Below are positions 1-64,000 of a stretch of DNA of 64,000 nt, one piece after another (positions within the stretch are counted from its first letter, which is position 1; each line of letters starts with the position of its first letter). Below the pieces are notes generated by a model that ran no database searches, was not told the origin of the DNA, and was given only the letters and a program-made list of their open reading frames with translations. Location of the stretch: NCBI RefSeq assembly GCF_016908275.1, contig NZ_JAFBDN010000001.1, positions 62,001 through 126,000 on the forward strand. The letters are read 5' to 3'. The DNA comes from Periweissella beninensis. Its GTDB lineage: Bacteria > Bacillota > Bacilli > Lactobacillales > Lactobacillaceae. Made by a program: the position numbers and the translations under genes.

Positions 1-206
1 ACACAGCCGCACAAAAAGCTTTGAAGAAGGCTAACGCTGCTAACACAGCTGCTAAGACTGCTTCAAGCAAGGCTGCTAAGAAGGCTGCTTCAGCTAAGGA
101 TGCTCTTGCTGACGCTAAGTTAGCTGCTGCTAACGCCCAAACTGCTAAGGTTTCAGCTGATAAAGATTTCTCAGCTGCTAAGGTTAAAGCAGGTATCACA
201 GAATAA
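1..206 (+). CDS. C-terminal part of an Ala/Lys-rich protein (5' end outside window)
   Basis: The reading frame is open from base 3 and ends at a TAA at 204-206, so the gene starts before the window. The visible part is almost entirely Ala, Lys, Asp, Thr and Ser, with Ala-Lys and Ala-Asp steps that predict a long amphipathic helix or coiled coil. There is no membrane segment and no sorting motif at the end. Such composition is known from cell-surface stalks, LEA-like stress proteins and histone H1-like tails, and the sequence does not decide between them. A strong terminator follows 30 bp downstream. The TTG at 21 is not preceded by a convincing ribosome binding site, so it is probably internal. 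Confidence 0.6.
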   Translation, partial: TAAQKALKKANAANTAAKTASSKAAKKAASAKDALADAKLAAANAQTAKVSADKDFSAAKVKAGITE

Positions 207-236
207 TTAACGTTATTCTTAACTAACTGCAATCAT

Positions 237-275
237 TAAAAAAAGAAGCTGAGACGTTTGTCTCAGCTTCTTTTT
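237..275 (+). terminator. Rho-independent terminator
   Basis: An 11-bp perfect stem (245-255 with 260-270, GAAGCTGAGAC) with a GTTT loop is followed by five T and preceded by an A run. It ends the Ala/Lys-rich gene. Confidence 0.9.
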
Positions 276-329
276 CGGTGTTTTCGCATTGGTATTACCC
301 CTATCTGCGTACAATAATCAGTCCGTCGC

Positions 330-545
330 TTAGCGCTTTGACGAAAGTAATTTGCTGAGGCGTTTATACATGATACGTCTAATATGCCCATGCGCGACGT
401 CAATGATCTTCATATAACTTATATTAAGTATTAATAAATCTGCTATACATTCATAAATACAGCAGCGAATCCCACTTCGCGTATGGTACGCGTAAAACTC
501 ACATAATTCGATTGCCATTTTTCTTACTATTGTTTGCTTAGCCAT
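330..545 (-). CDS. Small protein of unknown function (71 aa)
   Basis: The ATG at 545 is preceded by AAAGGGGA with 7 bases of spacing, which is the only good ribosome binding site in this frame; the longer reading frame to 620 has none. The 71-residue product begins MAKQTIVRKM, is basic (Arg/Lys-rich C-terminus), contains two adjacent Cys near residue 33 and a short hydrophobic stretch (ADLLILNISY). I do not recognise a family. It stands alone between the first terminator and the divergent peptidase gene, so context gives no function. It may be a chance frame, although the start site is better than chance frames usually have. Confidence 0.4.
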   Translation of the reverse strand: MAKQTIVRKMAIELCEFYAYHTRSGIRCCIYECIADLLILNISYMKIIDVAHGHIRRIMYKRLSKLLSSKR

Positions 546-711
546 CGTTTTGTCCCCTTTAAATAATTTGGTACTAATATAATACGGATTGCCTTGGCTA
601 AGTGACTTAAAATTTATCATGCTAAAGTTTACCGCCCATTATGTTATCTATTCGCAAGTGGGTGTACAATAAAGCTATTCAGTTTTTGATTTTAGCGTAA
701 AGGAGTCCCAC

Positions 712-2241
712 ATGTCGCACAAATTCACCTGGCTGCTAGGTTGGAGTACCTGCCTATTTTGCGTCCTCCTATCCGGTGGCGCCGTGGCCGACCAACTCAC
801 GACCGTTACCACCCCAAGCACCCCGACCACGCGCAGTACTAAGGCTGATACCTTACCCGTGGTTACCAAGCTCGCAACTAAGTATGATCCGCGCCAGTTG
901 CACCAGACGACCCCCGTTCAAAATCAAGGGGCCCTTAATCTCTGTTGGGCGTACACGGCCAATGATGTGATTGCCTTATCGCTTGGCAAGCAACAGGCGA
1001 CGACCTATCAGTTCTCGGCTAATTACTATAATTACCTGTTAGCCACTAACGCCTTTAGCGATGTCCGTAATCCTCTCGCCCAAAACCGTACTCTCGATAG
1101 TAGCGGTGACGATAGTTTGGCTGAATATCTTGCCTTTTTGGGCTATACGCCAGTGCGCCAGCAACGTTTTAAGACACCGCGCCTAGCGGACCAAGACGTT
1201 ACCGTGGCTAGTAGTAAATTGATTAAACTCAGACAAGCTGGCATCAAAGCCGATATTCAAGCCGTCTACACCATTGCCAGCCAGCAAACAGCAAGTGAGG
1301 CGATTATCAAGCACCGGACCGCTTTGATTAAAAGTGATGTTAAGCACTATGGCGCGGTCAGTGTCGCGATTAATGCCAATAAAACTTTTGACTATTTAAA
1401 ACGCACCCATCCACAATACAGTCAAAAACTCAGTAATGGGCAAGTGACAACCTTTATCCCCATTCAAGCGTTAAGCAAGCTCCCGATTAACTATGATAAT
1501 GGTTGGAAGCAGCTAACCTTTGACCATCAATTAACGATTGTCGGTTGGGATGATAACTATTCCAAGAATAACTTTATGCAAAAGCCCCACTATAATGGTG
1601 CCTTTTTAGTTAAAAATACGTGGGGGACTAGTGTTTTAGAAAAAGGCTATGCGTGGATGAGTTATGAAGACCTCGATCTTCTCCAAAGTGATTTGCATAG
1701 TGTTAAAACAGGGCGCTACGTTGCTAATCACCAGTATCAACAGGTCAATGGGGCGACTAATGCGTTCACTACCTTGCGTAAAGCCCCGTACACCTTTATC
1801 GCTACCCGTTATCGAACGGGGGCTAAAGCTAGTAAGTTAACCCGCTTTGGTGTCTATACGACTCAAAATAACGTTCCTTATCAGCTCTATGTGACGACCC
1901 GCCGCCTCAACACGCAACATGTAACCTCGTTAAAGGGCTTTACCCTCGTCAGCCGTGGTACCTTGCGCCGGGCCGGTTTACAAAAAATCAACATTAAGAA
2001 ACCGTATTCCTTAGCGAAAAAACAAGCCTTTACGCTCGTGTTACGCTTGAATAATAGTGCCCAGCGCCACTATATTTTGCCGGTACAATTGGCTTCCTAT
2101 CGGCAAGTCGTTAATTATCCGTATGTTACGCGTGGCACTTCGTATCTATCACAAACCACCCGCCACTTACAATGGCAAAACTATAGTAAAAATTATCATG
2201 TTAATTTTTACTTACTCGGTTATACCCAAACAATGCCGTAA
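712..2241 (+). CDS. Secreted C1 (papain)-family cysteine peptidase with C-terminal domain
   Basis: The 509-residue product has a signal peptide (residues 1 to about 27, cleavage near AVA-DQ). The papain-type active site is complete: the oxyanion Gln in PVQNQGALNLCWAY (Gln72), nucleophile Cys78, His272 in FDHQLTIVGWDDNY and Asn302 in VKNTWG. Residues about 340-505 form a beta-rich C-terminal region like the lectin-like domain seen behind bacterial secreted C1 peptidases. No LPXTG or transmembrane tail is present, so the enzyme is probably released or loosely wall-bound. AAAGGAG precedes the ATG. GC content is higher than in most neighbours (CGCC- and GGC-rich codons), which may reflect recent acquisition or a higher-GC block shared with the genes up to 9.3 kb. 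It is monocistronic and closed by its own terminator. The substrate cannot be inferred. Confidence 0.88.
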   Translation: MSHKFTWLLGWSTCLFCVLLSGGAVADQLTTVTTPSTPTTRSTKADTLPVVTKLATKYDPRQLHQTTPVQNQGALNLCWAYTANDVIALSLGKQQATTYQFSANYYNYLLATNAFSDVRNPLAQNRTLDSSGDDSLAEYLAFLGYTPVRQQRFKTPRLADQDVTVASSKLIKLRQAGIKADIQAVYTIASQQTASEAIIKHRTALIKSDVKHYGAVSVAINANKTFDYLKRTHPQYSQKLSNGQVTTFIPIQALSKLPINYDNGWKQLTFDHQLTIVGWDDNYSKNNFMQKPHYNGAFLVKNTWGTSVLEKGYAWMSYEDLDLLQSDLHSVKTGRYVANHQYQQVNGATNAFTTLRKAPYTFIATRYRTGAKASKLTRFGVYTTQNNVPYQLYVTTRRLNTQHVTSLKGFTLVSRGTLRRAGLQKINIKKPYSLAKKQAFTLVLRLNNSAQRHYILPVQLASYRQVVNYPYVTRGTSYLSQTTRHLQWQNYSKNYHVNFYLLGYTQTMP

Positions 2242-2260
2242 CCTGCATTGTATAACTCAT

Positions 2261-2307
2261 AAAAAAGCACCAACATTGCTTTTACGCGTCGTTGGTGCTT
2301 TTCTTTA
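2261..2307. terminator. Bidirectional Rho-independent terminator
   Basis: A 12-bp perfect stem AAAAGCACCAAC (2263-2274) pairs with 2291-2302 and T-rich sequence follows. It lies between the peptidase gene (+) and the galactanase remnant (-). Confidence 0.88.
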
Positions 2308-2351
2308 GCTCGTTTTTACTAATCACATTTGACGCCGCCGCCAAATGCTTC

Positions 2352-2953
2352 CTACTTTTTGACGTAGTTAAACGTATGCGTTTTAGTGCCGCCTTTTGTC
2401 GCTTTAATCGTATACGTGTAGTTACTCCGCTGATAACGCATCTACTTGACCTTGCGGTGACACATCATATAATCCCGTAACATTATTAAAATCAGAAATA
2501 TTATTATCTGTCCCATCAGAATCATAATTAGTAGCTGTCCAAGCTGTTTCGAGAACGGCAAATAATTTACCATATTTAGCTGCCAGATTTTGAATGGCTC
2601 GTAAATTCGTTACCGACTTGCACCATCCCCACCTTAATGCCACTCTTTTTGAAAGTGTTGAGGGTATCAGTCGTGTATTGCTTAACCATTTGGGCTAATT
2701 TAGCTGGGTTGTCCGCATATTTGGAAACATTCAAACCGGCTGCTTTTTGTGCTTTGGACAAGTTTAGCTGACTAATCGTGTTATTTAATTCATCATAATT
2801 AACTGTGTTTTTAGTTGTTTGTGTTGCTGTTGTTGTGTCTGCACCATTATCCGCGCTTACGATTGTTGGTAGCGGTGCTAATAATGTTGAAGAAGCTGTT
2901 AGTAGCGTAATGGCTAGTGTACTCGCTCTAAATATCCCCGGTTGCTTATTCAT
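2352..2953 (-). pseudogene. Remnant of a secreted GH53 arabinogalactan endo-beta-1,4-galactanase
   Basis: The 5' part (2953 downward) encodes a signal peptide and then a segment ending in DMVQVGNE-like sequence (here GMVQVGNEFT), which carries the GH53 acid/base Glu. A frame change near 2640 leads into NLRAIQNLAAKYGKLFAVLETAW, which corresponds to the strand carrying the GH53 nucleophile Glu, followed by the family-typical VSPQGQ. A third frame (ending with TAG at 2352-2354) supplies a short basic tail. About 200 residues expected in a GH53 enzyme (about 330-400 residues) are missing, including the barrel start and the part between the two catalytic Glu. The gene is therefore dead by deletion and at least two frameshifts. 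The intact enzyme would have cut plant galactan outside the cell. Confidence 0.75.
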
Positions 2954-2984
2954 CTTAAATTCTCCATCGTTAATTCCCTAAAAA

Positions 2985-3251
2985 TTAGTTCTGTTGATAC
3001 TTTTTCATAATTTCTTGCGCATTACTGATTGAAAGGTCCCCCTGCGCTACCATTTTCAAAATAGCCCCCTCAAATTCGCTATTTTCTTGATTAGCAGCTT
3101 CAATTTTATGCATTAGTTGGTTAACCCATAACCGAATTGTCGGATAACTCACGCCATAATCTTGTGCTAATTTTTTTAATGATCCTGATGACATAATAAA
3201 ATCTTTTAAAAAATTTTGACTTTGTTCATCAAGTTTTAAAAACCATTCCAT
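2985..3251 (-). CDS. DUF2089-like helix-turn-helix protein
   Basis: The 88-residue product starting MEWFLKLDEQ contains SGSLKKLAQDYGVSYPTIRLWVNQL, the helix-turn-helix signature of the DUF2089 group (GSLKxLAxxYGVSYPTVR), followed by a helical tail. The start at 3251 has GGGAGA with good spacing, whereas the further upstream TTG at 3302 has no site and lies just behind the -10 element. Family members are small cytoplasmic proteins often found beside membrane-protein or stress genes, with no defined regulon. Here it is monocistronic between the galactanase remnant and the ABC-F gene, in very AT-rich surroundings. Confidence 0.7.
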   Translation of the reverse strand: MEWFLKLDEQSQNFLKDFIMSSGSLKKLAQDYGVSYPTIRLWVNQLMHKIEAANQENSEFEGAILKMVAQGDLSISNAQEIMKKYQQN

Positions 3252-3310
3252 TGCATATTCTCCCAAATTAAACTTTTTTGATTGATTTTTAGATAATTTC
3301 AATACGGAAA

Positions 3311-3316
3311 ATTATA
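3311..3316 (-). promoter_or_regulatory. -10 element for the DUF2089-like gene
   Basis: TATAAT is read on the minus strand. The -35 region is weak. The predicted transcript start near 3305 favours the 3251 start codon. Confidence 0.5.
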
Positions 3317-3562
3317 CCAATATATGTATATTAATAACATTAACAAAATGTTACAAATATCAATTTTGTTAATATATAGTTTATTAACGCTATTTTTTAG
3401 GAGTTTTAAAAACAGATTATATTTTTATGATAATTTTTAAATTTAAAATATACTTAATATTTGTATATTTATGTAATTAATGATTATTAAAATTAAACTT
3501 TTTTTAGTTATGTTTATTTATTGATTTTTTTATAAAACTTACTATTAGTTATTTAAAGACAA
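3317..3562. other. AT-rich spacer without gene
   Basis: About 250 bases of extremely AT-rich sequence with poly-T and poly-A tracts. It holds the upstream region of the DUF2089-like gene. I see no reading frame, repeat or RNA structure in it. Confidence 0.6.
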
Positions 3563-3607
3563 CAAAAAACCCGTAATTGGTTTTTCAATCAACCATTACG
3601 AGTTTTT
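3563..3607 (-). terminator. Rho-independent terminator of the ABC-F gene
   Basis: On the minus strand a near-perfect stem (arms about 3565-3582 and 3590-3607) ends in GGGTTTTTTG. It lies 60 bp behind the ABC-F stop. Confidence 0.8.
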
Positions 3608-3666
3608 AATATTTGTAGTAACTACAATGTTACATTTAGATTACACTTACTGCCTAAATTTACTAA

Positions 3667-5289
3667 CTAATATAAATCAGTAACTTGCTTTTGCACATCG
3701 GCATGACTAATAAATTCGTCATATGTCGTTTCAGCACGTTCAACCACACCCTTATCGCTAATTTCGATGATATGATCAGCAATCGTTTGGATAAATTCAT
3801 GATCATGCGAAGTAAAGATAATTGAACCTTTAAAATCAATCATACCATCATTGAGGGAAGTAATTGATTCCAAGTCAAGGTGGTTGGTGGGGTCATCCAT
3901 TAATAAAACATTGCTCTTTAGCAACATTAGCTTAGAAAGCATCACCCGCACTTTTTCACCACCCGAAAGCACATTAATTTCTTTAGTTACATCATCACCC
4001 GAAAAGAGCATCCGGCCAAGCATCCCACGCAAGAACGTATTATCACTTTCTTCCTTTGCGGCAAATTGGCGTAACCAGTCGATAATCACGGCCTTGTCAT
4101 CATCAAAGTTATCATTGATATCTTTTGACATGTAGGCCCGTTGTGTGGTGACACCCCAAGTTACTGTCCCAGCATCTGGGGCCATTTCACCTGCTAAAAT
4201 TTGCATTAACGTGCTAGTTGCGACATCACTACGACTCAACAGGGCGACCTTTTCACCCGGACGCGCCACAAAGGTGATATTATCAAGAATTTTTACCCCA
4301 TCAATTGTTTTTGAAACATTATCAACCCGGACTAAATCATTCCCCAAGTCGCGTGTCGTTTCAAATTTAATCCACGGATATTTTCGTGTTGAGGGTTGAA
4401 TATCATCCAACGTAATTTTTTCCAATTGTTTTTGGCGTGATGTTGCCTGCTTTGCTTTAGAAGCATTCGCACTAAAGCGCGCCACGAACGCTTGTAATTC
4501 TTTAATTTTTTCTTCTTTTTTCGCATTAGCGTTAGCTTGGAGCTTAGCCGCCAATTCACTTGATTGCTTCCAAAAATCATAGTTACCAACAAATAATTTG
4601 ATTTTACCAAAATCAACATCGAGCATCATCGTTGCGACCGCATTTAAGAAGTGACGGTCATGGGAAACGACAATTACAATATTTGGATAGTCGGCTAAGA
4701 AGCTTTCTAACCAGGCAACCGTGTGCGTATCCAACCCATTTGTTGGTTCATCAAGTACCAAGATATCAGGTTGCCCGAATAATGCTTGTGCTAATAAGAC
4801 TTTAACCTTTTCTGATTCGGTTAATTCACTCATTTTTTGCGTATGCATACTTTCAGGAATCCCAATTTGTTGCAAGAGTTGCGATGCTTCCGACTCGGCT
4901 TCCCAGCCACCCATTTCAGCAAACTCTGCTTCTAGTTCTCCGGCTCGTAACCCATCCGCATCAGTGAAATCCGCTTTCATGTAGATGGCATCTTTTTCCT
5001 TCATTACTTCATATAAATGTTTGTGCCCTTGAATTACCGTGTCCAAGACTTCATATTCATCAAACGCAAAGTGATCTTGGTTCAAACTACTCATGCGTTC
5101 ATTAGGTGAAATCGTTACTGTCCCAGTAGTTGGTGTTAGTTTCCCCTCCAGTACCTTTAAAAAAGTTGATTTACCGGCACCATTGGCCCCAATTACCCCG
5201 TATGTATTCCCGGCAGTGAATTTTAAATTGACATCGTCATATAATTTGCGTCCTGAAAAACCGACGCTGACATTCGAAACAGTTAACAA
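3667..5289 (-). CDS. ABC-F family ATPase, YbiT-like
   Basis: The 540-residue protein has two nucleotide-binding domains joined by a charged linker (about residues 230-300) and no membrane domain, which defines ABC-F ribosome-associated ATPases. Domain 1 has Walker A GANGAGKST and Walker B LVLDEPTNGLD, but its signature is LTESEKVKV instead of LSGGxxxR. Domain 2 has a good LSGGEKVRV signature, but its Walker A is degenerate (LLSRSDVATST) and the catalytic Glu is Asp (LLMDDPTNHLD). Only the composite site built from domain 1 Walker A and domain 2 signature therefore looks fully competent, a pattern I recall from lactobacillar YbiT-like proteins. The start is TTG at 5289, 8 bases behind AAGGAGG. 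The ATG at 5334 lies upstream of the extended -10 and cannot be the start. Confidence 0.85.
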   Translation of the reverse strand: MLTVSNVSVGFSGRKLYDDVNLKFTAGNTYGVIGANGAGKSTFLKVLEGKLTPTTGTVTISPNERMSSLNQDHFAFDEYEVLDTVIQGHKHLYEVMKEKDAIYMKADFTDADGLRAGELEAEFAEMGGWEAESEASQLLQQIGIPESMHTQKMSELTESEKVKVLLAQALFGQPDILVLDEPTNGLDTHTVAWLESFLADYPNIVIVVSHDRHFLNAVATMMLDVDFGKIKLFVGNYDFWKQSSELAAKLQANANAKKEEKIKELQAFVARFSANASKAKQATSRQKQLEKITLDDIQPSTRKYPWIKFETTRDLGNDLVRVDNVSKTIDGVKILDNITFVARPGEKVALLSRSDVATSTLMQILAGEMAPDAGTVTWGVTTQRAYMSKDINDNFDDDKAVIIDWLRQFAAKEESDNTFLRGMLGRMLFSGDDVTKEINVLSGGEKVRVMLSKLMLLKSNVLLMDDPTNHLDLESITSLNDGMIDFKGSIIFTSHDHEFIQTIADHIIEISDKGVVERAETTYDEFISHADVQKQVTDLY

Positions 5290-5320
5290 AATGTCGTCCT
5301 CCTTTTTAGTTGTCTTGTGT

Positions 5321-5329
5321 ATTATAGCA
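5321..5329 (-). promoter_or_regulatory. Extended -10 promoter of the ABC-F gene
   Basis: TGCTATAAT on the minus strand sits about 35 bases before the TTG start. No good -35 is visible. Confidence 0.6.
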
Positions 5330-5455
5330 AGCATTCTCTAGTTTGTGGGCTTTTTTGATTAAATGATTGCTTTATCATCTGGCTTAATCGTATTAAATAA
5401 AGCCTAGCCAAAATTAATTCCGCTTGCCAACGCGGTACCTCGGTCCAAAACAAGT

Positions 5456-5491
5456 AAAAGGGACTAAATTTGTTGAAATTCAGTCCCTTTT
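5456..5491 (-). terminator. Rho-independent terminator of the double-GNAT gene
   Basis: AAAAGGGACT(A/G)AATTT arms (5456-5471 and 5476-5491) with a GTTG loop and a T-rich minus-strand tail. Confidence 0.8.
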
Positions 5492-5530
5492 ATTCGTTTA
5501 TTTGCAGTGGGCATTAGCCCAGTTAATCCT

Positions 5531-6421
5531 TTAGTGCGCTTTTTCAAGATATACGATTTCCGTTAGTTTTTTAAATCCATTCGCACAATATACTTTATAT
5601 GCTGGTAGATTACTTATCTCAACATTCAAGCGGATCGGTAGGTCCACTCTCGTAAGCGCAATGGCTGTAAGTAATTCCTTAACAGCCGCTTTCCCTAGCC
5701 CACGGCCCTGGTGAGCTGGGGTGATGGCAAGGCTAAAAATATAAGCCATTTCTTGCCCACACTCAACCGCCGCACTCCCGATAATCACATCATTTAATGT
5801 AATTTTATACAAATCAATCAGTTCATCTTGATAATTAACAGCGGCATAGCGTTGATAAAGAGCGAGGGTACTATCCTTAAAACTACGGTAGTTTACTTGG
5901 GCAATCTGGTCAATATCCTGCCGTTGTGCCAACGTAACTTGCACTTGGCTTGGCTGGGACTGAACCGGTTTAACTAATTGTGCATCATATTCCATCAGAT
6001 ACTCACCAGTCGCCAGCACGTCCAATTGCCAATTTGTCAAAAAATCACGATTAGCGGCTAAAAATGCTTGCTCTGTGATATATTCAACTTCAGGCACCGG
6101 ATAGCCCCACGTTTTTAGGATCGTTTGGGTACGTTGTAATAGTTCTTGCCCGACACCTTGACGTCGATAAAGTGGCGCTACTAACAGATTGACACTAGCT
6201 TTGGTGGTATCGTCAGCATAAATCGTTGCAAAGCCACCAAGTACCGGCCCCTGATACGCTAAAATAAATGCTGGCATCGCTGGATACACATTAAAACTAT
6301 TCTCTAAATATGGGCTATCCGCCGTATGATCGGCTTGATGACAAACCTCAATTACTTGTGTCACTTGTTGGCGCTCCATGGGACTTAACTTACTAACTTG
6401 TCGATATTGCCACTGCATCAT
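5531..6421 (-). CDS. Two-domain GNAT acetyltransferase
   Basis: The 296-residue protein contains two GNAT folds. Each has the acetyl-CoA pyrophosphate loop: VAPLYRRQGVGQELL near residues 81-95 and ITPAHQGRGLGKAAV near 223-237. A tandem architecture of about 300 residues is also found in MshD-like enzymes, but the substrate here is unknown. The C-terminal domain ends with the usual NLPAYKVYCANGFKKL strand-helix. AAAGGATGATG places the start at either of two adjacent ATG codons. The gene lies 20 bp behind the L,D-transpeptidase gene and is probably co-transcribed with it. Confidence 0.82.
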   Translation of the reverse strand: MMQWQYRQVSKLSPMERQQVTQVIEVCHQADHTADSPYLENSFNVYPAMPAFILAYQGPVLGGFATIYADDTTKASVNLLVAPLYRRQGVGQELLQRTQTILKTWGYPVPEVEYITEQAFLAANRDFLTNWQLDVLATGEYLMEYDAQLVKPVQSQPSQVQVTLAQRQDIDQIAQVNYRSFKDSTLALYQRYAAVNYQDELIDLYKITLNDVIIGSAAVECGQEMAYIFSLAITPAHQGRGLGKAAVKELLTAIALTRVDLPIRLNVEISNLPAYKVYCANGFKKLTEIVYLEKAH

Positions 6422-6440
6422 CCTTTTTTCCTTATCTAAA

Positions 6441-7799
6441 TTATAAACTTTGACCTAAAGTACCGTAGCTAACAACTTGCATCCCCACGGTCGCCTCTTC
6501 ATAAACCTTTTTCATAATGGTTGGATTCGTATTAATGCACCCATGACTCCCAACTTGGCTGTTAACACTTGCCTTACCAAAGTTGCTTATCTTTTGCCAA
6601 GATGCATCATGAATCCCATAACCACTTGACTGCCATGGTAACCAGTAATTAACGACTGAGTCATACGCTGTGTCAGCCGTGCCACCACGTAAGTGCACCT
6701 TATGTGTGGCGGTTGTCCGATCTTTATACAAGATATGATATACGCCGGTAATCGTCGCATGGCCCACTGATTTTTTACCTGAAATAAATGGCCAACTAAC
6801 CACTAGTTTGCCTTTTTTATACATATAGGCATGTTGGTGTGTTAAATCAAGTTCAATGTACGTTCCATTGAAGTTCTGTTCATATTTTTTACCAGTCAAT
6901 TTAGCCGCAACATTCAGCTGTTGCCCAGTTGTCAACGCTGTCGCTAACTTTTGCGCCGTAGTCTTGGCAGGAACATATTGGCCAATGCCACTTTCTGCTG
7001 TAGTATTAGTTAACGTAATTGTTTTTTTATTGTGTGTTTTAAATTTAATCTTATGGTTATAACTACCCGTCTTTACTGATAAACTATAAGTTACCCAATT
7101 AGCTAGCGGGTTTTTATTAATTTTACCGTTTTGCTTGACCGCTTGTGCTTTAACAGTTGTCGGTACGGTATATGTTTTGTTGTTGACCGTCACTGTTAAG
7201 TTTTGCGCAATCATTTTATTAAGCTGATTAGCTTTAGCTTGCATCGCGGTCTTCGTAATCTTGGGTGTTTGATAGGCAGCCTTAACGCTAATCTGATTCG
7301 TCTTATTTTGCTTAATTGCCGTGATGATCCGTTGGGCTGTTTGTTGGTAATTAACACTACCACCTGTTTGTCCACCCTTAACCGTGTAATTTGTACTAGT
7401 CCGCACTAAGCGGGCATTTTTCGGTTGATTTGTCTTACTTGCAAGCTTTGCTTTTTGCAACTGATTGACAATCGTCTGTGTCGTTGGTATGCCCACCGTA
7501 ATGGCTGATGTTTGCCCATTTTTAATTTTTTTAAGGTCACTATCAGTTAATTTAGGTTGCACCCGAACGGTAACGGTTTTTGTCGTTTGTCTGTCATTAA
7601 CTTTAACTTTATAGGTTTGCTGCGTAGCATTCAGCGCTTTTTTAGCTTGTTGTTTGCTCAAGCCCGTTAACTTTACTTTTTGCTGGTTAATCGCTACTAC
7701 CGTACCACTTTTGTAAAGCGTACTTTGATAGCCAAACCATCCCCCACCAAGTCCTAAAGCAACTAGGCCACTAATAACTGCTACATTTTTTTTATTCAT
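6441..7799 (-). CDS. Membrane-anchored L,D-transpeptidase (YkuD domain)
   Basis: Residues about 7-25 form an N-terminal membrane anchor. A long Thr/Lys/Gln-rich extracytoplasmic region resembling the PG_4 (VanW-like) linker domain follows, then a YkuD catalytic domain from about residue 310. The active site is present: GIHDASW upstream and SHGCINTNP with Cys421 as nucleophile and His419. Such enzymes make 3-3 peptidoglycan cross-links or attach groups to the wall, and their YkuD domain acts outside the membrane. GGAAGGT lies upstream of the ATG. The gene is the first of a likely two-gene unit with the double GNAT gene and is divergent from the transporter at 7945. Confidence 0.9.
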   Translation of the reverse strand: MNKKNVAVISGLVALGLGGGWFGYQSTLYKSGTVVAINQQKVKLTGLSKQQAKKALNATQQTYKVKVNDRQTTKTVTVRVQPKLTDSDLKKIKNGQTSAITVGIPTTQTIVNQLQKAKLASKTNQPKNARLVRTSTNYTVKGGQTGGSVNYQQTAQRIITAIKQNKTNQISVKAAYQTPKITKTAMQAKANQLNKMIAQNLTVTVNNKTYTVPTTVKAQAVKQNGKINKNPLANWVTYSLSVKTGSYNHKIKFKTHNKKTITLTNTTAESGIGQYVPAKTTAQKLATALTTGQQLNVAAKLTGKKYEQNFNGTYIELDLTHQHAYMYKKGKLVVSWPFISGKKSVGHATITGVYHILYKDRTTATHKVHLRGGTADTAYDSVVNYWLPWQSSGYGIHDASWQKISNFGKASVNSQVGSHGCINTNPTIMKKVYEEATVGMQVVSYGTLGQSL

Positions 7800-7944
7800 A
7801 ATACTTACCTTCCATAAAATATGTTAGTACGCCCCCAAGTTCATACTTTCTCTCATAATGGTAACATATTTGTAACATTATGTGGTTCAACCATTCTTAA
7901 ACTTTTTTGTATTTTATTTTAATTTATTGAGGAATATTTAGGCT

Positions 7945-9054
7945 ATGAAAACTATTGGCACCAATTTATTACATGATCGTACGTTACATCTTACCAGTAT
8001 GCTCGCCCTCCTGGCCTTTCTATTTGGTCAAGTCAGTGCGCGTGATATCGATACCAAAACATTAGTCGCTTTATTAGCTCTCCTAATTTTAGTCAAGGTC
8101 GTTGATGAACTAAAAGGGCTCAATTACCTTGCTAATTATTTAATTGAGCGGGCCAACAACACGCGCCAACTCATCCGCTTGCTCCTACTCCTAACCTTTG
8201 GCGCTGCGATGTTGCTAACTAATGATGTTGCCATCTTAACCATTGTCCCCTTATTTATCCAAATTGGCCGGCGGTTAAATCTCAAATATGCGTTACCAAT
8301 TACCTTGATAACCATCTACGCTAATTTGGGTAGTGCCCTGACCCCCATCGGTAATCCGCAAAATCTGTTCATCTATGGGCATTATCATCTGGGTATCTTA
8401 CCATTCTTAACCATGGCGGCCCCCATTGCGCTAATCAGCCTTTTATCAATTTGGGGCGTTTCCTTTGCGTTTGCCCCTAAACAAATTAAACAGGTCGAGC
8501 TTACCGCTGTCGTCATTAATCGGCGCGCGATGGTTTTAACTGGCATTAGTGCCCTGATCATTTTAGCCGGTGTCTTAGGCGTTTATTCCGTCTGGATTAG
8601 CCTTATTACTAGTATTTTTTTAGCTGTCAGCATTAAACCCACCGCGTTACGGGATGTTGATTACGGGATTATCCTTACGTTTATTGGCTTTTTCATTATC
8701 GTTAGTGCGCTGCATCATTTAACTAGCGTCCAACAACTTTTAACACATGTTACGCAACAAGGGTGGCAACTTTACTTGACCGGGATTATCAGCAGTCAGG
8801 TCATTAGTAATGTCCCCGCTGCCGTTTTACTAGCTAACTTCACTAATAATTATCCCGCCCTTTATCTAGGCGTTACCGTGGGCGGGTTGGGGACGCTCGT
8901 GGCTTCCTTGGCTAACCTCTTGGCCTTTCGTCAGTATACGAATCATCATGGCCAACGAAATGGCCGCTTTTTAGGCATTTTTAGTTTAATCAATAGCTTA
9001 TATCTCATCATCTTTGGCGTGATTGGCTTTGGGTTAATTTTCCTTAATCATTAA
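7945..9054 (+). CDS. ArsB/NhaD (ion transporter superfamily) membrane protein
   Basis: The 369-residue protein is almost wholly hydrophobic with about ten membrane segments. It carries two motif regions of the SLC13/ArsB/NhaD superfamily: LLTNDVAILTIVPL and, after a further segment, NLGSALTPIGNPQNLFIYG. Both halves of such transporters use these re-entrant Asn/Thr/Pro motifs to bind ions or carboxylates. At 369 residues it is shorter than ArsB (about 430). No ars genes are adjacent, so arsenite transport is not indicated; sodium, proton or a small anion are equally possible. A GAGGA ribosome binding site lies somewhat far (about 12 bases) from the ATG. Confidence 0.75.
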   Translation: MKTIGTNLLHDRTLHLTSMLALLAFLFGQVSARDIDTKTLVALLALLILVKVVDELKGLNYLANYLIERANNTRQLIRLLLLLTFGAAMLLTNDVAILTIVPLFIQIGRRLNLKYALPITLITIYANLGSALTPIGNPQNLFIYGHYHLGILPFLTMAAPIALISLLSIWGVSFAFAPKQIKQVELTAVVINRRAMVLTGISALIILAGVLGVYSVWISLITSIFLAVSIKPTALRDVDYGIILTFIGFFIIVSALHHLTSVQQLLTHVTQQGWQLYLTGIISSQVISNVPAAVLLANFTNNYPALYLGVTVGGLGTLVASLANLLAFRQYTNHHGQRNGRFLGIFSLINSLYLIIFGVIGFGLIFLNH

Positions 9055-9059
9055 CTTCA

Positions 9060-9329
9060 CTATTTAACTAAGTTAGCCATACTGTAATAGCTATAAACTA
9101 GCATACCAATAATCACAAGGATGACGATAAAGGTTACAAAAATTTGAAACTTTAACGCGCCATGGCGTGGTGGCCGAGGTGGTCGGCGATGCCGTTGGCG
9201 TGGTACTTGTCCGGGCCGTTTTGGACGCTGGGTACGGTTTGGGTGCATCTCTTGATCAACTGGCGCATGACGTGGTACGTGTCTTGTGCGTTGTAGTTGC
9301 TGCGCTGATTGTCGTTTTGACTTCTCCAT
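9060..9329 (-). CDS. Small Arg/Pro-rich single-pass membrane protein
   Basis: The 89-residue product has a strongly basic, disordered N-terminal part (residues 1-58, rich in Arg, Pro, His and Gln) followed by one transmembrane helix (about residues 61-83, FQIFVTFIVILVIIGMLVYSYY) and a short tail. A cytoplasmic basic tail before a C-terminal anchor fits an N-in membrane peptide that may contact nucleic acid or lipid head groups. I do not recognise a family. An overlapping frame starting at 9340 is less likely because it lacks the helix. The gene converges with the transporter gene, 5 bp from its stop. Confidence 0.55.
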   Translation of the reverse strand: MEKSKRQSAQQLQRTRHVPRHAPVDQEMHPNRTQRPKRPGQVPRQRHRRPPRPPRHGALKFQIFVTFIVILVIIGMLVYSYYSMANLVK

Positions 9330-9473
9330 AATTTAAGCATCCTTTCTATGAGTACTAATTACTTAATTATACACAACCGTTACAAAAGAGGTGGCGTAAA
9401 ATGATTTTTTTACCATAAATTAGAACTATCCGCCGTTTACATTGGGCCATCCAAAAGAGCTAGTAGCCTTCTT

Positions 9474-9508
9474 AAAAAGGGCTGAATCTGATAGATTCAG
9501 CCCTTTTT
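9474..9508 (-). terminator. Rho-independent terminator of the mntH-usp unit
   Basis: Perfect stem AAAAGGGCTGAATCT with its complement around a 3-base loop. Both flanks are A/T runs, so it can work on both strands. Confidence 0.9.
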
Positions 9509-9551
9509 GCACGTGTTATCCAAAATTAATTTAAGTGTTCATTTTCAACAT

Positions 9552-9998
9552 TTAGCGAACTACCATTACCGATATCGGAGCATGCTTCACAATATGGGCC
9601 GCCGTTGAGCCAAGTCGTTTGGCAATGCCTTTTTTCGTTTCGGACCCGATTACCACTAAATCAGGTTTAACCATTGGGATGAGCTCATTAACGAGTGTTT
9701 TGGCAGCATCACCTTCCGCATAAACGACTTCAACGTCACTAAGACCGGCGTTCAAGGCATCTTGCTTGTAGCGGGCCATATCATCGACAATATCAGCCCG
9801 GATATCGAGCATTTTTTCCTTATCTAAAATTGTAATCGCTGAAATTTCATCACTTTCTAAAACGGTCCCAATCACTAACTTAGCACCATCAAGTTTGGCG
9901 GCGTGAATTGCGTAGTACAATGCTTTTTGGGCATCGGCCGTATCATCTACACCGACTAAGATTATTTTGGGTGTTACCACTGCTTCTGAAACCTTCAT
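9552..9998 (-). CDS. Universal stress protein (UspA family)
   Basis: The 148-residue protein has the Usp fold with a start IILVGVDDTADAQKAL (the Asp after the first strand contacts the adenine) and the ATP-binding C-terminal motif G-2x-G-9x-G(S/T), visible as VIGSETKKGIAKRLGSTAAHIV. It therefore probably binds ATP. The ATG at 9998 follows GAGGTGG by 8 bases; the GTG at 10010 is inside that site. It lies 36 bp behind mntH, and a shared transcript suggests a link to metal or oxidative stress, although Usp proteins have no single defined reaction. Confidence 0.88.
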   Translation of the reverse strand: MKVSEAVVTPKIILVGVDDTADAQKALYYAIHAAKLDGAKLVIGTVLESDEISAITILDKEKMLDIRADIVDDMARYKQDALNAGLSDVEVVYAEGDAAKTLVNELIPMVKPDLVVIGSETKKGIAKRLGSTAAHIVKHAPISVMVVR

Positions 9999-10046
9999 CT
10001 TAATATCCACCTCATTTTCTATCGTCCTGACTACTAACTACGGATT

Positions 10047-11408
10047 TTAGTTAAACCACCCACTAATTAAGCCCGGTAGTCCGTATAAGTCAAGGCCAGT
10101 TAAGATGAGCACCGCTAACCAACCTAGGGCCGTAATCCATTTCGAATTAACATATTCACCCATGATTTTCTTAGATGAAGTGAACCAAACAAGCGGAATC
10201 ATTGAGAATGGTAGCGCAATTGATAGGAAAACTTGTGAATTAATTAATAGGTTATCTAAGGCCCCTTCTTTACCACCGTACATAATGGTTGCGATTAAAA
10301 CTGGAATAATTGATAGTAGCCGGGTGATCAAACGACGCGCCCAGAGTGGCATCTTCAAGTGAATAAATCCTTCCATAATAACTTGTCCCGTTAGTGTTCC
10401 GGTAATCGTTGAGTTTTGACCAGAAGCTAATAACGCAATCGCAAAGAGCATTGAAAGGATGGGTGAGGCAATCGCCCCGGCCAGTTTATTATCTTGTAGC
10501 GCATTATATAGTGCGCGGAAAGTATCAAGCCCATCGCCGTGGCCAAAGAACATCGCTGCCCCAACCAGTAATAGTAGCACATTAATAATAAAGGCCCCAG
10601 TTAATTGAATATTTGAGTCCCAAGCAGAAAAGCGGACAGCTTCTTTAATTTCAGCTGGATCGTCATGATTGATTTTTCGTGTTTGTGAAATTGATGAGTG
10701 TAAGTATAAGTTATGGGGCATTACCGTCGCACCAATAATCCCTAAGGCTAACGTCAACGCACCCCCATCAGTTATAATTTTAGTGTGGGGAATTAGGTTA
10801 GTAGCCGTAGCTCCTAAATCAGGTTTAGCTAAAAAGACTTCATAAGCAAAAACGAGTAAAATAACCGCGATTAGCGTTACCACAATTGCTTCAATTTTCC
10901 GGAAGCCTAATTTAGTTAATAATAATAGCAGTAAAACATCTAAAACGGTTAAGCTAACCCCGATAACCAAAGGAATGTTGAACAGCAAGTTCATCGCAAT
11001 CGCACCACCGATAACTTCCGCAATATCCGTCGCCATAATCGCTAATTCAGTTAAAATCCATAAAATAATTCCGACGGGTTTATTGACATGTGATCGTGTT
11101 GCTTGCGCTAAATCAAGTTGTGTGACAATTCCGAGTTTTGCGGCCATGTATTGTAATAACATCGCAATTAAACTTGATAGTAAAATCACTGATACTAACA
11201 AATAACCATATTTGGCCCCCCCAACAATTGAAGTAACCCAGTTACCGGGATCCATGTACCCAACGGCAACTAACGCACCAGGTCCGGAAAAAGCAAATAA
11301 TTTTTTCCAAAAACTGGCATCCTTTGGTACTTTGACACTACTATTAATTTCTTCAAGACTAGCGCCATTGGCTGTCTTAAATAGTCCTTGACTCTTTGAT
11401 GCTTCCAT
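10047..11408 (-). CDS. mntH: NRAMP-family manganese:proton symporter
   Basis: The 453-residue protein has eleven or so membrane segments and both metal-site motifs of NRAMP transporters: DPGN in TM1 ([15 protein letters not shown]) and the TM6 motif [13 protein letters not shown]. It imports Mn(II), and sometimes Fe(II), with protons. Lactic acid bacteria accumulate Mn(II) as an antioxidant. GAGGATA precedes the ATG. It is divergent from a DtxR/MntR-family regulator 284 bp away, which supports manganese-dependent repression, although I could not find a clean operator palindrome in the spacer. Confidence 0.95.
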
Positions 11409-11640
11409 ACGTATATCCTCACAATCTATTATTAGCCTGAGTCTGTCTGGCTTGAACTTTAATTAGTGTACGCCTGTTATTTTTTAAAGTCAAAAGTTTT
11501 TTAAGTTGGTGAAATTTTTTAGTTTAATTAAGGCGTAAAATTTTTATTCATAAATCTTTAAATTTTTCATCACTAACTAAAATAAGTTTTTATTTTCTAT
11601 TTATATAATTATTTACGAATCAGCGGATTATCCTTAATTA

Positions 11641-11649
11641 TGCTATAAT
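11641..11649 (+). promoter_or_regulatory. Extended -10 promoter of mntR
   Basis: TGCTATAAT with no clear -35, 44 bases before the ATG. AAGGAAGA serves as ribosome binding site. Confidence 0.6.
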
Positions 11650-11692
11650 GAACGTGTCCATCGGAATACTATAGATGTAAGGAAGACTTATT

Positions 11693-12352
11693 ATGGCTGA
11701 ATCCGTCTCAAAAACCCTTTATTTGCAAACGATTCTTGAATTAACTGGAGGTAGTAACGAAACCCAGGTCCCTAATAATCAAATCGCAGAACATTTACAT
11801 GTTACCCCTTCGTCAGTATCTAATATGATGACCAAACTCCAAGAAACCGGTGAAGTTGAAGTCGAACCATATTATGGTGTTACTTTAACTTCCAAGGGGC
11901 GCATGACTGCTTTAAAACTGATTCGCGCTCACCGTTTATTTGAAGTATTTTTATATGATAAATTAAACCTATCTTCTTCGGAAGCCCATATGAATGCTGA
12001 TAACCTCGATCACGATGCGGACGAAAAAATGATTAATCAACTAGAACTCTTTCTTGATAATCCAACAACTTGTCCCCACGGTCTCGTAATTCCTGATAAA
12101 CAATACCACTATCATGCCAAGCATTTTAAACGCTTAACCGAGATAGCCGATGGTACTACTTTTAAAATTAATAGTTTTACGGAAGATTTAGAACTTTTAA
12201 AATATCTTGAGTTAGTCGATTTAACATTACATTCACAATGGCAACTGGTCGAACGCTTACCCTTTGAAGGACCCTTAGTTATCGAAAATTTAACCACGCA
12301 TCATAAAATTCAAATTACCCAACACGCTGCCAATTATATCTTCGTTGAATAG
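11693..12352 (+). CDS. mntR: DtxR/MntR-family metal-dependent repressor
   Basis: The 219-residue protein has the three DtxR-family parts: a winged helix (QIAEHLHVTPSSVSNMMTKLQETGEVE), a metal-binding dimerisation domain (about residues 75-135, with LIRAHRLFEVFL and TTCPHGLVIP) and a C-terminal SH3-like domain. Compared from memory with DtxR and MntR, the His-Glu ancillary ligands remain (HRLFE and the His before MNAD). The primary-site glutamates read Asp-x-x-Asp-His (DNLDH) instead of Glu-x-x-Glu-His, and the residue equal to DtxR Met10 or MntR Asp8 is Leu. Divergent orientation to mntH makes it the probable manganese sensor for that gene. Confidence 0.87.
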   Translation: MAESVSKTLYLQTILELTGGSNETQVPNNQIAEHLHVTPSSVSNMMTKLQETGEVEVEPYYGVTLTSKGRMTALKLIRAHRLFEVFLYDKLNLSSSEAHMNADNLDHDADEKMINQLELFLDNPTTCPHGLVIPDKQYHYHAKHFKRLTEIADGTTFKINSFTEDLELLKYLELVDLTLHSQWQLVERLPFEGPLVIENLTTHHKIQITQHAANYIFVE

Positions 12353-12388
12353 CGTGCTAAATTAGGTAGCGCATAGCATAAATAAACT

Positions 12389-12426
12389 AAAAAGAGGACT
12401 GAACGTATGCGTTCAGTCCTCTTTTT
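12389..12426. terminator. Bidirectional Rho-independent terminator
   Basis: Perfect 16-bp stem AAAAAGAGGACTGAAC (12389-12404) with 12411-12426 around a 6-base loop, between convergent mntR and the ABC permease gene. Confidence 0.92.
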
Positions 12427-12431
12427 GTCTG

Positions 12432-13118
12432 TTAATTATAGTCTAGGTGTTTTTCTAAGTGGCTCTGGCCCCAAGTAATCAGTGAACAACACGCCCAATA
12501 TACTAACGCAATTTCAATGTAAATTGTCATATAATCAAAATTACGGCCGGCTACAATTTTAGCATGCATAAACATTTCTGACACAGTAATCATCGCTGCT
12601 AACGATGTCCCCTTAAACAAATCTAAAATAACGTTGCCTAACGCGGGAATTGCGATTCTTAACGCCTGCGGAAAAATTATATAACGAATAATTTTAAAAT
12701 ATGGCATCCCCAAAGATTTCGCGGCATCATATTGACCTTTATCAACCCCTAGAAATGCTGACCGAAATATCTCGGATACAAACGCTGCCCCATTTAAAAT
12801 AAATGCCAAAGCAGCGGCACTAAACGCTGGAATTTGATAATTAGCATATGGTAAACCAAAATAGATTAAAAATAAAATAACTAGAATTGGGGTTCCCCGC
12901 ATAAAAGAAATATACGTACGCGTTATGCCAAAAATCAACTTTTTTTTACTCATTTGACCAAGCGTCAAAATAAAACCTAATATTAACTGACCAATAAAAC
13001 TTACAATCGTTAATTCAATGGTTAATGGTAAACCTTGTAAAATATAAGGCAATGAATGCCAAGCTAATGGTGCATTAAAAAAATTTGGTACTGATAAATG
13101 AGCAATTAACTGATCCAT
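12432..13118 (-). CDS. Amino-acid ABC transporter permease (HisM family)
   Basis: The 228-residue protein has about five membrane helices and the EAA loop that docks on the ATPase (YDAAKSLGMPYFKIIRYIIFPQALRIAIPALGN), typical of polar amino-acid importers of the HisMQ/TcyL type. It begins 16 bp behind the binding-protein gene, so the two form an operon. No ATP-binding subunit follows; the transcript ends at the terminator just downstream. The ATPase must be encoded elsewhere or shared with another system. Confidence 0.9.
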   Translation of the reverse strand: MDQLIAHLSVPNFFNAPLAWHSLPYILQGLPLTIELTIVSFIGQLILGFILTLGQMSKKKLIFGITRTYISFMRGTPILVILFLIYFGLPYANYQIPAFSAAALAFILNGAAFVSEIFRSAFLGVDKGQYDAAKSLGMPYFKIIRYIIFPQALRIAIPALGNVILDLFKGTSLAAMITVSEMFMHAKIVAGRNFDYMTIYIEIALVYWACCSLITWGQSHLEKHLDYN

Positions 13119-13134
13119 ATCGCATATCCATTTC

Positions 13135-14013
13135 CTAATTTTTTAAGGTAAATGTTTTAGCAATGTGGACCGTTGGTTTATGAGTAACATCGGCCCCATC
13201 ATAGTACTTTTCAGAAATTTTCTTAATTGTGCCATCTTTCAACAATTTTTTAAGTTCCTTATTAACTGCTGTTTGTAGCGCTGTATTTTGCTTCTTCATC
13301 AATACGCCACTGCCCGCCGATGTATCACTAACTTGGAAATATAAATTTTTAGGAATTGTTAGTTGTTTACTAGCACCTGGAATTGCTCGAATAGCCATTC
13401 TTTGTAAGTAATAATCATTCAAAATTACATCAAGGCGACCATTTTCGACATCACGAATATAAACATCATTAGCAACATTGTCATAATTTACCGCTTTAGC
13501 CCCGATTTGCGTGGCTAAACGTTGATAACCAGTGCCAGCTTCACCACCAGCTTTTTTACCCTTCAAATCTGCAAAGCTATGAATCCCGGATTGATCTTTT
13601 TTACGAACAATCATACTATTGAATGAATATTTATAAGGTATTGATAAAGCAAATGTTTTTTTGCGTTGTTTTGTGATACCATAATCGTTGACCGCCATAT
13701 CAGCAACACCTGAGTTAACTGCATTTAGAGTTGCTGACACATCAAGCTCTTTGAATTTAATTTTTTTGTTTAACCCTTTAGCAACGGCTCGCGCAATATC
13801 AACATCATAACCTTCCAATTTATTGTCAGTTCCATGATATGATGTTGGGAAAAGCGTACCTGATGTTGCTACCACGAGAGTTTTCTGTTTGGCTAATTTA
13901 CTAGCTGAAGTTGCGTTATTACTCTTTTTAGCACCACATCCGGCTAAAACCACTGAAAATGCTAATAATAATGTAAAACTGATTATCCAAAATCGCTTAA
14001 CTGGTCTTCTCAT
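13135..14013 (-). CDS. Amino-acid ABC transporter substrate-binding lipoprotein
   Basis: The 292-residue protein has a lipoprotein signal (hydrophobic segment followed by VLAGC, Cys at residue 26) and an SBP_bac_3 fold. Recognisable parts are LVVATSGTLFPTSYHG, LEGYDVDIARAVAKGL, SGVADMAVNDYGITKQRKK and FADLKGKKAGGEAGTGY. It would sit on the outer face of the membrane and deliver a polar amino acid to the permease encoded behind it. Substrate specificity (cystine, glutamine or other) cannot be read from the sequence. The gene is divergent from an amidase gene (126 bp), which may supply amino acids from amides. Confidence 0.9.
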   Translation of the reverse strand: MRRPVKRFWIISFTLLLAFSVVLAGCGAKKSNNATSASKLAKQKTLVVATSGTLFPTSYHGTDNKLEGYDVDIARAVAKGLNKKIKFKELDVSATLNAVNSGVADMAVNDYGITKQRKKTFALSIPYKYSFNSMIVRKKDQSGIHSFADLKGKKAGGEAGTGYQRLATQIGAKAVNYDNVANDVYIRDVENGRLDVILNDYYLQRMAIRAIPGASKQLTIPKNLYFQVSDTSAGSGVLMKKQNTALQTAVNKELKKLLKDGTIKKISEKYYDGADVTHKPTVHIAKTFTLKN

Positions 14014-14139
14014 ATTTCGATACCCCTATAATTGTCTTGTATACTTAAGCACAATATTATTCTATTATTATGTAAGCTCTTTTACAAGCTTTTTGAAATT
14101 TAATTTATATATCTATTAATTTATGACTGGAGAAATGAA

Positions 14140-15615
14140 ATGGTTTTCGATGCAACTGAACTTGCCCATTTAATTCAAACAAATCAACTATCACCCTTAG
14201 ACGCCGTTGATGATACTTTAAACAAAATTACCGAGTTAAATCCGATTTTAAATGCTGTTACCCACGTTCGTGAGCGAACTGATATTTTAGCTGATATTAC
14301 TAAAATGCCTAAATCAGCCCCCTTTGCTGGTGTTCCAATTTTATTAAAAAATCTTGGCCAATCATTGGCTGGTTTGCCTAATACAGCTTCTTCACGGCTT
14401 TTTAAAGATACTATCGCTAACCATACTGATAATTACGTTGCCGCATTACAACGAGCTGGTTTTATAATTGTCGGTAATACTAATGCCCCAGAATTTGGGT
14501 TTAAAAATATCACTGATCCTAGCTTATATGGTGCTACACGTAATCCTTGGCAAACTGACTTCTCAGCCGGCGGTTCTTCTGGTGGTAGCGCCAGTGCTGT
14601 TGCTGCAAATATAGTAACTTTAGCGGCCGCTAGTGATGGTGGCGGATCAATTAGAATCCCTGCTTCTTTTAGTGGCCTGATTGGTTTGAAACCAACACGC
14701 GGTCGAGTTCCAGTTGGGCCAGCCGGTTGGCGTGGTTGGCAAGGTGCATCAATTAATTTTGCAGAAACACGTTCAATTCGTGATACAGCTAAACTATTAG
14801 ATCAACTACAAGTCATCCAGCCAGCTGCGCCTTTTCAAACCCCGTTGATTACTCCTAGCTCTAGTTACTTTTTAAATCAGCCCTTAAAATCAGATTTTAA
14901 AGTTGCCTATACCCTTAAGTCGCCCGTTAATACCCCCGTTAGTGCAGATGCTCAAACCGCAGTTTTAAACGCTGTTACATTTTTAGAAGACCAAGGTATC
15001 AAAACCGTTGAAGTTGATAATTCACTTCCTGGTAAAGAATTAATGATGAGTTATTATATTGTAAATGGTGGCGAAACGGCTAGTATGTTTGCTGAAATTG
15101 AACGACACCTAAACCGACCAATGACAATAGCTGACATGGAACTAACTACTTGGGTGATTTATCAAGCTGGAAAAGGCATCACCGCAAGTGATTATAGTCA
15201 AACATTAGCTTTATGGGATCAAGCTAGTTTTCAAGCCAATCAATTTTTCGATAACTATGATGCCTATTTAATGCCCACAACAGCTACTACGGCTCCAGCA
15301 ATTGATGCCCAGTTGATTGACAATGCAACACAATTAAAAATGCAGCATGTCACTGAACTAAGTCACCAAGATCGACTAGATTTAGTCTATGATTTTTTTG
15401 CTGACAGTCTCGCTTTGACTCCCTTTACACAACAAGCAAATTTAACTGGTCAACCCGCTATTAGTTTGCCAACCCACATTGCTAAAAATGGGCTACCTTT
15501 GGGTATTCAATTTACTGCCCGTAAAGGCCAAGAAGCCACACTCCTCCAAATTGGTAAATTATTCGAAGATCATGCTAAGTTCAAATTGCTTGATCCGACT
15601 ACTATCATAAAGTAA
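14140..15615 (+). CDS. Amidase (amidase signature family)
   Basis: The 491-residue enzyme carries the amidase-signature core. By family spacing the Ser-cisSer-Lys triad is Lys70 (PILLKNLG), Ser146 (in SAGGSSGGS) and Ser170 (DGGGSIRIP). The Gly/Ser-rich stretch GSSGGSASAVAAN and GLKPTRGRVPVGP are also typical. Such enzymes hydrolyse amides to acids plus ammonia. The best relatives by general appearance are broad-range bacterial amidases rather than GatA, because there are no gatB or gatC genes and the C-terminal part differs. It is transcribed alone, divergent from the amino-acid ABC genes. Confidence 0.88.
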   Translation: MVFDATELAHLIQTNQLSPLDAVDDTLNKITELNPILNAVTHVRERTDILADITKMPKSAPFAGVPILLKNLGQSLAGLPNTASSRLFKDTIANHTDNYVAALQRAGFIIVGNTNAPEFGFKNITDPSLYGATRNPWQTDFSAGGSSGGSASAVAANIVTLAAASDGGGSIRIPASFSGLIGLKPTRGRVPVGPAGWRGWQGASINFAETRSIRDTAKLLDQLQVIQPAAPFQTPLITPSSSYFLNQPLKSDFKVAYTLKSPVNTPVSADAQTAVLNAVTFLEDQGIKTVEVDNSLPGKELMMSYYIVNGGETASMFAEIERHLNRPMTIADMELTTWVIYQAGKGITASDYSQTLALWDQASFQANQFFDNYDAYLMPTTATTAPAIDAQLIDNATQLKMQHVTELSHQDRLDLVYDFFADSLALTPFTQQANLTGQPAISLPTHIAKNGLPLGIQFTARKGQEATLLQIGKLFEDHAKFKLLDPTTIIK

Positions 15616-15785
15616 ACCTAGTCAAACAAACGGCTGTGCCAAAACTACTTTTTTAGAATAAATGCTGTAAGCATGTGTTTCAAAAATCAAATCATTCCAT
15701 TAATACACAAAAAAATACTAATTGTTGTTTAACTGCACTGATGAATACATTGTGCGTAGTTTAAATTTTTTGATCAGTAAATACA

Positions 15786-15820
15786 AAAAATCGCCAACTC
15801 GAACCTTGAGTTGGCGGTTT
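15786..15820 (-). terminator. Rho-independent terminator of the MFS gene
   Basis: Stem AATCGCCAACTC with GAGTTGGCGGTT (15788-15800 and 15808-15820) and a minus-strand T run. The rest of the 297-base gap before it holds no gene. Confidence 0.8.
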
Positions 15821-15912
15821 AACTTAATAAATGACCTTATTTACAGATTTAGGTCTAGCAGTAACATATGACTTATCAATTTTTTTGTATTACCATATTA
15901 TAACCTTTGGAA

Positions 15913-17145
15913 TCAAAGATCTGTAATGGTGTTCTTTTTACACACAACCACGATTAAAATTCCAAATAAAATTGTTAATGCTCCAGTTAATTGCCATAAA
16001 ATTAAAGTTTTAGTACTAATCCAAGCAGCTAAGTAACTAATAACTGAAAATACTGCAAAGGTTGAAGTTGTTAAGGCGTGCATTGATGATATATCACCGA
16101 CATTAAATGAGCGATACATTAGTTTTTCAAAGACGTTTCCTGACATTCCCATTACAATTCCTGCAAGTAATAATAGAATTAAACGTAACATGTTGGGAAT
16201 TGGTAATGTCACGCAGATAAAACAAATTCCTGAAATGATGTAATCACAAGCAAAAAATGTTGGTGCATTCCATTTTACAAGTGGAGCTAACGCACTACCA
16301 GCCAAATCGCCGACTTGTTGTACTGCATTCACTATTGCGAATAACCCTACTGCTAAACCCAGTTCCTTCATAGTTAATGGTAATAATTCAAACAGCAAAC
16401 CGGTTATACCACCTAAAATTGCTTCAAATAAAATAATCAAAAATGCAGGTAGCGTATGAGTAAATTGATATAACGAATTTTTCATTTGTTTGAGGTAAGA
16501 ATATGTTACTTCATCATCACTTGGTGCTATAAGTTTGAGCGATTCATCGTATTTTATCATCCAATAGAACACGATACCGATAGGTGCACTAAGACAGCAA
16601 ACAAGTAGCAGCCAAGTACTACCATGTACCATTAAAATTAATGAACTAATAATACTTATAATAATAACAACACTTGAACTCATAAAATATTGAAAATCAA
16701 CAGATTTTTCAATTAATTCTTCATTTTCTTGAAAAATAACTGGAATAAAGCCGATTTCAATAGATCCTGAAATGGTGATTACTATGCTTAATAGCAAATA
16801 TAATATTCCTATCTCTAGTAACCTACTATGACTTAGCAATAACCCAGTGCTCACAAAAATAATTAATGTTTCTAATATTTGTAATTTAATCAATGCTTTT
16901 TTATTATTTTTAATGTTATTTAATGATGGTGCAAGTAACATAATCAATGCTTTTGGAAATGCTGCTAAAATGCCAAAAATAGCCAAAATTCGTGCCGTAG
17001 CATGATATTGTTGTACTAGTAAATAAAGTAAAACAGTTGTATAAATACTAAAAGCAATCAATAAAAATGCTTGACCCATAACTAGTTTAAAAATGGTTTT
17101 ATTGATCTTTTTTTTAAATATCATAAGTAAGAACATCCCATCCAT
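15913..17145 (-). CDS. Major facilitator superfamily transporter of unknown substrate
   Basis: The 410-residue protein has about twelve hydrophobic segments in two halves with a central charged loop (near residues 205-225, IKYDESLKLIAPSDDEV). The arrangement and length are those of MFS proteins, although the usual motif A (GxLaDrxGrr) is not clear. The start could be 17145 or the ATG seven codons later (MIFKKK), and neither has a strong ribosome binding site. It stands between terminators and its role cannot be inferred from its neighbours. Confidence 0.7.
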   Translation of the reverse strand: MDGMFLLMIFKKKINKTIFKLVMGQAFLLIAFSIYTTVLLYLLVQQYHATARILAIFGILAAFPKALIMLLAPSLNNIKNNKKALIKLQILETLIIFVSTGLLLSHSRLLEIGILYLLLSIVITISGSIEIGFIPVIFQENEELIEKSVDFQYFMSSSVVIIISIISSLILMVHGSTWLLLVCCLSAPIGIVFYWMIKYDESLKLIAPSDDEVTYSYLKQMKNSLYQFTHTLPAFLIILFEAILGGITGLLFELLPLTMKELGLAVGLFAIVNAVQQVGDLAGSALAPLVKWNAPTFFACDYIISGICFICVTLPIPNMLRLILLLLAGIVMGMSGNVFEKLMYRSFNVGDISSMHALTTSTFAVFSVISYLAAWISTKTLILWQLTGALTILFGILIVVVCKKNTITDL

Positions 17146-17439
17146 ATCTATTTAGATTGCTATTATCATATTTCTTAGTCCCGTTAAAATGATAATTAAA
17201 TAATAAGTAAATTTTGGTATACGTTGTATTGACGGTTACCGTAACGCCCGTAATTAGATACCATAACTCGCATATTTTTATTATCTTAGCATAATTTAAT
17301 TAATTAAAAAAGCGTTTTTTAATTAATTTTTAATTTTATACTAAAATTTATCAGTGGCAATAAGAGTTGTTCGCGGGGACGATTTATACCGAATAAAAGA
17401 AATCTCAAACTTCGAAAAAAACCAATTAGTAATCGAATT
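17146..17439. other. AT-rich intergenic stretch
   Basis: About 290 bases between the MFS gene and the kdsA-operon terminator. It contains the MFS promoter region and poly-A/poly-T tracts but no coding frame or RNA structure that I can support. Confidence 0.5.
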
Positions 17440-17495
17440 AAAGAAAAATTGGATGGCATATGTCCGGTTGAATTCCAGAACCACGCCATCCAATT
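17440..17495 (-). terminator. Rho-independent terminator of the kdsA operon
   Basis: AATTGGATGGC (17447-17457) pairs with GCCATCCAATT (17485-17495) around a 27-base loop, followed on the minus strand by TTTTTCTTT. Confidence 0.75.
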
Positions 17496-17574
17496 AATCG
17501 CTTAAAACATCACTCCAATTTATGGAAGTCAGTTCAAACATGCTTTTTTTGTATTGTATTCATTATTCAATTTG

Positions 17575-18531
17575 CTATTCTAAAACATCATGAATTGTCA
17601 CAATTCCAACTACTTCACCAGTATCATTTAAGACTACTAGGTTTGAGATATTATGATTAGCCATCTTACGCCAAGCATCCCGATTTTGCTCATTTTCATT
17701 AACGCTAATAAAGCCGTATGTCATATAATCCTTAGCAACCGAACCCTTAACTCCTGATATATCCAAAAATTTTTTCCGAATATCACCATCCGTCACAATC
17801 CCAATAACATCATCACTACTACTTTTAACTAGTGTAATCCCGATACCATAATCACTAATACGATAAATAACATCATTAATCGGCGTGTCTTCATGAACAT
17901 ACGGAATTTTAGAATGCATAACATGTTTAATTCTTTGTAAGAGTATCTTACCAATTGAACCACCTGGATGGTAAAGCGCAAATTTTTCTTTACTAAAGGC
18001 AATGGCTTCTTCTAAAGCAACCAATAAGGCATCCCCCAAAACCAACGTAGCTGTTGTTGAAGTTGTTGGTGCCATACCAGTTACATCAGCTTCACTAGCA
18101 TTACCAATATTTAAGACGAATTGCACATTTTTCCCCAATGTTGAGTTAGGATTCCCTGTCATGGCAACCGTTGCTAATTGATCCTGGTGAATATGCTGTA
18201 AAGCTAACATTGCTTGAATAACTTCTTGTGTTTCACCACTGTTAGAAACAAAAATTGCCAGATCATCTTTAGCAACACGCCCTAAGTCACCATGATACGC
18301 AACCCCGGCATCAATTGAAAAACTAGGAATCCCAATTGATGATAGTGAAGCTGAGATTTTATCGCCAATAATCCCTGATTTTCCAATTCCTATAAATACA
18401 ATTCGGCCGTTTAATGCTAATATTTCTTCGACTACGGCATCAAACTGTTCATCAAGACTATCTCGTAGTTTTTCCAAGGCGGCAATTTCTATACTAAAAG
18501 TTTTTTGCGCGCTTTTATAGTAGTCCGTCAT
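17575..18531 (-). CDS. kdsD: D-arabinose 5-phosphate isomerase, KpsF/GutQ (KdsD) type
   Basis: The 318-residue protein has an SIS sugar-isomerase domain (residues about 35-180, with IGIGKSGIIGDKISASLSSIG and VSNSGETQEVI) followed by two CBS domains (about 200-318). This is the full KdsD/KpsF/GutQ architecture and length. The enzyme converts ribulose 5-phosphate to arabinose 5-phosphate, the substrate of Kdo8P synthase. The ATG at 18531 lies behind GGGAGG with 9-base spacing and overlaps the end of kdsA by 17 bases. The longer frame to 18564 is not needed. Translational coupling to kdsA makes the Kdo-precursor role more likely than a sorbitol (GutQ) role. Confidence 0.92.
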   Translation of the reverse strand: MTDYYKSAQKTFSIEIAALEKLRDSLDEQFDAVVEEILALNGRIVFIGIGKSGIIGDKISASLSSIGIPSFSIDAGVAYHGDLGRVAKDDLAIFVSNSGETQEVIQAMLALQHIHQDQLATVAMTGNPNSTLGKNVQFVLNIGNASEADVTGMAPTTSTTATLVLGDALLVALEEAIAFSKEKFALYHPGGSIGKILLQRIKHVMHSKIPYVHEDTPINDVIYRISDYGIGITLVKSSSDDVIGIVTDGDIRKKFLDISGVKGSVAKDYMTYGFISVNENEQNRDAWRKMANHNISNLVVLNDTGEVVGIVTIHDVLE

Positions 18532-19366
18532 CAGCAAAAGCCTCCCGCATTTCTCGACTTTCATGGAATAATTTATTAGCAGCCGTTAGAATAGGTCGAA
18601 TTTTACTTAATTCTAATTGGCTATCTTGATCAGAAATCGCTTCTGCCGGATTAGGGTGAACTTCAGCAAAAATTCCATCAATCCCAATTGTTAACGCTGC
18701 TCGTAAAAGAGGAAAAGCATACTCACGATTACCACCAGAATGATTACCATAACCACTTGGAATCTGAACTGAGTGGGTTGCATCAAAGATAACCGGGTAG
18801 TCTAGTGACCGCATTTGAATCAAGCTCGTCATATCGACCACCAATTGGTGATAGCCAAACATCGTACCACGTTCGGTAACTAAAATTTTATCGTCTGAAG
18901 CAGCAACTTTTTTAACAGCTGATTGCATGTCTTCGGGTGCCATAAACTGAGCCTTTTTTATATTAACAACTTTACCAGTTTTAGCAGCCGCCAACAATAA
19001 ATCCGTTTGCCGACTTAGAAAGGCTGGAATTTGTAAAACGTCAGCTACTTGGGCAACTGGTTCACATTGATATGATTCATGCACATCCGTTACAATCGGT
19101 ACATTATAAGTATCTTTAATTTTTTTAAGTACAGCTAAGCCATTCTCAAGTCCAGCCCCCCGACTAGAATCAAGTGAACTTCGATTAGCCTTATCAAAAG
19201 AAGATTTGAAAACAAAATTAATGCCAAGTTCATCAGTTAATTCTTTAAGCGTCTGCGCTACTTGGGCACATGTTTCATATGATTCAATTGCACAGGGGCC
19301 TGCCAGTAGTGTTAATTGATCATCTTTAAAACCAAACTCTTTAAATACTTCTGAAATTTTTGCCAT
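18515..19366 (-). CDS. kdsA: 3-deoxy-8-phosphooctulonate (Kdo8P) synthase
   Basis: The 283-residue enzyme condenses phosphoenolpyruvate with arabinose 5-phosphate to Kdo 8-phosphate. Diagnostic parts are LLAGPCAIES near the N-terminus, FKSSFDKANRSS (residues 53-64), the DATHSVQIP strand and GNHSGGNREYAFPLLRAA. The metal ligands of the class II (metal-dependent) enzyme, as in Aquifex aeolicus, are all visible: Cys25, the His of DATHS, the Glu of FAEVHP and the Asp of AISDQD. The start at 19366 (MAKISEV) lies 8 bases behind GGAGGG. Kdo is a hallmark of Gram-negative LPS and some capsules, so a kdsA-kdsD operon in a lactic acid bacterium points to a Kdo-like acidic sugar in a surface polymer. 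No kdsC, kdsB or transferase gene lies nearby. Confidence 0.95.
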   Translation of the reverse strand: MAKISEVFKEFGFKDDQLTLLAGPCAIESYETCAQVAQTLKELTDELGINFVFKSSFDKANRSSLDSSRGAGLENGLAVLKKIKDTYNVPIVTDVHESYQCEPVAQVADVLQIPAFLSRQTDLLLAAAKTGKVVNIKKAQFMAPEDMQSAVKKVAASDDKILVTERGTMFGYHQLVVDMTSLIQMRSLDYPVIFDATHSVQIPSGYGNHSGGNREYAFPLLRAALTIGIDGIFAEVHPNPAEAISDQDSQLELSKIRPILTAANKLFHESREMREAFADDGLL

Positions 19367-19429
19367 TTCCATACCCTCCATAATTGTTGGTCTAGCACAA
19401 ATACTCTAATGCCGTTAAATGTTACGATT

Positions 19430-19438
19430 ATTTTAGCA
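19430..19438 (-). promoter_or_regulatory. Extended -10 promoter of the kdsA operon
   Basis: TGCTAAAAT on the minus strand, about 64 bases before the kdsA start codon. Confidence 0.5.
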
Positions 19439-19477
19439 TTCTTTTATTAAAAAACGTTAATTTTTGCTTACATTTTA

Positions 19478-19520
19478 CTATTTTTACCTCTATTTAGACA
19501 TTAAATAGAGGTAAAAATAG
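19478..19520. repeat. Perfect 19-bp inverted repeat upstream of kdsA
   Basis: CTATTTTTACCTCTATTTA (19478-19496) is followed after 5 bases by its exact reverse complement (19502-19520). It lies about 40-85 bases upstream of the kdsA -10 and just behind a separate terminator. It lacks a terminal T run, so an operator role is possible. Confidence 0.7.
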
Positions 19521-19522
19521 GC

Positions 19523-19566
19523 AAAAAAGCATACTAATTGTTAATTAATAATTAGTATGCTTTTTT
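19523..19566 (-). terminator. Rho-independent terminator
   Basis: Perfect 17-bp stem (19523-19539 with 19550-19566) of the AAAAAAGCATACTAATT type with a minus-strand T run. It ends transcription from the truncated gene at 19862. Confidence 0.88.
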
Positions 19567-19646
19567 GGTGCATTATCAGGATTGGTTAGCTTTTAAAACA
19601 CGTTCTTGCGTAATTTAACCTAACACAATTAGTTATACACTATTCT

Positions 19647-19862
19647 TTAATTACCTATGATTTTATTACCAGCTAATTCTGCACGGTACTTTTCGATAAT
19701 TCCTGCGACGGCAGGATATGGTACAGCAAATACTACGATATCACCAAGAGTTGCAACTTGATCATTTTCTGCAACAAATGAAACTGTGTTACCGGCATCT
19801 TCAAAGTTACTAGCAATTGCTTTACCCATGTTACCTTTACCAAAAACGCTAATGTTTGACAT
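19647..19862 (-). pseudogene. Truncated NADPH-binding (F420 reductase-like) protein
   Basis: The gene has a strong ribosome binding site (AAGGAGA) and begins MSNISVFGKGNMGKAIASNF, the Rossmann GxGxxG motif of the NADPH-dependent F420-reductase-like family common in lactobacilli. After the second strand region (GDIVVFAVPYPAVAGIIEKYRAELAGNKII) the frame stops at residue 71, where full relatives run on with an ITNPL motif to about 190-220 residues. The sequence behind the stop contains only a short possible C-terminal scrap. A 3' deletion is the simplest explanation. A stable mini-protein cannot be excluded because promoter, start and terminator are intact. Confidence 0.65.
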
Positions 19863-20044
19863 AATTTAAATCTCCTTTTTACTTACTATTTGTTAGTTAT
19901 TACTATATCACTTACTTTATAAAAGTAAATCCTTTTTTTAAACTTTCTTTTTAAAAAATTAAATTATTTTACAAACGTCATAAATTACGATAAACTTTTT
20001 TAGTGTTGTCTTTTCTAAATCAATATTAAGGGAGGAAATTACAA

Positions 20045-20569
20045 ATGTATTTTTCAAAAGCAACTGACGCTGAATTAAACACAATCCTAAAAATTCTTCG
20101 TGACGGCCGGGCACAACTAGCTGAAGCCGGTGTTGATCAATGGCAAGGTGATTACCCGAATGTTGAACAAATTAAAGAAGATATAAAAAACGGCCATGCC
20201 TATTTGTTTAACGCCGATGATCATGCCACTGTAGGTTGTGTCGCAATTACTAGCGCTCCCGATAATGTCTATGACACTATGGATGGTAAATGGTTGATTC
20301 AAACCGACAATTATTTAACAATTCATCGCTTTGCAATCCTTTCAACCCATGCTGGTAAAGGATATGCAACAACTTTGTTTAAGCAATTAATTGCTCATAT
20401 CACTGCTGAACATCCTGAAATAGATAGTTTACGGATTGATACTCATGTCGATAATAAAGCTATGCAACATTTAATTACTAAAATGGGCTTTACGCATGTT
20501 GGTGATTTAAATGGGGTTTACCGCCATAATGATAAGTGCTATGTTTACGAACAAGTAATTAATCGCTAA
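20045..20569 (+). CDS. GNAT family N-acetyltransferase
   Basis: The 174-residue protein has a GNAT fold: an N-terminal helix pair, the strand LTIHRFAILSTHAGKGYATTLFKQL with an acetyl-CoA loop (the usual Arg/Gln-x-x-Gly-x-Gly/Ala is here THAGKGYA), and NKAMQHLITKMGFTHVGDL at the C-terminus. The substrate is unknown. GGGAGGAAA gives a strong start 6 bases before the ATG. It is divergent from the truncated Rossmann gene and converges with the chemotaxis receptor gene. Confidence 0.85.
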   Translation: MYFSKATDAELNTILKILRDGRAQLAEAGVDQWQGDYPNVEQIKEDIKNGHAYLFNADDHATVGCVAITSAPDNVYDTMDGKWLIQTDNYLTIHRFAILSTHAGKGYATTLFKQLIAHITAEHPEIDSLRIDTHVDNKAMQHLITKMGFTHVGDLNGVYRHNDKCYVYEQVINR

Positions 20570-20646
20570 CGGCTTAATTACTCATCCTTATTGTAAGCAT
20601 TCTAACTAGGCATAGTAAAGTAATAACATATTAAATTAAAACTAAT

Positions 20647-20686
20647 AAAAAAAGAATCTGTCTATCGGTTAGTCAGATTCTTTTTT
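20647..20686. terminator. Bidirectional Rho-independent terminator
   Basis: AAAAAAGAATCTG pairs with CAGATTCTTTTTT (20648-20660 and 20674-20686), between convergent GNAT and chemotaxis receptor genes. Confidence 0.88.
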
Positions 20687-20695
20687 ATTATATTC

Positions 20696-22753
20696 TTATT
20701 TTTCAATTTCGAAGCGATTAGTCAGTTTTTTTAATTCACTAGCAATCTTTCTGAGACCATCGACATTATTTGTAAATTCATCCATTGTCGCTAACACTTC
20801 TTCAGAATTAGCTGAAACTTCCTCTGTCCCAGCAGCATTTTCTTGCGTTGAAGCCGCTACATTTTCTAATTTAGCCAATACTGAATCTTGAATATTTTCA
20901 ATTTCTGCACTAGCCGTTTCAACTTCATTAATGGCTGTAAGCATTGATTGATTCCGCACAAGAACTTCTTTTGAAGATGCTTGTGCTTGTTCAATTAACA
21001 TTGACTGCATCTTACCACCGGCTACAGAGTTAGTTGTTTGTTCAACCATTGCGCTTGATTTAGTACGAATTTGTTCAATTATGATTTCAATGTCTTTAGT
21101 TGAGTTTTTGCTTTGCTCAGCTAGTTTTCTAATTTCACTTGCAACCACCGCAAAACCTTTACCAGATTCACCAGCACTAGCTGCTTCAATTGAGGCATTT
21201 AAGGCTAATAAATTAGTTTGCCGTGAAATATCATTAATCACACTGATGATTTTATTAATATTTTGAATATCTTGATTCATTTCATCCATACTATGCATTA
21301 AGGCCGTCATTTTAGCTAATTCATTTTGCCAATTTTCATCAACCCCACCCGTAATTTCCATGTTTTGTGTACTGATTTGCGCAGCCTCTTGGGTTTGGCT
21401 ATTCATTGTTGCAACATTGGTATGTAATAGTTGGACGACCTCTGCTAACTGTTGCACCTGTTGCACACTGTTAGCTGTATCTTGCGCTTGACTACCAGTT
21501 ACTTCCGCAATTCCTGTAATTGTTTGGGCAACTTCTTCAGTTGCTTTGTCAGTTTGTTGTGATAATTCATATAGCTCATCTGCACTTTGCGCAACATTGA
21601 TGCTCTGCTTTTGAACATGATTAATTGCTACCCCAATTGATTTGATTGTTTGATTATAATGATAAGTCAATTTTTGTAGTTCATGCCCATTAACTTCGCT
21701 AGTTAGTAATTTGTTAGTTATTTTATCACTAAACTGCGTTGCATTAAATTTTTCAGGATCCGTTGAGTCAATTGTTGCAAATTTACCGCTACCTGCCATT
21801 GCTAAATAATGACTAAAGCGACCAATAATTTTATCGATTATGCGGGTTACTATAATTGCAAATATGATTGCCACAGTACCTAAAATTAATGCGATAACTG
21901 CCGCGAATAGATATAGCGCATGCTCTTCTTGTTTTAAATCAGTTCGACTAACAGCTGAGATTGCCCATACTTGATTGCCCTTGCTTCCCTTATCGTAGTA
22001 AGTGGTTTCGACCTTACTAGCTTTGTTAGGTAAAACATGTCCTTTAACTTTACTAGTTGTTGCAATCTGCTTAAACGTATTGGTATTTTTTATATTTTTA
22101 CCAATAAGCGCTTTTCGGCGCGACGCAATTACAATCCCATCACTGGAAACTAACATTACATTACCAGTTCGCCCAACTTTTAAATTTTCAACATTTTTTT
22201 GTAAATTAGTATAGGCTATATTAAATGAAATAACTCCGGCATTGCCGTCTTTATCATGGATTAATTTAGAAACACTAGTTATATAATTACCCGTATTTGC
22301 ATCTTTATATGGAGTAGAAAAAGCTATTTTTCCAGGCTGATTATTAGCGCCAACATACCATGGTCGTTTTACTGGATTAAAATTATTCGGTAAAGTGGTA
22401 CTGGTTGCAACATACTTTGCATTCGACATACCAAAAATAGCGTGATTAATAATACTATTTTCTGCCTGAGCTTGTGTAATTATTTGTTTAATTCTTTTTA
22501 AATTGAAATTCTTTGAACTATCAAATACTTCATTACTGAGCATTCCATTTATTGCTTGTTTAGCAGACATTTTAAGGTCAACGTCACTTTGTGCTAAATT
22601 AGCAGCCGCTGCTTGATTAGCAACATTATTACGCTGTATTAATAGCTGCCGTGTAGTTGCATATGAACCTACGACCATTATTAATACTGGAATAACGACT
22701 GCTAAAAACAAAGTTACAATAATTCCACGATTTAAACTTTTCTTTCTTACCAT
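20696..22753 (-). CDS. Methyl-accepting chemotaxis protein with dCache-type sensor
   Basis: The 685-residue receptor has TM1 (about residues 10-32), a periplasm-type sensor region of about 240 residues with the dCache look ([39 protein letters not shown]), TM2 (about 280-305), a short HAMP-like stretch and a long helical signalling domain. The hairpin tip is classical: [40 protein letters not shown]. It would signal to CheA/CheW, which are not in the window. No CheR-binding pentapeptide ends the protein. The ATG at 22753 follows AGAAGGG, and the longer frame to 22798 has no site. Chemotaxis receptors are rare in lactic acid bacteria and imply motility genes elsewhere. Confidence 0.93.
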
Positions 22754-22810
22754 ACTCTTAAAACCCTTCTGACATTTTTTGAAAACGATTACGAACACTT
22801 ACTATTAATG

Positions 22811-22836
22811 TTATCGGAAAGATTTTAAGTAATTTA
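22811..22836 (-). promoter_or_regulatory. Sigma-28 (SigD/FliA)-like promoter of the chemotaxis receptor
   Basis: On the minus strand TAAA (22836-22833) is separated by 14 bases from TCCGATAA (22818-22811), close to the SigD consensus TAAA-N14-16-GCCGATAT. The predicted start lies about 50 bases before the ATG. Confidence 0.55.
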
Positions 22837-23102
22837 AGATTAATGTTTTTAAAATAGCTTATATAATATTTAAATGGTATTTCATGCATAAAACTAACTT
22901 CTAAAATGGCATTTAGGTTCTGTTTTCGCATAAATTGAGCGTCCATCATAAAAAGCTCTGTGAAATAATACGAACACTGGTCCGTAATTACATCAGCAGA
23001 GCCGCATTGTTAAACTAGCATTTGGGGCGTTACACGCGTATTAACGGGCTTCACCGACCAATTTTTTAAGTGCTATATTTAGCTAACCATTACCAAAAAT
23101 GA
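22837..23102. other. Intergenic stretch without recognised gene
   Basis: About 265 bases between the chemotaxis receptor promoter and the menE stop. I see no terminator for menE, no supported coding frame and no repeat. Confidence 0.5.
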
Positions 23103-24557
23103 CTAACTAAATGTTCTTTGATATAACGTGCGTAGCTTATGGCGTTGGACTTTGCCACTCGCCGTTGTTGGTAACTTTTCAAGTTGGATAAATGTTTTGG
23201 GCACCTTATAATGGGCTAAATGTTCGCGGCCATATGCAACTAACTGTTGTTCATCAAAAACACCGGCTTGTGCTACGACATACGCCACTGGTATTTGGCC
23301 CCATTGAGGATGTTCAACCCCAATTACACTGATTGCTTGGATATTTGCGTATCCATTATAAACATGTTCAATCTCATCTGGAAAAATATTTTCACCACCT
23401 GAGATAAACATATCATCGTCGCGCCCTTTGACGTATAAAAAGCCTTCATTATCCAAATAACCTAAATCACCAGTTCGATACCAGCCATCTGCCGTCAGCT
23501 TTTGCTTGAAGGCCGCTTGATCACCAACGTACCCAGGGGTTATATTAGGCGCTTTAATTTCAATGGCTCCTACTTGGGTAATCGGAGCTTGTACTCGCAA
23601 TTGGACGGGCATTAGAGGTTTGCCTGCCGAACCAATTTTATGTGAGGCGTCAGCAAAACTCAAAGCAACAATCTGAGAAGCACTTTCAGTCATGCCATAT
23701 GATTGAATAACTGGTAGCGCCATCTTTTGACATTGTGCTAAGGTCGCCTTATCAATTGGGCCGCCACCTAATAAAAATGTTCTAAATAACTGGTTATAAC
23801 CACTAGCCGGATAACATGCTAAAAGTCGCTTAAGCATCGTGGGAACAACTGACATAATTGTTATGGGTTCGTTGCATAATAAGGCTGTCACTTCAGCCGT
23901 ATCAAAATGATTTACGAGTTGAACCGGCATCCCATACACCAAGCTGCGCATCATAATTGATAACCCACTAATGTGAAAAAGGGGGACTGCACACAACCAC
24001 CGGTCCGTCGGCGCAACTCCTAGATTAAGAGCAGAGCCAATTGCTGAGTAGAAATGATTATCAAAGGTTTGCTTAACGCCGTGGGGATTACCGGTCGTAC
24101 CCGAGGTATACATTATCGAGGCAACATGTTTCGGAGCAAACTCTTGGCTAATTTTAGGTTGTGCTACTCGCGTTATTAAAATATCAGCCAATTGATAAGT
24201 TGGGCGGGCTAAAGCTCCCCATGCTACTTGATATTTTTTTAAATGATCATCTACAATTACGGTCTGAACGTTAGCATCAATTAATTGACGCCGTAATTCA
24301 TCCCCGGCTAACCGATAATTCAACAATACTGGTACTACGCCAAGTTGTTGTAGGGCTAAAATTAATTGGTAGCTTTCCGGGCGATTGCTAACTAAAATCG
24401 CAACGCGCTTTTCTTTTTGCAACTGTAAACTAGTCAACTGACCAGCTAGCCGATAGACTGTACGTTGTAACTCACTAAAAGTCCAGCTTTGCTTGCCCGC
24501 TATTAAAGCTAGGCGGTGTGGTACTAAATTTGCTTGTTTACTTAACCAATTTTGCAT
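23103..24557 (-). CDS. menE: o-Succinylbenzoate-CoA ligase
   Basis: The protein (484 residues from MQNWLSKQAN) is an adenylate-forming ligase: the phosphate-binding loop is MYTSGTTGNPHGVKQT, then QSYGMTESA, YRTGDLGYLDNEGFLYVKGRDDDMFISGGENIFPDEIE and the C-terminal catalytic Lys in TTASGKVQRHK. It activates o-succinylbenzoate with ATP and CoA for naphthoquinone formation in the menaquinone pathway. Its position directly behind menB (the first possible ATG at 24572 overlaps the menB stop) fixes the assignment over other acyl-CoA ligases. The start at 24557 matches the usual MenE N-terminus, and the ATG at 24572 remains possible. Confidence 0.93.
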   Translation of the reverse strand: MQNWLSKQANLVPHRLALIAGKQSWTFSELQRTVYRLAGQLTSLQLQKEKRVAILVSNRPESYQLILALQQLGVVPVLLNYRLAGDELRRQLIDANVQTVIVDDHLKKYQVAWGALARPTYQLADILITRVAQPKISQEFAPKHVASIMYTSGTTGNPHGVKQTFDNHFYSAIGSALNLGVAPTDRWLCAVPLFHISGLSIMMRSLVYGMPVQLVNHFDTAEVTALLCNEPITIMSVVPTMLKRLLACYPASGYNQLFRTFLLGGGPIDKATLAQCQKMALPVIQSYGMTESASQIVALSFADASHKIGSAGKPLMPVQLRVQAPITQVGAIEIKAPNITPGYVGDQAAFKQKLTADGWYRTGDLGYLDNEGFLYVKGRDDDMFISGGENIFPDEIEHVYNGYANIQAISVIGVEHPQWGQIPVAYVVAQAGVFDEQQLVAYGREHLAHYKVPKTFIQLEKLPTTASGKVQRHKLRTLYQRTFS

Positions 24558-24571
24558 CTGCCTACCGCCCA

Positions 24572-25393
24572 TTATGGGAACTTAGGATATTTACTAAAGT
24601 CGGGTTGGCGTTTTTCATTAAAAGCATCTCGTCCTTCTTTAGCTTCATCTGTAGTATAGTATAAGAGAGTTGCATCTCCGGCAAATTGTTGGATACCGGC
24701 TAAGCCATCAGTATCAGCATTCATTGCCGCTTTAATAAAGCGTAATGCGGTTGGTGATTTGGTCAGTAACTCATCACACCATGCAAGCGTTGCCTCTTCG
24801 ACGGTAGCTAGTGGTACCACTTTATTAATCCAGTTCATTGCTAAAGCTTCAGTAGCCGTGTACCAGTGGTTTAAAAACCAAACTTCTTTGGCACGTTTAT
24901 GGCCAATTACGCGCGCAAGATAGCCGGACCCATAACCAGCGTCAAAACTACCAACTTTTGGACCAGTTTGCCCAAACATCGCATTATCAGCGGCAACGGT
25001 TAAATCACAAACGAGTTGTAAGACATTCCCGCCCCCAACTGACCAACCTTTAACCATGGCGATTACGGGCTTAGGAATAATCCTGATTAAACGTTGCAAA
25101 TCAAGCACATTTAAGCGGGCAATTTCATCTGGGCCAACATAGCCACCATTACCACGCACACCTTGATCACCACCAGAACTAAATGCTTCATCACCTGCGC
25201 CGGTTAAAATAATGACCCCAATTGAGCTATCATCACGACAAATGGTAAACGCTTCAATTAATTCGGCCACCGTCACCGGAGTAAATGCATTGCGTCTTTC
25301 TGGTCGATTAATTGTTAATTTAGCAATTGCTCCCGTTCTTTCAAATAAAATCTCTTGGTATTCCTTAACTGCTTGCCAGTTTCTTGTTCCCAT
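24572..25393 (-). CDS. menB: 1,4-Dihydroxy-2-naphthoyl-CoA synthase
   Basis: The 273-residue crotonase-fold enzyme closes the second ring of menaquinone by converting o-succinylbenzoyl-CoA to DHNA-CoA. MenB-specific parts are [15 protein letters not shown] near residue 70, the oxyanion stretch [37 protein letters not shown] and the C-terminal tail [21 protein letters not shown], all characteristic of the family and its normal length. AAAGGAA precedes the ATG. It is the first gene of a menB-menE unit and divergent from the menI-like thioesterase with only 48 bp between start codons. Confidence 0.97.
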
Positions 25394-25441
25394 CTCATAA
25401 TTCCTTTCAGGTCTAAAATAATTTAAGTAATGGAGGCTTTC

Positions 25442-25816
25442 ATGAATTTAATCGATTACCTCGGCATTAAAGTTGTCAGTCAATCTGCTCAACAAGTTGA
25501 ACTCAACTTGCCGGTCACTGAAAATATCAAGCAACCCTTTGGTTTGGTCCATGGTGGGATTAACGCTGTTTTGGCTGAAACAGCTGCCAGCATTGCTGCT
25601 AACTGTGCTGCCCCACGCGGGCAAGTGGCCGTTGGGGTGGCCATCACATCACACCATCTAAGGCCCACCGTTAACGGTAGTTTAATTACAATCGCGACGC
25701 CTCAACATATCGGCACCAAAATTCAGGTGTGGGATGTCAAAATCATGCAACAAACTAATGCTAAACTAGTTAGTACTAGTAGCGTTACTACCATGTTTAT
25801 TGACCAACCAAAATAA
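25442..25816 (+). CDS. menI: Hotdog thioesterase, probable DHNA-CoA thioesterase
   Basis: The 124-residue protein has the PaaI/4HBT hotdog fold: [20 protein letters not shown] carries the HGG turn and the catalytic acidic residue (Glu in AET), followed by [19 protein letters not shown]. Head-to-head placement with menB-menE supports hydrolysis of DHNA-CoA to free DHNA, the step named MenI, although hotdog thioesterases are often promiscuous. The start is the ATG at 25442, 5 bases behind GGAGG; the ATG at 25430 is part of that ribosome binding site. Confidence 0.82.
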
Positions 25817-25870
25817 GACTGTCCATCTTATATAATAGCACGAACTAGTCTTATCTAAGTAAATATTGTT

Positions 25871-27229
25871 CTAAGCTTTAGCCTTAGAATGAAAAGCAAA
25901 CCATAAAATAATTACATTTAATGCTAAAGCAAGTACCATGGCTAACAAACCAAAAGTAAAGCCATGGATTTTTTGTGTCGTTACGTCTAACGAAATAATC
26001 AACGAAACAATGGCTGTTCCAACGGCTCCTGAGAATTGTTGAAAAGTGTTAAATAAAGCATTCCCGTCAGCAATTTTTTGTGGTACCAATCCATGCAGCC
26101 CATTTGTCATAATGTTTGAATAGCACATACCCTGTCCTAACGTGAAGAGCATAAACAATAACGTTACGCCCCAAACATTTGCATGCCCGACAGTTAGCCA
26201 GTATAACACTAGTGCAATTAACTCTAAGCTTGCACCAACTAAAATCGGCCGTTTAGCACCAAACCGATCTAATAACATCCCCCCAACAGGAGCAAGTAAT
26301 GCCCCTAATAAAGCACCGGGTAACATGGCGATTCCTGATATAAACGAACTTTCATGCAAAGTTAGTTGAATCATCGTTGGTAATAAGAAAGCCATTCCTA
26401 AAATTGTAAATTGAGTAAGGCCAAAACTTAGTAAATGTAAAATAAATGACCGCTCTTTGACTAAATTCAAAGCCAAAATTGGATGTGATTGTCGTTGATA
26501 CCACCATGCGGTTATTCCACAACTAACTCCTCCGATAGCAATCCAGACAAGTCCTAATATTGTACTAGTTGCTAATTTATTAAAGCCTAAAATTAATGTA
26601 CTAAAATCAATGGCTAGTAGTAACCAACCAACAAAATCTAAATACTTTGGGGGCGTAACGTTATCCGCACTTCTAATCGTCATTATCCCGATTATTAAGG
26701 CAATGATTATTAGTGGAATAATACAGATAAAAATAGCCCGCCAACTCCAAATACTAACTAAAAAACCACCAAATGTTGGCCCAACCGCAGGCGCAATGGC
26801 GGTAATAAAATTACCGACACCCATTAATAAACCAATTTTGTTTTTAGGGGCTTGCGTCAAAATAATGTTAAACATCATTGGTAAGCTAATCCCTGTTCCC
26901 ATACCTTGAAACACCCGACCTATAATTAAAAGCGCTAAATTCGGAGCCACGGCATCTAATATTAACCCAATTAAAAACATACTTGCCGCAAACGTAAATA
27001 AATAAGGTAATTTAAATTTACGCATTAAATAAACGGTTAATGGCATCATCGCTGCTAATACCAAAAGATAGGCCGTCGTTAGCCATTGAATATTGGCTAA
27101 TGATGTATTAAATTCAACGGTTAGTTTGGGAAATGTTATATTCATGGCTGTTTCAACTAAGACGCCCATGAACGATAATAAACCGGTTGCAAAAATTGAC
27201 AGCAGCAACCGGGGTGTAATCTTATTCAT
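25871..27229 (-). CDS. DHA2-type MFS drug exporter (EmrB/QacA family)
   Basis: The 452-residue protein has about fourteen membrane segments. The first helix carries VETAMNITFPKLTVEF, the DHA2 motif D1 region (usually LDxTIVNVALP), then WLTTAYLLVLAA, RVFQGMGTGISLPM and the antiporter motif C (GVGNFITAIAPAVGPTFGG). Such proteins export drugs, dyes or amphiphiles in exchange for protons. The acidic residue at the start of motif D1 is Glu here. AGGAGG lies before the ATG. The gene stands alone between menI and the parS site, and no regulator is adjacent. Confidence 0.87.
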   Translation of the reverse strand: MNKITPRLLLSIFATGLLSFMGVLVETAMNITFPKLTVEFNTSLANIQWLTTAYLLVLAAMMPLTVYLMRKFKLPYLFTFAASMFLIGLILDAVAPNLALLIIGRVFQGMGTGISLPMMFNIILTQAPKNKIGLLMGVGNFITAIAPAVGPTFGGFLVSIWSWRAIFICIIPLIIIALIIGIMTIRSADNVTPPKYLDFVGWLLLAIDFSTLILGFNKLATSTILGLVWIAIGGVSCGITAWWYQRQSHPILALNLVKERSFILHLLSFGLTQFTILGMAFLLPTMIQLTLHESSFISGIAMLPGALLGALLAPVGGMLLDRFGAKRPILVGASLELIALVLYWLTVGHANVWGVTLLFMLFTLGQGMCYSNIMTNGLHGLVPQKIADGNALFNTFQQFSGAVGTAIVSLIISLDVTTQKIHGFTFGLLAMVLALALNVIILWFAFHSKAKA

Positions 27230-27411
27230 AAATAAATTGTTATCCTCCTAATTTTAAATATGACCATCTTATATAGTTACATAAAAAAAACGTTGGTGCA
27301 AACAAAATTGGTTAAAGATTTAACCGACACCACCGTCATACTTGGTTGAACACTAATGATACTAGATGAACTAAAAATTTTTAGCGTTAATTGCTTCACG
27401 TAATTTTACGA

Positions 27412-27427
27412 TGTTCCACGTGAAACA
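27412..27427. promoter_or_regulatory. parS site (ParB/Spo0J binding site)
   Basis: TGTTCCACGTGAAACA matches the conserved 16-bp parS consensus TGTTNCACGTGAAACA at every position. ParB/Spo0J loads there to organise and segregate the origin region. It lies in the gap between the DHA2 gene and the alarmone synthetase gene, 2 bp behind the latter's stop. Confidence 0.9.
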
Positions 27428-27429
27428 CC

Positions 27430-28104
27430 CTATAAATTTTGCTGAATTACTTGCATCCCCTGTTCTATTGCTAATAATTGATTCGCATAGTCTTCAAGTT
27501 TTTGCGCATATTTAGTAATGCTATCGTCTGAATTTTTATAACGTAACTTATGCTCTAAGCTTGCCCACATATCCATCCCGATTGTTCTAATTTGAATTTC
27601 TACGGGGACCTTTTTTAACCCCGTACTTTGAAAAACGGGGATTGCCAATACCAAATGAAGGCTACGATAACCACTGCTTTTGGGATTTTTAAGGTAGTCT
27701 TTTTCTTTAATTAATTCGATATCACTTTCATTAACTAATAAATCACGAATAGTATAGATATCATTCAGATAATTTGTAATTACTCTTAATCCAGCTACAT
27801 CATAGATTTTTGCTTGAACATTAGCTGCTGTGACTTTAATCTTCTTTCTATTTAACTTATCTAATAAACTCTGTGGTGTTTTCATCCGTGAGTCAATCGC
27901 ATGAATTGGATTATAGTCATGCATCACTTGAAACTCGGAATCTAAGTTTTCAAGTTTTGTAAACAATTCATTGGCCGCTGATGAATATAACTGATAAAGT
28001 TTGACAAATTTTATCACTTCGGCAATTGCAGGACCACCATCAAAACTCTGAAACTGACCATGGAGAGTTTCCACATTAAACACGTTAATTTTATTATGTA
28101 TCAT
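27430..28104 (-). CDS. Small alarmone synthetase (RelA/SpoT synthetase domain only)
   Basis: The 224-residue protein has the (p)ppGpp synthetase domain without the hydrolase and regulatory domains of Rel. Motifs in order are IDSRMKTPQSLLDKLNRK, YDVAGLRVITNYLNDIYTIRDLL, EKDYLKNPKSSGYRSLHLV and VEIQIRTIGMDMWASLEHKLRYK. The last contains the catalytic Glu and the pyrophosphate-binding residues. It would make (p)ppGpp from GTP or GDP plus ATP under cell-wall or other stress, as RelP and RelQ do. I could not decide between those two subgroups. AAAGGA precedes the ATG. Confidence 0.9.
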   Translation of the reverse strand: MIHNKINVFNVETLHGQFQSFDGGPAIAEVIKFVKLYQLYSSAANELFTKLENLDSEFQVMHDYNPIHAIDSRMKTPQSLLDKLNRKKIKVTAANVQAKIYDVAGLRVITNYLNDIYTIRDLLVNESDIELIKEKDYLKNPKSSGYRSLHLVLAIPVFQSTGLKKVPVEIQIRTIGMDMWASLEHKLRYKNSDDSITKYAQKLEDYANQLLAIEQGMQVIQQNL

Positions 28105-28250
28105 AATTTATCCTTTCACTTAAAAGCTCACAACCTACCCCTTAAATTATACAGATATTGATCACAAATTACGCCTCTTAACTGTATGCTTAGCGATAAA
28201 TTTAAGTTTATTTGTGTTTTACCCTGAGTTGTGTTAAATTATAGATGAAC

Positions 28251-28270
28251 ATATGAGCATTTATTCATAT
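28251..28270. promoter_or_regulatory. ArsR/SmtB-type operator
   Basis: ATATGAGCATTTATTCATAT has the dyad ATATGAxxA / TxxTCATAT of SmtB/CzrA operators and lies 22 bases before the P1B ATPase start. The SmtB-like repressor encoded downstream is its probable ligand. Confidence 0.6.
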
Positions 28271-28291
28271 AAAATAAAGTGAGGTTTTATC

Positions 28292-30163
28292 ATGCATATT
28301 AACGAACGTCTTTCCCAAAACTTGTTTGGCGCGGGCTTACTTATTTTTTTAGGCGCGCTAATTTTACCACTCGCAAATAATATCTTAGCAATTCTTTTCA
28401 TCTTAGCAACTATTTTAGCTGGTTTTGAAATTATTACAGAAGGTTTTGGCGAAACTTGGCAAGATACCCGTATGCACCATAAGTTTATGCCTAATATCCA
28501 TCTTTTGATGACGCTAGCCGCCTTTGGTGCCATTTTAATTGGTAACTTTGAGGAGGCAGCCCTCTTAATTTTGATTTTTGCCGCTGCCCACATTCTTGAA
28601 GAATATGCTGAAAATAAAAGCAAACGTGAAATTACCAAGCTTTTAAAAATGAATCCAACTGAAGCCAAACGAATTAAGCCGGACGGGACAATTGAGATCG
28701 TCGCGGTTAATCAATTAAAAATTGGTGACCAATTACAAGTAGTGAATAGTGCTCAAATTCCGACTGATGGGGTTATTTTATCAGGAATGACAACCATTGA
28801 TGAAGCCAGTATTACTGGTGAAAGTATGCCCCAAGAAAAGCAACCTGGCGATTTAGTATACGGTAGTACCATTAATGGACCGAGCGCGTTTACGATGGAA
28901 GTTACGAAAGCTAGTGACGATACCGTTTTTGCCAAAATTTTAGAATTAGTTAAGCAATCACAAGCCTCATTATCACCAGCTGCGACTAAAATCAAAAAAA
29001 TTGAACCTTATTACGTAACAACCGTATTAGCCCTCTTTCCTTTAGTAATTATCCTTGGCCCGGTGGCCTTTGACTGGTCTTGGCACACTAGTCTCTATCG
29101 TGGTTTAGTCTTTTTAATTTCTGCTTCGCCTTGTGCATTGGCAGCCAGTGCGATTCCTGCAACGCTATCTGGCATTTCCAATTTGGCTAAACGTGGCGTG
29201 CTATTTAAGGGTGGTGCTTACTTAACCAACTTAGCTGATTTAAAAAATATTGCCTTTGATAAAACCGGTACCCTAACAATTGGTAAACCACAAGTTACAG
29301 ATCAAGTCTTTTTACCTGAAGTCGATCAAAAACGCTTAATCAATATTATTTTTGCAATGGAGCAAGCTGCTAATCATCCTTTAGCGACCGCCATTGTTAA
29401 TCATTATCAAAATGTAATTACGACACCCCTAACTTTAACTGTTGATAACAAAATTGGGCATGGCTTAACTGCTGAATACGCTGGTAGTCATTATCAGATT
29501 ACTAAACCTAGTTCATTTCCTAAGCTACCCGACCGATTAGCTACCAATTTAGACACTTTAAGTCACGCCGGTAAAACTGTTGTTATTATTGCTAAAGATA
29601 ATCAGCCAATCGGTTTACTTGCATTGATGGATATTCCTAACGAAAATGCTAAATCAGCAATCAATTACTTTAAATATCAAAATATTCATACTACAATGAT
29701 AACAGGTGATGCCAAGCTCACAGGCGAGGCAATTGGAAATACACTTGGAATTGATAGTGTGCTAGCAAATGTGTTACCAACGCAAAAAGCAGATGTTATC
29801 AAGCAAAATCAAGTAAATGGTGCGACTGCCATGGTTGGTGATGGTGTAAACGATGCCCCTGCCTTGGCAAATGCTGATATTGGTATCGCGATGGGGGATG
29901 GAACCGATGTTGCTATTGAAGTAGCCGATGTGGTGGTCATGCAAAATGATTTAGCTAAGTTAACATATGCTCATCGTATTTCTAAAAAACTAAACCAAGT
30001 AATTTGGCAAAATATGATCTTTGCCCTGTTAATAGTTTTTTTGTTGGTAATCTTAAACTTTATGAGTATAACTAATATTACTTTAGGAATCATCGCCCAT
30101 GAAGGCAGTACCTTATTAGTAATTTTCAATGGCCTTCGCTTACTATTACCATTAAGAGCTTAA
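28292..30163 (+). CDS. P1B-4-type heavy-metal exporting ATPase (Fe/Co/Zn)
   Basis: The 623-residue P-type ATPase lacks an N-terminal metal-binding domain. It has the actuator TGES (residues 175-178), phosphorylation site DKTGT at Asp323, MVGDGVNDAPALANADIGIAMG and the metal motif SPC (residues 279-281) in place of CPC. Near the C-terminus it carries HEGST. SPC plus HEGxT defines the P1B-4 subgroup, whose characterised members (PfeT, FrvA, CtpD, CoaT) export Fe(II) or Co(II), sometimes Zn(II). It is followed by an SmtB-like repressor gene 35 bp downstream and preceded by a matching operator. An iron exporter would complement the nearby heme importer. Confidence 0.92.
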   Translation: MHINERLSQNLFGAGLLIFLGALILPLANNILAILFILATILAGFEIITEGFGETWQDTRMHHKFMPNIHLLMTLAAFGAILIGNFEEAALLILIFAAAHILEEYAENKSKREITKLLKMNPTEAKRIKPDGTIEIVAVNQLKIGDQLQVVNSAQIPTDGVILSGMTTIDEASITGESMPQEKQPGDLVYGSTINGPSAFTMEVTKASDDTVFAKILELVKQSQASLSPAATKIKKIEPYYVTTVLALFPLVIILGPVAFDWSWHTSLYRGLVFLISASPCALAASAIPATLSGISNLAKRGVLFKGGAYLTNLADLKNIAFDKTGTLTIGKPQVTDQVFLPEVDQKRLINIIFAMEQAANHPLATAIVNHYQNVITTPLTLTVDNKIGHGLTAEYAGSHYQITKPSSFPKLPDRLATNLDTLSHAGKTVVIIAKDNQPIGLLALMDIPNENAKSAINYFKYQNIHTTMITGDAKLTGEAIGNTLGIDSVLANVLPTQKADVIKQNQVNGATAMVGDGVNDAPALANADIGIAMGDGTDVAIEVADVVVMQNDLAKLTYAHRISKKLNQVIWQNMIFALLIVFLLVILNFMSITNITLGIIAHEGSTLLVIFNGLRLLLPLRA

Positions 30164-30198
30164 GGCGTCATTATCGTAAGAAAGAATAGGATTTTGAC

Positions 30199-30552
30199 AT
30201 GGTCGCAAACAATTTTAACGAACAACAACACAAGCAACAATTATGTGATTTAGCTAACGGTATTCCCATTACTGATGACTTAATTGCAATGACGAGTTTT
30301 TTTAAAGCTGTAAGTGACCCAACCCGCATGCGCATCTTACTGGCCTTAGCAAAAACACCACTGAGTGTTAATGAAATTGTCGATATCTTGGCAATGAGTC
30401 AATCTTCAATTTCACATCAATTAAGCTTACTAAAACAGGTTAAGCTAGTTACCAGTCAACGACGTGGCCGTAATATCCACTATCAACTTGCTGATGAACA
30501 TATTATAACGATCTTCCAACAAACCAAAGCACACCTGTTTGAAGAACGTTAA
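30199..30552 (+). CDS. ArsR/SmtB-family metal sensor
   Basis: The 117-residue winged-helix repressor has FKAVSDPTRMRILLAL and the recognition region EIVDILAMSQSSISHQLSLLKQVKLV. It lacks the alpha-3 cysteines of CadC/ArsR. The alpha-5 site of SmtB/CzrA is intact: the Asp-x-His of ADEHI, and 11 residues after that His another His followed by x-x-Glu (KAHLFEE). That site binds Zn(II) or Co(II) and releases DNA. Together with the operator at 28251-28270 this makes it the autogenous regulator of the upstream ATPase operon. Confidence 0.92.
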   Translation: MVANNFNEQQHKQQLCDLANGIPITDDLIAMTSFFKAVSDPTRMRILLALAKTPLSVNEIVDILAMSQSSISHQLSLLKQVKLVTSQRRGRNIHYQLADEHIITIFQQTKAHLFEER

Positions 30553-30554
30553 AC

Positions 30555-30610
30555 TAAAAAGCTTGCACTAAAACAATTTTGCTTAAATTGTTTTAGCGCA
30601 AGTTTTTTTT
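30555..30610 (+). terminator. Rho-independent terminator of the metal-export operon
   Basis: A 24-base stem with one or two mismatches (AAGCTTGCACTAAAACAATTT and its complement) ends in eight T. Confidence 0.9.
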
Positions 30611-30627
30611 AATACCATAGTCAAATT

Positions 30628-31078
30628 TTAATTTTTGTTTCTTAATAACTTAGCCTGTTTAACATCGGCAGTTGTTGATGTACCAGCTAGTTGCATATCA
30701 ATTAACAATTCATGATTTAATTCATTAATTACTGATGCGACGCCGCTAGCGCCACCTAAAGCTAACCCATAAATAACTGGTCGTGCTAAGGCAACTAAAT
30801 CAGCACCACTGGCTAAAGCTTTAAAGACATGCGAGCCACGCCGAACACCACTATCAAAAATAATTGGTACCCGGTGGTTAACTGCTTGTGCGATATCATG
30901 TAACACATCAAAGGCTGCAGGCCCACCATTTAATTGACGGCCACCATGATTTGAAACATAAATACCTTGTGCACCAGCACCGATTGCTAGTAATGCATCT
31001 TCTGGTAATTTCATCTGCTTAGTGCATAGCGATGTAAGTTAAAACATGCGTTGCATCACTTAATTGTGTATTTGCCAT
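30628..31078 (-). pseudogene. Internally deleted L-lactate oxidase-type flavoprotein
   Basis: An AGGAGGG site and ATG at 31078 start a 19-codon frame ending at TAA. One base out of frame, sequence coding for the C-terminal third of an FMN-dependent alpha-hydroxy-acid oxidase follows: LPEDALLAIGAGAQGIYVSNHGGRQLNGGPAAFD, VPIIFDSGVRRGSHVFKALASGADLVALARPVIYGLALGG. The SNHGGRQ segment carries the catalytic His and Arg. About 240 residues are missing between the start and this part, so FMN binding cannot form. The intact enzyme would have oxidised lactate to pyruvate with oxygen and made hydrogen peroxide. The 128-codon frame from 31014 is a remnant, not a start. Confidence 0.85.
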
Positions 31079-31156
31079 CGATTTGGGGCCCTCCTTACAT
31101 CTTCAACCTTATATTATAAGCAAATTACTTATTTATAGTAATTATTTAAACTTAAA

Positions 31157-31837
31157 TTATACTGAAAACCACCGTTGCCCGGCACTGGTTCGGTGTATCT
31201 TAACGGTCGTGGCAAACACTATATTTAAATTAGTAGCGGTTAACACTTGTGTTGGCGTCCCTGCAAGTAATGTCTTGACAGTTAATAACCAAACGATATC
31301 ACTGTATTGATTAGCAATATTTAAATCATGCACAATCTGTATAATTGTACAAAACTGACTAGCTGTGCTGATCAAACTTAAGAAGCGCTGTTGATATTTT
31401 AAATCCAAGTATGTTAATGGCTCATCTAACATTAAAATTGATTTTGATTGAATCAAGCTAAAAGCAAGCCATACTCGTTGTTGTTGACCACCAGACAACG
31501 TGTTAACATTTTTTCCTTGTAAGTCTGCAATATCTAACTGTTTGAAAACTTGCTTACGCCACCCCGCTTGAGGATGATTAGTCGGCACTAACCCTAAAAA
31601 TTCATCAACTTTAATTGCATCATAAAACCTATTTTTTTGAGGTAAATAAGTTAGCGTAGCTTGATCCAAAATCACACCCTCATACGGTATTAAACCAGCT
31701 AAGGCTTTTAATAAAGTGGTCTTCCCAATCCCATTTGGGCCAACAACACTGATAATTCCAGTGGTTGGAATAGTACCACTATACTCATTAATAATCACTT
31801 TTTGACCTTGTTTTATTTTAATATTTTTAAATTTCAT
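31157..31837 (-). CDS. ABC transporter ATPase, heme/iron-complex type
   Basis: The 226-residue ATPase has Walker A GPNGIGKTTLLK, signature LSGGQQQRVWLA and Walker B ILMLDEPLTYLD followed by VHDLN with the switch His. It resembles FecE/HmuV ATPases. The ATG overlaps the permease stop by 11 bases and has AAGGTGG before it. It is the last intact gene of the heme-uptake operon and powers import by the FecCD-type permease. At 226 residues it is about 30 residues shorter than most FecE proteins. Confidence 0.9.
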   Translation of the reverse strand: MKFKNIKIKQGQKVIINEYSGTIPTTGIISVVGPNGIGKTTLLKALAGLIPYEGVILDQATLTYLPQKNRFYDAIKVDEFLGLVPTNHPQAGWRKQVFKQLDIADLQGKNVNTLSGGQQQRVWLAFSLIQSKSILMLDEPLTYLDLKYQQRFLSLISTASQFCTIIQIVHDLNIANQYSDIVWLLTVKTLLAGTPTQVLTATNLNIVFATTVKIHRTSAGQRWFSV

Positions 31838-32726
31838 TGCGCCACCTTACCATTATCCATATTAATAACGGTGCACTAATAATTAATAGGACTGCATTAG
31901 TTGGTAATTCATCTGGTGCCATCACCCAATGTGCAAGCAAGTCAGCTAAGACTGTTAATAAAATGCCAGTTAAAGTTGTCAGGCCTAACCGTTCCTTTAA
32001 ACTTAGTGCTTTAGTTAATGTAAATATTTGGACCCAAACCAACCCTACAAAAAATACCGTTCCAATAATGGCGGTTACTGCTCCTAACCACATTGCCGCC
32101 ATTATTTGCAACCAAAATGAGACCTTGCTTTCATTAAATCCTAGTTGTTTCCCTTGTAAACTAGGAATGGCATAGTAGGTTAATTTATCACTGTACCAAC
32201 ACCAAATTAGCCAACCAATCAGCATAATTATAAATAAGCTCACAACGTCGATCCATGTAATTGTACTTAAACTTTTACCAATAAAGCCATTGTTTGCTGT
32301 AATGATCGTCGTTGCTGCATTAAAAAACATTGCTAAACTTAGCCCAACCAAAATCAAAAGTAATGGTTGCTTGAAAATGCTTAAAACACTATATCGTAAA
32401 ATACTCACTACTAAGATGCCAAAAAAAGCCCCTAGTAAGACACGGTAAGGTGCTAAATTTGGTAATAAAACGAGACTGGTAGCAACTGCAAATTCACTCC
32501 CATTTGCTAAGCCTAACATGGAGCCATCAAGGTAATTAGCCCGCAAGGTTGTTTGAAAAATCAGTGCACTCCAAGCTAACATAGCCCCAATTAATATCGC
32601 CGCAATCACTCTAGGCATTCTTAATTGCCATAATATCGTACTAGTCGGCCGCCCAATTCCTAAACTAACTATTACTACTAATATAATTATTGCACTTAAA
32701 ATATATTGTCCCTTTTTTTTACTCAA
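31827..32726 (-). CDS. FecCD-family ABC permease, IsdF-like
   Basis: The 299-residue protein is a BtuC/FecCD permease: LRMPRVIAAILIGAMLAWSALIFQTTLRA near the N-terminus, LGLANGSEFAVA, FVGLVWVQIF and the C-terminal DELPTNAVLLIISAPLLIWIMVR. It is shorter than usual (about 330). The start is a TTG at 32726 that overlaps the binding-protein stop by 8 bases; no ATG is available upstream of the first conserved helix. It would pass heme or another iron complex through the membrane. Confidence 0.87.
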   Translation of the reverse strand: MSKKKGQYILSAIIILVVIVSLGIGRPTSTILWQLRMPRVIAAILIGAMLAWSALIFQTTLRANYLDGSMLGLANGSEFAVATSLVLLPNLAPYRVLLGAFFGILVVSILRYSVLSIFKQPLLLILVGLSLAMFFNAATTIITANNGFIGKSLSTITWIDVVSLFIIMLIGWLIWCWYSDKLTYYAIPSLQGKQLGFNESKVSFWLQIMAAMWLGAVTAIIGTVFFVGLVWVQIFTLTKALSLKERLGLTTLTGILLTVLADLLAHWVMAPDELPTNAVLLIISAPLLIWIMVRWRNEI

Positions 32727-33591
32727 CTTGTGCTAACCATTCCTTAATTTGTTGATATGCTTGTTTAACCTTTAAATTAGCAGTTGGACTAAACACCGGG
32801 GCCGTCACATCATAAACATGCTTACTTTTAACTGCTTGTAAATTAGCGTATGGCGCTTTAGCGAACGTGGCGTTGAAATTGGCTTTAACTTCGCTAGGCA
32901 TCGCATGTGCTAATCGAATAATAATATCTGGATTTGCTTTAACAATTTTTTCCGTGCTAGGCGTGCCGTATAGCGACTGCTGGTTGGCGCCAACCACCTG
33001 ACCACCCGCCCGGGTTACTAAATCACCAATGTAACTATGTGCGTTCATTGTTAAAAAACCACCACCTGGCATCCCCATTAAAATTAAAACTTTTGGCTTT
33101 TTACTGACATTAACAGATTTCAATTTGATATGGCTAATAAGGGCTTGCGCCTTAGCAACTCGCTGATATTGCTGACCTAACTGGGTGATACTTTGCTTTA
33201 ACGTTCCATAGTTAGTAAAATCAAGTGTCACCATTTTGATGTGTTGCGCTTGTAATTTAGTGCGGTAATCATCAGTAAGCGCTTGGTCAACATAGACAAC
33301 ACTTGGTTTTAGAGCTACAATTTTTTCAAAATTAACTGCAATGTGATTACCTACTTTAGGTAATTTCCGCATTTTTACCGGAAGTTCACTAAGCTTGTTA
33401 GCCGTTGGTACCCCGACTAATGGAATATCTAGGGCGCTAAAGACTTGGGTCATCGCCGTTGTTGTTGTAATAATTCGAGTGTTTTTAGTTTGTGTCACTT
33501 GAGAATGCTGCGCCTTTAGCAAAAAAAATAGCCCACCCAAACTCAAGCCTAATAATAATCCCACTAAAATTAATCGCTGTTTTTTATTCAT
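32719..33591 (-). CDS. Iron-complex (heme) ABC binding protein, IsdE-like
   Basis: The 290-residue protein has a type III periplasmic-binding fold: RIITTTTAMTQVFSALDIPLVGVPT, FEKIVALKPSVVYVD, ILMGMPGGGFLTMNAHSYIGDLVTRAGG and RLAHAMP. The last two stretches resemble IsdE of the staphylococcal heme system, where the His in the HAMP region binds heme iron. The Met ligand region of IsdE appears here as VGNHIAVNFEKI with Ile where I expect Met (from memory). There is no lipobox Cys: the N-terminus is a 20-residue hydrophobic segment that probably stays as a membrane anchor. It starts 9 bases behind the NEAT-protein gene and overlaps the permease gene. Confidence 0.85.
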   Translation of the reverse strand: MNKKQRLILVGLLLGLSLGGLFFLLKAQHSQVTQTKNTRIITTTTAMTQVFSALDIPLVGVPTANKLSELPVKMRKLPKVGNHIAVNFEKIVALKPSVVYVDQALTDDYRTKLQAQHIKMVTLDFTNYGTLKQSITQLGQQYQRVAKAQALISHIKLKSVNVSKKPKVLILMGMPGGGFLTMNAHSYIGDLVTRAGGQVVGANQQSLYGTPSTEKIVKANPDIIIRLAHAMPSEVKANFNATFAKAPYANLQAVKSKHVYDVTAPVFSPTANLKVKQAYQQIKEWLAQVE

Positions 33592-33600
33592 TAAATTATC

Positions 33601-34326
33601 CTACTTTAATAATGACCGAGCATATGCTAAGCCAACCACTGCTGATAACGTCGCAAAGCTAACAATTATTAATTGCTGATTCGTTTTTCTGGCCTGCTTG
33701 GCCTTGGCCTTTTGTGTCAAATTATCCTTTTGCTGAGCTATTTTTGTCGCTTTAGTATGGTTCTTTTTTGCTTGTTTTGCTTGACTAGTACTACGCTGCT
33801 TAGAACTCCAATTACTAGCACTACTCGCTGTAATAGTTACTTTTGTGGGTGTCTTAGGTTTTTTTTGGCTAATTTTTAATTTAGGTAGTTTTTGGGTTTC
33901 AAAAGCGATATTAAATGGATATTTATGATGATAATTTAAACTATCAATATCGACCTGCATTCTCCCAATTACTGGTTTAGCAATTTTGGTTACACTAAAT
34001 TTAATTTCGTATTGATAACTAGTCCCCACAATTTTTTTCGTTACTTTAGGATATTGACCATTAATTAGTAATACCTTAACTGGATATTTACCCAACTCAT
34101 GACTAGTTACTATATCTAAGGTTACTTCATAAGTATTACTTAAAACGATTACTTTAGCTGGTTTAATAAAATACGCATCCGCCACTGACGTTTGTTTTGT
34201 TTTATATTTCTGAACTGTGTAGGGTACGCGATATGTTTTTAATGCCGCTGTTGCATTGTCAGAATAACCAAACCAAGTTAAAACCCCCAAAAGTATAAGT
34301 ATCCCCCGATATAATTGCTGTCGCAT
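33601..34326 (-). CDS. NEAT-domain membrane-anchored heme-binding protein
   Basis: The 241-residue protein has a signal peptide (1 to about 28) and one NEAT domain (about residues 32-150). It shows the heme-pocket helix SVADAYFIKPAKV and strands SYQYEIKFSVTKIAKPVIGRMQVDIDSLNYHHKYPFNIAF. The Tyr-x-x-x-Tyr pair (YHHKY) is the family's heme-iron ligand motif. A Lys/Gln-rich linker and a C-terminal transmembrane helix (QQLIIVSFATLSAVVGLAYA) follow. The sorting motif of IsdC-type proteins (NPQTN or LPXTG) is absent, so anchoring is by the helix. It would take heme from the outside and hand it to the IsdE-like protein encoded next. Confidence 0.88.
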   Translation of the reverse strand: MRQQLYRGILILLGVLTWFGYSDNATAALKTYRVPYTVQKYKTKQTSVADAYFIKPAKVIVLSNTYEVTLDIVTSHELGKYPVKVLLINGQYPKVTKKIVGTSYQYEIKFSVTKIAKPVIGRMQVDIDSLNYHHKYPFNIAFETQKLPKLKISQKKPKTPTKVTITASSASNWSSKQRSTSQAKQAKKNHTKATKIAQQKDNLTQKAKAKQARKTNQQLIIVSFATLSAVVGLAYARSLLK

Positions 34327-34340
34327 ACTACTAAATCTCC

Positions 34341-34754
34341 TTACTTAATCTTGACTAAAGCACTCACGTTATGCGTAAACAACTTAGGTACATGATATTG
34401 CATCTTAACCTTAATATAACGACCATGCCGTATTTTTCGTAAATGCTTTGCCGAAAGATAGCCATACCATGTTCCAGTTTTACCGTGGCGTGTTGCTTTT
34501 AACTTGACACCATCAAAAGTTAATTTTCGCATATAATTCATCATTTTTGTTTGTTTTATAATAATTTTTTTATTCTTATAAATTATCTTGCGTTGCCATA
34601 AATGATCAGTTTGAATCATCGAGTACTGATGTTTATTATCACTTTGCATATACGCAACATTCCATTGTTTGGTCTTAGCTAACACTGGGGTCGTTACTAA
34701 TAGTGAACTGCTCATTACGGCAATTGTTAAACTAGTTGTAATAATTTTATTCAT
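34341..34754 (-). CDS. Small secreted protein of the heme operon, possibly a divergent NEAT protein
   Basis: The 137-residue product starts at the ATG at 34754 (9 bases behind GAAGGA) and has a signal peptide ending near VLAKTKQ. The mature part is basic and beta-rich. Its last strands (RYIKVKMQYHVPKLFTHNVSALVKI) can be laid beside the NEAT strands of the next gene product (VDIDSLNYHHKYPFNIAF), but both ligand tyrosines are lost. It could be a degenerate NEAT domain or a hemophore-like partner without Tyr coordination. It is the first gene of the operon, 14 bases before the NEAT gene. There is no anchor, so it is probably released. Confidence 0.7.
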   Translation of the reverse strand: MNKIITTSLTIAVMSSSLLVTTPVLAKTKQWNVAYMQSDNKHQYSMIQTDHLWQRKIIYKNKKIIIKQTKMMNYMRKLTFDGVKLKATRHGKTGTWYGYLSAKHLRKIRHGRYIKVKMQYHVPKLFTHNVSALVKIK

Positions 34755-34786
34755 TTTATCGCATCCTTCTTTCATAACTAATTACT

Positions 34787-34836
34787 ATTATAGCTATTTT
34801 TTTATCGAATAACGTCTTTTGATTAAAAAATAGCTA
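34787..34836 (-). promoter_or_regulatory. Promoter and inverted repeat of the heme operon
   Basis: TATAAT is read at 34792-34787 on the minus strand. TAGCTATTTTTT (34791-34802) and its exact complement (34825-34836) bracket the -35 region with 22 bases between. I found no clear Fur box, so this repeat is the best operator candidate. Confidence 0.5.
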
Positions 34837-34877
34837 ATTACTTACTTAAGTTGGCCTAATTTAAATTCTATATTACG

Positions 34878-34912
34878 AAAAAAGCAACTAACTCAAATTT
34901 TGAATTAGTTGC
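34878..34912 (-). terminator. Rho-independent terminator of the arc operon
   Basis: AGCAACTAACTCAAA pairs with TTTGAATTAGTTGCT, with TTTTTT on the minus strand, 50 bp behind arcC. Confidence 0.87.
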
Positions 34913-34961
34913 TACGCATTTCTTTAACTTTTAAACATTCTGACTCATTTACTAAAAAACT

Positions 34962-35903
34962 TTAAGGTTCAATGATTGTACCATCTTCAGTGTTAATGTA
35001 GTTTTCAACGTTGTCTAGCGAGGTAATCACAGCTCGCTTCCCTGTCTTTTCAACAAAACTAACGGCCGCCTCAATTTTAGGCTTCATTGAACCAGCTGCA
35101 AATTCGCCAGCTGCAAGATATTGCTTGGCTGTCGCCACATCTATTTTGCCTAATTTTTGTTCTTCTGGTTGATTAAAATGAATATAAACATTTTTAACAG
35201 CTGTCAAAATGACTAATTCATCAGCATCAACTAATTCGGCTAGCTTAGCTGCTGAAAAGTCTTTATCAATAACCGCTTCTACCCCAACAAATTCATCGCT
35301 CTTAGTCATCACTGGAATACCACCACCACCAGCTGCGACTAATGTTGTTCCATTAGCAACGATTTCTTTAATTACATTAGCCTCAACAATGCTAGTTGGC
35401 TTTGGTGATGGAACTACTCGCCGGTAACCCCGCCCAGCATCTTCAACTAATGTCCAATCGGGATGTTCGTTTTTGATCGCGGTAAACTCTGTCTCCGTAT
35501 AGAATGGGCCAATTGGCTTAGTTGGTTTTTGAAAAGCCTGATCAGCCGCATCAACCACTGTTCGTGTCACTATTGTAGCGACATCACCCGTAATATCTTT
35601 TGCTTTAAAAGCTTTATTAAGCGCATTACTAAGCCAAAAACCTAATTCACCTTGGGTCATACCGCCTACTGTATCTAGGGGCATCGCTGGATTTTTAGCT
35701 GATCCGCCATTAATTTGTTGTAATAATAAATTTCCTACTTGTGGTCCATTACCATGTGTTACCACTAATTGATTTTCGGTATCGTTCAAAAAACCTACTA
35801 ACTGTTGAGCAGTGGTAACTAATGCTGCTTGTTGCGCTTGGGCGCTAGGGTCATCTGTTAAAATGGCATTTCCACCTAAGGCAACCACAATACGTTTAGC
35901 CAT
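34962..35903 (-). CDS. arcC: Carbamate kinase
   Basis: The 313-residue enzyme makes ATP from carbamoyl phosphate and ADP, the energy-yielding step of the arginine deiminase pathway. It begins MAKRIVVALGGNAIL and contains VTHGNGPQVGNLLLQ, DTVGGMTQGELGFWL, RRVVPSPKP and AAGGGGIPV, the substrate-binding motifs of the family, at normal length. The ATG at 35903 has AAAGGATA before it and lies 14 bases behind arcD. The longer frame to 35996 runs into arcD and has no start site. It is the last gene of arcABDC. Confidence 0.96.
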   Translation of the reverse strand: MAKRIVVALGGNAILTDDPSAQAQQAALVTTAQQLVGFLNDTENQLVVTHGNGPQVGNLLLQQINGGSAKNPAMPLDTVGGMTQGELGFWLSNALNKAFKAKDITGDVATIVTRTVVDAADQAFQKPTKPIGPFYTETEFTAIKNEHPDWTLVEDAGRGYRRVVPSPKPTSIVEANVIKEIVANGTTLVAAGGGGIPVMTKSDEFVGVEAVIDKDFSAAKLAELVDADELVILTAVKNVYIHFNQPEEQKLGKIDVATAKQYLAAGEFAAGSMKPKIEAAVSFVEKTGKRAVITSLDNVENYINTEDGTIIEP

Positions 35904-35917
35904 ACACTTATCCTTTC

Positions 35918-37354
35918 CTAAATACTTAATTGACCAGTTGCTAAGAATATGACAGCAAGAACTGCTAAGCCGACAATGATTCCCATCATAAGCCATTCAT
36001 TCTTAGGAACTGTTTTACCATTTTCCTTACGAGCTCGAATGTATAAAACAAAACCTAATACATAAGCAATCGTACATAACCATAAATACTGCAAACCAGA
36101 TAAGGTAATTGCTGTTACTTCAAAGATGACTGTAAATAGTCCAGGCAAAATAACGCGCAGTGCCCTTTGTTGAAGCCCTAATTTTAATTGATATGCCCCG
36201 ACTAATGTGTAGCAAACAACAATTGCTGCTGTACATAACGAATATGCAAAGTTATAAGCTTGATCCGTAAAAATCAAAGTTATTAAAAATACTTGCACCA
36301 ACACCTGTGTCAAAAATAATGAATTGGCTGGTGAGTTAAATTTATTCAGCTTACCAAACCAAGTTGGTAACAACTGTTGCTCTGCCATTAATGATGTTGC
36401 TTCAACCGGTAGCATAGTCCATGATAGCCAAGCACCTAAAATTGAAATTATCAAACCGATACTGATAAAGGCTCCACCAAATGACCCGGTCATATCTTTA
36501 AAAATATAAAGCACTGTGGGATGATTAACCTGTAGTAATTCAGCTTGCGTCATATATCCATAAGGCAAGAGTGAAACAACCACATATATGGATAACAGAG
36601 CCAGTAAACCAATAATTGTCGCGCGCCCGGCATCCGTCTTCTTTTTAGCCCGACCGGCCATCATACTGGCCCCTTCAATTCCTACAAAGACCCACATCAT
36701 TGCCATAATACAACCTTTAATTTGGTTAAAGATACCACTTGTAGTTGCTTTACCAAATAAGGGTTGCTTTTGCATGTTTACGCTAAAATTTTGCCAAAAA
36801 TGTTCAGTAAATAGCCCGGCTTTAAATGAAAGTAATGCAATCACCACAAAGGCAAATAAGGGAATCAACTTACAAATCGTCACGATTGTATTAATTGCGG
36901 CCGCAGACTCAATTCCACGTGTTACTAATAAAGTCAGGGACCAAGAAATAAGAGATGCAATTACAATCGCACTGATACTATTACCTGACTTTAAACTTGG
37001 AATAAAGTAACCCATTGCTGACATTAACATCGTTGCAAACGCCACATTTCCGAGCCACGCTGATAACCAGTACCCCCAGCCTGAAATGAAGCCCGCAAAA
37101 TCACCAAAGCCATCCCGAGCGTAATCTGAAATACCTGTTAATTTAGGCTTATTAATCACTAAATTATTTAAACTAAGTGATAACATCAAAATACCAAAGC
37201 CAGTAATTAGCCAAGCAATTAACACAGGGCCTGGTGTCGCTGCTTGTGCCAGTGTATAGGGTAAATCGAAAATCCCAGCACCAATGGCACTACTGATGAC
37301 TAACGCTACTAACGCGGGTAACGCAATACCTTTACTATTTATCTTTTCTTCCAT
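35918..37354 (-). CDS. arcD: Arginine/ornithine antiporter
   Basis: The 478-residue APC-family transporter has twelve or more helices and the arginine-antiporter start LVISSAIGAGIFDLPYTLAQAATPGPVLIAWLITG, then GWGYWLSAWLGNVAFATM and VFVGIEGASMMAGRAKKK. It exchanges external arginine for internal ornithine without net energy cost. Placement between arcB and arcC with gaps of 13 and 14 bases fixes the assignment. Confidence 0.95.
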   Translation of the reverse strand: MEEKINSKGIALPALVALVISSAIGAGIFDLPYTLAQAATPGPVLIAWLITGFGILMLSLSLNNLVINKPKLTGISDYARDGFGDFAGFISGWGYWLSAWLGNVAFATMLMSAMGYFIPSLKSGNSISAIVIASLISWSLTLLVTRGIESAAAINTIVTICKLIPLFAFVVIALLSFKAGLFTEHFWQNFSVNMQKQPLFGKATTSGIFNQIKGCIMAMMWVFVGIEGASMMAGRAKKKTDAGRATIIGLLALLSIYVVVSLLPYGYMTQAELLQVNHPTVLYIFKDMTGSFGGAFISIGLIISILGAWLSWTMLPVEATSLMAEQQLLPTWFGKLNKFNSPANSLFLTQVLVQVFLITLIFTDQAYNFAYSLCTAAIVVCYTLVGAYQLKLGLQQRALRVILPGLFTVIFEVTAITLSGLQYLWLCTIAYVLGFVLYIRARKENGKTVPKNEWLMMGIIVGLAVLAVIFLATGQLSI

Positions 37355-37367
37355 GATTTTTACCTAT

Positions 37368-38414
37368 TTATTCTTCTAAATCAGGTACCGCTGGAATAAA
37401 TAAATTACCTAATGTAGCTGCCATAATTGCCTTAATTGAATGCTTACGGTTTTCAGCTTCATCCCAATGACGCGCATACTTACTACGGAAGACTTCATCA
37501 GTTACTTCCATTTCAGTAATACCATATTGTTCCTTAACATCTTCACCGTATTTAGTATTTGTATCGTGAAAGGCTGGTAAGCAGTGCATGAAGATTAATT
37601 GATCATCTGGAGTACCTGTTGCGCGCATCATATCCATGTTAACTTGATATGGTGTAAGTAGCTTAACTCGTTCTTCCCAATTTGTTTCACCCATTGAAAC
37701 CCATACATCAGTGTAAATAATATTTGAGCCTTTCACACCAGCCTTAATATCATCTGTAACCATTGGTTTGGCTCCAGTTTGACTAGCAAATTTTTTGGCA
37801 ATTGCGATAACATCAGCCGCAGGGTGTAATGCTTTTGGTGCAACAATATGGATATTTACCCCAAGCATTGAGCCAGTCACTAAGAGTGAATTAGCCATGT
37901 TATTACGGCCATCACCAACATATGTTAAGGTAAGGCCTTTTAAGTGACCAAAGTTTTCTTTGACGGTCATAAAGTCTGCAATCATTTGGGTAGGGTGCCA
38001 TTCATCTGTTAAACCATTCCAAACCGGTACACCTGAGTACTTAGCTAAACCTTCAACATCTGCTTGTTTAAATCCACGAAATTCAATTCCATCAAACATC
38101 CGGCCTAAAACAATCGCGGTGTCTTCAACTGATTCTTTTTTACCTAATTGAATATCATTGGCCCCTAAATATTCAGGGTGTGCGCCTAATTCAATGGCCG
38201 CAGTAGTAAATGCTGCCCGTGTCCGGGTTGAAGCTTTTTCAAATAATAAAGCAATATTTTTACCTTCAAGATAACGGTGTGGAATATTGTTATGACGTAA
38301 GGCTTTAAGATGTAAGCCAAAATCAACTAAATATTGAATTTCTGCCGGCGTAAAATCCTTTTCTGCTAATAATGAACGACCTTGAAAAACTGAGTTAGTT
38401 GCTACTTTAGTCAT
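37368..38414 (-). CDS. arcB: Catabolic ornithine carbamoyltransferase
   Basis: The 348-residue enzyme splits citrulline with phosphate to ornithine and carbamoyl phosphate. The carbamoyl-phosphate loop STRTR is at residues 62-66 ([12 protein letters not shown]). The motifs [33 protein letters not shown] and [10 protein letters not shown] follow. AAGGGAGA precedes the ATG, and arcA ends 34 bases upstream. Its position in an arc operon indicates the catabolic rather than biosynthetic role. Confidence 0.97.
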
Positions 38415-38448
38415 GATAAAATCTCCCTTAATTTGTTAAATAATTTGC

Positions 38449-39687
38449 TTAAATATCTTCACGCCATAATGGTTGTGACATACAACGTGGGCCACCACGA
38501 CCGCGTGATAATTCACTTGAAATAACCTCATGGACCCGAATGCCATGCCGTCTTAACAATTCATTACTTACATAATTACGGTTGTAGGTAACCACTTCAC
38601 CTGGGGCAATTGTCAACGTGTTTGACCCATCATTCCATTGTTCACGTGGTGCAACAATTTCATCCCCTGAGCCAGTCATAATCATATCGAGTTCAGAGAG
38701 GTGTAACACTTCTTTCAAAGTTGCTGCTAAGTCAGTTCTATGTGCTAATTTAACTGTGCCGTTTGCCCCTGGTGTCATGATGAAAATATTCATATGCCCT
38801 TCATCGTTCATAATACCTGGGAAAACAGTAAATTGATCGTAGTTAACCATTGTAAAGACCGTGTCTAGATGCATCATTGCATGATTATGTGGGATTTCAA
38901 CGGCCACTACTGTGTCAAAGTTTGATTCTGAGTTTTTAAATAATTCTTTAGCTAATCCTTCAATCGATTTTGAAGATGTTCTTTCTGAAACACCAATTGC
39001 AAGGACGTGATCATTTAAAATTAATTCATCGCCACCTTCAATTCGCGTATCATGATTGCGATCACGCCAGACGTTTACCTTGCCTGCAAATCGAGGATGA
39101 TATTGCATAACGTATTCGGTAAATAATGATTCCGGCCGACGAGCCTTAAATGTCATATGATTAATTGTAAGTCCATGGCCCATTGATGCTTGTGGATCAC
39201 GCGTAAAGTAAGCATTAGGCAATGGATCAAGTAAGAATGGATTAGCAGCATCACGCCCTGCTAAATCATGTAATGAATCATTACTAAAATCAAATTCATT
39301 ACGCCGTATCCCAGCATATAGTTTGGTAACCATATCGCGAGTTGAAAAGTCTTGTAGATATTCATATAAAGCATCGTGGGTTGTCCCAAGGCCATAACCT
39401 GCTTCATCTAAATATGTTTCCACAAATTTATGCCGAATAGCGTTATCCTTGTCTAAGACATCCACCGCTAAGTCGTCAATATAAAGTGTTTCGGCGCCAT
39501 TATCTCTTAAAGTTTGTGCAAAGAAGTCATGCTCTTTTTGCGCAATTTCTAAGAATGGAATATCATCAAATAGTAGACGTTCCATGGTATCTGGGGTAAT
39601 ATTTTCAACTTCTTCACCAGGTCTTTTCAAAAGAACAGTTTTTAACTTACCAATTTCTGAATTGACCTTAATTGCTGGATCTTTCAT
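38449..39687 (-). CDS. arcA: Arginine deiminase
   Basis: The 412-residue enzyme hydrolyses arginine to citrulline and ammonia. The catalytic Cys402 is in [12 protein letters not shown]. Other active-site stretches are [12 protein letters not shown], the guanidine-binding Asp in [24 protein letters not shown] and [17 protein letters not shown]. The ATG at 39687 lies 8 bases behind GGAGGAG; the TTG at 39702 is inside that region. It is the first gene of arcABDC and is preceded by a cre site and an ARG box. The pathway gives ATP and raises pH. Confidence 0.97.
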
Positions 39688-39720
39688 TAGAATCTCCTCC
39701 AAACCATTTTATAAAATCAT

Positions 39721-39734
39721 TGCAAGCGCTTTCA
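39721..39734. promoter_or_regulatory. cre site (CcpA) at arcA
   Basis: TGCAAGCGCTTTCA fits the cre consensus TGNNANCGNTNNCA. It lies 34 bases before the arcA start, downstream of the probable promoter, a position that fits carbon catabolite repression. Confidence 0.75.
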
Positions 39735-39760
39735 ATTGATTACAAATATTACTTTATACC

Positions 39761-39778
39761 TTTATATAATTATTCACA
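39761..39778. promoter_or_regulatory. ARG box (ArgR/ArcR-type operator) upstream of arcA
   Basis: TTTATATAATTATTCACA agrees with the ARG-box consensus TNTGNATWWWWATNCANA except for the G. It overlaps the probable promoter. Confidence 0.6.
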
Positions 39779-39799
39779 ATATACGTTTATGCAAACATT

Positions 39800-39817
39800 T
39801 TTATCCAATTGGATAAA
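39800..39817. promoter_or_regulatory. Perfect 18-bp palindrome between arcA and the PucR-type gene
   Basis: TTTATCCAATTGGATAAA is fully self-complementary and lies in the divergent control region. It is a candidate operator for the adjacent regulator. Confidence 0.5.
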
Positions 39818-39933
39818 TACATGTTCAACAAATCACATTATTTGACATTTTACGAGCATCTATTTTATAATTAACACGACATTTATGTCATTTTTTATGG
39901 CATTCTTTTTTGCTCATTGGAGGTTTTCATCTC

Positions 39934-40671
39934 ATGCCAAATACAACTACTGCTTTTTTACAAAAATGGCTAAACATTTCTGATTATGATTTAGCTTTAA
40001 ATAGCGACTTTGAACATGAAGCATTACACCATAATGTTGATTTAACACGTAAATATTATGCACTAGTCGTCAAGTCATCAATTGAAAATACTTCCTATAA
40101 CTATAATTTGTCTTTTATGCTAGATAGCTATCGTTGTATTTTTATTTTTAACGAGTACTATGACTTAGACAGCTTTTTAGCACAGTTAGCTCCTAATCAG
40201 TTAGTTGGCATTGGGACCCCCCATTTTGATTTGTCACGCACGATTAAAGAAGCACTAGAAGCCTTGTGTTTTAGTATCGCTGATGCTGAAAATCCCATCG
40301 TTCATTTTGATAGTATTAAACGTTTCAATCCGTTAATTAATAGTAATCTCGCTTATCCTGAACTACGCCAATTTTTTGACCGCTTTGAAACGCTGTATGG
40401 TGATACAATCCTGCTTGATACCTTTTGGGCTAGCGTTTTAAACAATCATAACTTTACCAAAACAGCCCATAGTCTCCATGTTCATCGTCGTACCGTTGAA
40501 TATCGGCTTAATCGCTTACATGAATTAACTGGCTATAATCCACGAAACATTGTTGATTGTATCGCCCTGATTAGTGCCTATGTCCGGTGGCGTACCAAAA
40601 ACTTAAGTCTGCTCCTAAACGAATTACAAAGCATTTCTGATAGTATGTTACCGCGCGATCGTATCTACTAA
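39934..40671 (+). CDS. PucR/CdaR-type transcriptional regulator
   Basis: The 245-residue protein ends in the PucR C-terminal helix-turn-helix: LDTFWASVLNNHNFTKTAHSLHVHRRTVEYRLNRLHELTGYNPRNIVDCIAL. The N-terminal part is not recognised and may sense a ligand. The ATG at 39934 lies 10 bases behind GGAGG; the TTG at 39910 lies before that site. PucR-type proteins usually activate a catabolic pathway for an amino acid, purine or sugar acid. Divergent placement beside arcA makes the arginine deiminase operon its likely target; the usual LAB regulators ArcR (Crp/Fnr type) and ArgR are not in the window. Confidence 0.8.
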   Translation: MPNTTTAFLQKWLNISDYDLALNSDFEHEALHHNVDLTRKYYALVVKSSIENTSYNYNLSFMLDSYRCIFIFNEYYDLDSFLAQLAPNQLVGIGTPHFDLSRTIKEALEALCFSIADAENPIVHFDSIKRFNPLINSNLAYPELRQFFDRFETLYGDTILLDTFWASVLNNHNFTKTAHSLHVHRRTVEYRLNRLHELTGYNPRNIVDCIALISAYVRWRTKNLSLLLNELQSISDSMLPRDRIY

Positions 40672-40713
40672 ATGTAAAAAATAATAAATAATGAACAAAA
40701 CCAAAATTTATTA

Positions 40714-40750
40714 AAAAAACGACTAAATGATCAATATTTAGTCGTTTTTA
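40714..40750 (+). terminator. Rho-independent terminator
   Basis: AAAACGACTAAAT pairs with ATTTAGTCGTTTT and a T tail follows. It ends the PucR-type gene. Confidence 0.87.
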
Positions 40751-40803
40751 TTATGCATTTATTTTCCTTATTTTTTACTAGTTTTATTTTTATCATTTTA
40801 GAT

Positions 40804-40851
40804 GTAATATATATAGTGTTTTAAACTTAATCAGACCACTATATATAGTAT
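40804..40851. promoter_or_regulatory. Tandem NrdR boxes upstream of nrdD
   Basis: Two 16-bp sites, GTAATATATATAGTGT (40804-40819) and CCACTATATATAGTAT (40836-40851), match the NrdR consensus ACACWATATATWGTGT at 13 and 14 positions. They are 32 bp apart, about three helical turns, as NrdR requires. Confidence 0.85.
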
Positions 40852-40872
40852 TTAATAAACAGGAGGTATCTT

Positions 40873-43068
40873 ATGCAAAATCAAAATTTAACGCATTTAT
40901 TGGTTAATAAACGCAGTGGCGAAACTGTCCCTTTCCATCTTTATAAAATAAAATTCAGCTTAAAAAATTTAAATTTGAGTGATACTGAACAAACAAATAT
41001 CATAACTAAACTACTAAGCTGTTTGACAAAAAGCACTATGACTACTACCGAAAACATCGCTAAACTACTCATAAACTTAATTGCCAATATTGATATTAAT
41101 GCCGCTAATGCTTATACAGACTACTATCAAAAACAGCAACAGGCATTTGCTAAAGCTACTAATATTCAAGATCGAATTGAACAATTATTTGCCCAAGATA
41201 GCCATGTTGTTCACGAAAATGCTAATAAAGATAGTCGTGTTTTCAATACACAACGCGATTTAGAAGCTGGGGTAACTAGTCGGGCCCTTGGTTTAAAAAT
41301 GCTTCCACCATTGGTTGCCAAAGCACATTTGCGCGGAGATCTACATTGGCATGATTTGGATTACTCACCAGTAACGCCCGCGACTAATTGCTGTTTAATT
41401 GATTTTGATAATCTCCTTAAAAATGGTTATAAAATTGGGAATGCGTGGGTTGACTCACCACGGTCCATTCAAACTGCAACCGCACAAATGGCGCAAATCA
41501 TCGCCAACGTGGCTTCACTACAATATGGTGGGTGTTCGGCTAATCGGATCGATCAACTATTGGCACCCTACGCACACTTAAATTATGAAAAACATCTAGC
41601 TGATGCCAAACAATGGGTTAACCCTGATCAACAACTTGCATATGCTAAAACCAAAACCAAAAAGGATATTTATGATGCCATGCAGGCGCTGGAGTATGAA
41701 ATTAATACACTATATTCTTCACAAGGACAAACACCCTTTACAACGATTAACTTTGGCCTAGGAACTAATTGGCTTGAACGTGAAATTCAAAAAGCAATTT
41801 TACAAATTAGAATTGACGGACTCGGTAAAGAACACCGAACAGCCATTTTCCCAAAGTTAATTTTCACGTTAAAAAAAGGCATAAATTTTAATACGACTGA
41901 TCCAAACTATGATCTTAAGCAGTTAGCCTTAGAATGTGCTACTAAAAGAATGTATCCTGATTTACTAATGTATGACAAAATCATTGAGTTAACTGGGAGC
42001 TTTAAAACGCCAATGGGTTGTCGCTCTTTCTTACAAGGCTGGCATGATGAAAATGGCAAAGAGGTTAATTCCGGTCGGATGAATTTGGGGGTTGTTTCTG
42101 TAAACCTACCCAGAATTGCTTTATTAGCAGATGGTGATTTTAATTTATTTTGGGAAATTTTTAATGAAAAAATGGCGCTTTGTCATCAAGCACTTGCCTA
42201 TCGTATTAAACGGACTAAAGAAGCTGTCCCAGAAAATGCGCCCTTGCTGTACATGTACGGTGCTTTTGGCAAACGACTAACAGCCACCGATAAAGTCGAT
42301 GAAGTTTTTAAAAATGAAAGAGCAACTATCTCTTTAGGTTATATCGGTTTATATGAGGTTGGGACCGCCTTTTTTGGGGCAAACTGGGAGCAACAGCAAT
42401 CGGCACGTGACTTTGTCTTAAAAATTGTTCAAACCATGCATAATTATTGTCAAACCTGGTCCAAAGATAGTGGCTATCATTATAGTCTGTACTCAACCCC
42501 TGCTGAGTCATTGACTGATACTTTCTGTGCGTTGGACTTGGCTAAGTTTGGCCGCATTGCAGATATTACAGATAAAGAATACTATACTAATAGTTTTCAC
42601 TACGATGTCCGAAAACGACCAACCCCCTTTGCAAAAATTAGTTTTGAAGAAAGTTTTCCAAAATATGCGTCGGGTGGGTTCATTCATTATTGTGAATATC
42701 CCAATTTACGCCAAAACCCCAAAGCATTAGAAGCAGTTTGGGATTGGGCCTATGACCATGTTGGTTATCTCGGTACTAATACTGCTATTGACAAATGTTT
42801 TAAATGTGGTTTTTCCGGTGAGTTTACCGCTACTGCTCGTGGTTTTGTCTGTCCCCAATGTGGCAATCACGACCCAGCTTTTTGTGATGTTGTCAAACGA
42901 ACATGCGGTTACCTCGGTAATCCGCAACAACGCCCAATGGTCCATGGGCGTCACGTTGAAATTGCTTCTCGGCAAAAGAATTTATCTCAGGAGATGATTA
43001 ATCATGTCGCAATCTATGCGAAAACCAAACAATCCGATACCCAGCGAGTGGCAAACCAAAAAGTATAG
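40873..43068 (+). CDS. nrdD: Anaerobic ribonucleoside-triphosphate reductase
   Basis: The 731-residue class III reductase makes deoxynucleotides without oxygen. It has an N-terminal ATP cone (about residues 8-95), the ten-stranded barrel with the substrate motif HWHDLDYSPVTPATNCCLID, a C-terminal zinc site (CFKCGFSGEF and CPQCGN) and the glycyl-radical sequence RTCGYLGNP with Gly679. About 50 residues extend beyond the radical loop and overlap the start of nrdG by 65 bases. GGAGGT precedes the ATG. Two NrdR boxes lie directly upstream. Confidence 0.97.
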   Translation: MQNQNLTHLLVNKRSGETVPFHLYKIKFSLKNLNLSDTEQTNIITKLLSCLTKSTMTTTENIAKLLINLIANIDINAANAYTDYYQKQQQAFAKATNIQDRIEQLFAQDSHVVHENANKDSRVFNTQRDLEAGVTSRALGLKMLPPLVAKAHLRGDLHWHDLDYSPVTPATNCCLIDFDNLLKNGYKIGNAWVDSPRSIQTATAQMAQIIANVASLQYGGCSANRIDQLLAPYAHLNYEKHLADAKQWVNPDQQLAYAKTKTKKDIYDAMQALEYEINTLYSSQGQTPFTTINFGLGTNWLEREIQKAILQIRIDGLGKEHRTAIFPKLIFTLKKGINFNTTDPNYDLKQLALECATKRMYPDLLMYDKIIELTGSFKTPMGCRSFLQGWHDENGKEVNSGRMNLGVVSVNLPRIALLADGDFNLFWEIFNEKMALCHQALAYRIKRTKEAVPENAPLLYMYGAFGKRLTATDKVDEVFKNERATISLGYIGLYEVGTAFFGANWEQQQSARDFVLKIVQTMHNYCQTWSKDSGYHYSLYSTPAESLTDTFCALDLAKFGRIADITDKEYYTNSFHYDVRKRPTPFAKISFEESFPKYASGGFIHYCEYPNLRQNPKALEAVWDWAYDHVGYLGTNTAIDKCFKCGFSGEFTATARGFVCPQCGNHDPAFCDVVKRTCGYLGNPQQRPMVHGRHVEIASRQKNLSQEMINHVAIYAKTKQSDTQRVANQKV

Positions 43069-43585
43069 TCTTGATTATGTAGCAGACTATAAGCCATTCA
43101 ATTTTGTTGATGGCGAGGGTATTCGCTGTAGCCTTTACCTAAGTGGCTGCTTGTTTCTATGTCCTGGCTGTTATAACGTTGCTGCCCAAAGTTTTCATTA
43201 TGGGCAACCTTATAGTCAAGCACTTGAAGAGCAAATTATCACTGACCTGCGCCACGACTATGTTCAGGGACTTACTTTATTGGGTGGGGAGCCCTTTTTA
43301 AATACCAATGTCGCCTTACAACTATGTCGCCGAATTCGGGCTGAGTTTGGCCATACTAAAGATATTTGGTCATGGACCGGCTATACATGGCATGAACTAA
43401 TTAATGATTCGTATGATAAGCTGCAATTATTATCACTAATTGATATTCTCGTTGATGGTCGTTTCTTGGAAGAACAAAAAGACTTAACACTCCAATTTCG
43501 TGGTAGTAGCAACCAACGAATTATTGATGTGCCAAAATCCTTAGCAACTGGTCAGGTCATTATTTGGGATAAACTAGTTCGTTAA
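43004..43585 (+). CDS. nrdG: Anaerobic ribonucleotide reductase activating protein
   Basis: The 193-residue radical-SAM enzyme generates the glycyl radical on NrdD. The 4Fe-4S motif is Cys49-x3-Cys53-x2-Cys56 (SGCLFLCPGCYN), preceded by NFVDGEGIRCSLYLSGC. LLGGEPFLN supplies the GGE motif for SAM, and IWSWTGYTWHEL and DILVDGRF complete the family pattern. AGGAGATG lies inside the nrdD coding sequence at the right distance, so the 65-base overlap is real and suggests translational coupling. It is about 40 residues longer than E. coli NrdG at the N-terminus. Confidence 0.96.
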   Translation: MSQSMRKPNNPIPSEWQTKKYSLDYVADYKPFNFVDGEGIRCSLYLSGCLFLCPGCYNVAAQSFHYGQPYSQALEEQIITDLRHDYVQGLTLLGGEPFLNTNVALQLCRRIRAEFGHTKDIWSWTGYTWHELINDSYDKLQLLSLIDILVDGRFLEEQKDLTLQFRGSSNQRIIDVPKSLATGQVIIWDKLVR

Positions 43586-43634
43586 ATCTTATAATGCTAA
43601 AAATAGCACTACTAAATGTAGCTTAACCCGATCA

Positions 43635-43690
43635 AAATATTAGTAAACAGGACTGGATTTTTAAAAATCCAGTCCTGTTTACTAATATTT
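43635..43690. repeat. 56-bp perfect palindrome, probable bidirectional terminator
   Basis: Bases 43635-43662 are followed without spacer by their exact reverse complement at 43663-43690; the centre is ATTTTTAAAAAT. It lies between convergent nrdG and the LRR gene. The GC-containing part (AACAGGACTGGA) would form a strong hairpin. Flanking T runs are short, so termination is likely but is not the only possible role. Confidence 0.8.
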
Positions 43691-43767
43691 AGTTTTTAAA
43701 GTTTGCTTTAATAGTTAAACAATATTGTTAGCTAGTTAAGTTAACCGTTAGTTTATGGCTTCTTTGA

Positions 43768-45489
43768 CTACTTTAATTTCTTATTTGTACCCAAACTTTG
43801 ATTTTGTATTAGTAATCTAATATCATAATTCGCTTTATATTTAAATGGGTTCGTAAACTCAACATGAATATTAGCTGGTAAGGGCTTATTAAAATTCTTT
43901 TTTTGTAAAAATAGTTGATATGTTGTTTCATAATTAGCACCCACCTTGTGACCTGCACTAATTAATTTGGGCGCCGCTTTACTATTTGCCACTTTTACCA
44001 AGCTTATTGGTTGCTTACCCATACTTTGAGGTGATACAAGTGTAATCAATACTCGGTACTTATTATTAGTTATCTTTGTGATGGTTACAGTTTTTTTGAC
44101 ATATTTGTCAGCCATTGACGTTGTATTGTTTTTTGCTTGATATACTTTTAAAACCCCTAAAGTTTGTTTACTATTACGTATTTGAATTGGTTGAACAATT
44201 GTTCCTGAAAAGTTAGTAGTTTGGTTGGCCCCATAAGTAATATTACTAGTCCAACTACTATCTACTTCACCATTTTTAGTTAATTTGCCCCACATAATTT
44301 GCTTGTTTTTAACACTATATTTAGCGCCCGTAATTCTGGTATCAAGTGTTGGTACCACTAAAGTACCTTGATTATTTAAAATTTTTAAGGGTTGTACCAA
44401 TGATTGCTTCTTAGCAATACTAATGATTGGTAACACTACATTTTGTTTACTAGCCGATAACTCTGTCAACTTTGGCATGTTTTTTAACACTGCAATATCA
44501 GTAAGCGCATTTTGTTCAATTGCTAATTGACGCAAGTTTTTCAATTTTTTTAACTTATTAATGTTATGTATATTGTTAACATCAAGATATAGTTTCTGCA
44601 ATTTTACTAAATTTGCTAGGTCATTAACACTTGTAATCTTATTAATTCCTAGTGATAAGCTTTCTAGCTTCGTTAACTTTGCTAATGGTTTGATATTACT
44701 AATTTGGTTCAATCCCAATGATAAATCAGTAAGCTTAGTTAATTTTTTAATGGCTGTAATATCACTAATTTTATTATTAGTTAAATCAAGTAGTTTTAAA
44801 TTAGTAAGCGTTTGTAAAAAAGTAATGCGTTTGACATCACTGCCGGCTAACGATAACCACGTTAATTTAGTTAATTTGCCCAGTAATTTAGAATTTTTTA
44901 TTGCATCATTATTTAAATTTAAATAACTTAATGCTGATAGCTGTACTAATTGCTTTAGATCAATTGTAGTTGTTCTTATATTATTTAGGAGTAAATACTG
45001 TAGTTTCGTTAACCCTTTAAGTGGTGCAATATCAGTTATTTCATTACTAGCCAAATTTAAAATTGTTAACTTTTTTAAATTCTTGATTGGCTTTAAATCA
45101 GTTATATCATTGCCATATAGCTGTAAATCAGTTAAATTTTTCAACTTTGCTAACGGAGTTAAATCACTAATATCATTTAACCCAGCCAATAATTTGGTTA
45201 GGTTAGTAGCATACTGTAGCCCTTGTAAACTAGTAATACCTTCTCTTTCAATATTCAATGTTGTCAAATCGGCCATCTTGGCTGGTGTTAACTGATCAAC
45301 AGTTATCTTTAATTGCTGACTAACAGCTGTTTGCAAAGCTTTATCTGGCATCCAACTATCAATGCTAATACTATTGCTTGTTGCCGTATTAACTGTCCCC
45401 GTTGTTTCAGCAGCTTGAACTTGTTGTATCCCACCACCGATTAATCCCAACATTAATGTTCCAAATATTAATTGTTTCCTAAAAAACAT
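43768..45489 (-). CDS. Secreted internalin-like leucine-rich-repeat protein
   Basis: The 573-residue protein has a signal peptide (1-26), a cap region like that of internalins (WMPDKALQTAVSQQL) and about twelve tandem repeats of 22 residues of the form LTxLxLxxNxIxDIxPLxxLxx (residues about 75-350). An Ig-like inter-repeat domain and a further beta-rich domain follow. No LPXTG, GW or transmembrane anchor is present, so it is probably released or held by other contacts. Internalin-type repeats bind host or surface proteins; the ligand here is unknown. AGGAGTT precedes the ATG. Confidence 0.88.
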   Translation of the reverse strand: MFFRKQLIFGTLMLGLIGGGIQQVQAAETTGTVNTATSNSISIDSWMPDKALQTAVSQQLKITVDQLTPAKMADLTTLNIEREGITSLQGLQYATNLTKLLAGLNDISDLTPLAKLKNLTDLQLYGNDITDLKPIKNLKKLTILNLASNEITDIAPLKGLTKLQYLLLNNIRTTTIDLKQLVQLSALSYLNLNNDAIKNSKLLGKLTKLTWLSLAGSDVKRITFLQTLTNLKLLDLTNNKISDITAIKKLTKLTDLSLGLNQISNIKPLAKLTKLESLSLGINKITSVNDLANLVKLQKLYLDVNNIHNINKLKKLKNLRQLAIEQNALTDIAVLKNMPKLTELSASKQNVVLPIISIAKKQSLVQPLKILNNQGTLVVPTLDTRITGAKYSVKNKQIMWGKLTKNGEVDSSWTSNITYGANQTTNFSGTIVQPIQIRNSKQTLGVLKVYQAKNNTTSMADKYVKKTVTITKITNNKYRVLITLVSPQSMGKQPISLVKVANSKAAPKLISAGHKVGANYETTYQLFLQKKNFNKPLPANIHVEFTNPFKYKANYDIRLLIQNQSLGTNKKLK

Positions 45490-45553
45490 GTCTAACTCCT
45501 CTTCCTTTTATCAGCTGATATATCAACTAACGACATAGTTATTGAAAATAAGT

Positions 45554-45592
45554 GAGGAGTTGTAACCATGTGCCGTTACAACTCCTCTTTTT
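45554..45592 (+). terminator. Orphan plus-strand terminator upstream of the LRR gene
   Basis: GAGGAGTTGTAAC (45554-45566) pairs exactly with 45575-45587 and TTTTT follows on the plus strand. No plus-strand gene ends here; on the minus strand it is a hairpin about 65 bases before the LRR start. The rest of the 316-base gap holds overlapping short palindromes near 45509-45520 and the scrK terminator. Confidence 0.6.
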
Positions 45593-45727
45593 ATCGAAAT
45601 CCCATATTCGATATATTAAATATCTTTATTATAACAAATTTACTCACTTAGCGTAAGTATTGCTAGAAAACAATTTGTTTTTTACTAATACTTGTAAAAA
45701 CGAGCTAGGATCATAAAACTACAAAAC

Positions 45728-45763
45728 AAAACCTCCCATAAATTCAACTTGATGGGAGGTTTT
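45728..45763 (-). terminator. Rho-independent terminator of the fructose operon
   Basis: AAAACCTCCCAT (45728-45739) pairs exactly with 45752-45763. The minus-strand tail is TTTTGTTTTG. Confidence 0.88.
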
Positions 45764-45805
45764 AGTCATTTGATTTGTCTACTATTTAAATAATTTTAAT
45801 ATAGC

Positions 45806-46678
45806 CTATAACAAAGACTTAGCTAGATAGAAACTACCTAAAATACCAGCGTTATCACCATTACCAACTGGCACAATATAATCATCTAAGGCTGGTACTT
45901 CGAGATAATCAGCCATTAATTCTGCAAATTTTTCACGTACAAGTGGTAATAAAACTTGGCGATGTGGAACCCCACCACCGAAAACAATTTTTTCAGGCCG
46001 GAGTGTAACTGTATAGTCAACTGCCGCTTGAGCTAAGTAGTAAGCTTCAATTTCCCATGCTAAATGGTCGTCTGGTAATTCTTTAGCAGATTGTTGCCAC
46101 CGTTCTTCAATAGCTGGGCCAGCTGCTAAGCCTTCTAAACAGTGATCACCATGGAAGGGACAATGGCCTGCATAATCATCCTTGGGATGTTTCATCATCA
46201 TTAAGTGGCCTGCTTCTGGATGACTATATCCAGTTAGTAGTTGACCATTTACAATAATACCAGCACCAATCCCCGTCCCAACAGTTAGATAAACCACATT
46301 TTCTGCATCTTTAGCCGCACCTGTTTTATATTCGGCCCAACCAGCACCATTAACATCAGTTGTCCAAAAATATGGAATGTCGCGCCAAGCCTTCATTGTA
46401 CCTAAGAAATTAAATCCTGACCAACCACGTTTAGGGGTATCCAAAACATAACCATAGGTTTTGGAATCTTTACGCACATCAATTGGTCCAAATGCTGAAA
46501 TACCGATTGATGCAATATCATCATATTGATCAAAGAATGCAATAACTTTCTCCAATGTTTTGGCCCCATCTAACGTTGGAAAACTTGCACGTGCAACTAC
46601 CTCGTTAGGATTCTCAACATCTGCTACCGCAACAACAAACTTTGTACCACCTGCTTCAATACCACCCAATAATGCCAT
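45806..46678 (-). CDS. scrK: ROK-family fructokinase
   Basis: The 290-residue kinase phosphorylates fructose to fructose 6-phosphate with ATP. It starts GGIEAGGTKFVVAV (ATP loop) and has the catalytic Asp in TDVNGAGWAE, then LTVGTGIGAGIIVNG. The ROK zinc site with the fructokinase-specific insert is HPEAGHLMMMKHPKDD followed by CPFHGDHCLEGLAAGPAI. Its place 76 bases behind a FucP-type symporter gene makes fructose the probable substrate of both. AGGAGAAAG precedes the ATG. Confidence 0.94.
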   Translation of the reverse strand: MALLGGIEAGGTKFVVAVADVENPNEVVARASFPTLDGAKTLEKVIAFFDQYDDIASIGISAFGPIDVRKDSKTYGYVLDTPKRGWSGFNFLGTMKAWRDIPYFWTTDVNGAGWAEYKTGAAKDAENVVYLTVGTGIGAGIIVNGQLLTGYSHPEAGHLMMMKHPKDDYAGHCPFHGDHCLEGLAAGPAIEERWQQSAKELPDDHLAWEIEAYYLAQAAVDYTVTLRPEKIVFGGGVPHRQVLLPLVREKFAELMADYLEVPALDDYIVPVGNGDNAGILGSFYLAKSLL

Positions 46679-46754
46679 GATTTATCTTTCTCCTATCTAT
46701 CTTTGTGTAATTAATTTCTAATTTATCTTTAATATATCATCTTATAATTAATTC

Positions 46755-48092
46755 TCAAGCCTCTTTTTTACTACGTGCTTCAGAAATAAAATAATAGCTA
46801 ACTAATGCAAAACAAATTGTGGGAATAATAAATGAAAACTGCATTGAACCACTAAAATCTGAGACAATTCCTTGAATAGCTGGAATAACAGCTCCTCCTA
46901 CAATGGCCATCACAATTACTGCCCCAGCTGTTTCCGTATATTTCTTCTCCTTAACGGTATCTAGTGTATGCGCATAAATTGTAGGCCATTGCGGACCAAA
47001 GAAAAAGCTCACAACTACTGCTGCATACACTGCTACCATCCCTGATGCAAAGGTAGTGATTAATAACGTCATTGTTCCTAATACTGAGTAAACACCTAAT
47101 ACTTTGCTATATTCAAAGCGCGCTAACAATGATGTTGCTACCACTTTACCTATAAAGAAAATAATATACGAATATACCATGAACATTGATGCATCAGCAT
47201 CTGTAATATTATGGTTCATTACTAATGCTAATCTAATTGTAAACGACCATACTGCTGTTTGCATGCCGACATAGATAAACTGTGATAATACCCCCTTCTT
47301 AAAGTGAATATTATTAGCTAAATATTTAAGCGTTTTACCTAACGCAACTTTTGGCGCATGGTCAACATCATTCGTAATAGGTTTAGCTGTTGGCATTTTG
47401 GTAAAGGCTAGCACTATAAACATTATGATCAAAATCAATAAGATGTACTTATAAGGCTGCAAAGTTAGCTGCAGCATCTTCTCACCATACTCCAAACGTG
47501 CTTGGCCAGTCATACCTGCCATCTTTTGTGATAAGTTACCAACTGATCCAAAAATTAGATACTTTCCTAATAAAATCCCAGCAATACTGCCGATTGGATT
47601 TAAAATTTGTGAAATATTCAAACGTAAATTAGCATATTTTTTAGGTCCAAGCATTGAACTATATGTATCACAAGCCGTTTCTAAAAATGATAGCCCAATG
47701 GCAATTGCAAAAATTGCTACTAAAAACATTGAATACGTTGCTACTTGTGAAGCTGGGTAAAACAAGCCGGCCCCAACAATATATGCTAGTAAACCAATCA
47801 TAATTGCGAATTTGTAAGATGTTTTTTTAATAACAATACTAGCCGGAATTGCAATTAGAAAATAACCACCATAAAAGGCTGATTGAACAAAAGCCGTTGC
47901 CGCATCATTTAATTGAAATACTGTTTTAAACTGCGTAATTAAAATATCATTCAAACTAGCAGCGGTCCCCCAAAGGGGAAACATTAATGAAACAATTAAA
48001 AATTGTAAAATCGGTGTTCGACTAAGATACCCATCGGCTAATTGTTCGACTCCTTTTATTTTACTTTTAGTTGATGCGATTTGAGTAATCAT
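46755..48092 (-). CDS. FucP-family sugar:proton symporter, probably fructose
   Basis: The 445-residue MFS transporter belongs to the FucP group: FPLWGTAASLNDILITQFKTVFQLNDAATAFVQSAFYGGYFLIAIPASIVIKK near the N-terminus and GLSFLETACDTYSSMLGP in TM4-TM5 are typical. Members carry fucose, glucose/galactose or fructose. The fructokinase gene behind it points to fructose, which heterofermentative lactic acid bacteria often take up without a PTS. The ATG at 48092 is two codons inside a TTG frame start. The ribosome binding site is weak. A perfect cre site lies upstream, so CcpA control is expected. Confidence 0.85.
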   Translation of the reverse strand: MITQIASTKSKIKGVEQLADGYLSRTPILQFLIVSLMFPLWGTAASLNDILITQFKTVFQLNDAATAFVQSAFYGGYFLIAIPASIVIKKTSYKFAIMIGLLAYIVGAGLFYPASQVATYSMFLVAIFAIAIGLSFLETACDTYSSMLGPKKYANLRLNISQILNPIGSIAGILLGKYLIFGSVGNLSQKMAGMTGQARLEYGEKMLQLTLQPYKYILLILIIMFIVLAFTKMPTAKPITNDVDHAPKVALGKTLKYLANNIHFKKGVLSQFIYVGMQTAVWSFTIRLALVMNHNITDADASMFMVYSYIIFFIGKVVATSLLARFEYSKVLGVYSVLGTMTLLITTFASGMVAVYAAVVVSFFFGPQWPTIYAHTLDTVKEKKYTETAGAVIVMAIVGGAVIPAIQGIVSDFSGSMQFSFIIPTICFALVSYYFISEARSKKEA

Positions 48093-48212
48093 TCGCAATT
48101 CTATCTAGTTTCTTATTATTTACTAGACTTATCCTTTCCTTAATGTCATGTTAATATTTTACAAATTATTTGAATGCGCCTTTTCAAATAACAATAAATT
48201 TTCACTACATGA

Positions 48213-48226
48213 TGAAAGCGATTTCA
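48213..48226. promoter_or_regulatory. cre site (CcpA) upstream of the fructose operon
   Basis: TGAAAGCGATTTCA fits the cre consensus fully and lies about 120 bases before the symporter start. Confidence 0.75.
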
Positions 48227-48393
48227 CAAAAAGTATAATAACACAGTTAAATCAATAATGAAAGCCCTTTCTTTATGTGAAATTATTAACTTGTTGCAAG
48301 TTCATTTTTATTACCATCATTTCAAAATTTGTATTTTAATACTTACATATAAATTTTATTTGAAAAACCATTGCGAGTTAGTTAAAATCTTAG

Positions 48394-48407
48394 TGAAAGC
48401 GATTTCA
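48394..48407. promoter_or_regulatory. Second cre site, upstream of the VOC gene
   Basis: The same 14 bases TGAAAGCGATTTCA recur 25 bases before the VOC gene start. The spacer from 48099 to 48431 holds both sites and no further gene. Confidence 0.75.
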
Positions 48408-48431
48408 AAAAATAGAATGGAGTTTTTAATT

Positions 48432-48821
48432 ATGGCTTTAATTGATACATTTGCGACTGGTCTTCAACATATTGGTATTCCTACTAGTAACATGGCAGCA
48501 ACTTCTGATTTTTGGGCTAAATTAGGGTTTAGCTTAAAAGGTGAATTTAATAATGACGGCTCCTTAGTTCGCTTCTTTGAATTCCATGGATTAGTGATTG
48601 AAACTTGGGAATCAGCTGAGGTTAACCCGCATGCTGGTACTATTAATCATATTTCTTTGAATGCAACTGATATCGAAAATGCATTTAAAACCCTTAAAGC
48701 TCATGGTTTTGAAATCATCGAAGACCAAATTAAAGAATTGCCATTTTGGGATAATGGTATACGTTATTTTAATGTGCTAGGTCCTAATGGTGAAATTGTC
48801 GAATTTTGCAAAATCAATTAA
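48432..48821 (+). CDS. VOC-family (glyoxalase-like) metalloprotein
   Basis: The 129-residue protein has two beta-alpha-beta-beta-beta units of the vicinal oxygen chelate fold. Four possible metal ligands lie in the expected places: His in LQHIGIP, Glu in LVIETWE, His in TINHISLN and Glu in EIVEFCK. This is the pattern of glyoxalase I and related lyases or dioxygenases; the reaction is unknown. The ATG at 48432 follows TGGAG, and the longer frame from 48258 has none. A cre site directly upstream and the divergent fructose operon suggest a role tied to sugar metabolism, such as methylglyoxal removal. Confidence 0.82.
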   Translation: MALIDTFATGLQHIGIPTSNMAATSDFWAKLGFSLKGEFNNDGSLVRFFEFHGLVIETWESAEVNPHAGTINHISLNATDIENAFKTLKAHGFEIIEDQIKELPFWDNGIRYFNVLGPNGEIVEFCKIN

Positions 48822-48884
48822 ACTTAAAAGACGATGATTTTGCAATTTAACCCAAAATAATTATTTGATTACACTGCGGCCAGC

Positions 48885-48972
48885 AAAAAAGACTAGGAAA
48901 ACCAACGTAACTACCACAAAGTTAAACTACAATATACTTAACCTTGCGCCAGCTACTAAATCTTCCTAGTCT
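48885..48972 (-). terminator. Terminator with a long, structured loop behind the NCS2 permease gene
   Basis: AGACTAGGAA (48890-48899) pairs with 48963-48972 and the minus strand continues with TTTTTT. The loop is 63 bases and can form an inner GTTAA/TTAAC pairing. Confidence 0.65.
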
Positions 48973-49016
48973 ATTTTGATACAGTAAAATCGTCCTAAAA
49001 ACTTATTAATAACTTT

Positions 49017-50315
49017 TTAACTAAGTTTATTCCGATTCAAAAGAACATTTAAAATAATCGCGGTAATACAACCAATCACCATGCCATTACTTAAAATTGT
49101 TTGAACTGTATTAGGTAAATATTGAAAAATGGTTGGTTGGGTTGTTGCGCCTAAACCCATTCCTAAAGAAACAGCAATGATAATCAAATTATTTGTGTTT
49201 AATTCAACCTTAGCTAGCATTTTAATTCCTTGTGCACCTACCATACCAAACATAATTAACATTGCACCGCCTAAAACTGGCTTTGGGATTAAGGTCGCCA
49301 TTGCACCTACCTTGGGAATTAAACCTAAGATTAATAACATTACTGCTGCATAATAGACCGGTTTGAGCTTCTTAATTCCTGACAACTGTACAATTCCCAC
49401 GTTTTGTGAAAATGTTGAATATGGAAAAGTATTAGCCACACCACCTAAAATGGCCGCCAAACCTTCTGCGCGGTAGCCTCGCTTTAAATCAGCTGTACTT
49501 AACGTTGTTCCAGTTATATCGGCTAAAGCAAAATAAACACCGGTAGATTCTATCATACATGTCAGTGCTGCCAACAGCATGGTTAAAATTGATGACCATT
49601 CAAACTTTGGTGTCGCTAAATAAAATGGTTGCGGTAATTGTAACCAACTGGCTGTATTAACTGGTTCTAAATCAATTTGACCTAAAATACCTGCTAAAAG
49701 TGTCATCGCTAATATACCAATTAAAATTGCAATTTGCTTAATAAAGCCCCGGCCAAAAATTTCAAAAACTAAAATGATTATTGCGGTTAAGCCCCCTAGT
49801 ATCAAGGCGTTTAGATTGCCAAAACTGTGTGCTGTTACATCTCCACCCCCTAAATTTTGAAACGCAACGGGAATTAAGGTAAAACCAATTAATGTAATTA
49901 ATGATCCTGTTACTACGGGTGGAAAAAAGCGCCGTAAGTTAGCAAATAAACCACTAATAAGCAATACAAATACGCCGGCTATTAAAATACCACCATACAT
50001 GTAGCCCCACCCTAAGTTATTTCCAATTGCCGTCATAGGTGCTAAATATTCAACAGCTGATCCTAATACAACGGGTAACGCAATGCCAGTTAATGCCGTT
50101 CGTTTTAATTGTAATAAGGTTGCAATGCCACACATAAAAATATCAGTGGATACTAAATACGTCATCTGGGTAGCATTAAAATGTAAGCTAGCACCAACGA
50201 GGAGCGGTACTAAAATATCACCTGCATACATTGCTAACAAATGCTGTAACCCTAACAAAATATTTTTACCCACCACCAAAGGTACAACACCACTAATTTT
50301 CTTAACGTTATTCAT
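49017..50315 (-). CDS. pbuX: NCS2-family xanthine/uracil permease
   Basis: The 432-residue protein has about twelve to fourteen membrane spans. The NCS2 (NAT) signature appears as FSQNVGIVQLSGIKKL, where Gln-Asn begins the substrate region. LLGLQHLLAMYAGDILVPLLVG at the N-terminus and CMIESTGVYFALADITG in the TM8 region also fit xanthine permeases of the PbuX type better than uracil permease. An extended -10 (TGCTATATT) and a strong ACGGAGA ribosome site precede the ATG. No purine riboswitch is visible in the short leader. Confidence 0.88.
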   Translation of the reverse strand: MNNVKKISGVVPLVVGKNILLGLQHLLAMYAGDILVPLLVGASLHFNATQMTYLVSTDIFMCGIATLLQLKRTALTGIALPVVLGSAVEYLAPMTAIGNNLGWGYMYGGILIAGVFVLLISGLFANLRRFFPPVVTGSLITLIGFTLIPVAFQNLGGGDVTAHSFGNLNALILGGLTAIIILVFEIFGRGFIKQIAILIGILAMTLLAGILGQIDLEPVNTASWLQLPQPFYLATPKFEWSSILTMLLAALTCMIESTGVYFALADITGTTLSTADLKRGYRAEGLAAILGGVANTFPYSTFSQNVGIVQLSGIKKLKPVYYAAVMLLILGLIPKVGAMATLIPKPVLGGAMLIMFGMVGAQGIKMLAKVELNTNNLIIIAVSLGMGLGATTQPTIFQYLPNTVQTILSNGMVIGCITAIILNVLLNRNKLS

Positions 50316-50461
50316 TTTAATCTCCGTATAGTTCGTTTTTAGATACTTACAGTTTAAAATATAGCATAAAAAAGCAATTAATCAATCAAAATCTTTATAT
50401 TTACCAAACAAACTCACTCAATTCTACTAAATATAAATAACATTTTATTAATTGATGGTGA

Positions 50462-50467
50462 TATAAT
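50462..50467 (+). promoter_or_regulatory. -10 element for the LysM gene
   Basis: TATAAT, 52 bases before the TTG start; the -35 is weak. Confidence 0.5.
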
Positions 50468-50518
50468 TATTTATGATTGTAAACTTTTAATATCATATCA
50501 TAAGGAAGGATTTTTATT

Positions 50519-51205
50519 TTGGTCGAATCTATAAACCTAGCTAGCACTCAAGCAACCATTGATGCTGCTTTTAAAAAAGTTGCTACTCAATCAGCAGCCA
50601 ATCATAACAATTTTGCAAACACCCTTGTTAATAAGGTTAGCCAATTAGTTAATGCACAACATCATCAAAACGTTACAACCATTACGGTTAAAGCTGGCGA
50701 TACAGTTTCTGATTTAGCTGCAAAATATCATTCATCCGTCGCTACAATCGGAGCAGCTAATAATCTAAAGGACGTTAACCTCATCTTAGTCAATCAACGA
50801 CTTAGCATACCTAAAACAACCAAGCATAGTACGGCTAGCAGTATCTACGCTAGTAATCAACCTACTAACTTAGGAACAAGTTCACGTGATGTTAATTCTA
50901 GTCCCAAAGTCGATGATGTTGATAAATTAAACAAGACCACCACTACTAATCAAACGATTACTAATAGTAATAACGATACCACCGCAGAAGCGAAAGCCCG
51001 TGCGTATATTGTACAACATGAATCTGGTGGTAGTTATACAGCGCGTAACGGTCAATATATCGGTAAATATCAATTAACTGCAAGTTATTTACATGGTGAC
51101 TATTCACCTGCTAACCAAGAAAAAGTAGCTAATCAATACGTTAAAAATCGCTATGATACTTGGCAAAATGCCATGAAACATTGGCAAAGTCATAGTTGGT
51201 ATTAA
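50519..51205 (+). CDS. LysM protein with Apf/lysozyme-like C-terminus, no signal peptide
   Basis: The 228-residue product starts at a TTG 9 bases behind AAGGAAGGA. An in-frame stop lies immediately upstream, so the N-terminus cannot be extended. Residues 1-50 are polar and helical; one LysM domain follows (about 53-99, TITVKAGDTVSDLAAKYHSSVATIGAANNL). After a Thr/Asn-rich linker the C-terminus has the aggregation-promoting-factor fold: AYIVQHESGGSYTARNGQYIGKYQLTASYLHGDYSPANQEKVANQY and WQNAMKHWQSHSWY, with a Glu like the lysozyme catalytic residue. Family members are secreted wall proteins, so the missing signal peptide is odd. Confidence 0.82.
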   Translation: MVESINLASTQATIDAAFKKVATQSAANHNNFANTLVNKVSQLVNAQHHQNVTTITVKAGDTVSDLAAKYHSSVATIGAANNLKDVNLILVNQRLSIPKTTKHSTASSIYASNQPTNLGTSSRDVNSSPKVDDVDKLNKTTTTNQTITNSNNDTTAEAKARAYIVQHESGGSYTARNGQYIGKYQLTASYLHGDYSPANQEKVANQYVKNRYDTWQNAMKHWQSHSWY

Positions 51206-51229
51206 TTGATTATGCTAGATTGATTACTT

Positions 51230-51277
51230 AAAAAATTCCAACTGAAAATGAGGCTCATTTTCAGCTGGAATTTTTTT
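51230..51277. terminator. Bidirectional Rho-independent terminator
   Basis: Arms about 51230-51251 and 51255-51277 (core CTGAAAATGA/TCATTTTCAG) with one or two mismatches and T/A runs on both sides, between the LysM gene and the hydrolase pseudogene. Confidence 0.88.
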
Positions 51278-51318
51278 AAGTACGACTTTATTATCCTTGT
51301 TACCAATAATCCCTTATG

Positions 51319-52260
51319 CTATTCCTTTAACCAATTAATCGCTAAAGTCATGGCACCACGCGTTGCATTAGTTTCATCTAAAATATTTAACATTACAAAA
51401 TCATGAATGATTGCTTGCATCCGGACTTGTGTAACTGGCACATTAGCTGCGCGTAATTTAGCAGCATAAGCCTCCCCTTCATCACGTAATACGTCTGCTT
51501 GCGCGGTAATTATTAAAGCCACAGGTAATCCTTGTAATTCTGCTACGCTTGCATTTAATGGTGTGGCGTTAATATCCTTAGCATCATCCTTTTTTTCTAA
51601 ATATTGTTGCCAAAACCACTGCATCCCTTCACGGGTTAAATAATAATTCTCCGCAAATTCTTTATATGACGCTGTATCAAAATTCATGTCTGTTACCGGA
51701 TAAAATAGTAATTGCTTTTTGATAGGTAGCCCATGTCTTGTTTTAGTTAAGAGAGTCATAACCGTTGCCATATTACCACCAACCGAGTCACCCGCAACAC
51801 TTAAATTCGCTAAGTCTAGCCTTCGCGTCTGTGCTACATCCTGTAACTGTTGGAGAACTGCATAGTTTTGTTCCAATGCCGTTGGAAACTTTGCTTCTGG
51901 TGAACGACTATATTCATGAAATACAACTACAGACTGTGTTTGTGTTGCCAATTCAATCGTTAGTTTTAAATGGGTTTTTGCACTTCCAAATACCCAGCCA
52001 GCACCATGAATATAGTAAATAACAGGTAATGTCGCCAAGTCAGTATCAACTGGTCGGATATATCTAACATTAATTTTACCCCATTTACCGGTATCAACAA
52101 TCTGATCCTCAATTGTAACTGAACTTTGATCAACTTCACCACTTTGTACATCTTCAAGTACCTGACGCCCCTCTGTGGGTGGTAATTAATAAATTCGTGG
52201 ATGAGCGAGATTATCATCACTAAATTTTATTGCTGCGGTTCCTAATGAAATACGTTTCAT
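51319..52260 (-). pseudogene. Alpha/beta hydrolase (HSL-type esterase) with one nonsense codon
   Basis: From the ATG at 52260 a single frame of 313 codons runs to the stop at 51319. It is interrupted only by TAA at 52188-52186 (codon 25, RIY-stop-LPPTEGRQV). A CAA to TAA change would explain it. Behind the stop the hormone-sensitive-lipase motifs are intact: oxyanion HGAGW, nucleophile GDSVGG, Asp in QADVLRDEG and His in IIHDF. The enzyme would hydrolyse short esters. The 239-codon frame from 52038 lacks the cap helices. Translation could restart inside, but no ribosome site supports it. Confidence 0.8.
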
Positions 52261-52381
52261 AATACTTCCCCCTTTGATCGTTGAACAACTTATCCTTACA
52301 TCATAACTATAAAATAATTAATTAAGATCTGTCAAAATATCAACTTTAATTATCGCAAACAACGATTTAATGAAAACACAT

Positions 52382-52421
52382 AAAAAAACCCTCGCTTAGC
52401 TTGCCGCCAATTCGAGAGGGT
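52382..52421 (-). terminator. Rho-independent terminator of the permease gene
   Basis: ACCCTC (52388-52393) pairs with GAGGGT (52416-52421). The minus strand continues with seven T. Confidence 0.7.
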
Positions 52422-52439
52422 AATTCATATCTTGCTTTT

Positions 52440-53804
52440 TTATTGTTTATTTTTGCGTACTTTTAACATAAAAATAGCTGACATCACGGCCAAGAAAACA
52501 ATTCCTACAAAAATTGAAGGTTGTGTTTCTGGATTAATCATCATGAAAATTAGTGTCACAATCAACGAAATAATGGCAAAATAATTAGAGATTGGATTTA
52601 AAGGCATTTTAAATGGATGATTATCGGTATTATTAGCCTTACGGAAACGTAGGTTACTAATTAAAATAACAAACCATGGCACCATGCCAGGTAATACACT
52701 TGAGCTATATACAAGTACAAAAATATTAGTACTACCATGCATTAAGGTTGGTAAAATCTCATTTAAAATCAAGCCAATTAAGATGCCACTCGACATTACA
52801 ATAACAGCTAAATATGGCACACGATGCTTCGATAATTTCGTAAATTTTGGTGAAATTTCATTTTTCAAACCTAACGTATAAAGCATTCGACTAGAACTAA
52901 AAATACCAGAATTACACCCTGACATTGCGGCCGTCATCATAACAAAATTAATTATCCCAGCGGCCGCAGTAATCCCTACTTTCGCAAATGTTTGGACAAA
53001 TGGTGAACCAATTTCGGTTAACTTATCCCATGGATAAATTGTCACAATCACAAATATTGCTCCAATATAGAAAATTAAAATTCGGGCAACAATTGAACGA
53101 ATTGAACGTACAACTGCTTCTTGTGGATTACGCGCCTCACCTGCTGTAATTCCGATGACTTCAACCCCTTGGTATGATGCAATAATGATTGAAAGTGAGA
53201 AAATAAAACCTTTAACACCACCCGTAAAGAAACCACCATGACTCCATAAATTAGAAAAACCAACTGGCTGCCAATTATTACCTAATCCGAATAAGATAAC
53301 TAATAAACCTAAAATAATCATAAAAATAATTGTAATAACTTTAATTAACGCAAACCAAAATTCGAGCTCACCATAGGCTTTAACTGATGTTAAATTAGCT
53401 ACACACAAGGTCACGACCACTACGATGCCGGTTAACCAATCTGCGCTACTTGGCCACCAATAATTTAGATACTGACCAACTGCAATTACCTCACTAATAC
53501 CAACTACTAAGTACTGAAAAACATTACTCCAAGCTGTTAAGTAACCAGCCACCGGGTGAATATACTCTGTTGCGTAATTTACAAATGAGCCCGTTGAAGG
53601 ATCAACATATAACATTTCCCCTAATGCCCGCATTACCAAGTATAAAATTAATCCGGCAAAGGCATAGGCTAGCAATACAGATGGGCCAGTCCATTTAATT
53701 GTTGCTGAGGCTCCCATAAACAAACCCACCCCAATTGTGCCACCCAAGGCAATCATTTGCATCTGTCGTGAAGATAAATCTCTACTTAATTCTTTTTTTG
53801 CCAT
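52440..53804 (-). CDS. APC-family amino-acid permease under T-box control
   Basis: The 454-residue protein has twelve membrane helices and belongs to the amino-acid transporter family (GabP/LysP/CycA type): RQMQMIALGGTIGVGLFMGASATIKWTGPSVLLAYAFAG, GYLTAWSNVFQY and YQGVEVIGITAGEARNP. It imports an amino acid with protons. A complete T-box leader upstream links expression to an uncharged tRNA, and its specifier loop best fits threonine (ACT). AAGGAAG precedes the ATG. The gene is transcribed alone. Confidence 0.9.
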   Translation of the reverse strand: MAKKELSRDLSSRQMQMIALGGTIGVGLFMGASATIKWTGPSVLLAYAFAGLILYLVMRALGEMLYVDPSTGSFVNYATEYIHPVAGYLTAWSNVFQYLVVGISEVIAVGQYLNYWWPSSADWLTGIVVVVTLCVANLTSVKAYGELEFWFALIKVITIIFMIILGLLVILFGLGNNWQPVGFSNLWSHGGFFTGGVKGFIFSLSIIIASYQGVEVIGITAGEARNPQEAVVRSIRSIVARILIFYIGAIFVIVTIYPWDKLTEIGSPFVQTFAKVGITAAAGIINFVMMTAAMSGCNSGIFSSSRMLYTLGLKNEISPKFTKLSKHRVPYLAVIVMSSGILIGLILNEILPTLMHGSTNIFVLVYSSSVLPGMVPWFVILISNLRFRKANNTDNHPFKMPLNPISNYFAIISLIVTLIFMMINPETQPSIFVGIVFLAVMSAIFMLKVRKNKQ

Positions 53805-53861
53805 AATACTACTTCCTTATTCTCAATGTCTCATCAGGATAACCAAAACATAAACGTTAAA

Positions 53862-54135
53862 AAAAGCGCCCCTAGATAATAAATTATCTAGGGGCGCTTT
53901 TGCGCGGTACCACCCAAGTTTTTTTAATTAATCGTGTGCACTACAATTAATTAACTCACTTTGTTAGCGAATAACGACTCTAACAGCACCGTTGATCTTT
54001 CAGTTTTAAACTTACTAGTATCACACTTTAAGGTAGTTTTCGATAAATGTAACTAGCCATTTGCACCATCCATGACCTCTCTGTAGCTTACATTTTTATC
54101 TACTCGTCCTTATTAACGTTTTCTTAATAGGGAAG
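53862..54135 (-). promoter_or_regulatory. T-box riboswitch leader
   Basis: On the minus strand the leader has stem I with a GACGAGTA segment, GATAA paired with TTATC and the specifier loop GAAAACTA (near 54024-54017). The invariant T-box AACTTGGGTGGTACCGCG lies near 53902-53920. It is followed by a terminator whose perfect arms span AGCGCCCCTAGATAAT (53865-53880) and its complement. In the specifier loop the triplet followed by the conserved A is ACT, which would read threonine; AAC (Asn) is the alternative. Confidence 0.92.
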
Positions 54136-54164
54136 AGTATATACCATTCATCCCCAACAGTAAA
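54136..54164 (-). promoter_or_regulatory. Promoter of the T-box leader
   Basis: TTTACT (-35) and TATACT (-10) are separated by 17 bases on the minus strand. The remaining sequence to the GntP gene (54165-54318) is AT-rich and holds no clear element. Confidence 0.65.
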
Positions 54165-54318
54165 TAGTATCTTTAATAATTTTTTAATTTTTTATTTAGA
54201 TTGACTATTTAAAAGCCATCTTTCCATATATATTAATTATTTAAATGATATTCATTAATGAAAGTTATTATTTAGTTATAAAAGATACAAATGATGTTTA
54301 AAACTAGTAATACTGAGC

Positions 54319-55818
54319 TTAATGAATAAATGTTGCCAGAATCATAATGACAATTAAACCTGTTACTGAAATTAAGGTTTCCAAAACTGTCCATGTCTTC
54401 AACGTTTCCTTAACATCTAAATCAAAGAATTCTTTAAACATCCAAAAACCAGCATCATTAACATGACTAGCAGCTAATGAACCCGCGCCAATTGCTAACA
54501 CAACAAAGACTGGATTTACTGAACTTTGGGCGGCCACAATTGGGGCTACAATCCCAGCAGCTGTCATCCCGGCGACCGTTGCAGAACCAACAGAAACACG
54601 AATAATAACAGCAATTAACCATGCAAACAAGATTGGTGACATTGATGAGTGTGAAAATGCACTAGCAATGGCAGTTGAAATACCACCAGACGTAAGGACA
54701 CCCTTAAACGCAGCACCCCCACCAATAACCAATAATAAATTCGCAATTGATTTAACGGCATCACTTAAGCTACCGTTAACTTCGGCCATTGTTCGACCAG
54801 AATGCCGGCCCATTGACCAAAGTGCAAATAATAGTGCAATAACCATAGCAATCAAAGGATTACCTAAAAATGCAATCATTTTTTGGAAAAATGTTGGATG
54901 TAATAAATAACCATTTTGGGCGGCTGAGGTAAGGGTTTTCCAATTAGCATCACCGATTACACCACCATACACTTGCTTACCATCATTAACCACCATCGTG
55001 ATCACTGTAGTAACGACCATAAAAATAACAGCCATTAAACTAGTTAAAATTGATAAACCAAACGAAGGGGTCTCTTCAAGCTTAAATTGCTTAACCTCAC
55101 CCAAAGCATCTAACTTTTTAGTGATTTTAAATGCGGTTGGTACATACTTTTGCGCAAATTTAGTAAAAATTGGTCCAGCAACAATCATTGCTGGGATTGC
55201 GACAATAATCCCATAAATTAAGACCATGCCAAGTGGTGCACCTAAAATATTAGAAACAGCAGTTGGTGATGGTTGTGGTGGTAAGAACCCTTGAGCGGCT
55301 GATAAAGCCGTCGCCATTGGTATTCCTAGATAAAGTAATGGTACTTCTGCTTCAAGCGCAATTGTGAAAACAATTGGGATTAATACGACTAGCCCAACTT
55401 CAAAAAGCAATGAAATTCCGATAATAAATGATGCAAAAGCAACGGCCCATTGCAAACGCTTTTTACCAAATTTATCAATTAAAGTTTTGGCAATTCGATA
55501 AGAACCACCTGAGTCAGAAACTAAGCGGCCAATCATCGACCCAAACCCAAAGACAACAACTAGTTCACCAAGGGTCCCCCCAATTCCGTTCTTTATGGCA
55601 TCAGCAATTCCTGCTGGATTCATCCCTAAAGCAAATGCCACCACGATTGAAACAACAATTAATGTTACAAAAGTGTTAATCTTGTACTTTAAAATTAGGG
55701 TCAATAATAAAGCAATTCCTAACACCAAAATTAAAAACGGCCATACATTAAAGCCATTCATATTAAGCATAAATAATCCGGTTTGCGGATCAGTTGCTAA
55801 ACCAACTAAAGCAGTCAA
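54319..55818 (-). CDS. gntP: GntP-family gluconate:proton symporter
   Basis: The 499-residue permease has about twelve membrane segments. GntP-family parts are GIGGTLGELVVVFGFGSMIGRLVSDSGGSYRIAKTLID and PMATALSAAQGFLPPQPSPTAV. It imports gluconate with protons for the kinase encoded 33 bases upstream. The TTG at 55818 lies 8 bases behind GGAGGAAG; the TTG at 55833 lies in front of that site, and no ATG occurs before residue 22 of the longer frame. CcpA and LacI-type sites before gntK probably control both genes. Confidence 0.9.
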   Translation of the reverse strand: MTALVGLATDPQTGLFMLNMNGFNVWPFLILVLGIALLLTLILKYKINTFVTLIVVSIVVAFALGMNPAGIADAIKNGIGGTLGELVVVFGFGSMIGRLVSDSGGSYRIAKTLIDKFGKKRLQWAVAFASFIIGISLLFEVGLVVLIPIVFTIALEAEVPLLYLGIPMATALSAAQGFLPPQPSPTAVSNILGAPLGMVLIYGIIVAIPAMIVAGPIFTKFAQKYVPTAFKITKKLDALGEVKQFKLEETPSFGLSILTSLMAVIFMVVTTVITMVVNDGKQVYGGVIGDANWKTLTSAAQNGYLLHPTFFQKMIAFLGNPLIAMVIALLFALWSMGRHSGRTMAEVNGSLSDAVKSIANLLLVIGGGAAFKGVLTSGGISTAIASAFSHSSMSPILFAWLIAVIIRVSVGSATVAGMTAAGIVAPIVAAQSSVNPVFVVLAIGAGSLAASHVNDAGFWMFKEFFDLDVKETLKTWTVLETLISVTGLIVIMILATFIH

Positions 55819-55851
55819 TTTCTCTTCCTCCAAATAATTACTAGTTCTCTT

Positions 55852-57399
55852 TTAATCTTTGTTTGTATTGTTATACTTCCGCTGGAAATTAGCAATATTA
55901 GCATATTCTGTTTGTAATTGCCGACTCAAACGAATAAAGATTGGTACTAATTCACGATATACATTGTAGTTTTCAGGATTTGGCGTATAAGTGTTACTTT
56001 GACCAACTAATTCTTCAATATCCTCTAACCTATCCATAATACCCAAAGCTTTTTTAGCAACAACAGTTGCAGCTAATGCGCCAGATTCAAATGCTTCTGG
56101 GACTGTAACTGGTTGTTCAAAAATATCAGCAGCCATTTGCCGCCAAAGTGGTGACCGTGCAAAACCGCCAGTTGCCTGAATATTGTGCAAATCACCCACT
56201 ACTTCTTCAAGGGCTAATGAAACCATGTAGATATTAAAAATAATCCCTTCAAGGACAGCACGGACCATATGTGCTCGCGTATGTTCATGCGTTAAGCCAA
56301 AGAATGAACCTCGTGCATTAGCATCCCATATGGGCGCTCTTTCACCACCTAAATAAGGATGAAATAATAATCCATCGGCGCCTGCTGGTACTTTTGCTGC
56401 AATACTGGTTAACAAATCATACGTGTCCATATGCAGTAATTTAGCAGTTGAATCTTCAGCATCAAATAAGTTATTTTTAGCCCAACGGAAAACATCACCT
56501 CCATTATTGACCGGACCACCCACAACCCAGTGATCTTTATCAAGAGCGTATGTAAATGTCCGCCCTTTAGGATCAATCACAGGCTTGTTAGATACTACGC
56601 GAATCGCCCCTGATGTTCCAATCGTTACCGCAGCAACACCTGGTTGAATCGCATTTACCCCTAAGTTTGAAAGTGGCCCATCCCCAGCACCGTAGACGAA
56701 TGCAGTATCTGCGGGAATACCAATGAATTTTGCATATTCCGGATCTAAATTGCGTGCAATTTCATATGGTTCAACTGGTTGTGGCAATTGTTCTTTCTTA
56801 ACTCCAGTAACGGCCAACGCTTGAGCATCCCAATCCAATTCAAAAATATTGAACAAACCAGTTCCCGATGCAATTGAAATATCCATTTTATTATCACCAA
56901 ACAAGCGGTGAAAGATATATTCTTTAATTCCAAGATAATGGGCGGCTTGTTTATAAATATCAGGTTTCTCATTCTTTAACCATAATAGTTTTGATAATGG
57001 TGCCATTGGATGGATCGGCGTTCCAGTTTTCGCATAAATCTCTTTTCCCAAACCATTATTTTTTAATTCTTCGGTGTAATTAACAGCACGTGTATCCGCC
57101 CAAGTAATTACACGCGTTAAAGGCTGCCAATCTGCATCAAAAGCAATTAATGAGTGCATTGAACTTGAAAATGAAACAGCGATTAACTTATCTGTTGCAA
57201 AATTAAGCCCCTTAGTTACATCAATAATTCCTTCCGTAAACGCTTGAAAAATTTCATCTAAATCTTCTTCAGCCATATCAGGTTCATCACGATATAATGT
57301 ATAACCATGATTAGCTGTTTTAATAACTTTACTAGCTTTATCAAATAAAACTACTTTTGTCGATGTTGTTCCTAAATCAACGCCAATTGTATAATCCAT
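55852..57399 (-). CDS. gntK: Gluconate kinase, FGGY family
   Basis: The 515-residue kinase begins MDYTIGVDLGTTSTKVVLFD (ATP phosphate loop) and has SSSMHSLIAFD, ITWADTRA, the catalytic Asp in GAGDGPLSNLGV, TIGTSGAIRVV and the C-terminal FGGY motif as QATGGFARSPLWRQMAADIF. It makes 6-phosphogluconate for the phosphoketolase or pentose phosphate pathway. Assignment as gluconate rather than xylulose kinase rests on the gntP gene behind it. The ATG at 57399 follows AGAGGA, and the frame to 57426 has no site. Confidence 0.92.
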   Translation of the reverse strand: MDYTIGVDLGTTSTKVVLFDKASKVIKTANHGYTLYRDEPDMAEEDLDEIFQAFTEGIIDVTKGLNFATDKLIAVSFSSSMHSLIAFDADWQPLTRVITWADTRAVNYTEELKNNGLGKEIYAKTGTPIHPMAPLSKLLWLKNEKPDIYKQAAHYLGIKEYIFHRLFGDNKMDISIASGTGLFNIFELDWDAQALAVTGVKKEQLPQPVEPYEIARNLDPEYAKFIGIPADTAFVYGAGDGPLSNLGVNAIQPGVAAVTIGTSGAIRVVSNKPVIDPKGRTFTYALDKDHWVVGGPVNNGGDVFRWAKNNLFDAEDSTAKLLHMDTYDLLTSIAAKVPAGADGLLFHPYLGGERAPIWDANARGSFFGLTHEHTRAHMVRAVLEGIIFNIYMVSLALEEVVGDLHNIQATGGFARSPLWRQMAADIFEQPVTVPEAFESGALAATVVAKKALGIMDRLEDIEELVGQSNTYTPNPENYNVYRELVPIFIRLSRQLQTEYANIANFQRKYNNTNKD

Positions 57400-57430
57400 A
57401 ATTTTTATATCCTCTAAACTTATCAAATAT

Positions 57431-57444
57431 TTAAAGCGCTTACA
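57431..57444. promoter_or_regulatory. cre site (CcpA) upstream of gntK
   Basis: TTAAAGCGCTTACA matches the cre consensus with one deviation at the second base. It lies 31 bases before the gntK start. Confidence 0.6.
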
Positions 57445-57486
57445 AAAAATAAAACCGCAATTATCCTGTTCAATTATTAATTATAA

Positions 57487-57500
57487 GGTAAACGTTTACC
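57487..57500. promoter_or_regulatory. LacI-type operator palindrome upstream of gntK
   Basis: GGTAAACGTTTACC is a perfect 14-bp palindrome with a central CG step, typical of LacI/GalR regulators. No such regulator gene is in the window. Confidence 0.6.
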
Positions 57501-57572
57501 GCATTGCAATAATATTGTGAAAAAAATATTTTATTATAGTACATATAAGTTAAAACCACCACTAACTATCTA

Positions 57573-57627
57573 AAAAGAAGTTCTGATAAAACAATTTTCA
57601 TTACATTGTTTTATCAGAACTTCTTTT
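57573..57627 (-). terminator. Rho-independent terminator of the MFS exporter gene
   Basis: Perfect 23-bp stem (57573-57595 with 57605-57627) including GAAGTTCTGATAAAACAAT and A/T runs on both sides. Confidence 0.9.
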
Positions 57628-57710
57628 ATTAATTAGCCCAGTTTTCAGTAGCTAATTATCAATATTAAATTTGCTCACGTAGCTCACTTGGAGCGTAGCA
57701 GCACGCTAAA

Positions 57711-58928
57711 TTAAGCCTTTACGGTTGATTGTTTTAATTGAAAAATACCCATTATTAAAAAATTAATAAATACAAGCCCTGCTGTTACCAAGAAGACTTC
57801 TTGATAATCAAACGCACCGGCAATTACTGATCCTAGTAGTGGTCCAATGACTCCACCAGCGGCTTGAAATGATTGATTATAACTAAAGATTCTCCCAAAT
57901 GCTTCACGGGGTACTTCTAATGTTAAAACTGTCTGCACGGCTGGTAGTAAGGCCGCATTCGCCATCCCCAATAGAAAGCGCCAAAAGGCTAATGACCATG
58001 GTGATGATACCAAATACATTGGAATAAAGAAAACAGTAGCGGCTAACAAACCAAACACTAAAACACGTTGTGGCCCAATTTCATCCATTTTATGGCCTAA
58101 GCGACTAGCAATCAGTAAGGTTCCAAAGCCCGGCATTGCCGCGACAACTCCACTGACAAAAGAAATATTTCCTTGATTATGCATCAACTCTTTAACTAAT
58201 AAACTGATAATTGGTGAAATTGACATTAATGATGACTGAATTATCAGGGTTGTCATAAACATTAACCAAATTAACTTAACATTCTTAACTTGTTTAAAAA
58301 TCGTACTAATTTTCTGCATTTTTTGCGTTGGAATTGGTGTAAAATGCTCTTCAACATTTAACATTGTCATAATAAAAACTAAGCCCATCACACATCCAGT
58401 AATATAAAAGGGTATCCGATAACCAAAGGTATTCGCTAAAATTCCACCAAAGAGTGGTCCTAACAAATTACCTGTAACATTTGCGGTCATCATGTTAGCC
58501 ATCACAGATCCTGATTTATTTTTAGTGGTCTCACTTGCCATTAACGCAGTGGCATTATTAATATATCCCGAAAAAAAGCCTTGAATTGCACGTAACACAA
58601 TGATTACCCAAACATTTTGTGCTAAGCCAACCGCAAATATTGTAAATGCCATTACACCAGATGCTCTTAAACACATTAAACGGCGCCCCTTACGATCAGC
58701 TAAACTCCCCCAGTATGGCGAAATAATAGCTTGTGCCAAAAAAGTCACGGCAAAGGCAACACCTGAATAAATATTTAGCTCAATTCGACTATAATTTTGT
58801 AAACTTTCAATAAATAATGATAAAAAAGGCATTGTCATTGAAAAGCCAAGACCCGTCATAAAACAACCTATCCATAAAGTGACGAATGTTTTACGCCATG
58901 CCCGTTGACGCTGTTCGGTGTCATCCAT
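57711..58928 (-). CDS. DHA1-type MFS exporter
   Basis: The 405-residue protein has twelve membrane segments. Motif A is clear (SPYWGSLADRKGRRLMCLRA), RAIQGFFSGYINNATALMASE follows, and motif C appears as NVTGNLLGPLFGGILA. This is the pattern of 12-helix drug:proton antiporters such as PmrA, NorA and TetA-like proteins. The substrate is unknown and no regulator is adjacent. AGGAGAG lies before the ATG. Confidence 0.87.
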   Translation of the reverse strand: MDDTEQRQRAWRKTFVTLWIGCFMTGLGFSMTMPFLSLFIESLQNYSRIELNIYSGVAFAVTFLAQAIISPYWGSLADRKGRRLMCLRASGVMAFTIFAVGLAQNVWVIIVLRAIQGFFSGYINNATALMASETTKNKSGSVMANMMTANVTGNLLGPLFGGILANTFGYRIPFYITGCVMGLVFIMTMLNVEEHFTPIPTQKMQKISTIFKQVKNVKLIWLMFMTTLIIQSSLMSISPIISLLVKELMHNQGNISFVSGVVAAMPGFGTLLIASRLGHKMDEIGPQRVLVFGLLAATVFFIPMYLVSSPWSLAFWRFLLGMANAALLPAVQTVLTLEVPREAFGRIFSYNQSFQAAGGVIGPLLGSVIAGAFDYQEVFLVTAGLVFINFLIMGIFQLKQSTVKA

Positions 58929-59077
58929 ACTTGCTAACTCTCCTGTTTATTAAAATTAAAGCTATGGCAAATTTTAACACTCATAACACAAAAATTCATT
59001 AACTATTAAATAATTTAACTAGATATTTAATTAAATAGTAACCAAATTATCAGGCATAAGTAATTGATACCCTATTT

Positions 59078-59872
59078 TTATTTTCGGATATAATTAGTTG
59101 ATACTAAGTCTTGTTTAATAACCCCAATTGGTATGACAACCTTTTGAACATTTAAATAAGCAGGGGCAATCAGACCACTTGCAAATACTAAAACTAACTT
59201 ACCTTGTTCATTAATATAGAAGTTGTCTTTAATATCATGTGCTTTTATTTTAAAGTTTGCTTGTGTTTGTTTATTGACAAAATCAGCTAAAAGCTTTTGA
59301 TAATGATTATTTTTAAATAACATCGCTAAGGTTAAGACAAGACCATGCTTCAGATCGATGACGGTATATTTGTCTTCAACCAATGAATCAGCAGCGGTTT
59401 TAGTAATTCGTCTTTTTAAAACAACCAATTTTTGATCCTGATACACCTTGCTAAACGATTGTCGAACTGTTCTATGTTTTGTATCTTGTTTAAATTCAGT
59501 ATCTAATTGACGCCCTTCATTAGCATACTGAGTATTTAGTTTATTAGCTAATTTTTGATTATCGATTTGTGCTACCAATGGTACTTGAATATCAGCCCAA
59601 CTAGTCTTATCGACATGCTTATACTCTCTAACTAAAACTAGTGAAACCAAATCTTTTAAACCACTAATCCGACTTGTAGCATTAACAAATTGATATGACG
59701 TATTTACAGCAATAACAAAAGAAGCCACGATTATAGCCACCCCAATCGTAATTTCCCACCAACCAAACCATTGACGTGTTTTTTTGGCAATGGTTTGATT
59801 AATTCTTTCTTTTAAGGCAAATTCTGGTATATCTTGTGATTTGTAGCGTGCTTTCATTTCTTCAATCTTCAT
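59078..59872 (-). CDS. Probable anti-sigma factor, RsiV-like
   Basis: The protein of about 264 residues has a cytoplasmic N-terminal helix segment (IPEFALKERINQTIAKK), one transmembrane helix (about residues 41-61, EITIGVAIIVASFVIAVNTSY) and an extracytoplasmic domain of about 200 residues like the DUF3298 part of RsiV. It begins at the end of the sigma gene: the ATG at 59878 overlaps the sigma stop, and the ATG at 59872 is better spaced from GGAG. It should hold the sigma factor at the membrane until an envelope signal arrives. RsiV of Bacillus binds lysozyme; whether this one does cannot be seen. Confidence 0.78.
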   Translation of the reverse strand: MKIEEMKARYKSQDIPEFALKERINQTIAKKTRQWFGWWEITIGVAIIVASFVIAVNTSYQFVNATSRISGLKDLVSLVLVREYKHVDKTSWADIQVPLVAQIDNQKLANKLNTQYANEGRQLDTEFKQDTKHRTVRQSFSKVYQDQKLVVLKRRITKTAADSLVEDKYTVIDLKHGLVLTLAMLFKNNHYQKLLADFVNKQTQANFKIKAHDIKDNFYINEQGKLVLVFASGLIAPAYLNVQKVVIPIGVIKQDLVSTNYIRK

Positions 59873-59874
59873 GG

Positions 59875-60348
59875 TCATTCTCCTAATTTCTTTTCCAATT
59901 TTTTCAAAGAGCGATAATATAATGATTTAATTGTACTTGTTGGTTTCCCAATGATATTAGCTGTTTCATCTAAAGACAACTCTTCAAAAATATGTAACTT
60001 TATAACCTGTTGTTCCATCTCAGACAACTGTTTTAGTTCTTCTGCTAATGCTATTTGCTGTTCAAGCGAGACACTGATAGGTGTTACTAAGTCTTTTTTC
60101 ACCTCAGTCGTGTACTCCTTTGTCTGTTGGTTCTTTCTTTGCATATCAATAGCGGTGTTAATTAAGATTCGTATTAGCCATATTTTTAAATATTTTGGCT
60201 CCTTAATTTGCTTTAACTTTCTAAATGCTTTTTCAACCGTAATTTGAACAATATCCAATGCTTGCTGTTCATCATGAACATAACTATTTGCAAGTCTAAA
60301 TAGCCGGGCTTGCTCATGTCTAATAATTTTGATTAATTCTTCTTGCAC
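59875..60348 (-). CDS. ECF-family RNA polymerase sigma factor
   Basis: The 157-residue sigma factor has region 2 (RLANSYVHDEQQALDIVQITVEKAFRKL) and region 4 with its helix-turn-helix (LSLDETANIIGKPTSTIKSLYYRSLKKL), and no regions 1 or 3. The start is GTG at 60348, 8 bases behind AAAGGAG; the ATG at 60375 lies too close to the promoter. It is coupled to the membrane anti-sigma gene. Its own promoter carries the TGAAAC/CGTC pattern recognised by SigM, SigV and SigX type ECF factors, which respond to cell-envelope stress. Confidence 0.92.
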   Translation of the reverse strand: MQEELIKIIRHEQARLFRLANSYVHDEQQALDIVQITVEKAFRKLKQIKEPKYLKIWLIRILINTAIDMQRKNQQTKEYTTEVKKDLVTPISVSLEQQIALAEELKQLSEMEQQVIKLHIFEELSLDETANIIGKPTSTIKSLYYRSLKKLEKKLGE

Positions 60349-60385
60349 ATTCCTAACTCCTTTATTGTTTGCCATAATTATATTA

Positions 60386-60412
60386 GACGGTTATTTGCGG
60401 TAAAAAGTTTCA
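60386..60412 (-). promoter_or_regulatory. ECF-type autoregulatory promoter
   Basis: TGAAAC (60412-60407) and CGTC (60389-60386) are separated by 17 bases on the minus strand, the pattern of ECF sigma autoregulation. Confidence 0.8.
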
Positions 60413-60530
60413 ATTTATTTATAAATAACTTTACGCCGCTAACTAACTTGATTAGTGCTTTTGTAACATTTTTTAAAATATGCTAAAATTAAGTAGCAAT
60501 AATTAATTATTTATATCTGGGGGAACAATT

Positions 60531-61196
60531 ATGAGAAAATATTTTGCTGAATTTATTGGTACTTTTGTCCTAGTATTTGTCGGGACAGGTACTGTTGCTA
60601 TCGCTAACACAGGTAGCACTGCCGTTGGCTTCATTGGTATTGCACTTGCTTTTGGTCTAGCTGTTACTATTATGGCATATGCTGTTGGTGGTATTTCAGG
60701 GGGCCACTTTAATCCTGCAGTATCATTAGCTATGATGATTAACCAACGACTAGATATTAAAGATGGTTTATTTTATATCGTTTCTCAATTTTTAGGGGCT
60801 ACTGTTGCTTCATTTGTTGTTAAAGACTTTGCAAGTAGCTTAAAACTACCAAGTACTAGTTTGGGGCAAACTGATTTTCCAAATATTAGTGCTGGTCAAG
60901 CCTTTTTAGTAGAAGCACTTATTACATTTCTTTTTATTTTTGTCATTTTAATGGTCACAAGCGATAAGTTTGGGACCCCTACATTAGCACCACTAGCAAT
61001 TGGGGTAACTCTTGCCCTCCTAATTATGGTTACACTAAATCTTACCGGCGGCTCATTAAACCCCGCTCGTAGTTTTGGTCCTGCAATCTTAGCTGGTGGT
61101 AGTGCCTTATCACATTATTGGGTTTACTTCTTAGCTCCGCTAGTTGGTGGTGTGATTGCCGCTTTTGTTGGTCAATTTATGGGTAGTGAAGAATAA
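60531..61196 (+). CDS. Aquaporin (MIP family)
   Basis: The 221-residue channel has six membrane helices and both pore loops: SGGHFNPAVSLAM and GGSLNPARSFGPA, each with NPA. The length and the Ala-Arg-Ser after the second NPA fit the AqpZ branch. The helix-5 position that is His in E. coli AqpZ (LTLIHLIS) is Ile here (LALLIMVT), which should widen the filter; water plus small uncharged solutes, possibly lactic acid, are conceivable. GGGGGAA precedes the ATG. It is divergent from the ECF sigma gene. Confidence 0.92.
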   Translation: MRKYFAEFIGTFVLVFVGTGTVAIANTGSTAVGFIGIALAFGLAVTIMAYAVGGISGGHFNPAVSLAMMINQRLDIKDGLFYIVSQFLGATVASFVVKDFASSLKLPSTSLGQTDFPNISAGQAFLVEALITFLFIFVILMVTSDKFGTPTLAPLAIGVTLALLIMVTLNLTGGSLNPARSFGPAILAGGSALSHYWVYFLAPLVGGVIAAFVGQFMGSEE

Positions 61197-61214
61197 CTTA
61201 AATCGCTTTCTGTG

Positions 61215-61250
61215 AACAACTAATTCGTATTTTGAATTAGTTGTTTTTTT
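61215..61250 (+). terminator. Rho-independent terminator of the aquaporin gene
   Basis: AACAACTAATTC (61215-61226) pairs with 61234-61245 and five T follow. Confidence 0.9.
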
Positions 61251-61410
61251 GATTATCAAAGCACGTAATATCATAAAATATAATCACTTTTAAAACGTAT
61301 TTTTCTATTATTTAATTGCAACCTTTCTAGTTACATATCACTTTTCAAATTAATGATTACTATCAAAAACACGCACGTAGCAAACATAACTAATAATTTT
61401 TCGTACTGCA
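61251..61410. other. AT-rich spacer between two terminators
   Basis: I see no gene, promoter or repeat in these 160 bases, which sit between the convergent aquaporin and GT39 terminators. Confidence 0.5.
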
Positions 61411-61447
61411 TAAAAAAGCAACTAATTCAAAATGAGAATTAGTTGCT
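61411..61447 (-). terminator. Rho-independent terminator of the GT39 gene
   Basis: AGCAACTAATTC (61417-61428) pairs exactly with 61436-61447. The minus strand continues with TTTTTT. The stem nearly repeats those at 61215 and 34883. Confidence 0.88.
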
Positions 61448-61505
61448 TAGGTAGTTATTTAATGTTTGATTTATTAAACCAATTTTTCAAAACATCCTGA
61501 ATATT

Positions 61506-63680
61506 TTACTTACTATAGATATTTGACAAATCATACAACGTTGAGCTATTATTACCGCCCATTCCACCACCAAAGCTTTGAGTGCTTGATGTTGAATTAG
61601 TTTGCGTACCACTTAGTTTAACCTTAGTACCGTGCTTTTTAATCCAAGTTATTATTTTACCGATTTGACCACTACCACCCTTATCACCTGAAGATAAGAA
61701 GTACTTAACTTGACCACTCTTAACCAACTTTTTGAATTGGTTTAAGGTCATAGTTGGATCAGTTCCGTTATAACCACCTAAGGCCATAACTGCCTTTTTC
61801 GATTTAATAATATAACCAGATGCACTATTAGAATCACTAGTAGTAAATAGATATTTCGCGTTTCCTTGATGTTTAGTTACATATTTAAGAATACTTGTAT
61901 TAACCTCACCACCAAGATCTTGACTACCTTGACTAGTTAATAGACTAGGACCAGCTGATGGAATTGCGGCTGATTCATGGGCAATTGTTGGCGTTGCTGC
62001 CCACCAACTTGCCATTGCTACTAACGTAATTAATGAAACAGCAATTCGATGTCTAACAGGTCGGTTATCAATCACCCACCAAACAGCTAGAGCCGCACCA
62101 ACTGCTAATAAGGCAACACTTGCAGTTGGATAGTAACTCCAAGCATAGTAAGCTTGAACACCGGTTGTCGCTAATAAACAAATGGCCCATAGACTACCAA
62201 CCCATCTATGCATCTTACCATCTTTTGCTTGTTCTTGTTGTTGCTTCAAGTATGCCAACCTGATTGCACTTAAAGCGGCTATCGTTGGTGCTAACATAAT
62301 TGTGTAATATGGATGGAAGAAACCAGCTACTGAGAAGAAACCAGCTACCGGTACTAACCAACCTGCCCATAAAACAACTTCTTTTTGCTCACTAGTTAAG
62401 TAATACCATTTCTTTTTGCGATCACGATATCCTAGTAAACCAATTAACATTCCAATTAAACTCAAGGGAATGAACCAACCAATTTGGCTTCCCAAATCTT
62501 GTTGTAATAACCGTAGTGGTCCAGCAGTCCCAATGGCAAAGGCATTATTACCCCCACCCATACTCATACTACCTTTTTTGTTTCCACGTGTTCCCGTTGG
62601 TGGTGTCATATTATTAGTCTTACCGACTTTTTTAGTCCCTTTAGCTTGAATATTGTTCCTTGCTTTTTGCCCGTTTTTACCAGTTGGCATATTTTGGCGA
62701 CTTCTATTACCACCGGCTTGGCCAGTTGCTTTAGCAGTCTTGCCAGTCGGCGGTGTCATATTTTGCTGCCCATTTTTAGTTCTTTTGCTATTCTTTTGAC
62801 CGCTTGGCATTTGCCCTTTAGTATTTTTTTGTTGACTTTTTTTAGTTGTTGAATTCATCCCAGCAAAAGCACCACCAGTCCCAGTACTTTGCCCCAATAG
62901 CCGTTCCGTTCCATTATAGCCAAATGCTAATTCAAGTAGTGAATTCGTTTGTGAACTACCAATGTAAGGACGCCTATCTTTACTGACAGAATCAACTGCG
63001 ACTGGATAAGCTAATGTAAAAATCGCTAAACTAGCAACCCCACCAATAAACCAACCAAGCTTACGTTTGAATGGCTTTTTTACACTTAACCAATAGTAGA
63101 CCACCATGGCTGGTAAAATCATAAATGCCTGTAGCATTTTAATATTAAAGCCTACCCCAATCAAACCAAAGGCTATTAATACCTGCCAAAATTTATTTTG
63201 ATTGACTGCTTTTTGTAGAAAGTATATTGCCAATAATAAAGTGAATACTAATATTGCATCCATATTATTCGTACGGGAGTCAGCTACCACAATTGGTGTT
63301 AAAGTCATAAATAAGGCTGCTAACCGACCTGCAAAAGCACCAAACTTAGGAGCGATTAACCGGTATAACAGATATACCGAACCAATTCCAGCTAAGACTG
63401 ATGGTAAGACAATTGACCACCCATGTAGCCCAAATATTTTAGCTGAAATCGCCATAAACCATAGTGCAACTGGTGGTTTATCTACCGTAATAAAACCGGC
63501 TGGATCGAATGCTCCATACCAAAAGTTTGACCAACTTTGCAACATTGAAGTAATTGCAGAAGTATAAAAACTATTAGCATTTCCAGCATCCCACGTCCCC
63601 CAACCATAAAGGATAGCAGCTAATGCTAAAATAGCTAACAGCCATTTATCAACCTTAATATTCTTAAATTTTTCGCGCAT
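61506..63680 (-). CDS. GT39-type membrane glycosyltransferase (YkcB-like) with low-complexity insert
   Basis: The 724-residue protein is a polyprenyl-phosphate-sugar dependent GT-C enzyme. It has about twelve membrane helices and the catalytic Asp in FITVDKPPVALW (Asp67, the DxPP motif of GT39/ArnT enzymes), followed by TPIVVADSRTNNMDAILVF. Between helices, residues about 270-375 form a Lys/Gln/Gly/Asn-rich extracytoplasmic insert with three near-copies of NMTPPTGK. A C-terminal soluble domain (about 580-724) carries SAIPSAGPSLLTSQGSQDLGG and YFLSSGDKGGSGQIGKIITWIKKHG. It would transfer a sugar from a lipid carrier to a wall polymer or protein. The GT2 gene upstream is its probable lipid-sugar supplier. 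Confidence 0.9.
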   Translation of the reverse strand: MREKFKNIKVDKWLLAILALAAILYGWGTWDAGNANSFYTSAITSMLQSWSNFWYGAFDPAGFITVDKPPVALWFMAISAKIFGLHGWSIVLPSVLAGIGSVYLLYRLIAPKFGAFAGRLAALFMTLTPIVVADSRTNNMDAILVFTLLLAIYFLQKAVNQNKFWQVLIAFGLIGVGFNIKMLQAFMILPAMVVYYWLSVKKPFKRKLGWFIGGVASLAIFTLAYPVAVDSVSKDRRPYIGSSQTNSLLELAFGYNGTERLLGQSTGTGGAFAGMNSTTKKSQQKNTKGQMPSGQKNSKRTKNGQQNMTPPTGKTAKATGQAGGNRSRQNMPTGKNGQKARNNIQAKGTKKVGKTNNMTPPTGTRGNKKGSMSMGGGNNAFAIGTAGPLRLLQQDLGSQIGWFIPLSLIGMLIGLLGYRDRKKKWYYLTSEQKEVVLWAGWLVPVAGFFSVAGFFHPYYTIMLAPTIAALSAIRLAYLKQQQEQAKDGKMHRWVGSLWAICLLATTGVQAYYAWSYYPTASVALLAVGAALAVWWVIDNRPVRHRIAVSLITLVAMASWWAATPTIAHESAAIPSAGPSLLTSQGSQDLGGEVNTSILKYVTKHQGNAKYLFTTSDSNSASGYIIKSKKAVMALGGYNGTDPTMTLNQFKKLVKSGQVKYFLSSGDKGGSGQIGKIITWIKKHGTKVKLSGTQTNSTSSTQSFGGGMGGNNSSTLYDLSNIYSK

Positions 63681-63710
63681 AATTACCTCTTTCTAAAACT
63701 TATGCTTACT

Positions 63711-64000
63711 TTATTGTTCTAATGTATTTTCCTGAATTGTAAATCGTGGCCGATGTTTAACTTCATTAAAAATTTTGCCAATATATTCACCAATGACTGA
63801 AATACTAATTAGTTGGATACCACCAATTAACCAAATTGAAATTATTAATGATGGCCAACCAGATGTTGTATTGCCTAATAGATGTTCAATTAATGAATAA
63901 CTAAATACAAGTAATGCACTAATTACCGTAATAATACCTAATAACAAAATAATGCGAATTGGTGCAACTGAAAATGACGTAATACCATCCCATGCAAACT
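63711..64000 (-). CDS. C-terminal part of a GT2 polyprenyl-phosphate sugar transferase (5' end outside window)
   Basis: The frame is open to the window edge and its 95 visible codons begin FAWDGITSFSVAPIRI. Two transmembrane helices (LLGIITVISALLVFSYSLI and LIISIWLIGGIQLISISVIGEYIGKIF) and the tail VKHRPRFTIQ are typical of GtrB/YkcC/DPM1-like enzymes, which charge undecaprenyl phosphate with a sugar. The catalytic domain lies beyond the window. It ends 30 bases before the GT39 gene, and both are likely one operon. Confidence 0.85.
   Translation of the reverse strand, partial: FAWDGITSFSVAPIRIILLLGIITVISALLVFSYSLIEHLLGNTTSGWPSLIISIWLIGGIQLISISVIGEYIGKIFNEVKHRPRFTIQENTLEQ

Follow-up and report, generated by a model that had tools for sequence, protein, structure and literature searches.

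A kdsA-kdsD gene pair shared among Lactobacillaceae may yield Kdo8P as a soluble end product

Kdo is regarded as a Gram-negative envelope marker, and the pathway that supplies it for LPS in these bacteria comprises kdsD, kdsA, kdsC, and kdsB. What use might the first two of these enzymes have in a Gram-positive lactic acid bacterium? The question is raised by a 64,000-nucleotide stretch of the Periweissella beninensis genome (NZ_JAFBDN010000001.1, positions 62,001 to 126,000; hereafter, the window), in which kdsA and kdsD lie side by side. From the sequence of this locus, it had been predicted that a class II Kdo8P synthase is coupled to an arabinose-5-phosphate isomerase and that their product could be an acidic octulosonate within a capsule or a teichoic-type polymer, or that Kdo8P could be put to another use. 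A conserved, mobile, and shortened kdsA-kdsD pair in food-associated lactic acid bacteria would imply either a use of Kdo that does not involve CMP-Kdo or the existence of unrecognized activating enzymes. Our literature search, which covered CC-licensed PMC text, listed no paper that by its title or abstract opening deals with the pair in lactic acid bacteria. In a microbiome gene table, kdsA is read as an LPS gene, as exemplified by PMC11678924.

The kdsA-kdsD locus and its predicted enzymes

Both genes are encoded on the reverse strand (Table 1). kdsA reads from an ATG at 19366 to a stop at 18515 with a GGAGG ahead of the ATG, and a longer automatic frame extending to 19381 is disfavored, since its start falls on the ribosome-binding site. 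kdsD reads from an ATG at 18531 to a stop at 17575, shares 17 nt with the end of kdsA, and has a GGAGG of its own. Based upon this overlap and the internal GGAGG, the two genes are likely to be translationally coupled. An Rfam search of window positions 12000-24000 yielded no family over threshold, and between 17100 and 20050 there are 17 promoter-like sites against a shuffle mean of 13.7 (sd 4.8) and no terminator-like sites against 1.5 in shuffles.

Table 1. Features of the kdsA-kdsD locus, in window coordinates
Feature	Position	Strand	Basis
kdsA, metal-dependent (Cys-type) Kdo8P synthase, 283 aa	18515..19366	-	family cut-offs, aligned residues
kdsD, SIS + CBS-pair arabinose-5-phosphate isomerase (KpsF/GutQ family), 318 aa	17575..18531	-	TIGR00393, alignments
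kdsD ribosome-binding region (GGAGG), within kdsA 3' end	18532..18551	-	sequence
kdsA ribosome-binding region, GGAGG 8 nt ahead of ATG	19367..19385	-	sequence
Intergenic region upstream of kdsA, promoter by inference only	19382..19640	-	motif and Rfam searches

KdsA scores over two NCBIfam cut-offs (TIGR01362, 364.7 versus 314 bits; NF003543, 384 versus 242), under the PRK12457 equivalog cut-off (284.9 versus 457), and far under that of the DAHP synthase model TIGR01361 (113.2 versus 267.75). When aligned to the Aquifex Kdo8P synthase 1fwn (E 5e-85), it retains the positions C11, H185, E222, and D233, which we take to be the metal ligands in Aquifex numbering, together with KANRSS, presumably an arabinose-5-phosphate motif as opposed to the KPRT-type motif of DAHP synthase. 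The four ligands and the K, N, and R of KANRSS are invariant in all 32 sequences compared (30 genomes plus two plasmids). KdsD scores over the TIGR00393 cut-off (237.3 versus 203.7) and under the E. coli KdsD and GutQ equivalog cut-offs. Alignments to 2xhz, 5uqi, and 3k2v indicate that it keeps the positions K59, E111, E152, and H193, which we assume to be the catalytic residues in E. coli numbering, and its CBS pair matches 3k2v and 3fna. E111, E152, and H193 are kept in 32 of 32 sequences and K59 in the 31 where it is readable. The original prediction of a complete kdsA with four visible metal ligands and an overlapping kdsD was therefore borne out, in that a full 283-aa frame has its ligand positions in agreement with 1fwn and both members of the overlapping pair exceed their family cut-offs. 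At the level of sequence, 18515-19366 is confirmed as a metal-type Kdo8P synthase gene and 17575-18531 as an arabinose-5-phosphate isomerase gene. Judging from their families and conserved residues, KdsD would convert ribulose-5-phosphate to arabinose-5-phosphate, from which KdsA would form Kdo8P with PEP.

Distribution, descent, and mobility of the pair

Matches to TIGR01362 over cut-off were found in 30 of 397 sampled Lactobacillaceae genomes, including that of P. beninensis itself, and a further 128 of the 397 had weaker matches only (at most 131 bits). Within Periweissella, one of five sampled genomes encodes kdsA; among the other carriers are members of Weissella, Leuconostoc, Oenococcus, Ligilactobacillus, Lentilactobacillus, and Schleiferilactobacillus, with Oenococcus oeni, Leuconostoc gelidum, and Weissella paramesenteroides among the species represented. 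Of the 80 contigs among the matches listed, 14 are from Lactobacillaceae and encode proteins 69-81% identical to the P. beninensis KdsA, while none of the remaining 66 exceeds 61%.

Exactly the same 30 of 397 genomes have TIGR00393 matches spanning at least 238 of 268 positions. Other Lactobacillaceae have SIS-only relatives of the KpsF/GutQ type, which share the SIS part of TIGR00393 but span just ~153-166 positions, whereas every kdsA-linked KdsD spans at least 238. Such short matches (E <=1e-30) occur in 10 non-carrier genomes, three of them over cut-off, and one carrier (G329) has a single additional copy of this type. To compare gene order, 29 neighborhoods were fetched (seven of them shorter than 20 kb due to contig ends) and analyzed along with a 20-kb portion of the window. 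All 30 contain both kdsA and kdsD, while the next homologous cluster is found in 12. Their open frames overlap in 29 of the 30 loci, the exception being L056, with an early break in the kdsD frame. A full-length KdsD is encoded by 28 of the 30 carriers; the frames of the other two, G347 (a draft of 890 contigs) and G337, are broken as read and cover 238 and 242 positions. The pair may thus be dispensable in some strains, or these two frames may have been misread.

Both genes have low dN/dS ratios: the median for kdsA is 0.040 (range 0.015-0.157, 32 pairs) and that for kdsD is 0.058 (range 0.015-0.226, 30 pairs, two broken frames included), as calculated from pairs with dS of 0.05-1.5 that are not independent of one another. 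These values bear upon the possibility that kdsA and kdsD are the decaying remnant of a formerly complete Kdo pathway and have no present use. A relic would account for the patchy distribution (30/397 overall and 1/5 in Periweissella) as well as the two broken kdsD frames, but median dN/dS values of 0.04-0.06, active sites that are invariant in 32 sequences, and transfer between replicons all speak against it, and we regard decay as very unlikely.

In the KdsA tree, the 32 Lactobacillaceae sequences form one clade (100/100) with a long stem, as judged against every second non-Lactobacillaceae contig from L087 to L151, 31 of 33 of which passed the length filter. Weissella sequences fall among three Leuconostoc lineages, suggesting exchange between genera, and the P. 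beninensis sequence is sister to that group. The KdsA and KdsD distances are correlated as well (r 0.86 over 435 pairs, a value reached in 0 of 2000 permutations), in an analysis that excluded the loci of the two broken kdsD frames. Evidence of mobility is found on plasmids, for which 110 records match. Two of these exceed 60% identity, Leuconostoc citreum NZ_CP042415.1 and Leuconostoc mesenteroides NZ_CP143439.1, and both carry the adjacent pair. Over 1805 bp, a Leuconostoc chromosomal locus (L046) is matched at 98.56% identity by the L. citreum copy and at 97.56% by that of L. mesenteroides. The match between the L. citreum plasmid and L046 extends from 17 nt before kdsA to the final codons of kdsD, and the flanking sequences on either side are unrelated, which indicates that the pair travelled without companions. 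Among 50,697 phage records, 14 match at E <=1e-5 and none has at least 60% identity.

Later Kdo genes and the shikimate pathway

As originally noted, kdsB, kdsC, and transferase genes were not seen in the window, and the same pattern extends to the genome as a whole, as far as family searches reach. The P. beninensis assembly (1.84 Mb, 62 contigs, completeness 100) has no match to KdsB (TIGR00466), to the CMP-sugar-synthetase family PF02348, or to the KpsC/S-type Kdo transferase family PF05159, nor any KdsC over cut-off, its two weak HAD matches scoring 25.6 and 20.1 versus 106.95 bits. A genome devoid of downstream Kdo genes had been named as part of what would count against the original prediction, and as far as these searches go, that of P. 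beninensis is such a genome. Among the 30 Lactobacillaceae carriers, KdsC over cut-off and PF05159 are each found in 0/30, with two to nine weak matches to the KdsC model (HAD proteins) per carrier. Whereas TIGR00466 was searched in the P. beninensis genome, the broader PF02348 was applied to 64 genomes (30 carriers and 34 non-carriers). It matched in 15 of the 30 carriers (at most 25.5 bits) and 15 of the 34 non-carriers; all matches are partial and none exceeds 26.7 bits. Four matching proteins, all from carriers, were examined, and they comprise three GlmU proteins and one IspD/TarI-type cytidylyltransferase (G250). The remaining matches are mostly in open frames of ~460 aa, like GlmU. In comparison to the Gram-negative Kdo pathway, the carriers therefore share the first two enzymes, complete with catalytic residues and KANRSS, but differ in having neither KdsC over cut-off nor KpsC/S, while KdsB is absent from the P. 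beninensis genome and represented in other carriers by weak, partial family matches.

The situation is different elsewhere in the class Bacilli, where KdsA is found at E <=1e-60 in five of 398 genomes, i.e. that of P. beninensis and four outside the Lactobacillaceae. All four of the latter have KdsC over cut-off, three have PF05159 (one weak at 37.2 bits), and in all four loci (L170-L173) kdsD, kdsC, and a CMP-transferase homolog lie beside kdsA. This homolog is KdsB by NCBIfam in two, whereas in the other two the transferase-like protein is a fusion with weak matches only, one of them to PseF. Likewise, among the 66 non-Lactobacillaceae contigs listed, many of which are truncated, 35 have a kdsB homolog within ~6 kb, 39 have kdsC, and nine have kdsD. 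Our search methods evidently do detect the later Kdo genes where these are present. L170-L173 thus resemble the Lactobacillaceae loci in being Gram-positive and having kdsA with kdsD, but they differ in their KdsC, their CMP-transferase homolog, and the surface or flagellar genes around them; the Lactobacillaceae pair stands alone. In L171 (G729, 5122-13319), kdsA-kdsD-kdsC and the fused transferase-like protein follow a few genes after flagellin-like genes (assigned by eye), an arrangement that suggests a ulosonate on flagellin.

Two further Gram-positive systems offer useful comparisons. The Streptomyces plasmid NZ_CP108746.1 carries a kdsA-SIS-kdsB cluster, which also places kdsA beside a SIS-domain gene, but here kdsB is present, P450 and terpene synthase genes are nearby, and KdsA is only 45.5% identical. 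The Kdo island of Bacillus coahuilensis m2-6 is reported to have kdsA, kdsD, kdsB, kdsC, and kpsC (PMC4744853). As described there, it is similar to the Lactobacillaceae loci in that kdsA and kdsD occur together in a Gram-positive organism, but the Lactobacillaceae pair is found alone and its KdsA belongs to a separate clade.

A different pathway altogether was considered as well. KdsA is the sole PF00793 protein in the P. beninensis genome, which nonetheless encodes chorismate synthase and neighboring late shikimate genes, and this suggested KdsA as a stand-in for DAHP synthase, serving aromatic amino acid synthesis in cells that otherwise lack this enzyme. DAHP synthase activity in enzyme assays had also been named as one finding that would count against the original prediction. 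However, the distribution of DHQ synthase speaks against such a role. A second PF00793 protein is found in 21 of the 30 carriers, all 21 of which have a DHQ synthase match, while the nine carriers with KdsA as their only PF00793 protein (G000, G029, G058, G065, G089, G095, G121, G144, and G329) are all without one. Among the 34 non-carriers, PF00793 and DHQ synthase are both present in 29 (G182 having partial matches) and both absent in five. Consequently, KdsA never completes a shikimate pathway in this 64-genome sample. Chorismate synthase is matched in 27 of the 30 carriers, and the three without even this match, the KANRSS motif, and the constant pairing with KdsD are similarly at odds with a DAHP synthase. 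Genome content, as judged from PF00793, DHQ synthase, and chorismate synthase matches, therefore makes this activity appear improbable in the extreme. The late genes of P. beninensis are located at G000:C4:4763-8909 (L153) and consist of aroC, aroA, tyrA, and aroK with a chorismate-mutase-like tail (all but aroC assigned by eye). With late shikimate genes but no DHQ synthase match or other PF00793 protein, the late pathway may use imported shikimate or quinate.

Neighboring genes and the fate of the product

Among the 30 loci, no glycan genes recur beside the pair, although a polysaccharide pyruvyl transferase gene is located directly upstream of it in one Oenococcus locus (L034). The original prediction thus stands with respect to the class II KdsA, the coupled KdsD, and the Gram-positive host, whereas the capsule or teichoic fate of the product gains no support from either the neighborhoods or the P. 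beninensis genome, in which the known enzymes (KdsB, PF02348, PF05159) are absent and KdsC is represented by weak matches only. Kdo8P might still feed a surface polymer via enzymes unrelated to KdsB, KdsC, and KpsC/S. One such route would combine a promiscuous HAD phosphatase with an unrecognized cytidylyltransferase; another would be an IspD/TarI-type activation at the 8-phosphate, giving phosphodiester-linked Kdo. Gram-positive bacteria plausibly use ulosonates, and the four other Bacilli do have KdsC and a CMP-transferase homolog by kdsA, three of them with KpsC/S; the weak HAD matches of each carrier, the IspD/TarI-type cytidylyltransferase of one examined carrier, and the pyruvyl transferase gene in Oenococcus would fit such a route as well. 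Weighing against it are the missing KdsC and KpsC/S (0/30), the weak and partial KdsB-family matches, the lack of recurring glycan genes, and the movement of the pair by itself between Leuconostoc replicons. We favor a soluble product and consider a surface polymer, which would need unrecognized enzymes, somewhat unlikely.

The genes that do surround the pair vary by lineage, with Pfam assignments having been made for one member per cluster. In the six Weissella loci, the pair lies between luxS-like and pyrimidine genes (named by eye), while the Leuconostoc copies are near GlsB-type, SDR, PNPOx, aldo-keto reductase, ClC, or Fur/ZnuA genes, depending upon the lineage. Four of five Oenococcus loci have a regulator-like gene of one cluster downstream, followed by a pyruvate phosphate dikinase-like gene (by eye); the L036 member of this regulator-like cluster has CBS and HTH domains. 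Within 250 nt upstream of the 30 kdsA genes, we found no shared CtsR, CIRCE, cre, or PerR box, the best full-box matches having two to five mismatches and a few genes having bare CtsR half-sites. The Oenococcus arrangement raises the possibility that the pair acts through its substrates, either draining or buffering pentose phosphate and PEP or setting the level of an arabinose-5-phosphate or Kdo8P signal. That KdsA is strictly paired with an isomerase bearing CBS domains would be in keeping with this, as would the proximity of a putative regulator and a putative PEP-forming dikinase, but that neighborhood is confined to one genus and no motif is shared upstream of kdsA. Accordingly, we judge an action through substrates to be improbable.

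Several inferences can be made regarding a soluble product. Firstly, two apparently intact enzymes that are always paired, conserved, and moved together imply that the Kdo8P reaction is worth having, either alone or with host factors. Secondly, the known families we searched would not take Kdo8P to CMP-Kdo or a glycan, which is the reason for proposing Kdo8P or free Kdo as the useful product. We therefore tentatively view kdsA-kdsD as a mobile two-gene module with Kdo8P, or perhaps free Kdo, as its soluble end product, a proposal that we would place somewhat short of an even chance. It is favored by the strict pairing, the absence of a third conserved gene, the missing later genes, the low dN/dS, and the mobility of the pair. 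Conversely, a non-homologous activating enzyme or transferase would escape family searches, the one clear pair-only move took place within a single genus, Leuconostoc, and a required third gene might have been present in the recipient beforehand, and the distribution is patchy (30/397) with two broken kdsD frames. An ordinary host HAD phosphatase could release free Kdo from Kdo8P, and the resulting product would be a soluble, acidic 2-keto sugar that either stays inside the cell or is exported.

A new soluble role for Kdo8P or free Kdo, unrelated to any envelope polymer, is possible but doubtful. Such a role might include, for example, stress protection, metal binding, or signaling. To our knowledge, there is no precedent for either compound as an end product. 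If true, the pair would represent a portable two-gene trait giving octulosonate a soluble function in lactic acid bacteria. Our leading guess is stress tolerance, prompted by the GlsB-type, SDR, PNPOx, ClC, or Fur/ZnuA genes near the Leuconostoc copies and by the Asp23/AmaP/GlsB genes carried on both Leuconostoc plasmids. However, this guess draws upon neighbors that differ between genera, and no stress-regulator box is shared.

Several other genes of the window's reverse strand were also noted. Just upstream of the kdsA intergenic region, a 71-aa frame (19647-19862) matches NADP oxidoreductase (F420-dependent) and glycerol-3-phosphate dehydrogenase profiles solely in their N-terminal part and is perhaps a truncated gene. 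The protein encoded at 20696-22798 matches methyl-accepting chemotaxis models, though below their cut-offs; a match of this type would not ordinarily be expected in lactic acid bacteria but fits a motile genus like Periweissella. Further away, a 128-aa frame (30628-31014) resembles by eye an FMN-dependent lactate oxidase-type enzyme, but over its C-terminal part only. At 31157-34775, an ABC transporter ATPase, permease, and binding protein lie beside two small secreted proteins (by eye), a group that looks like an iron or heme uptake system.
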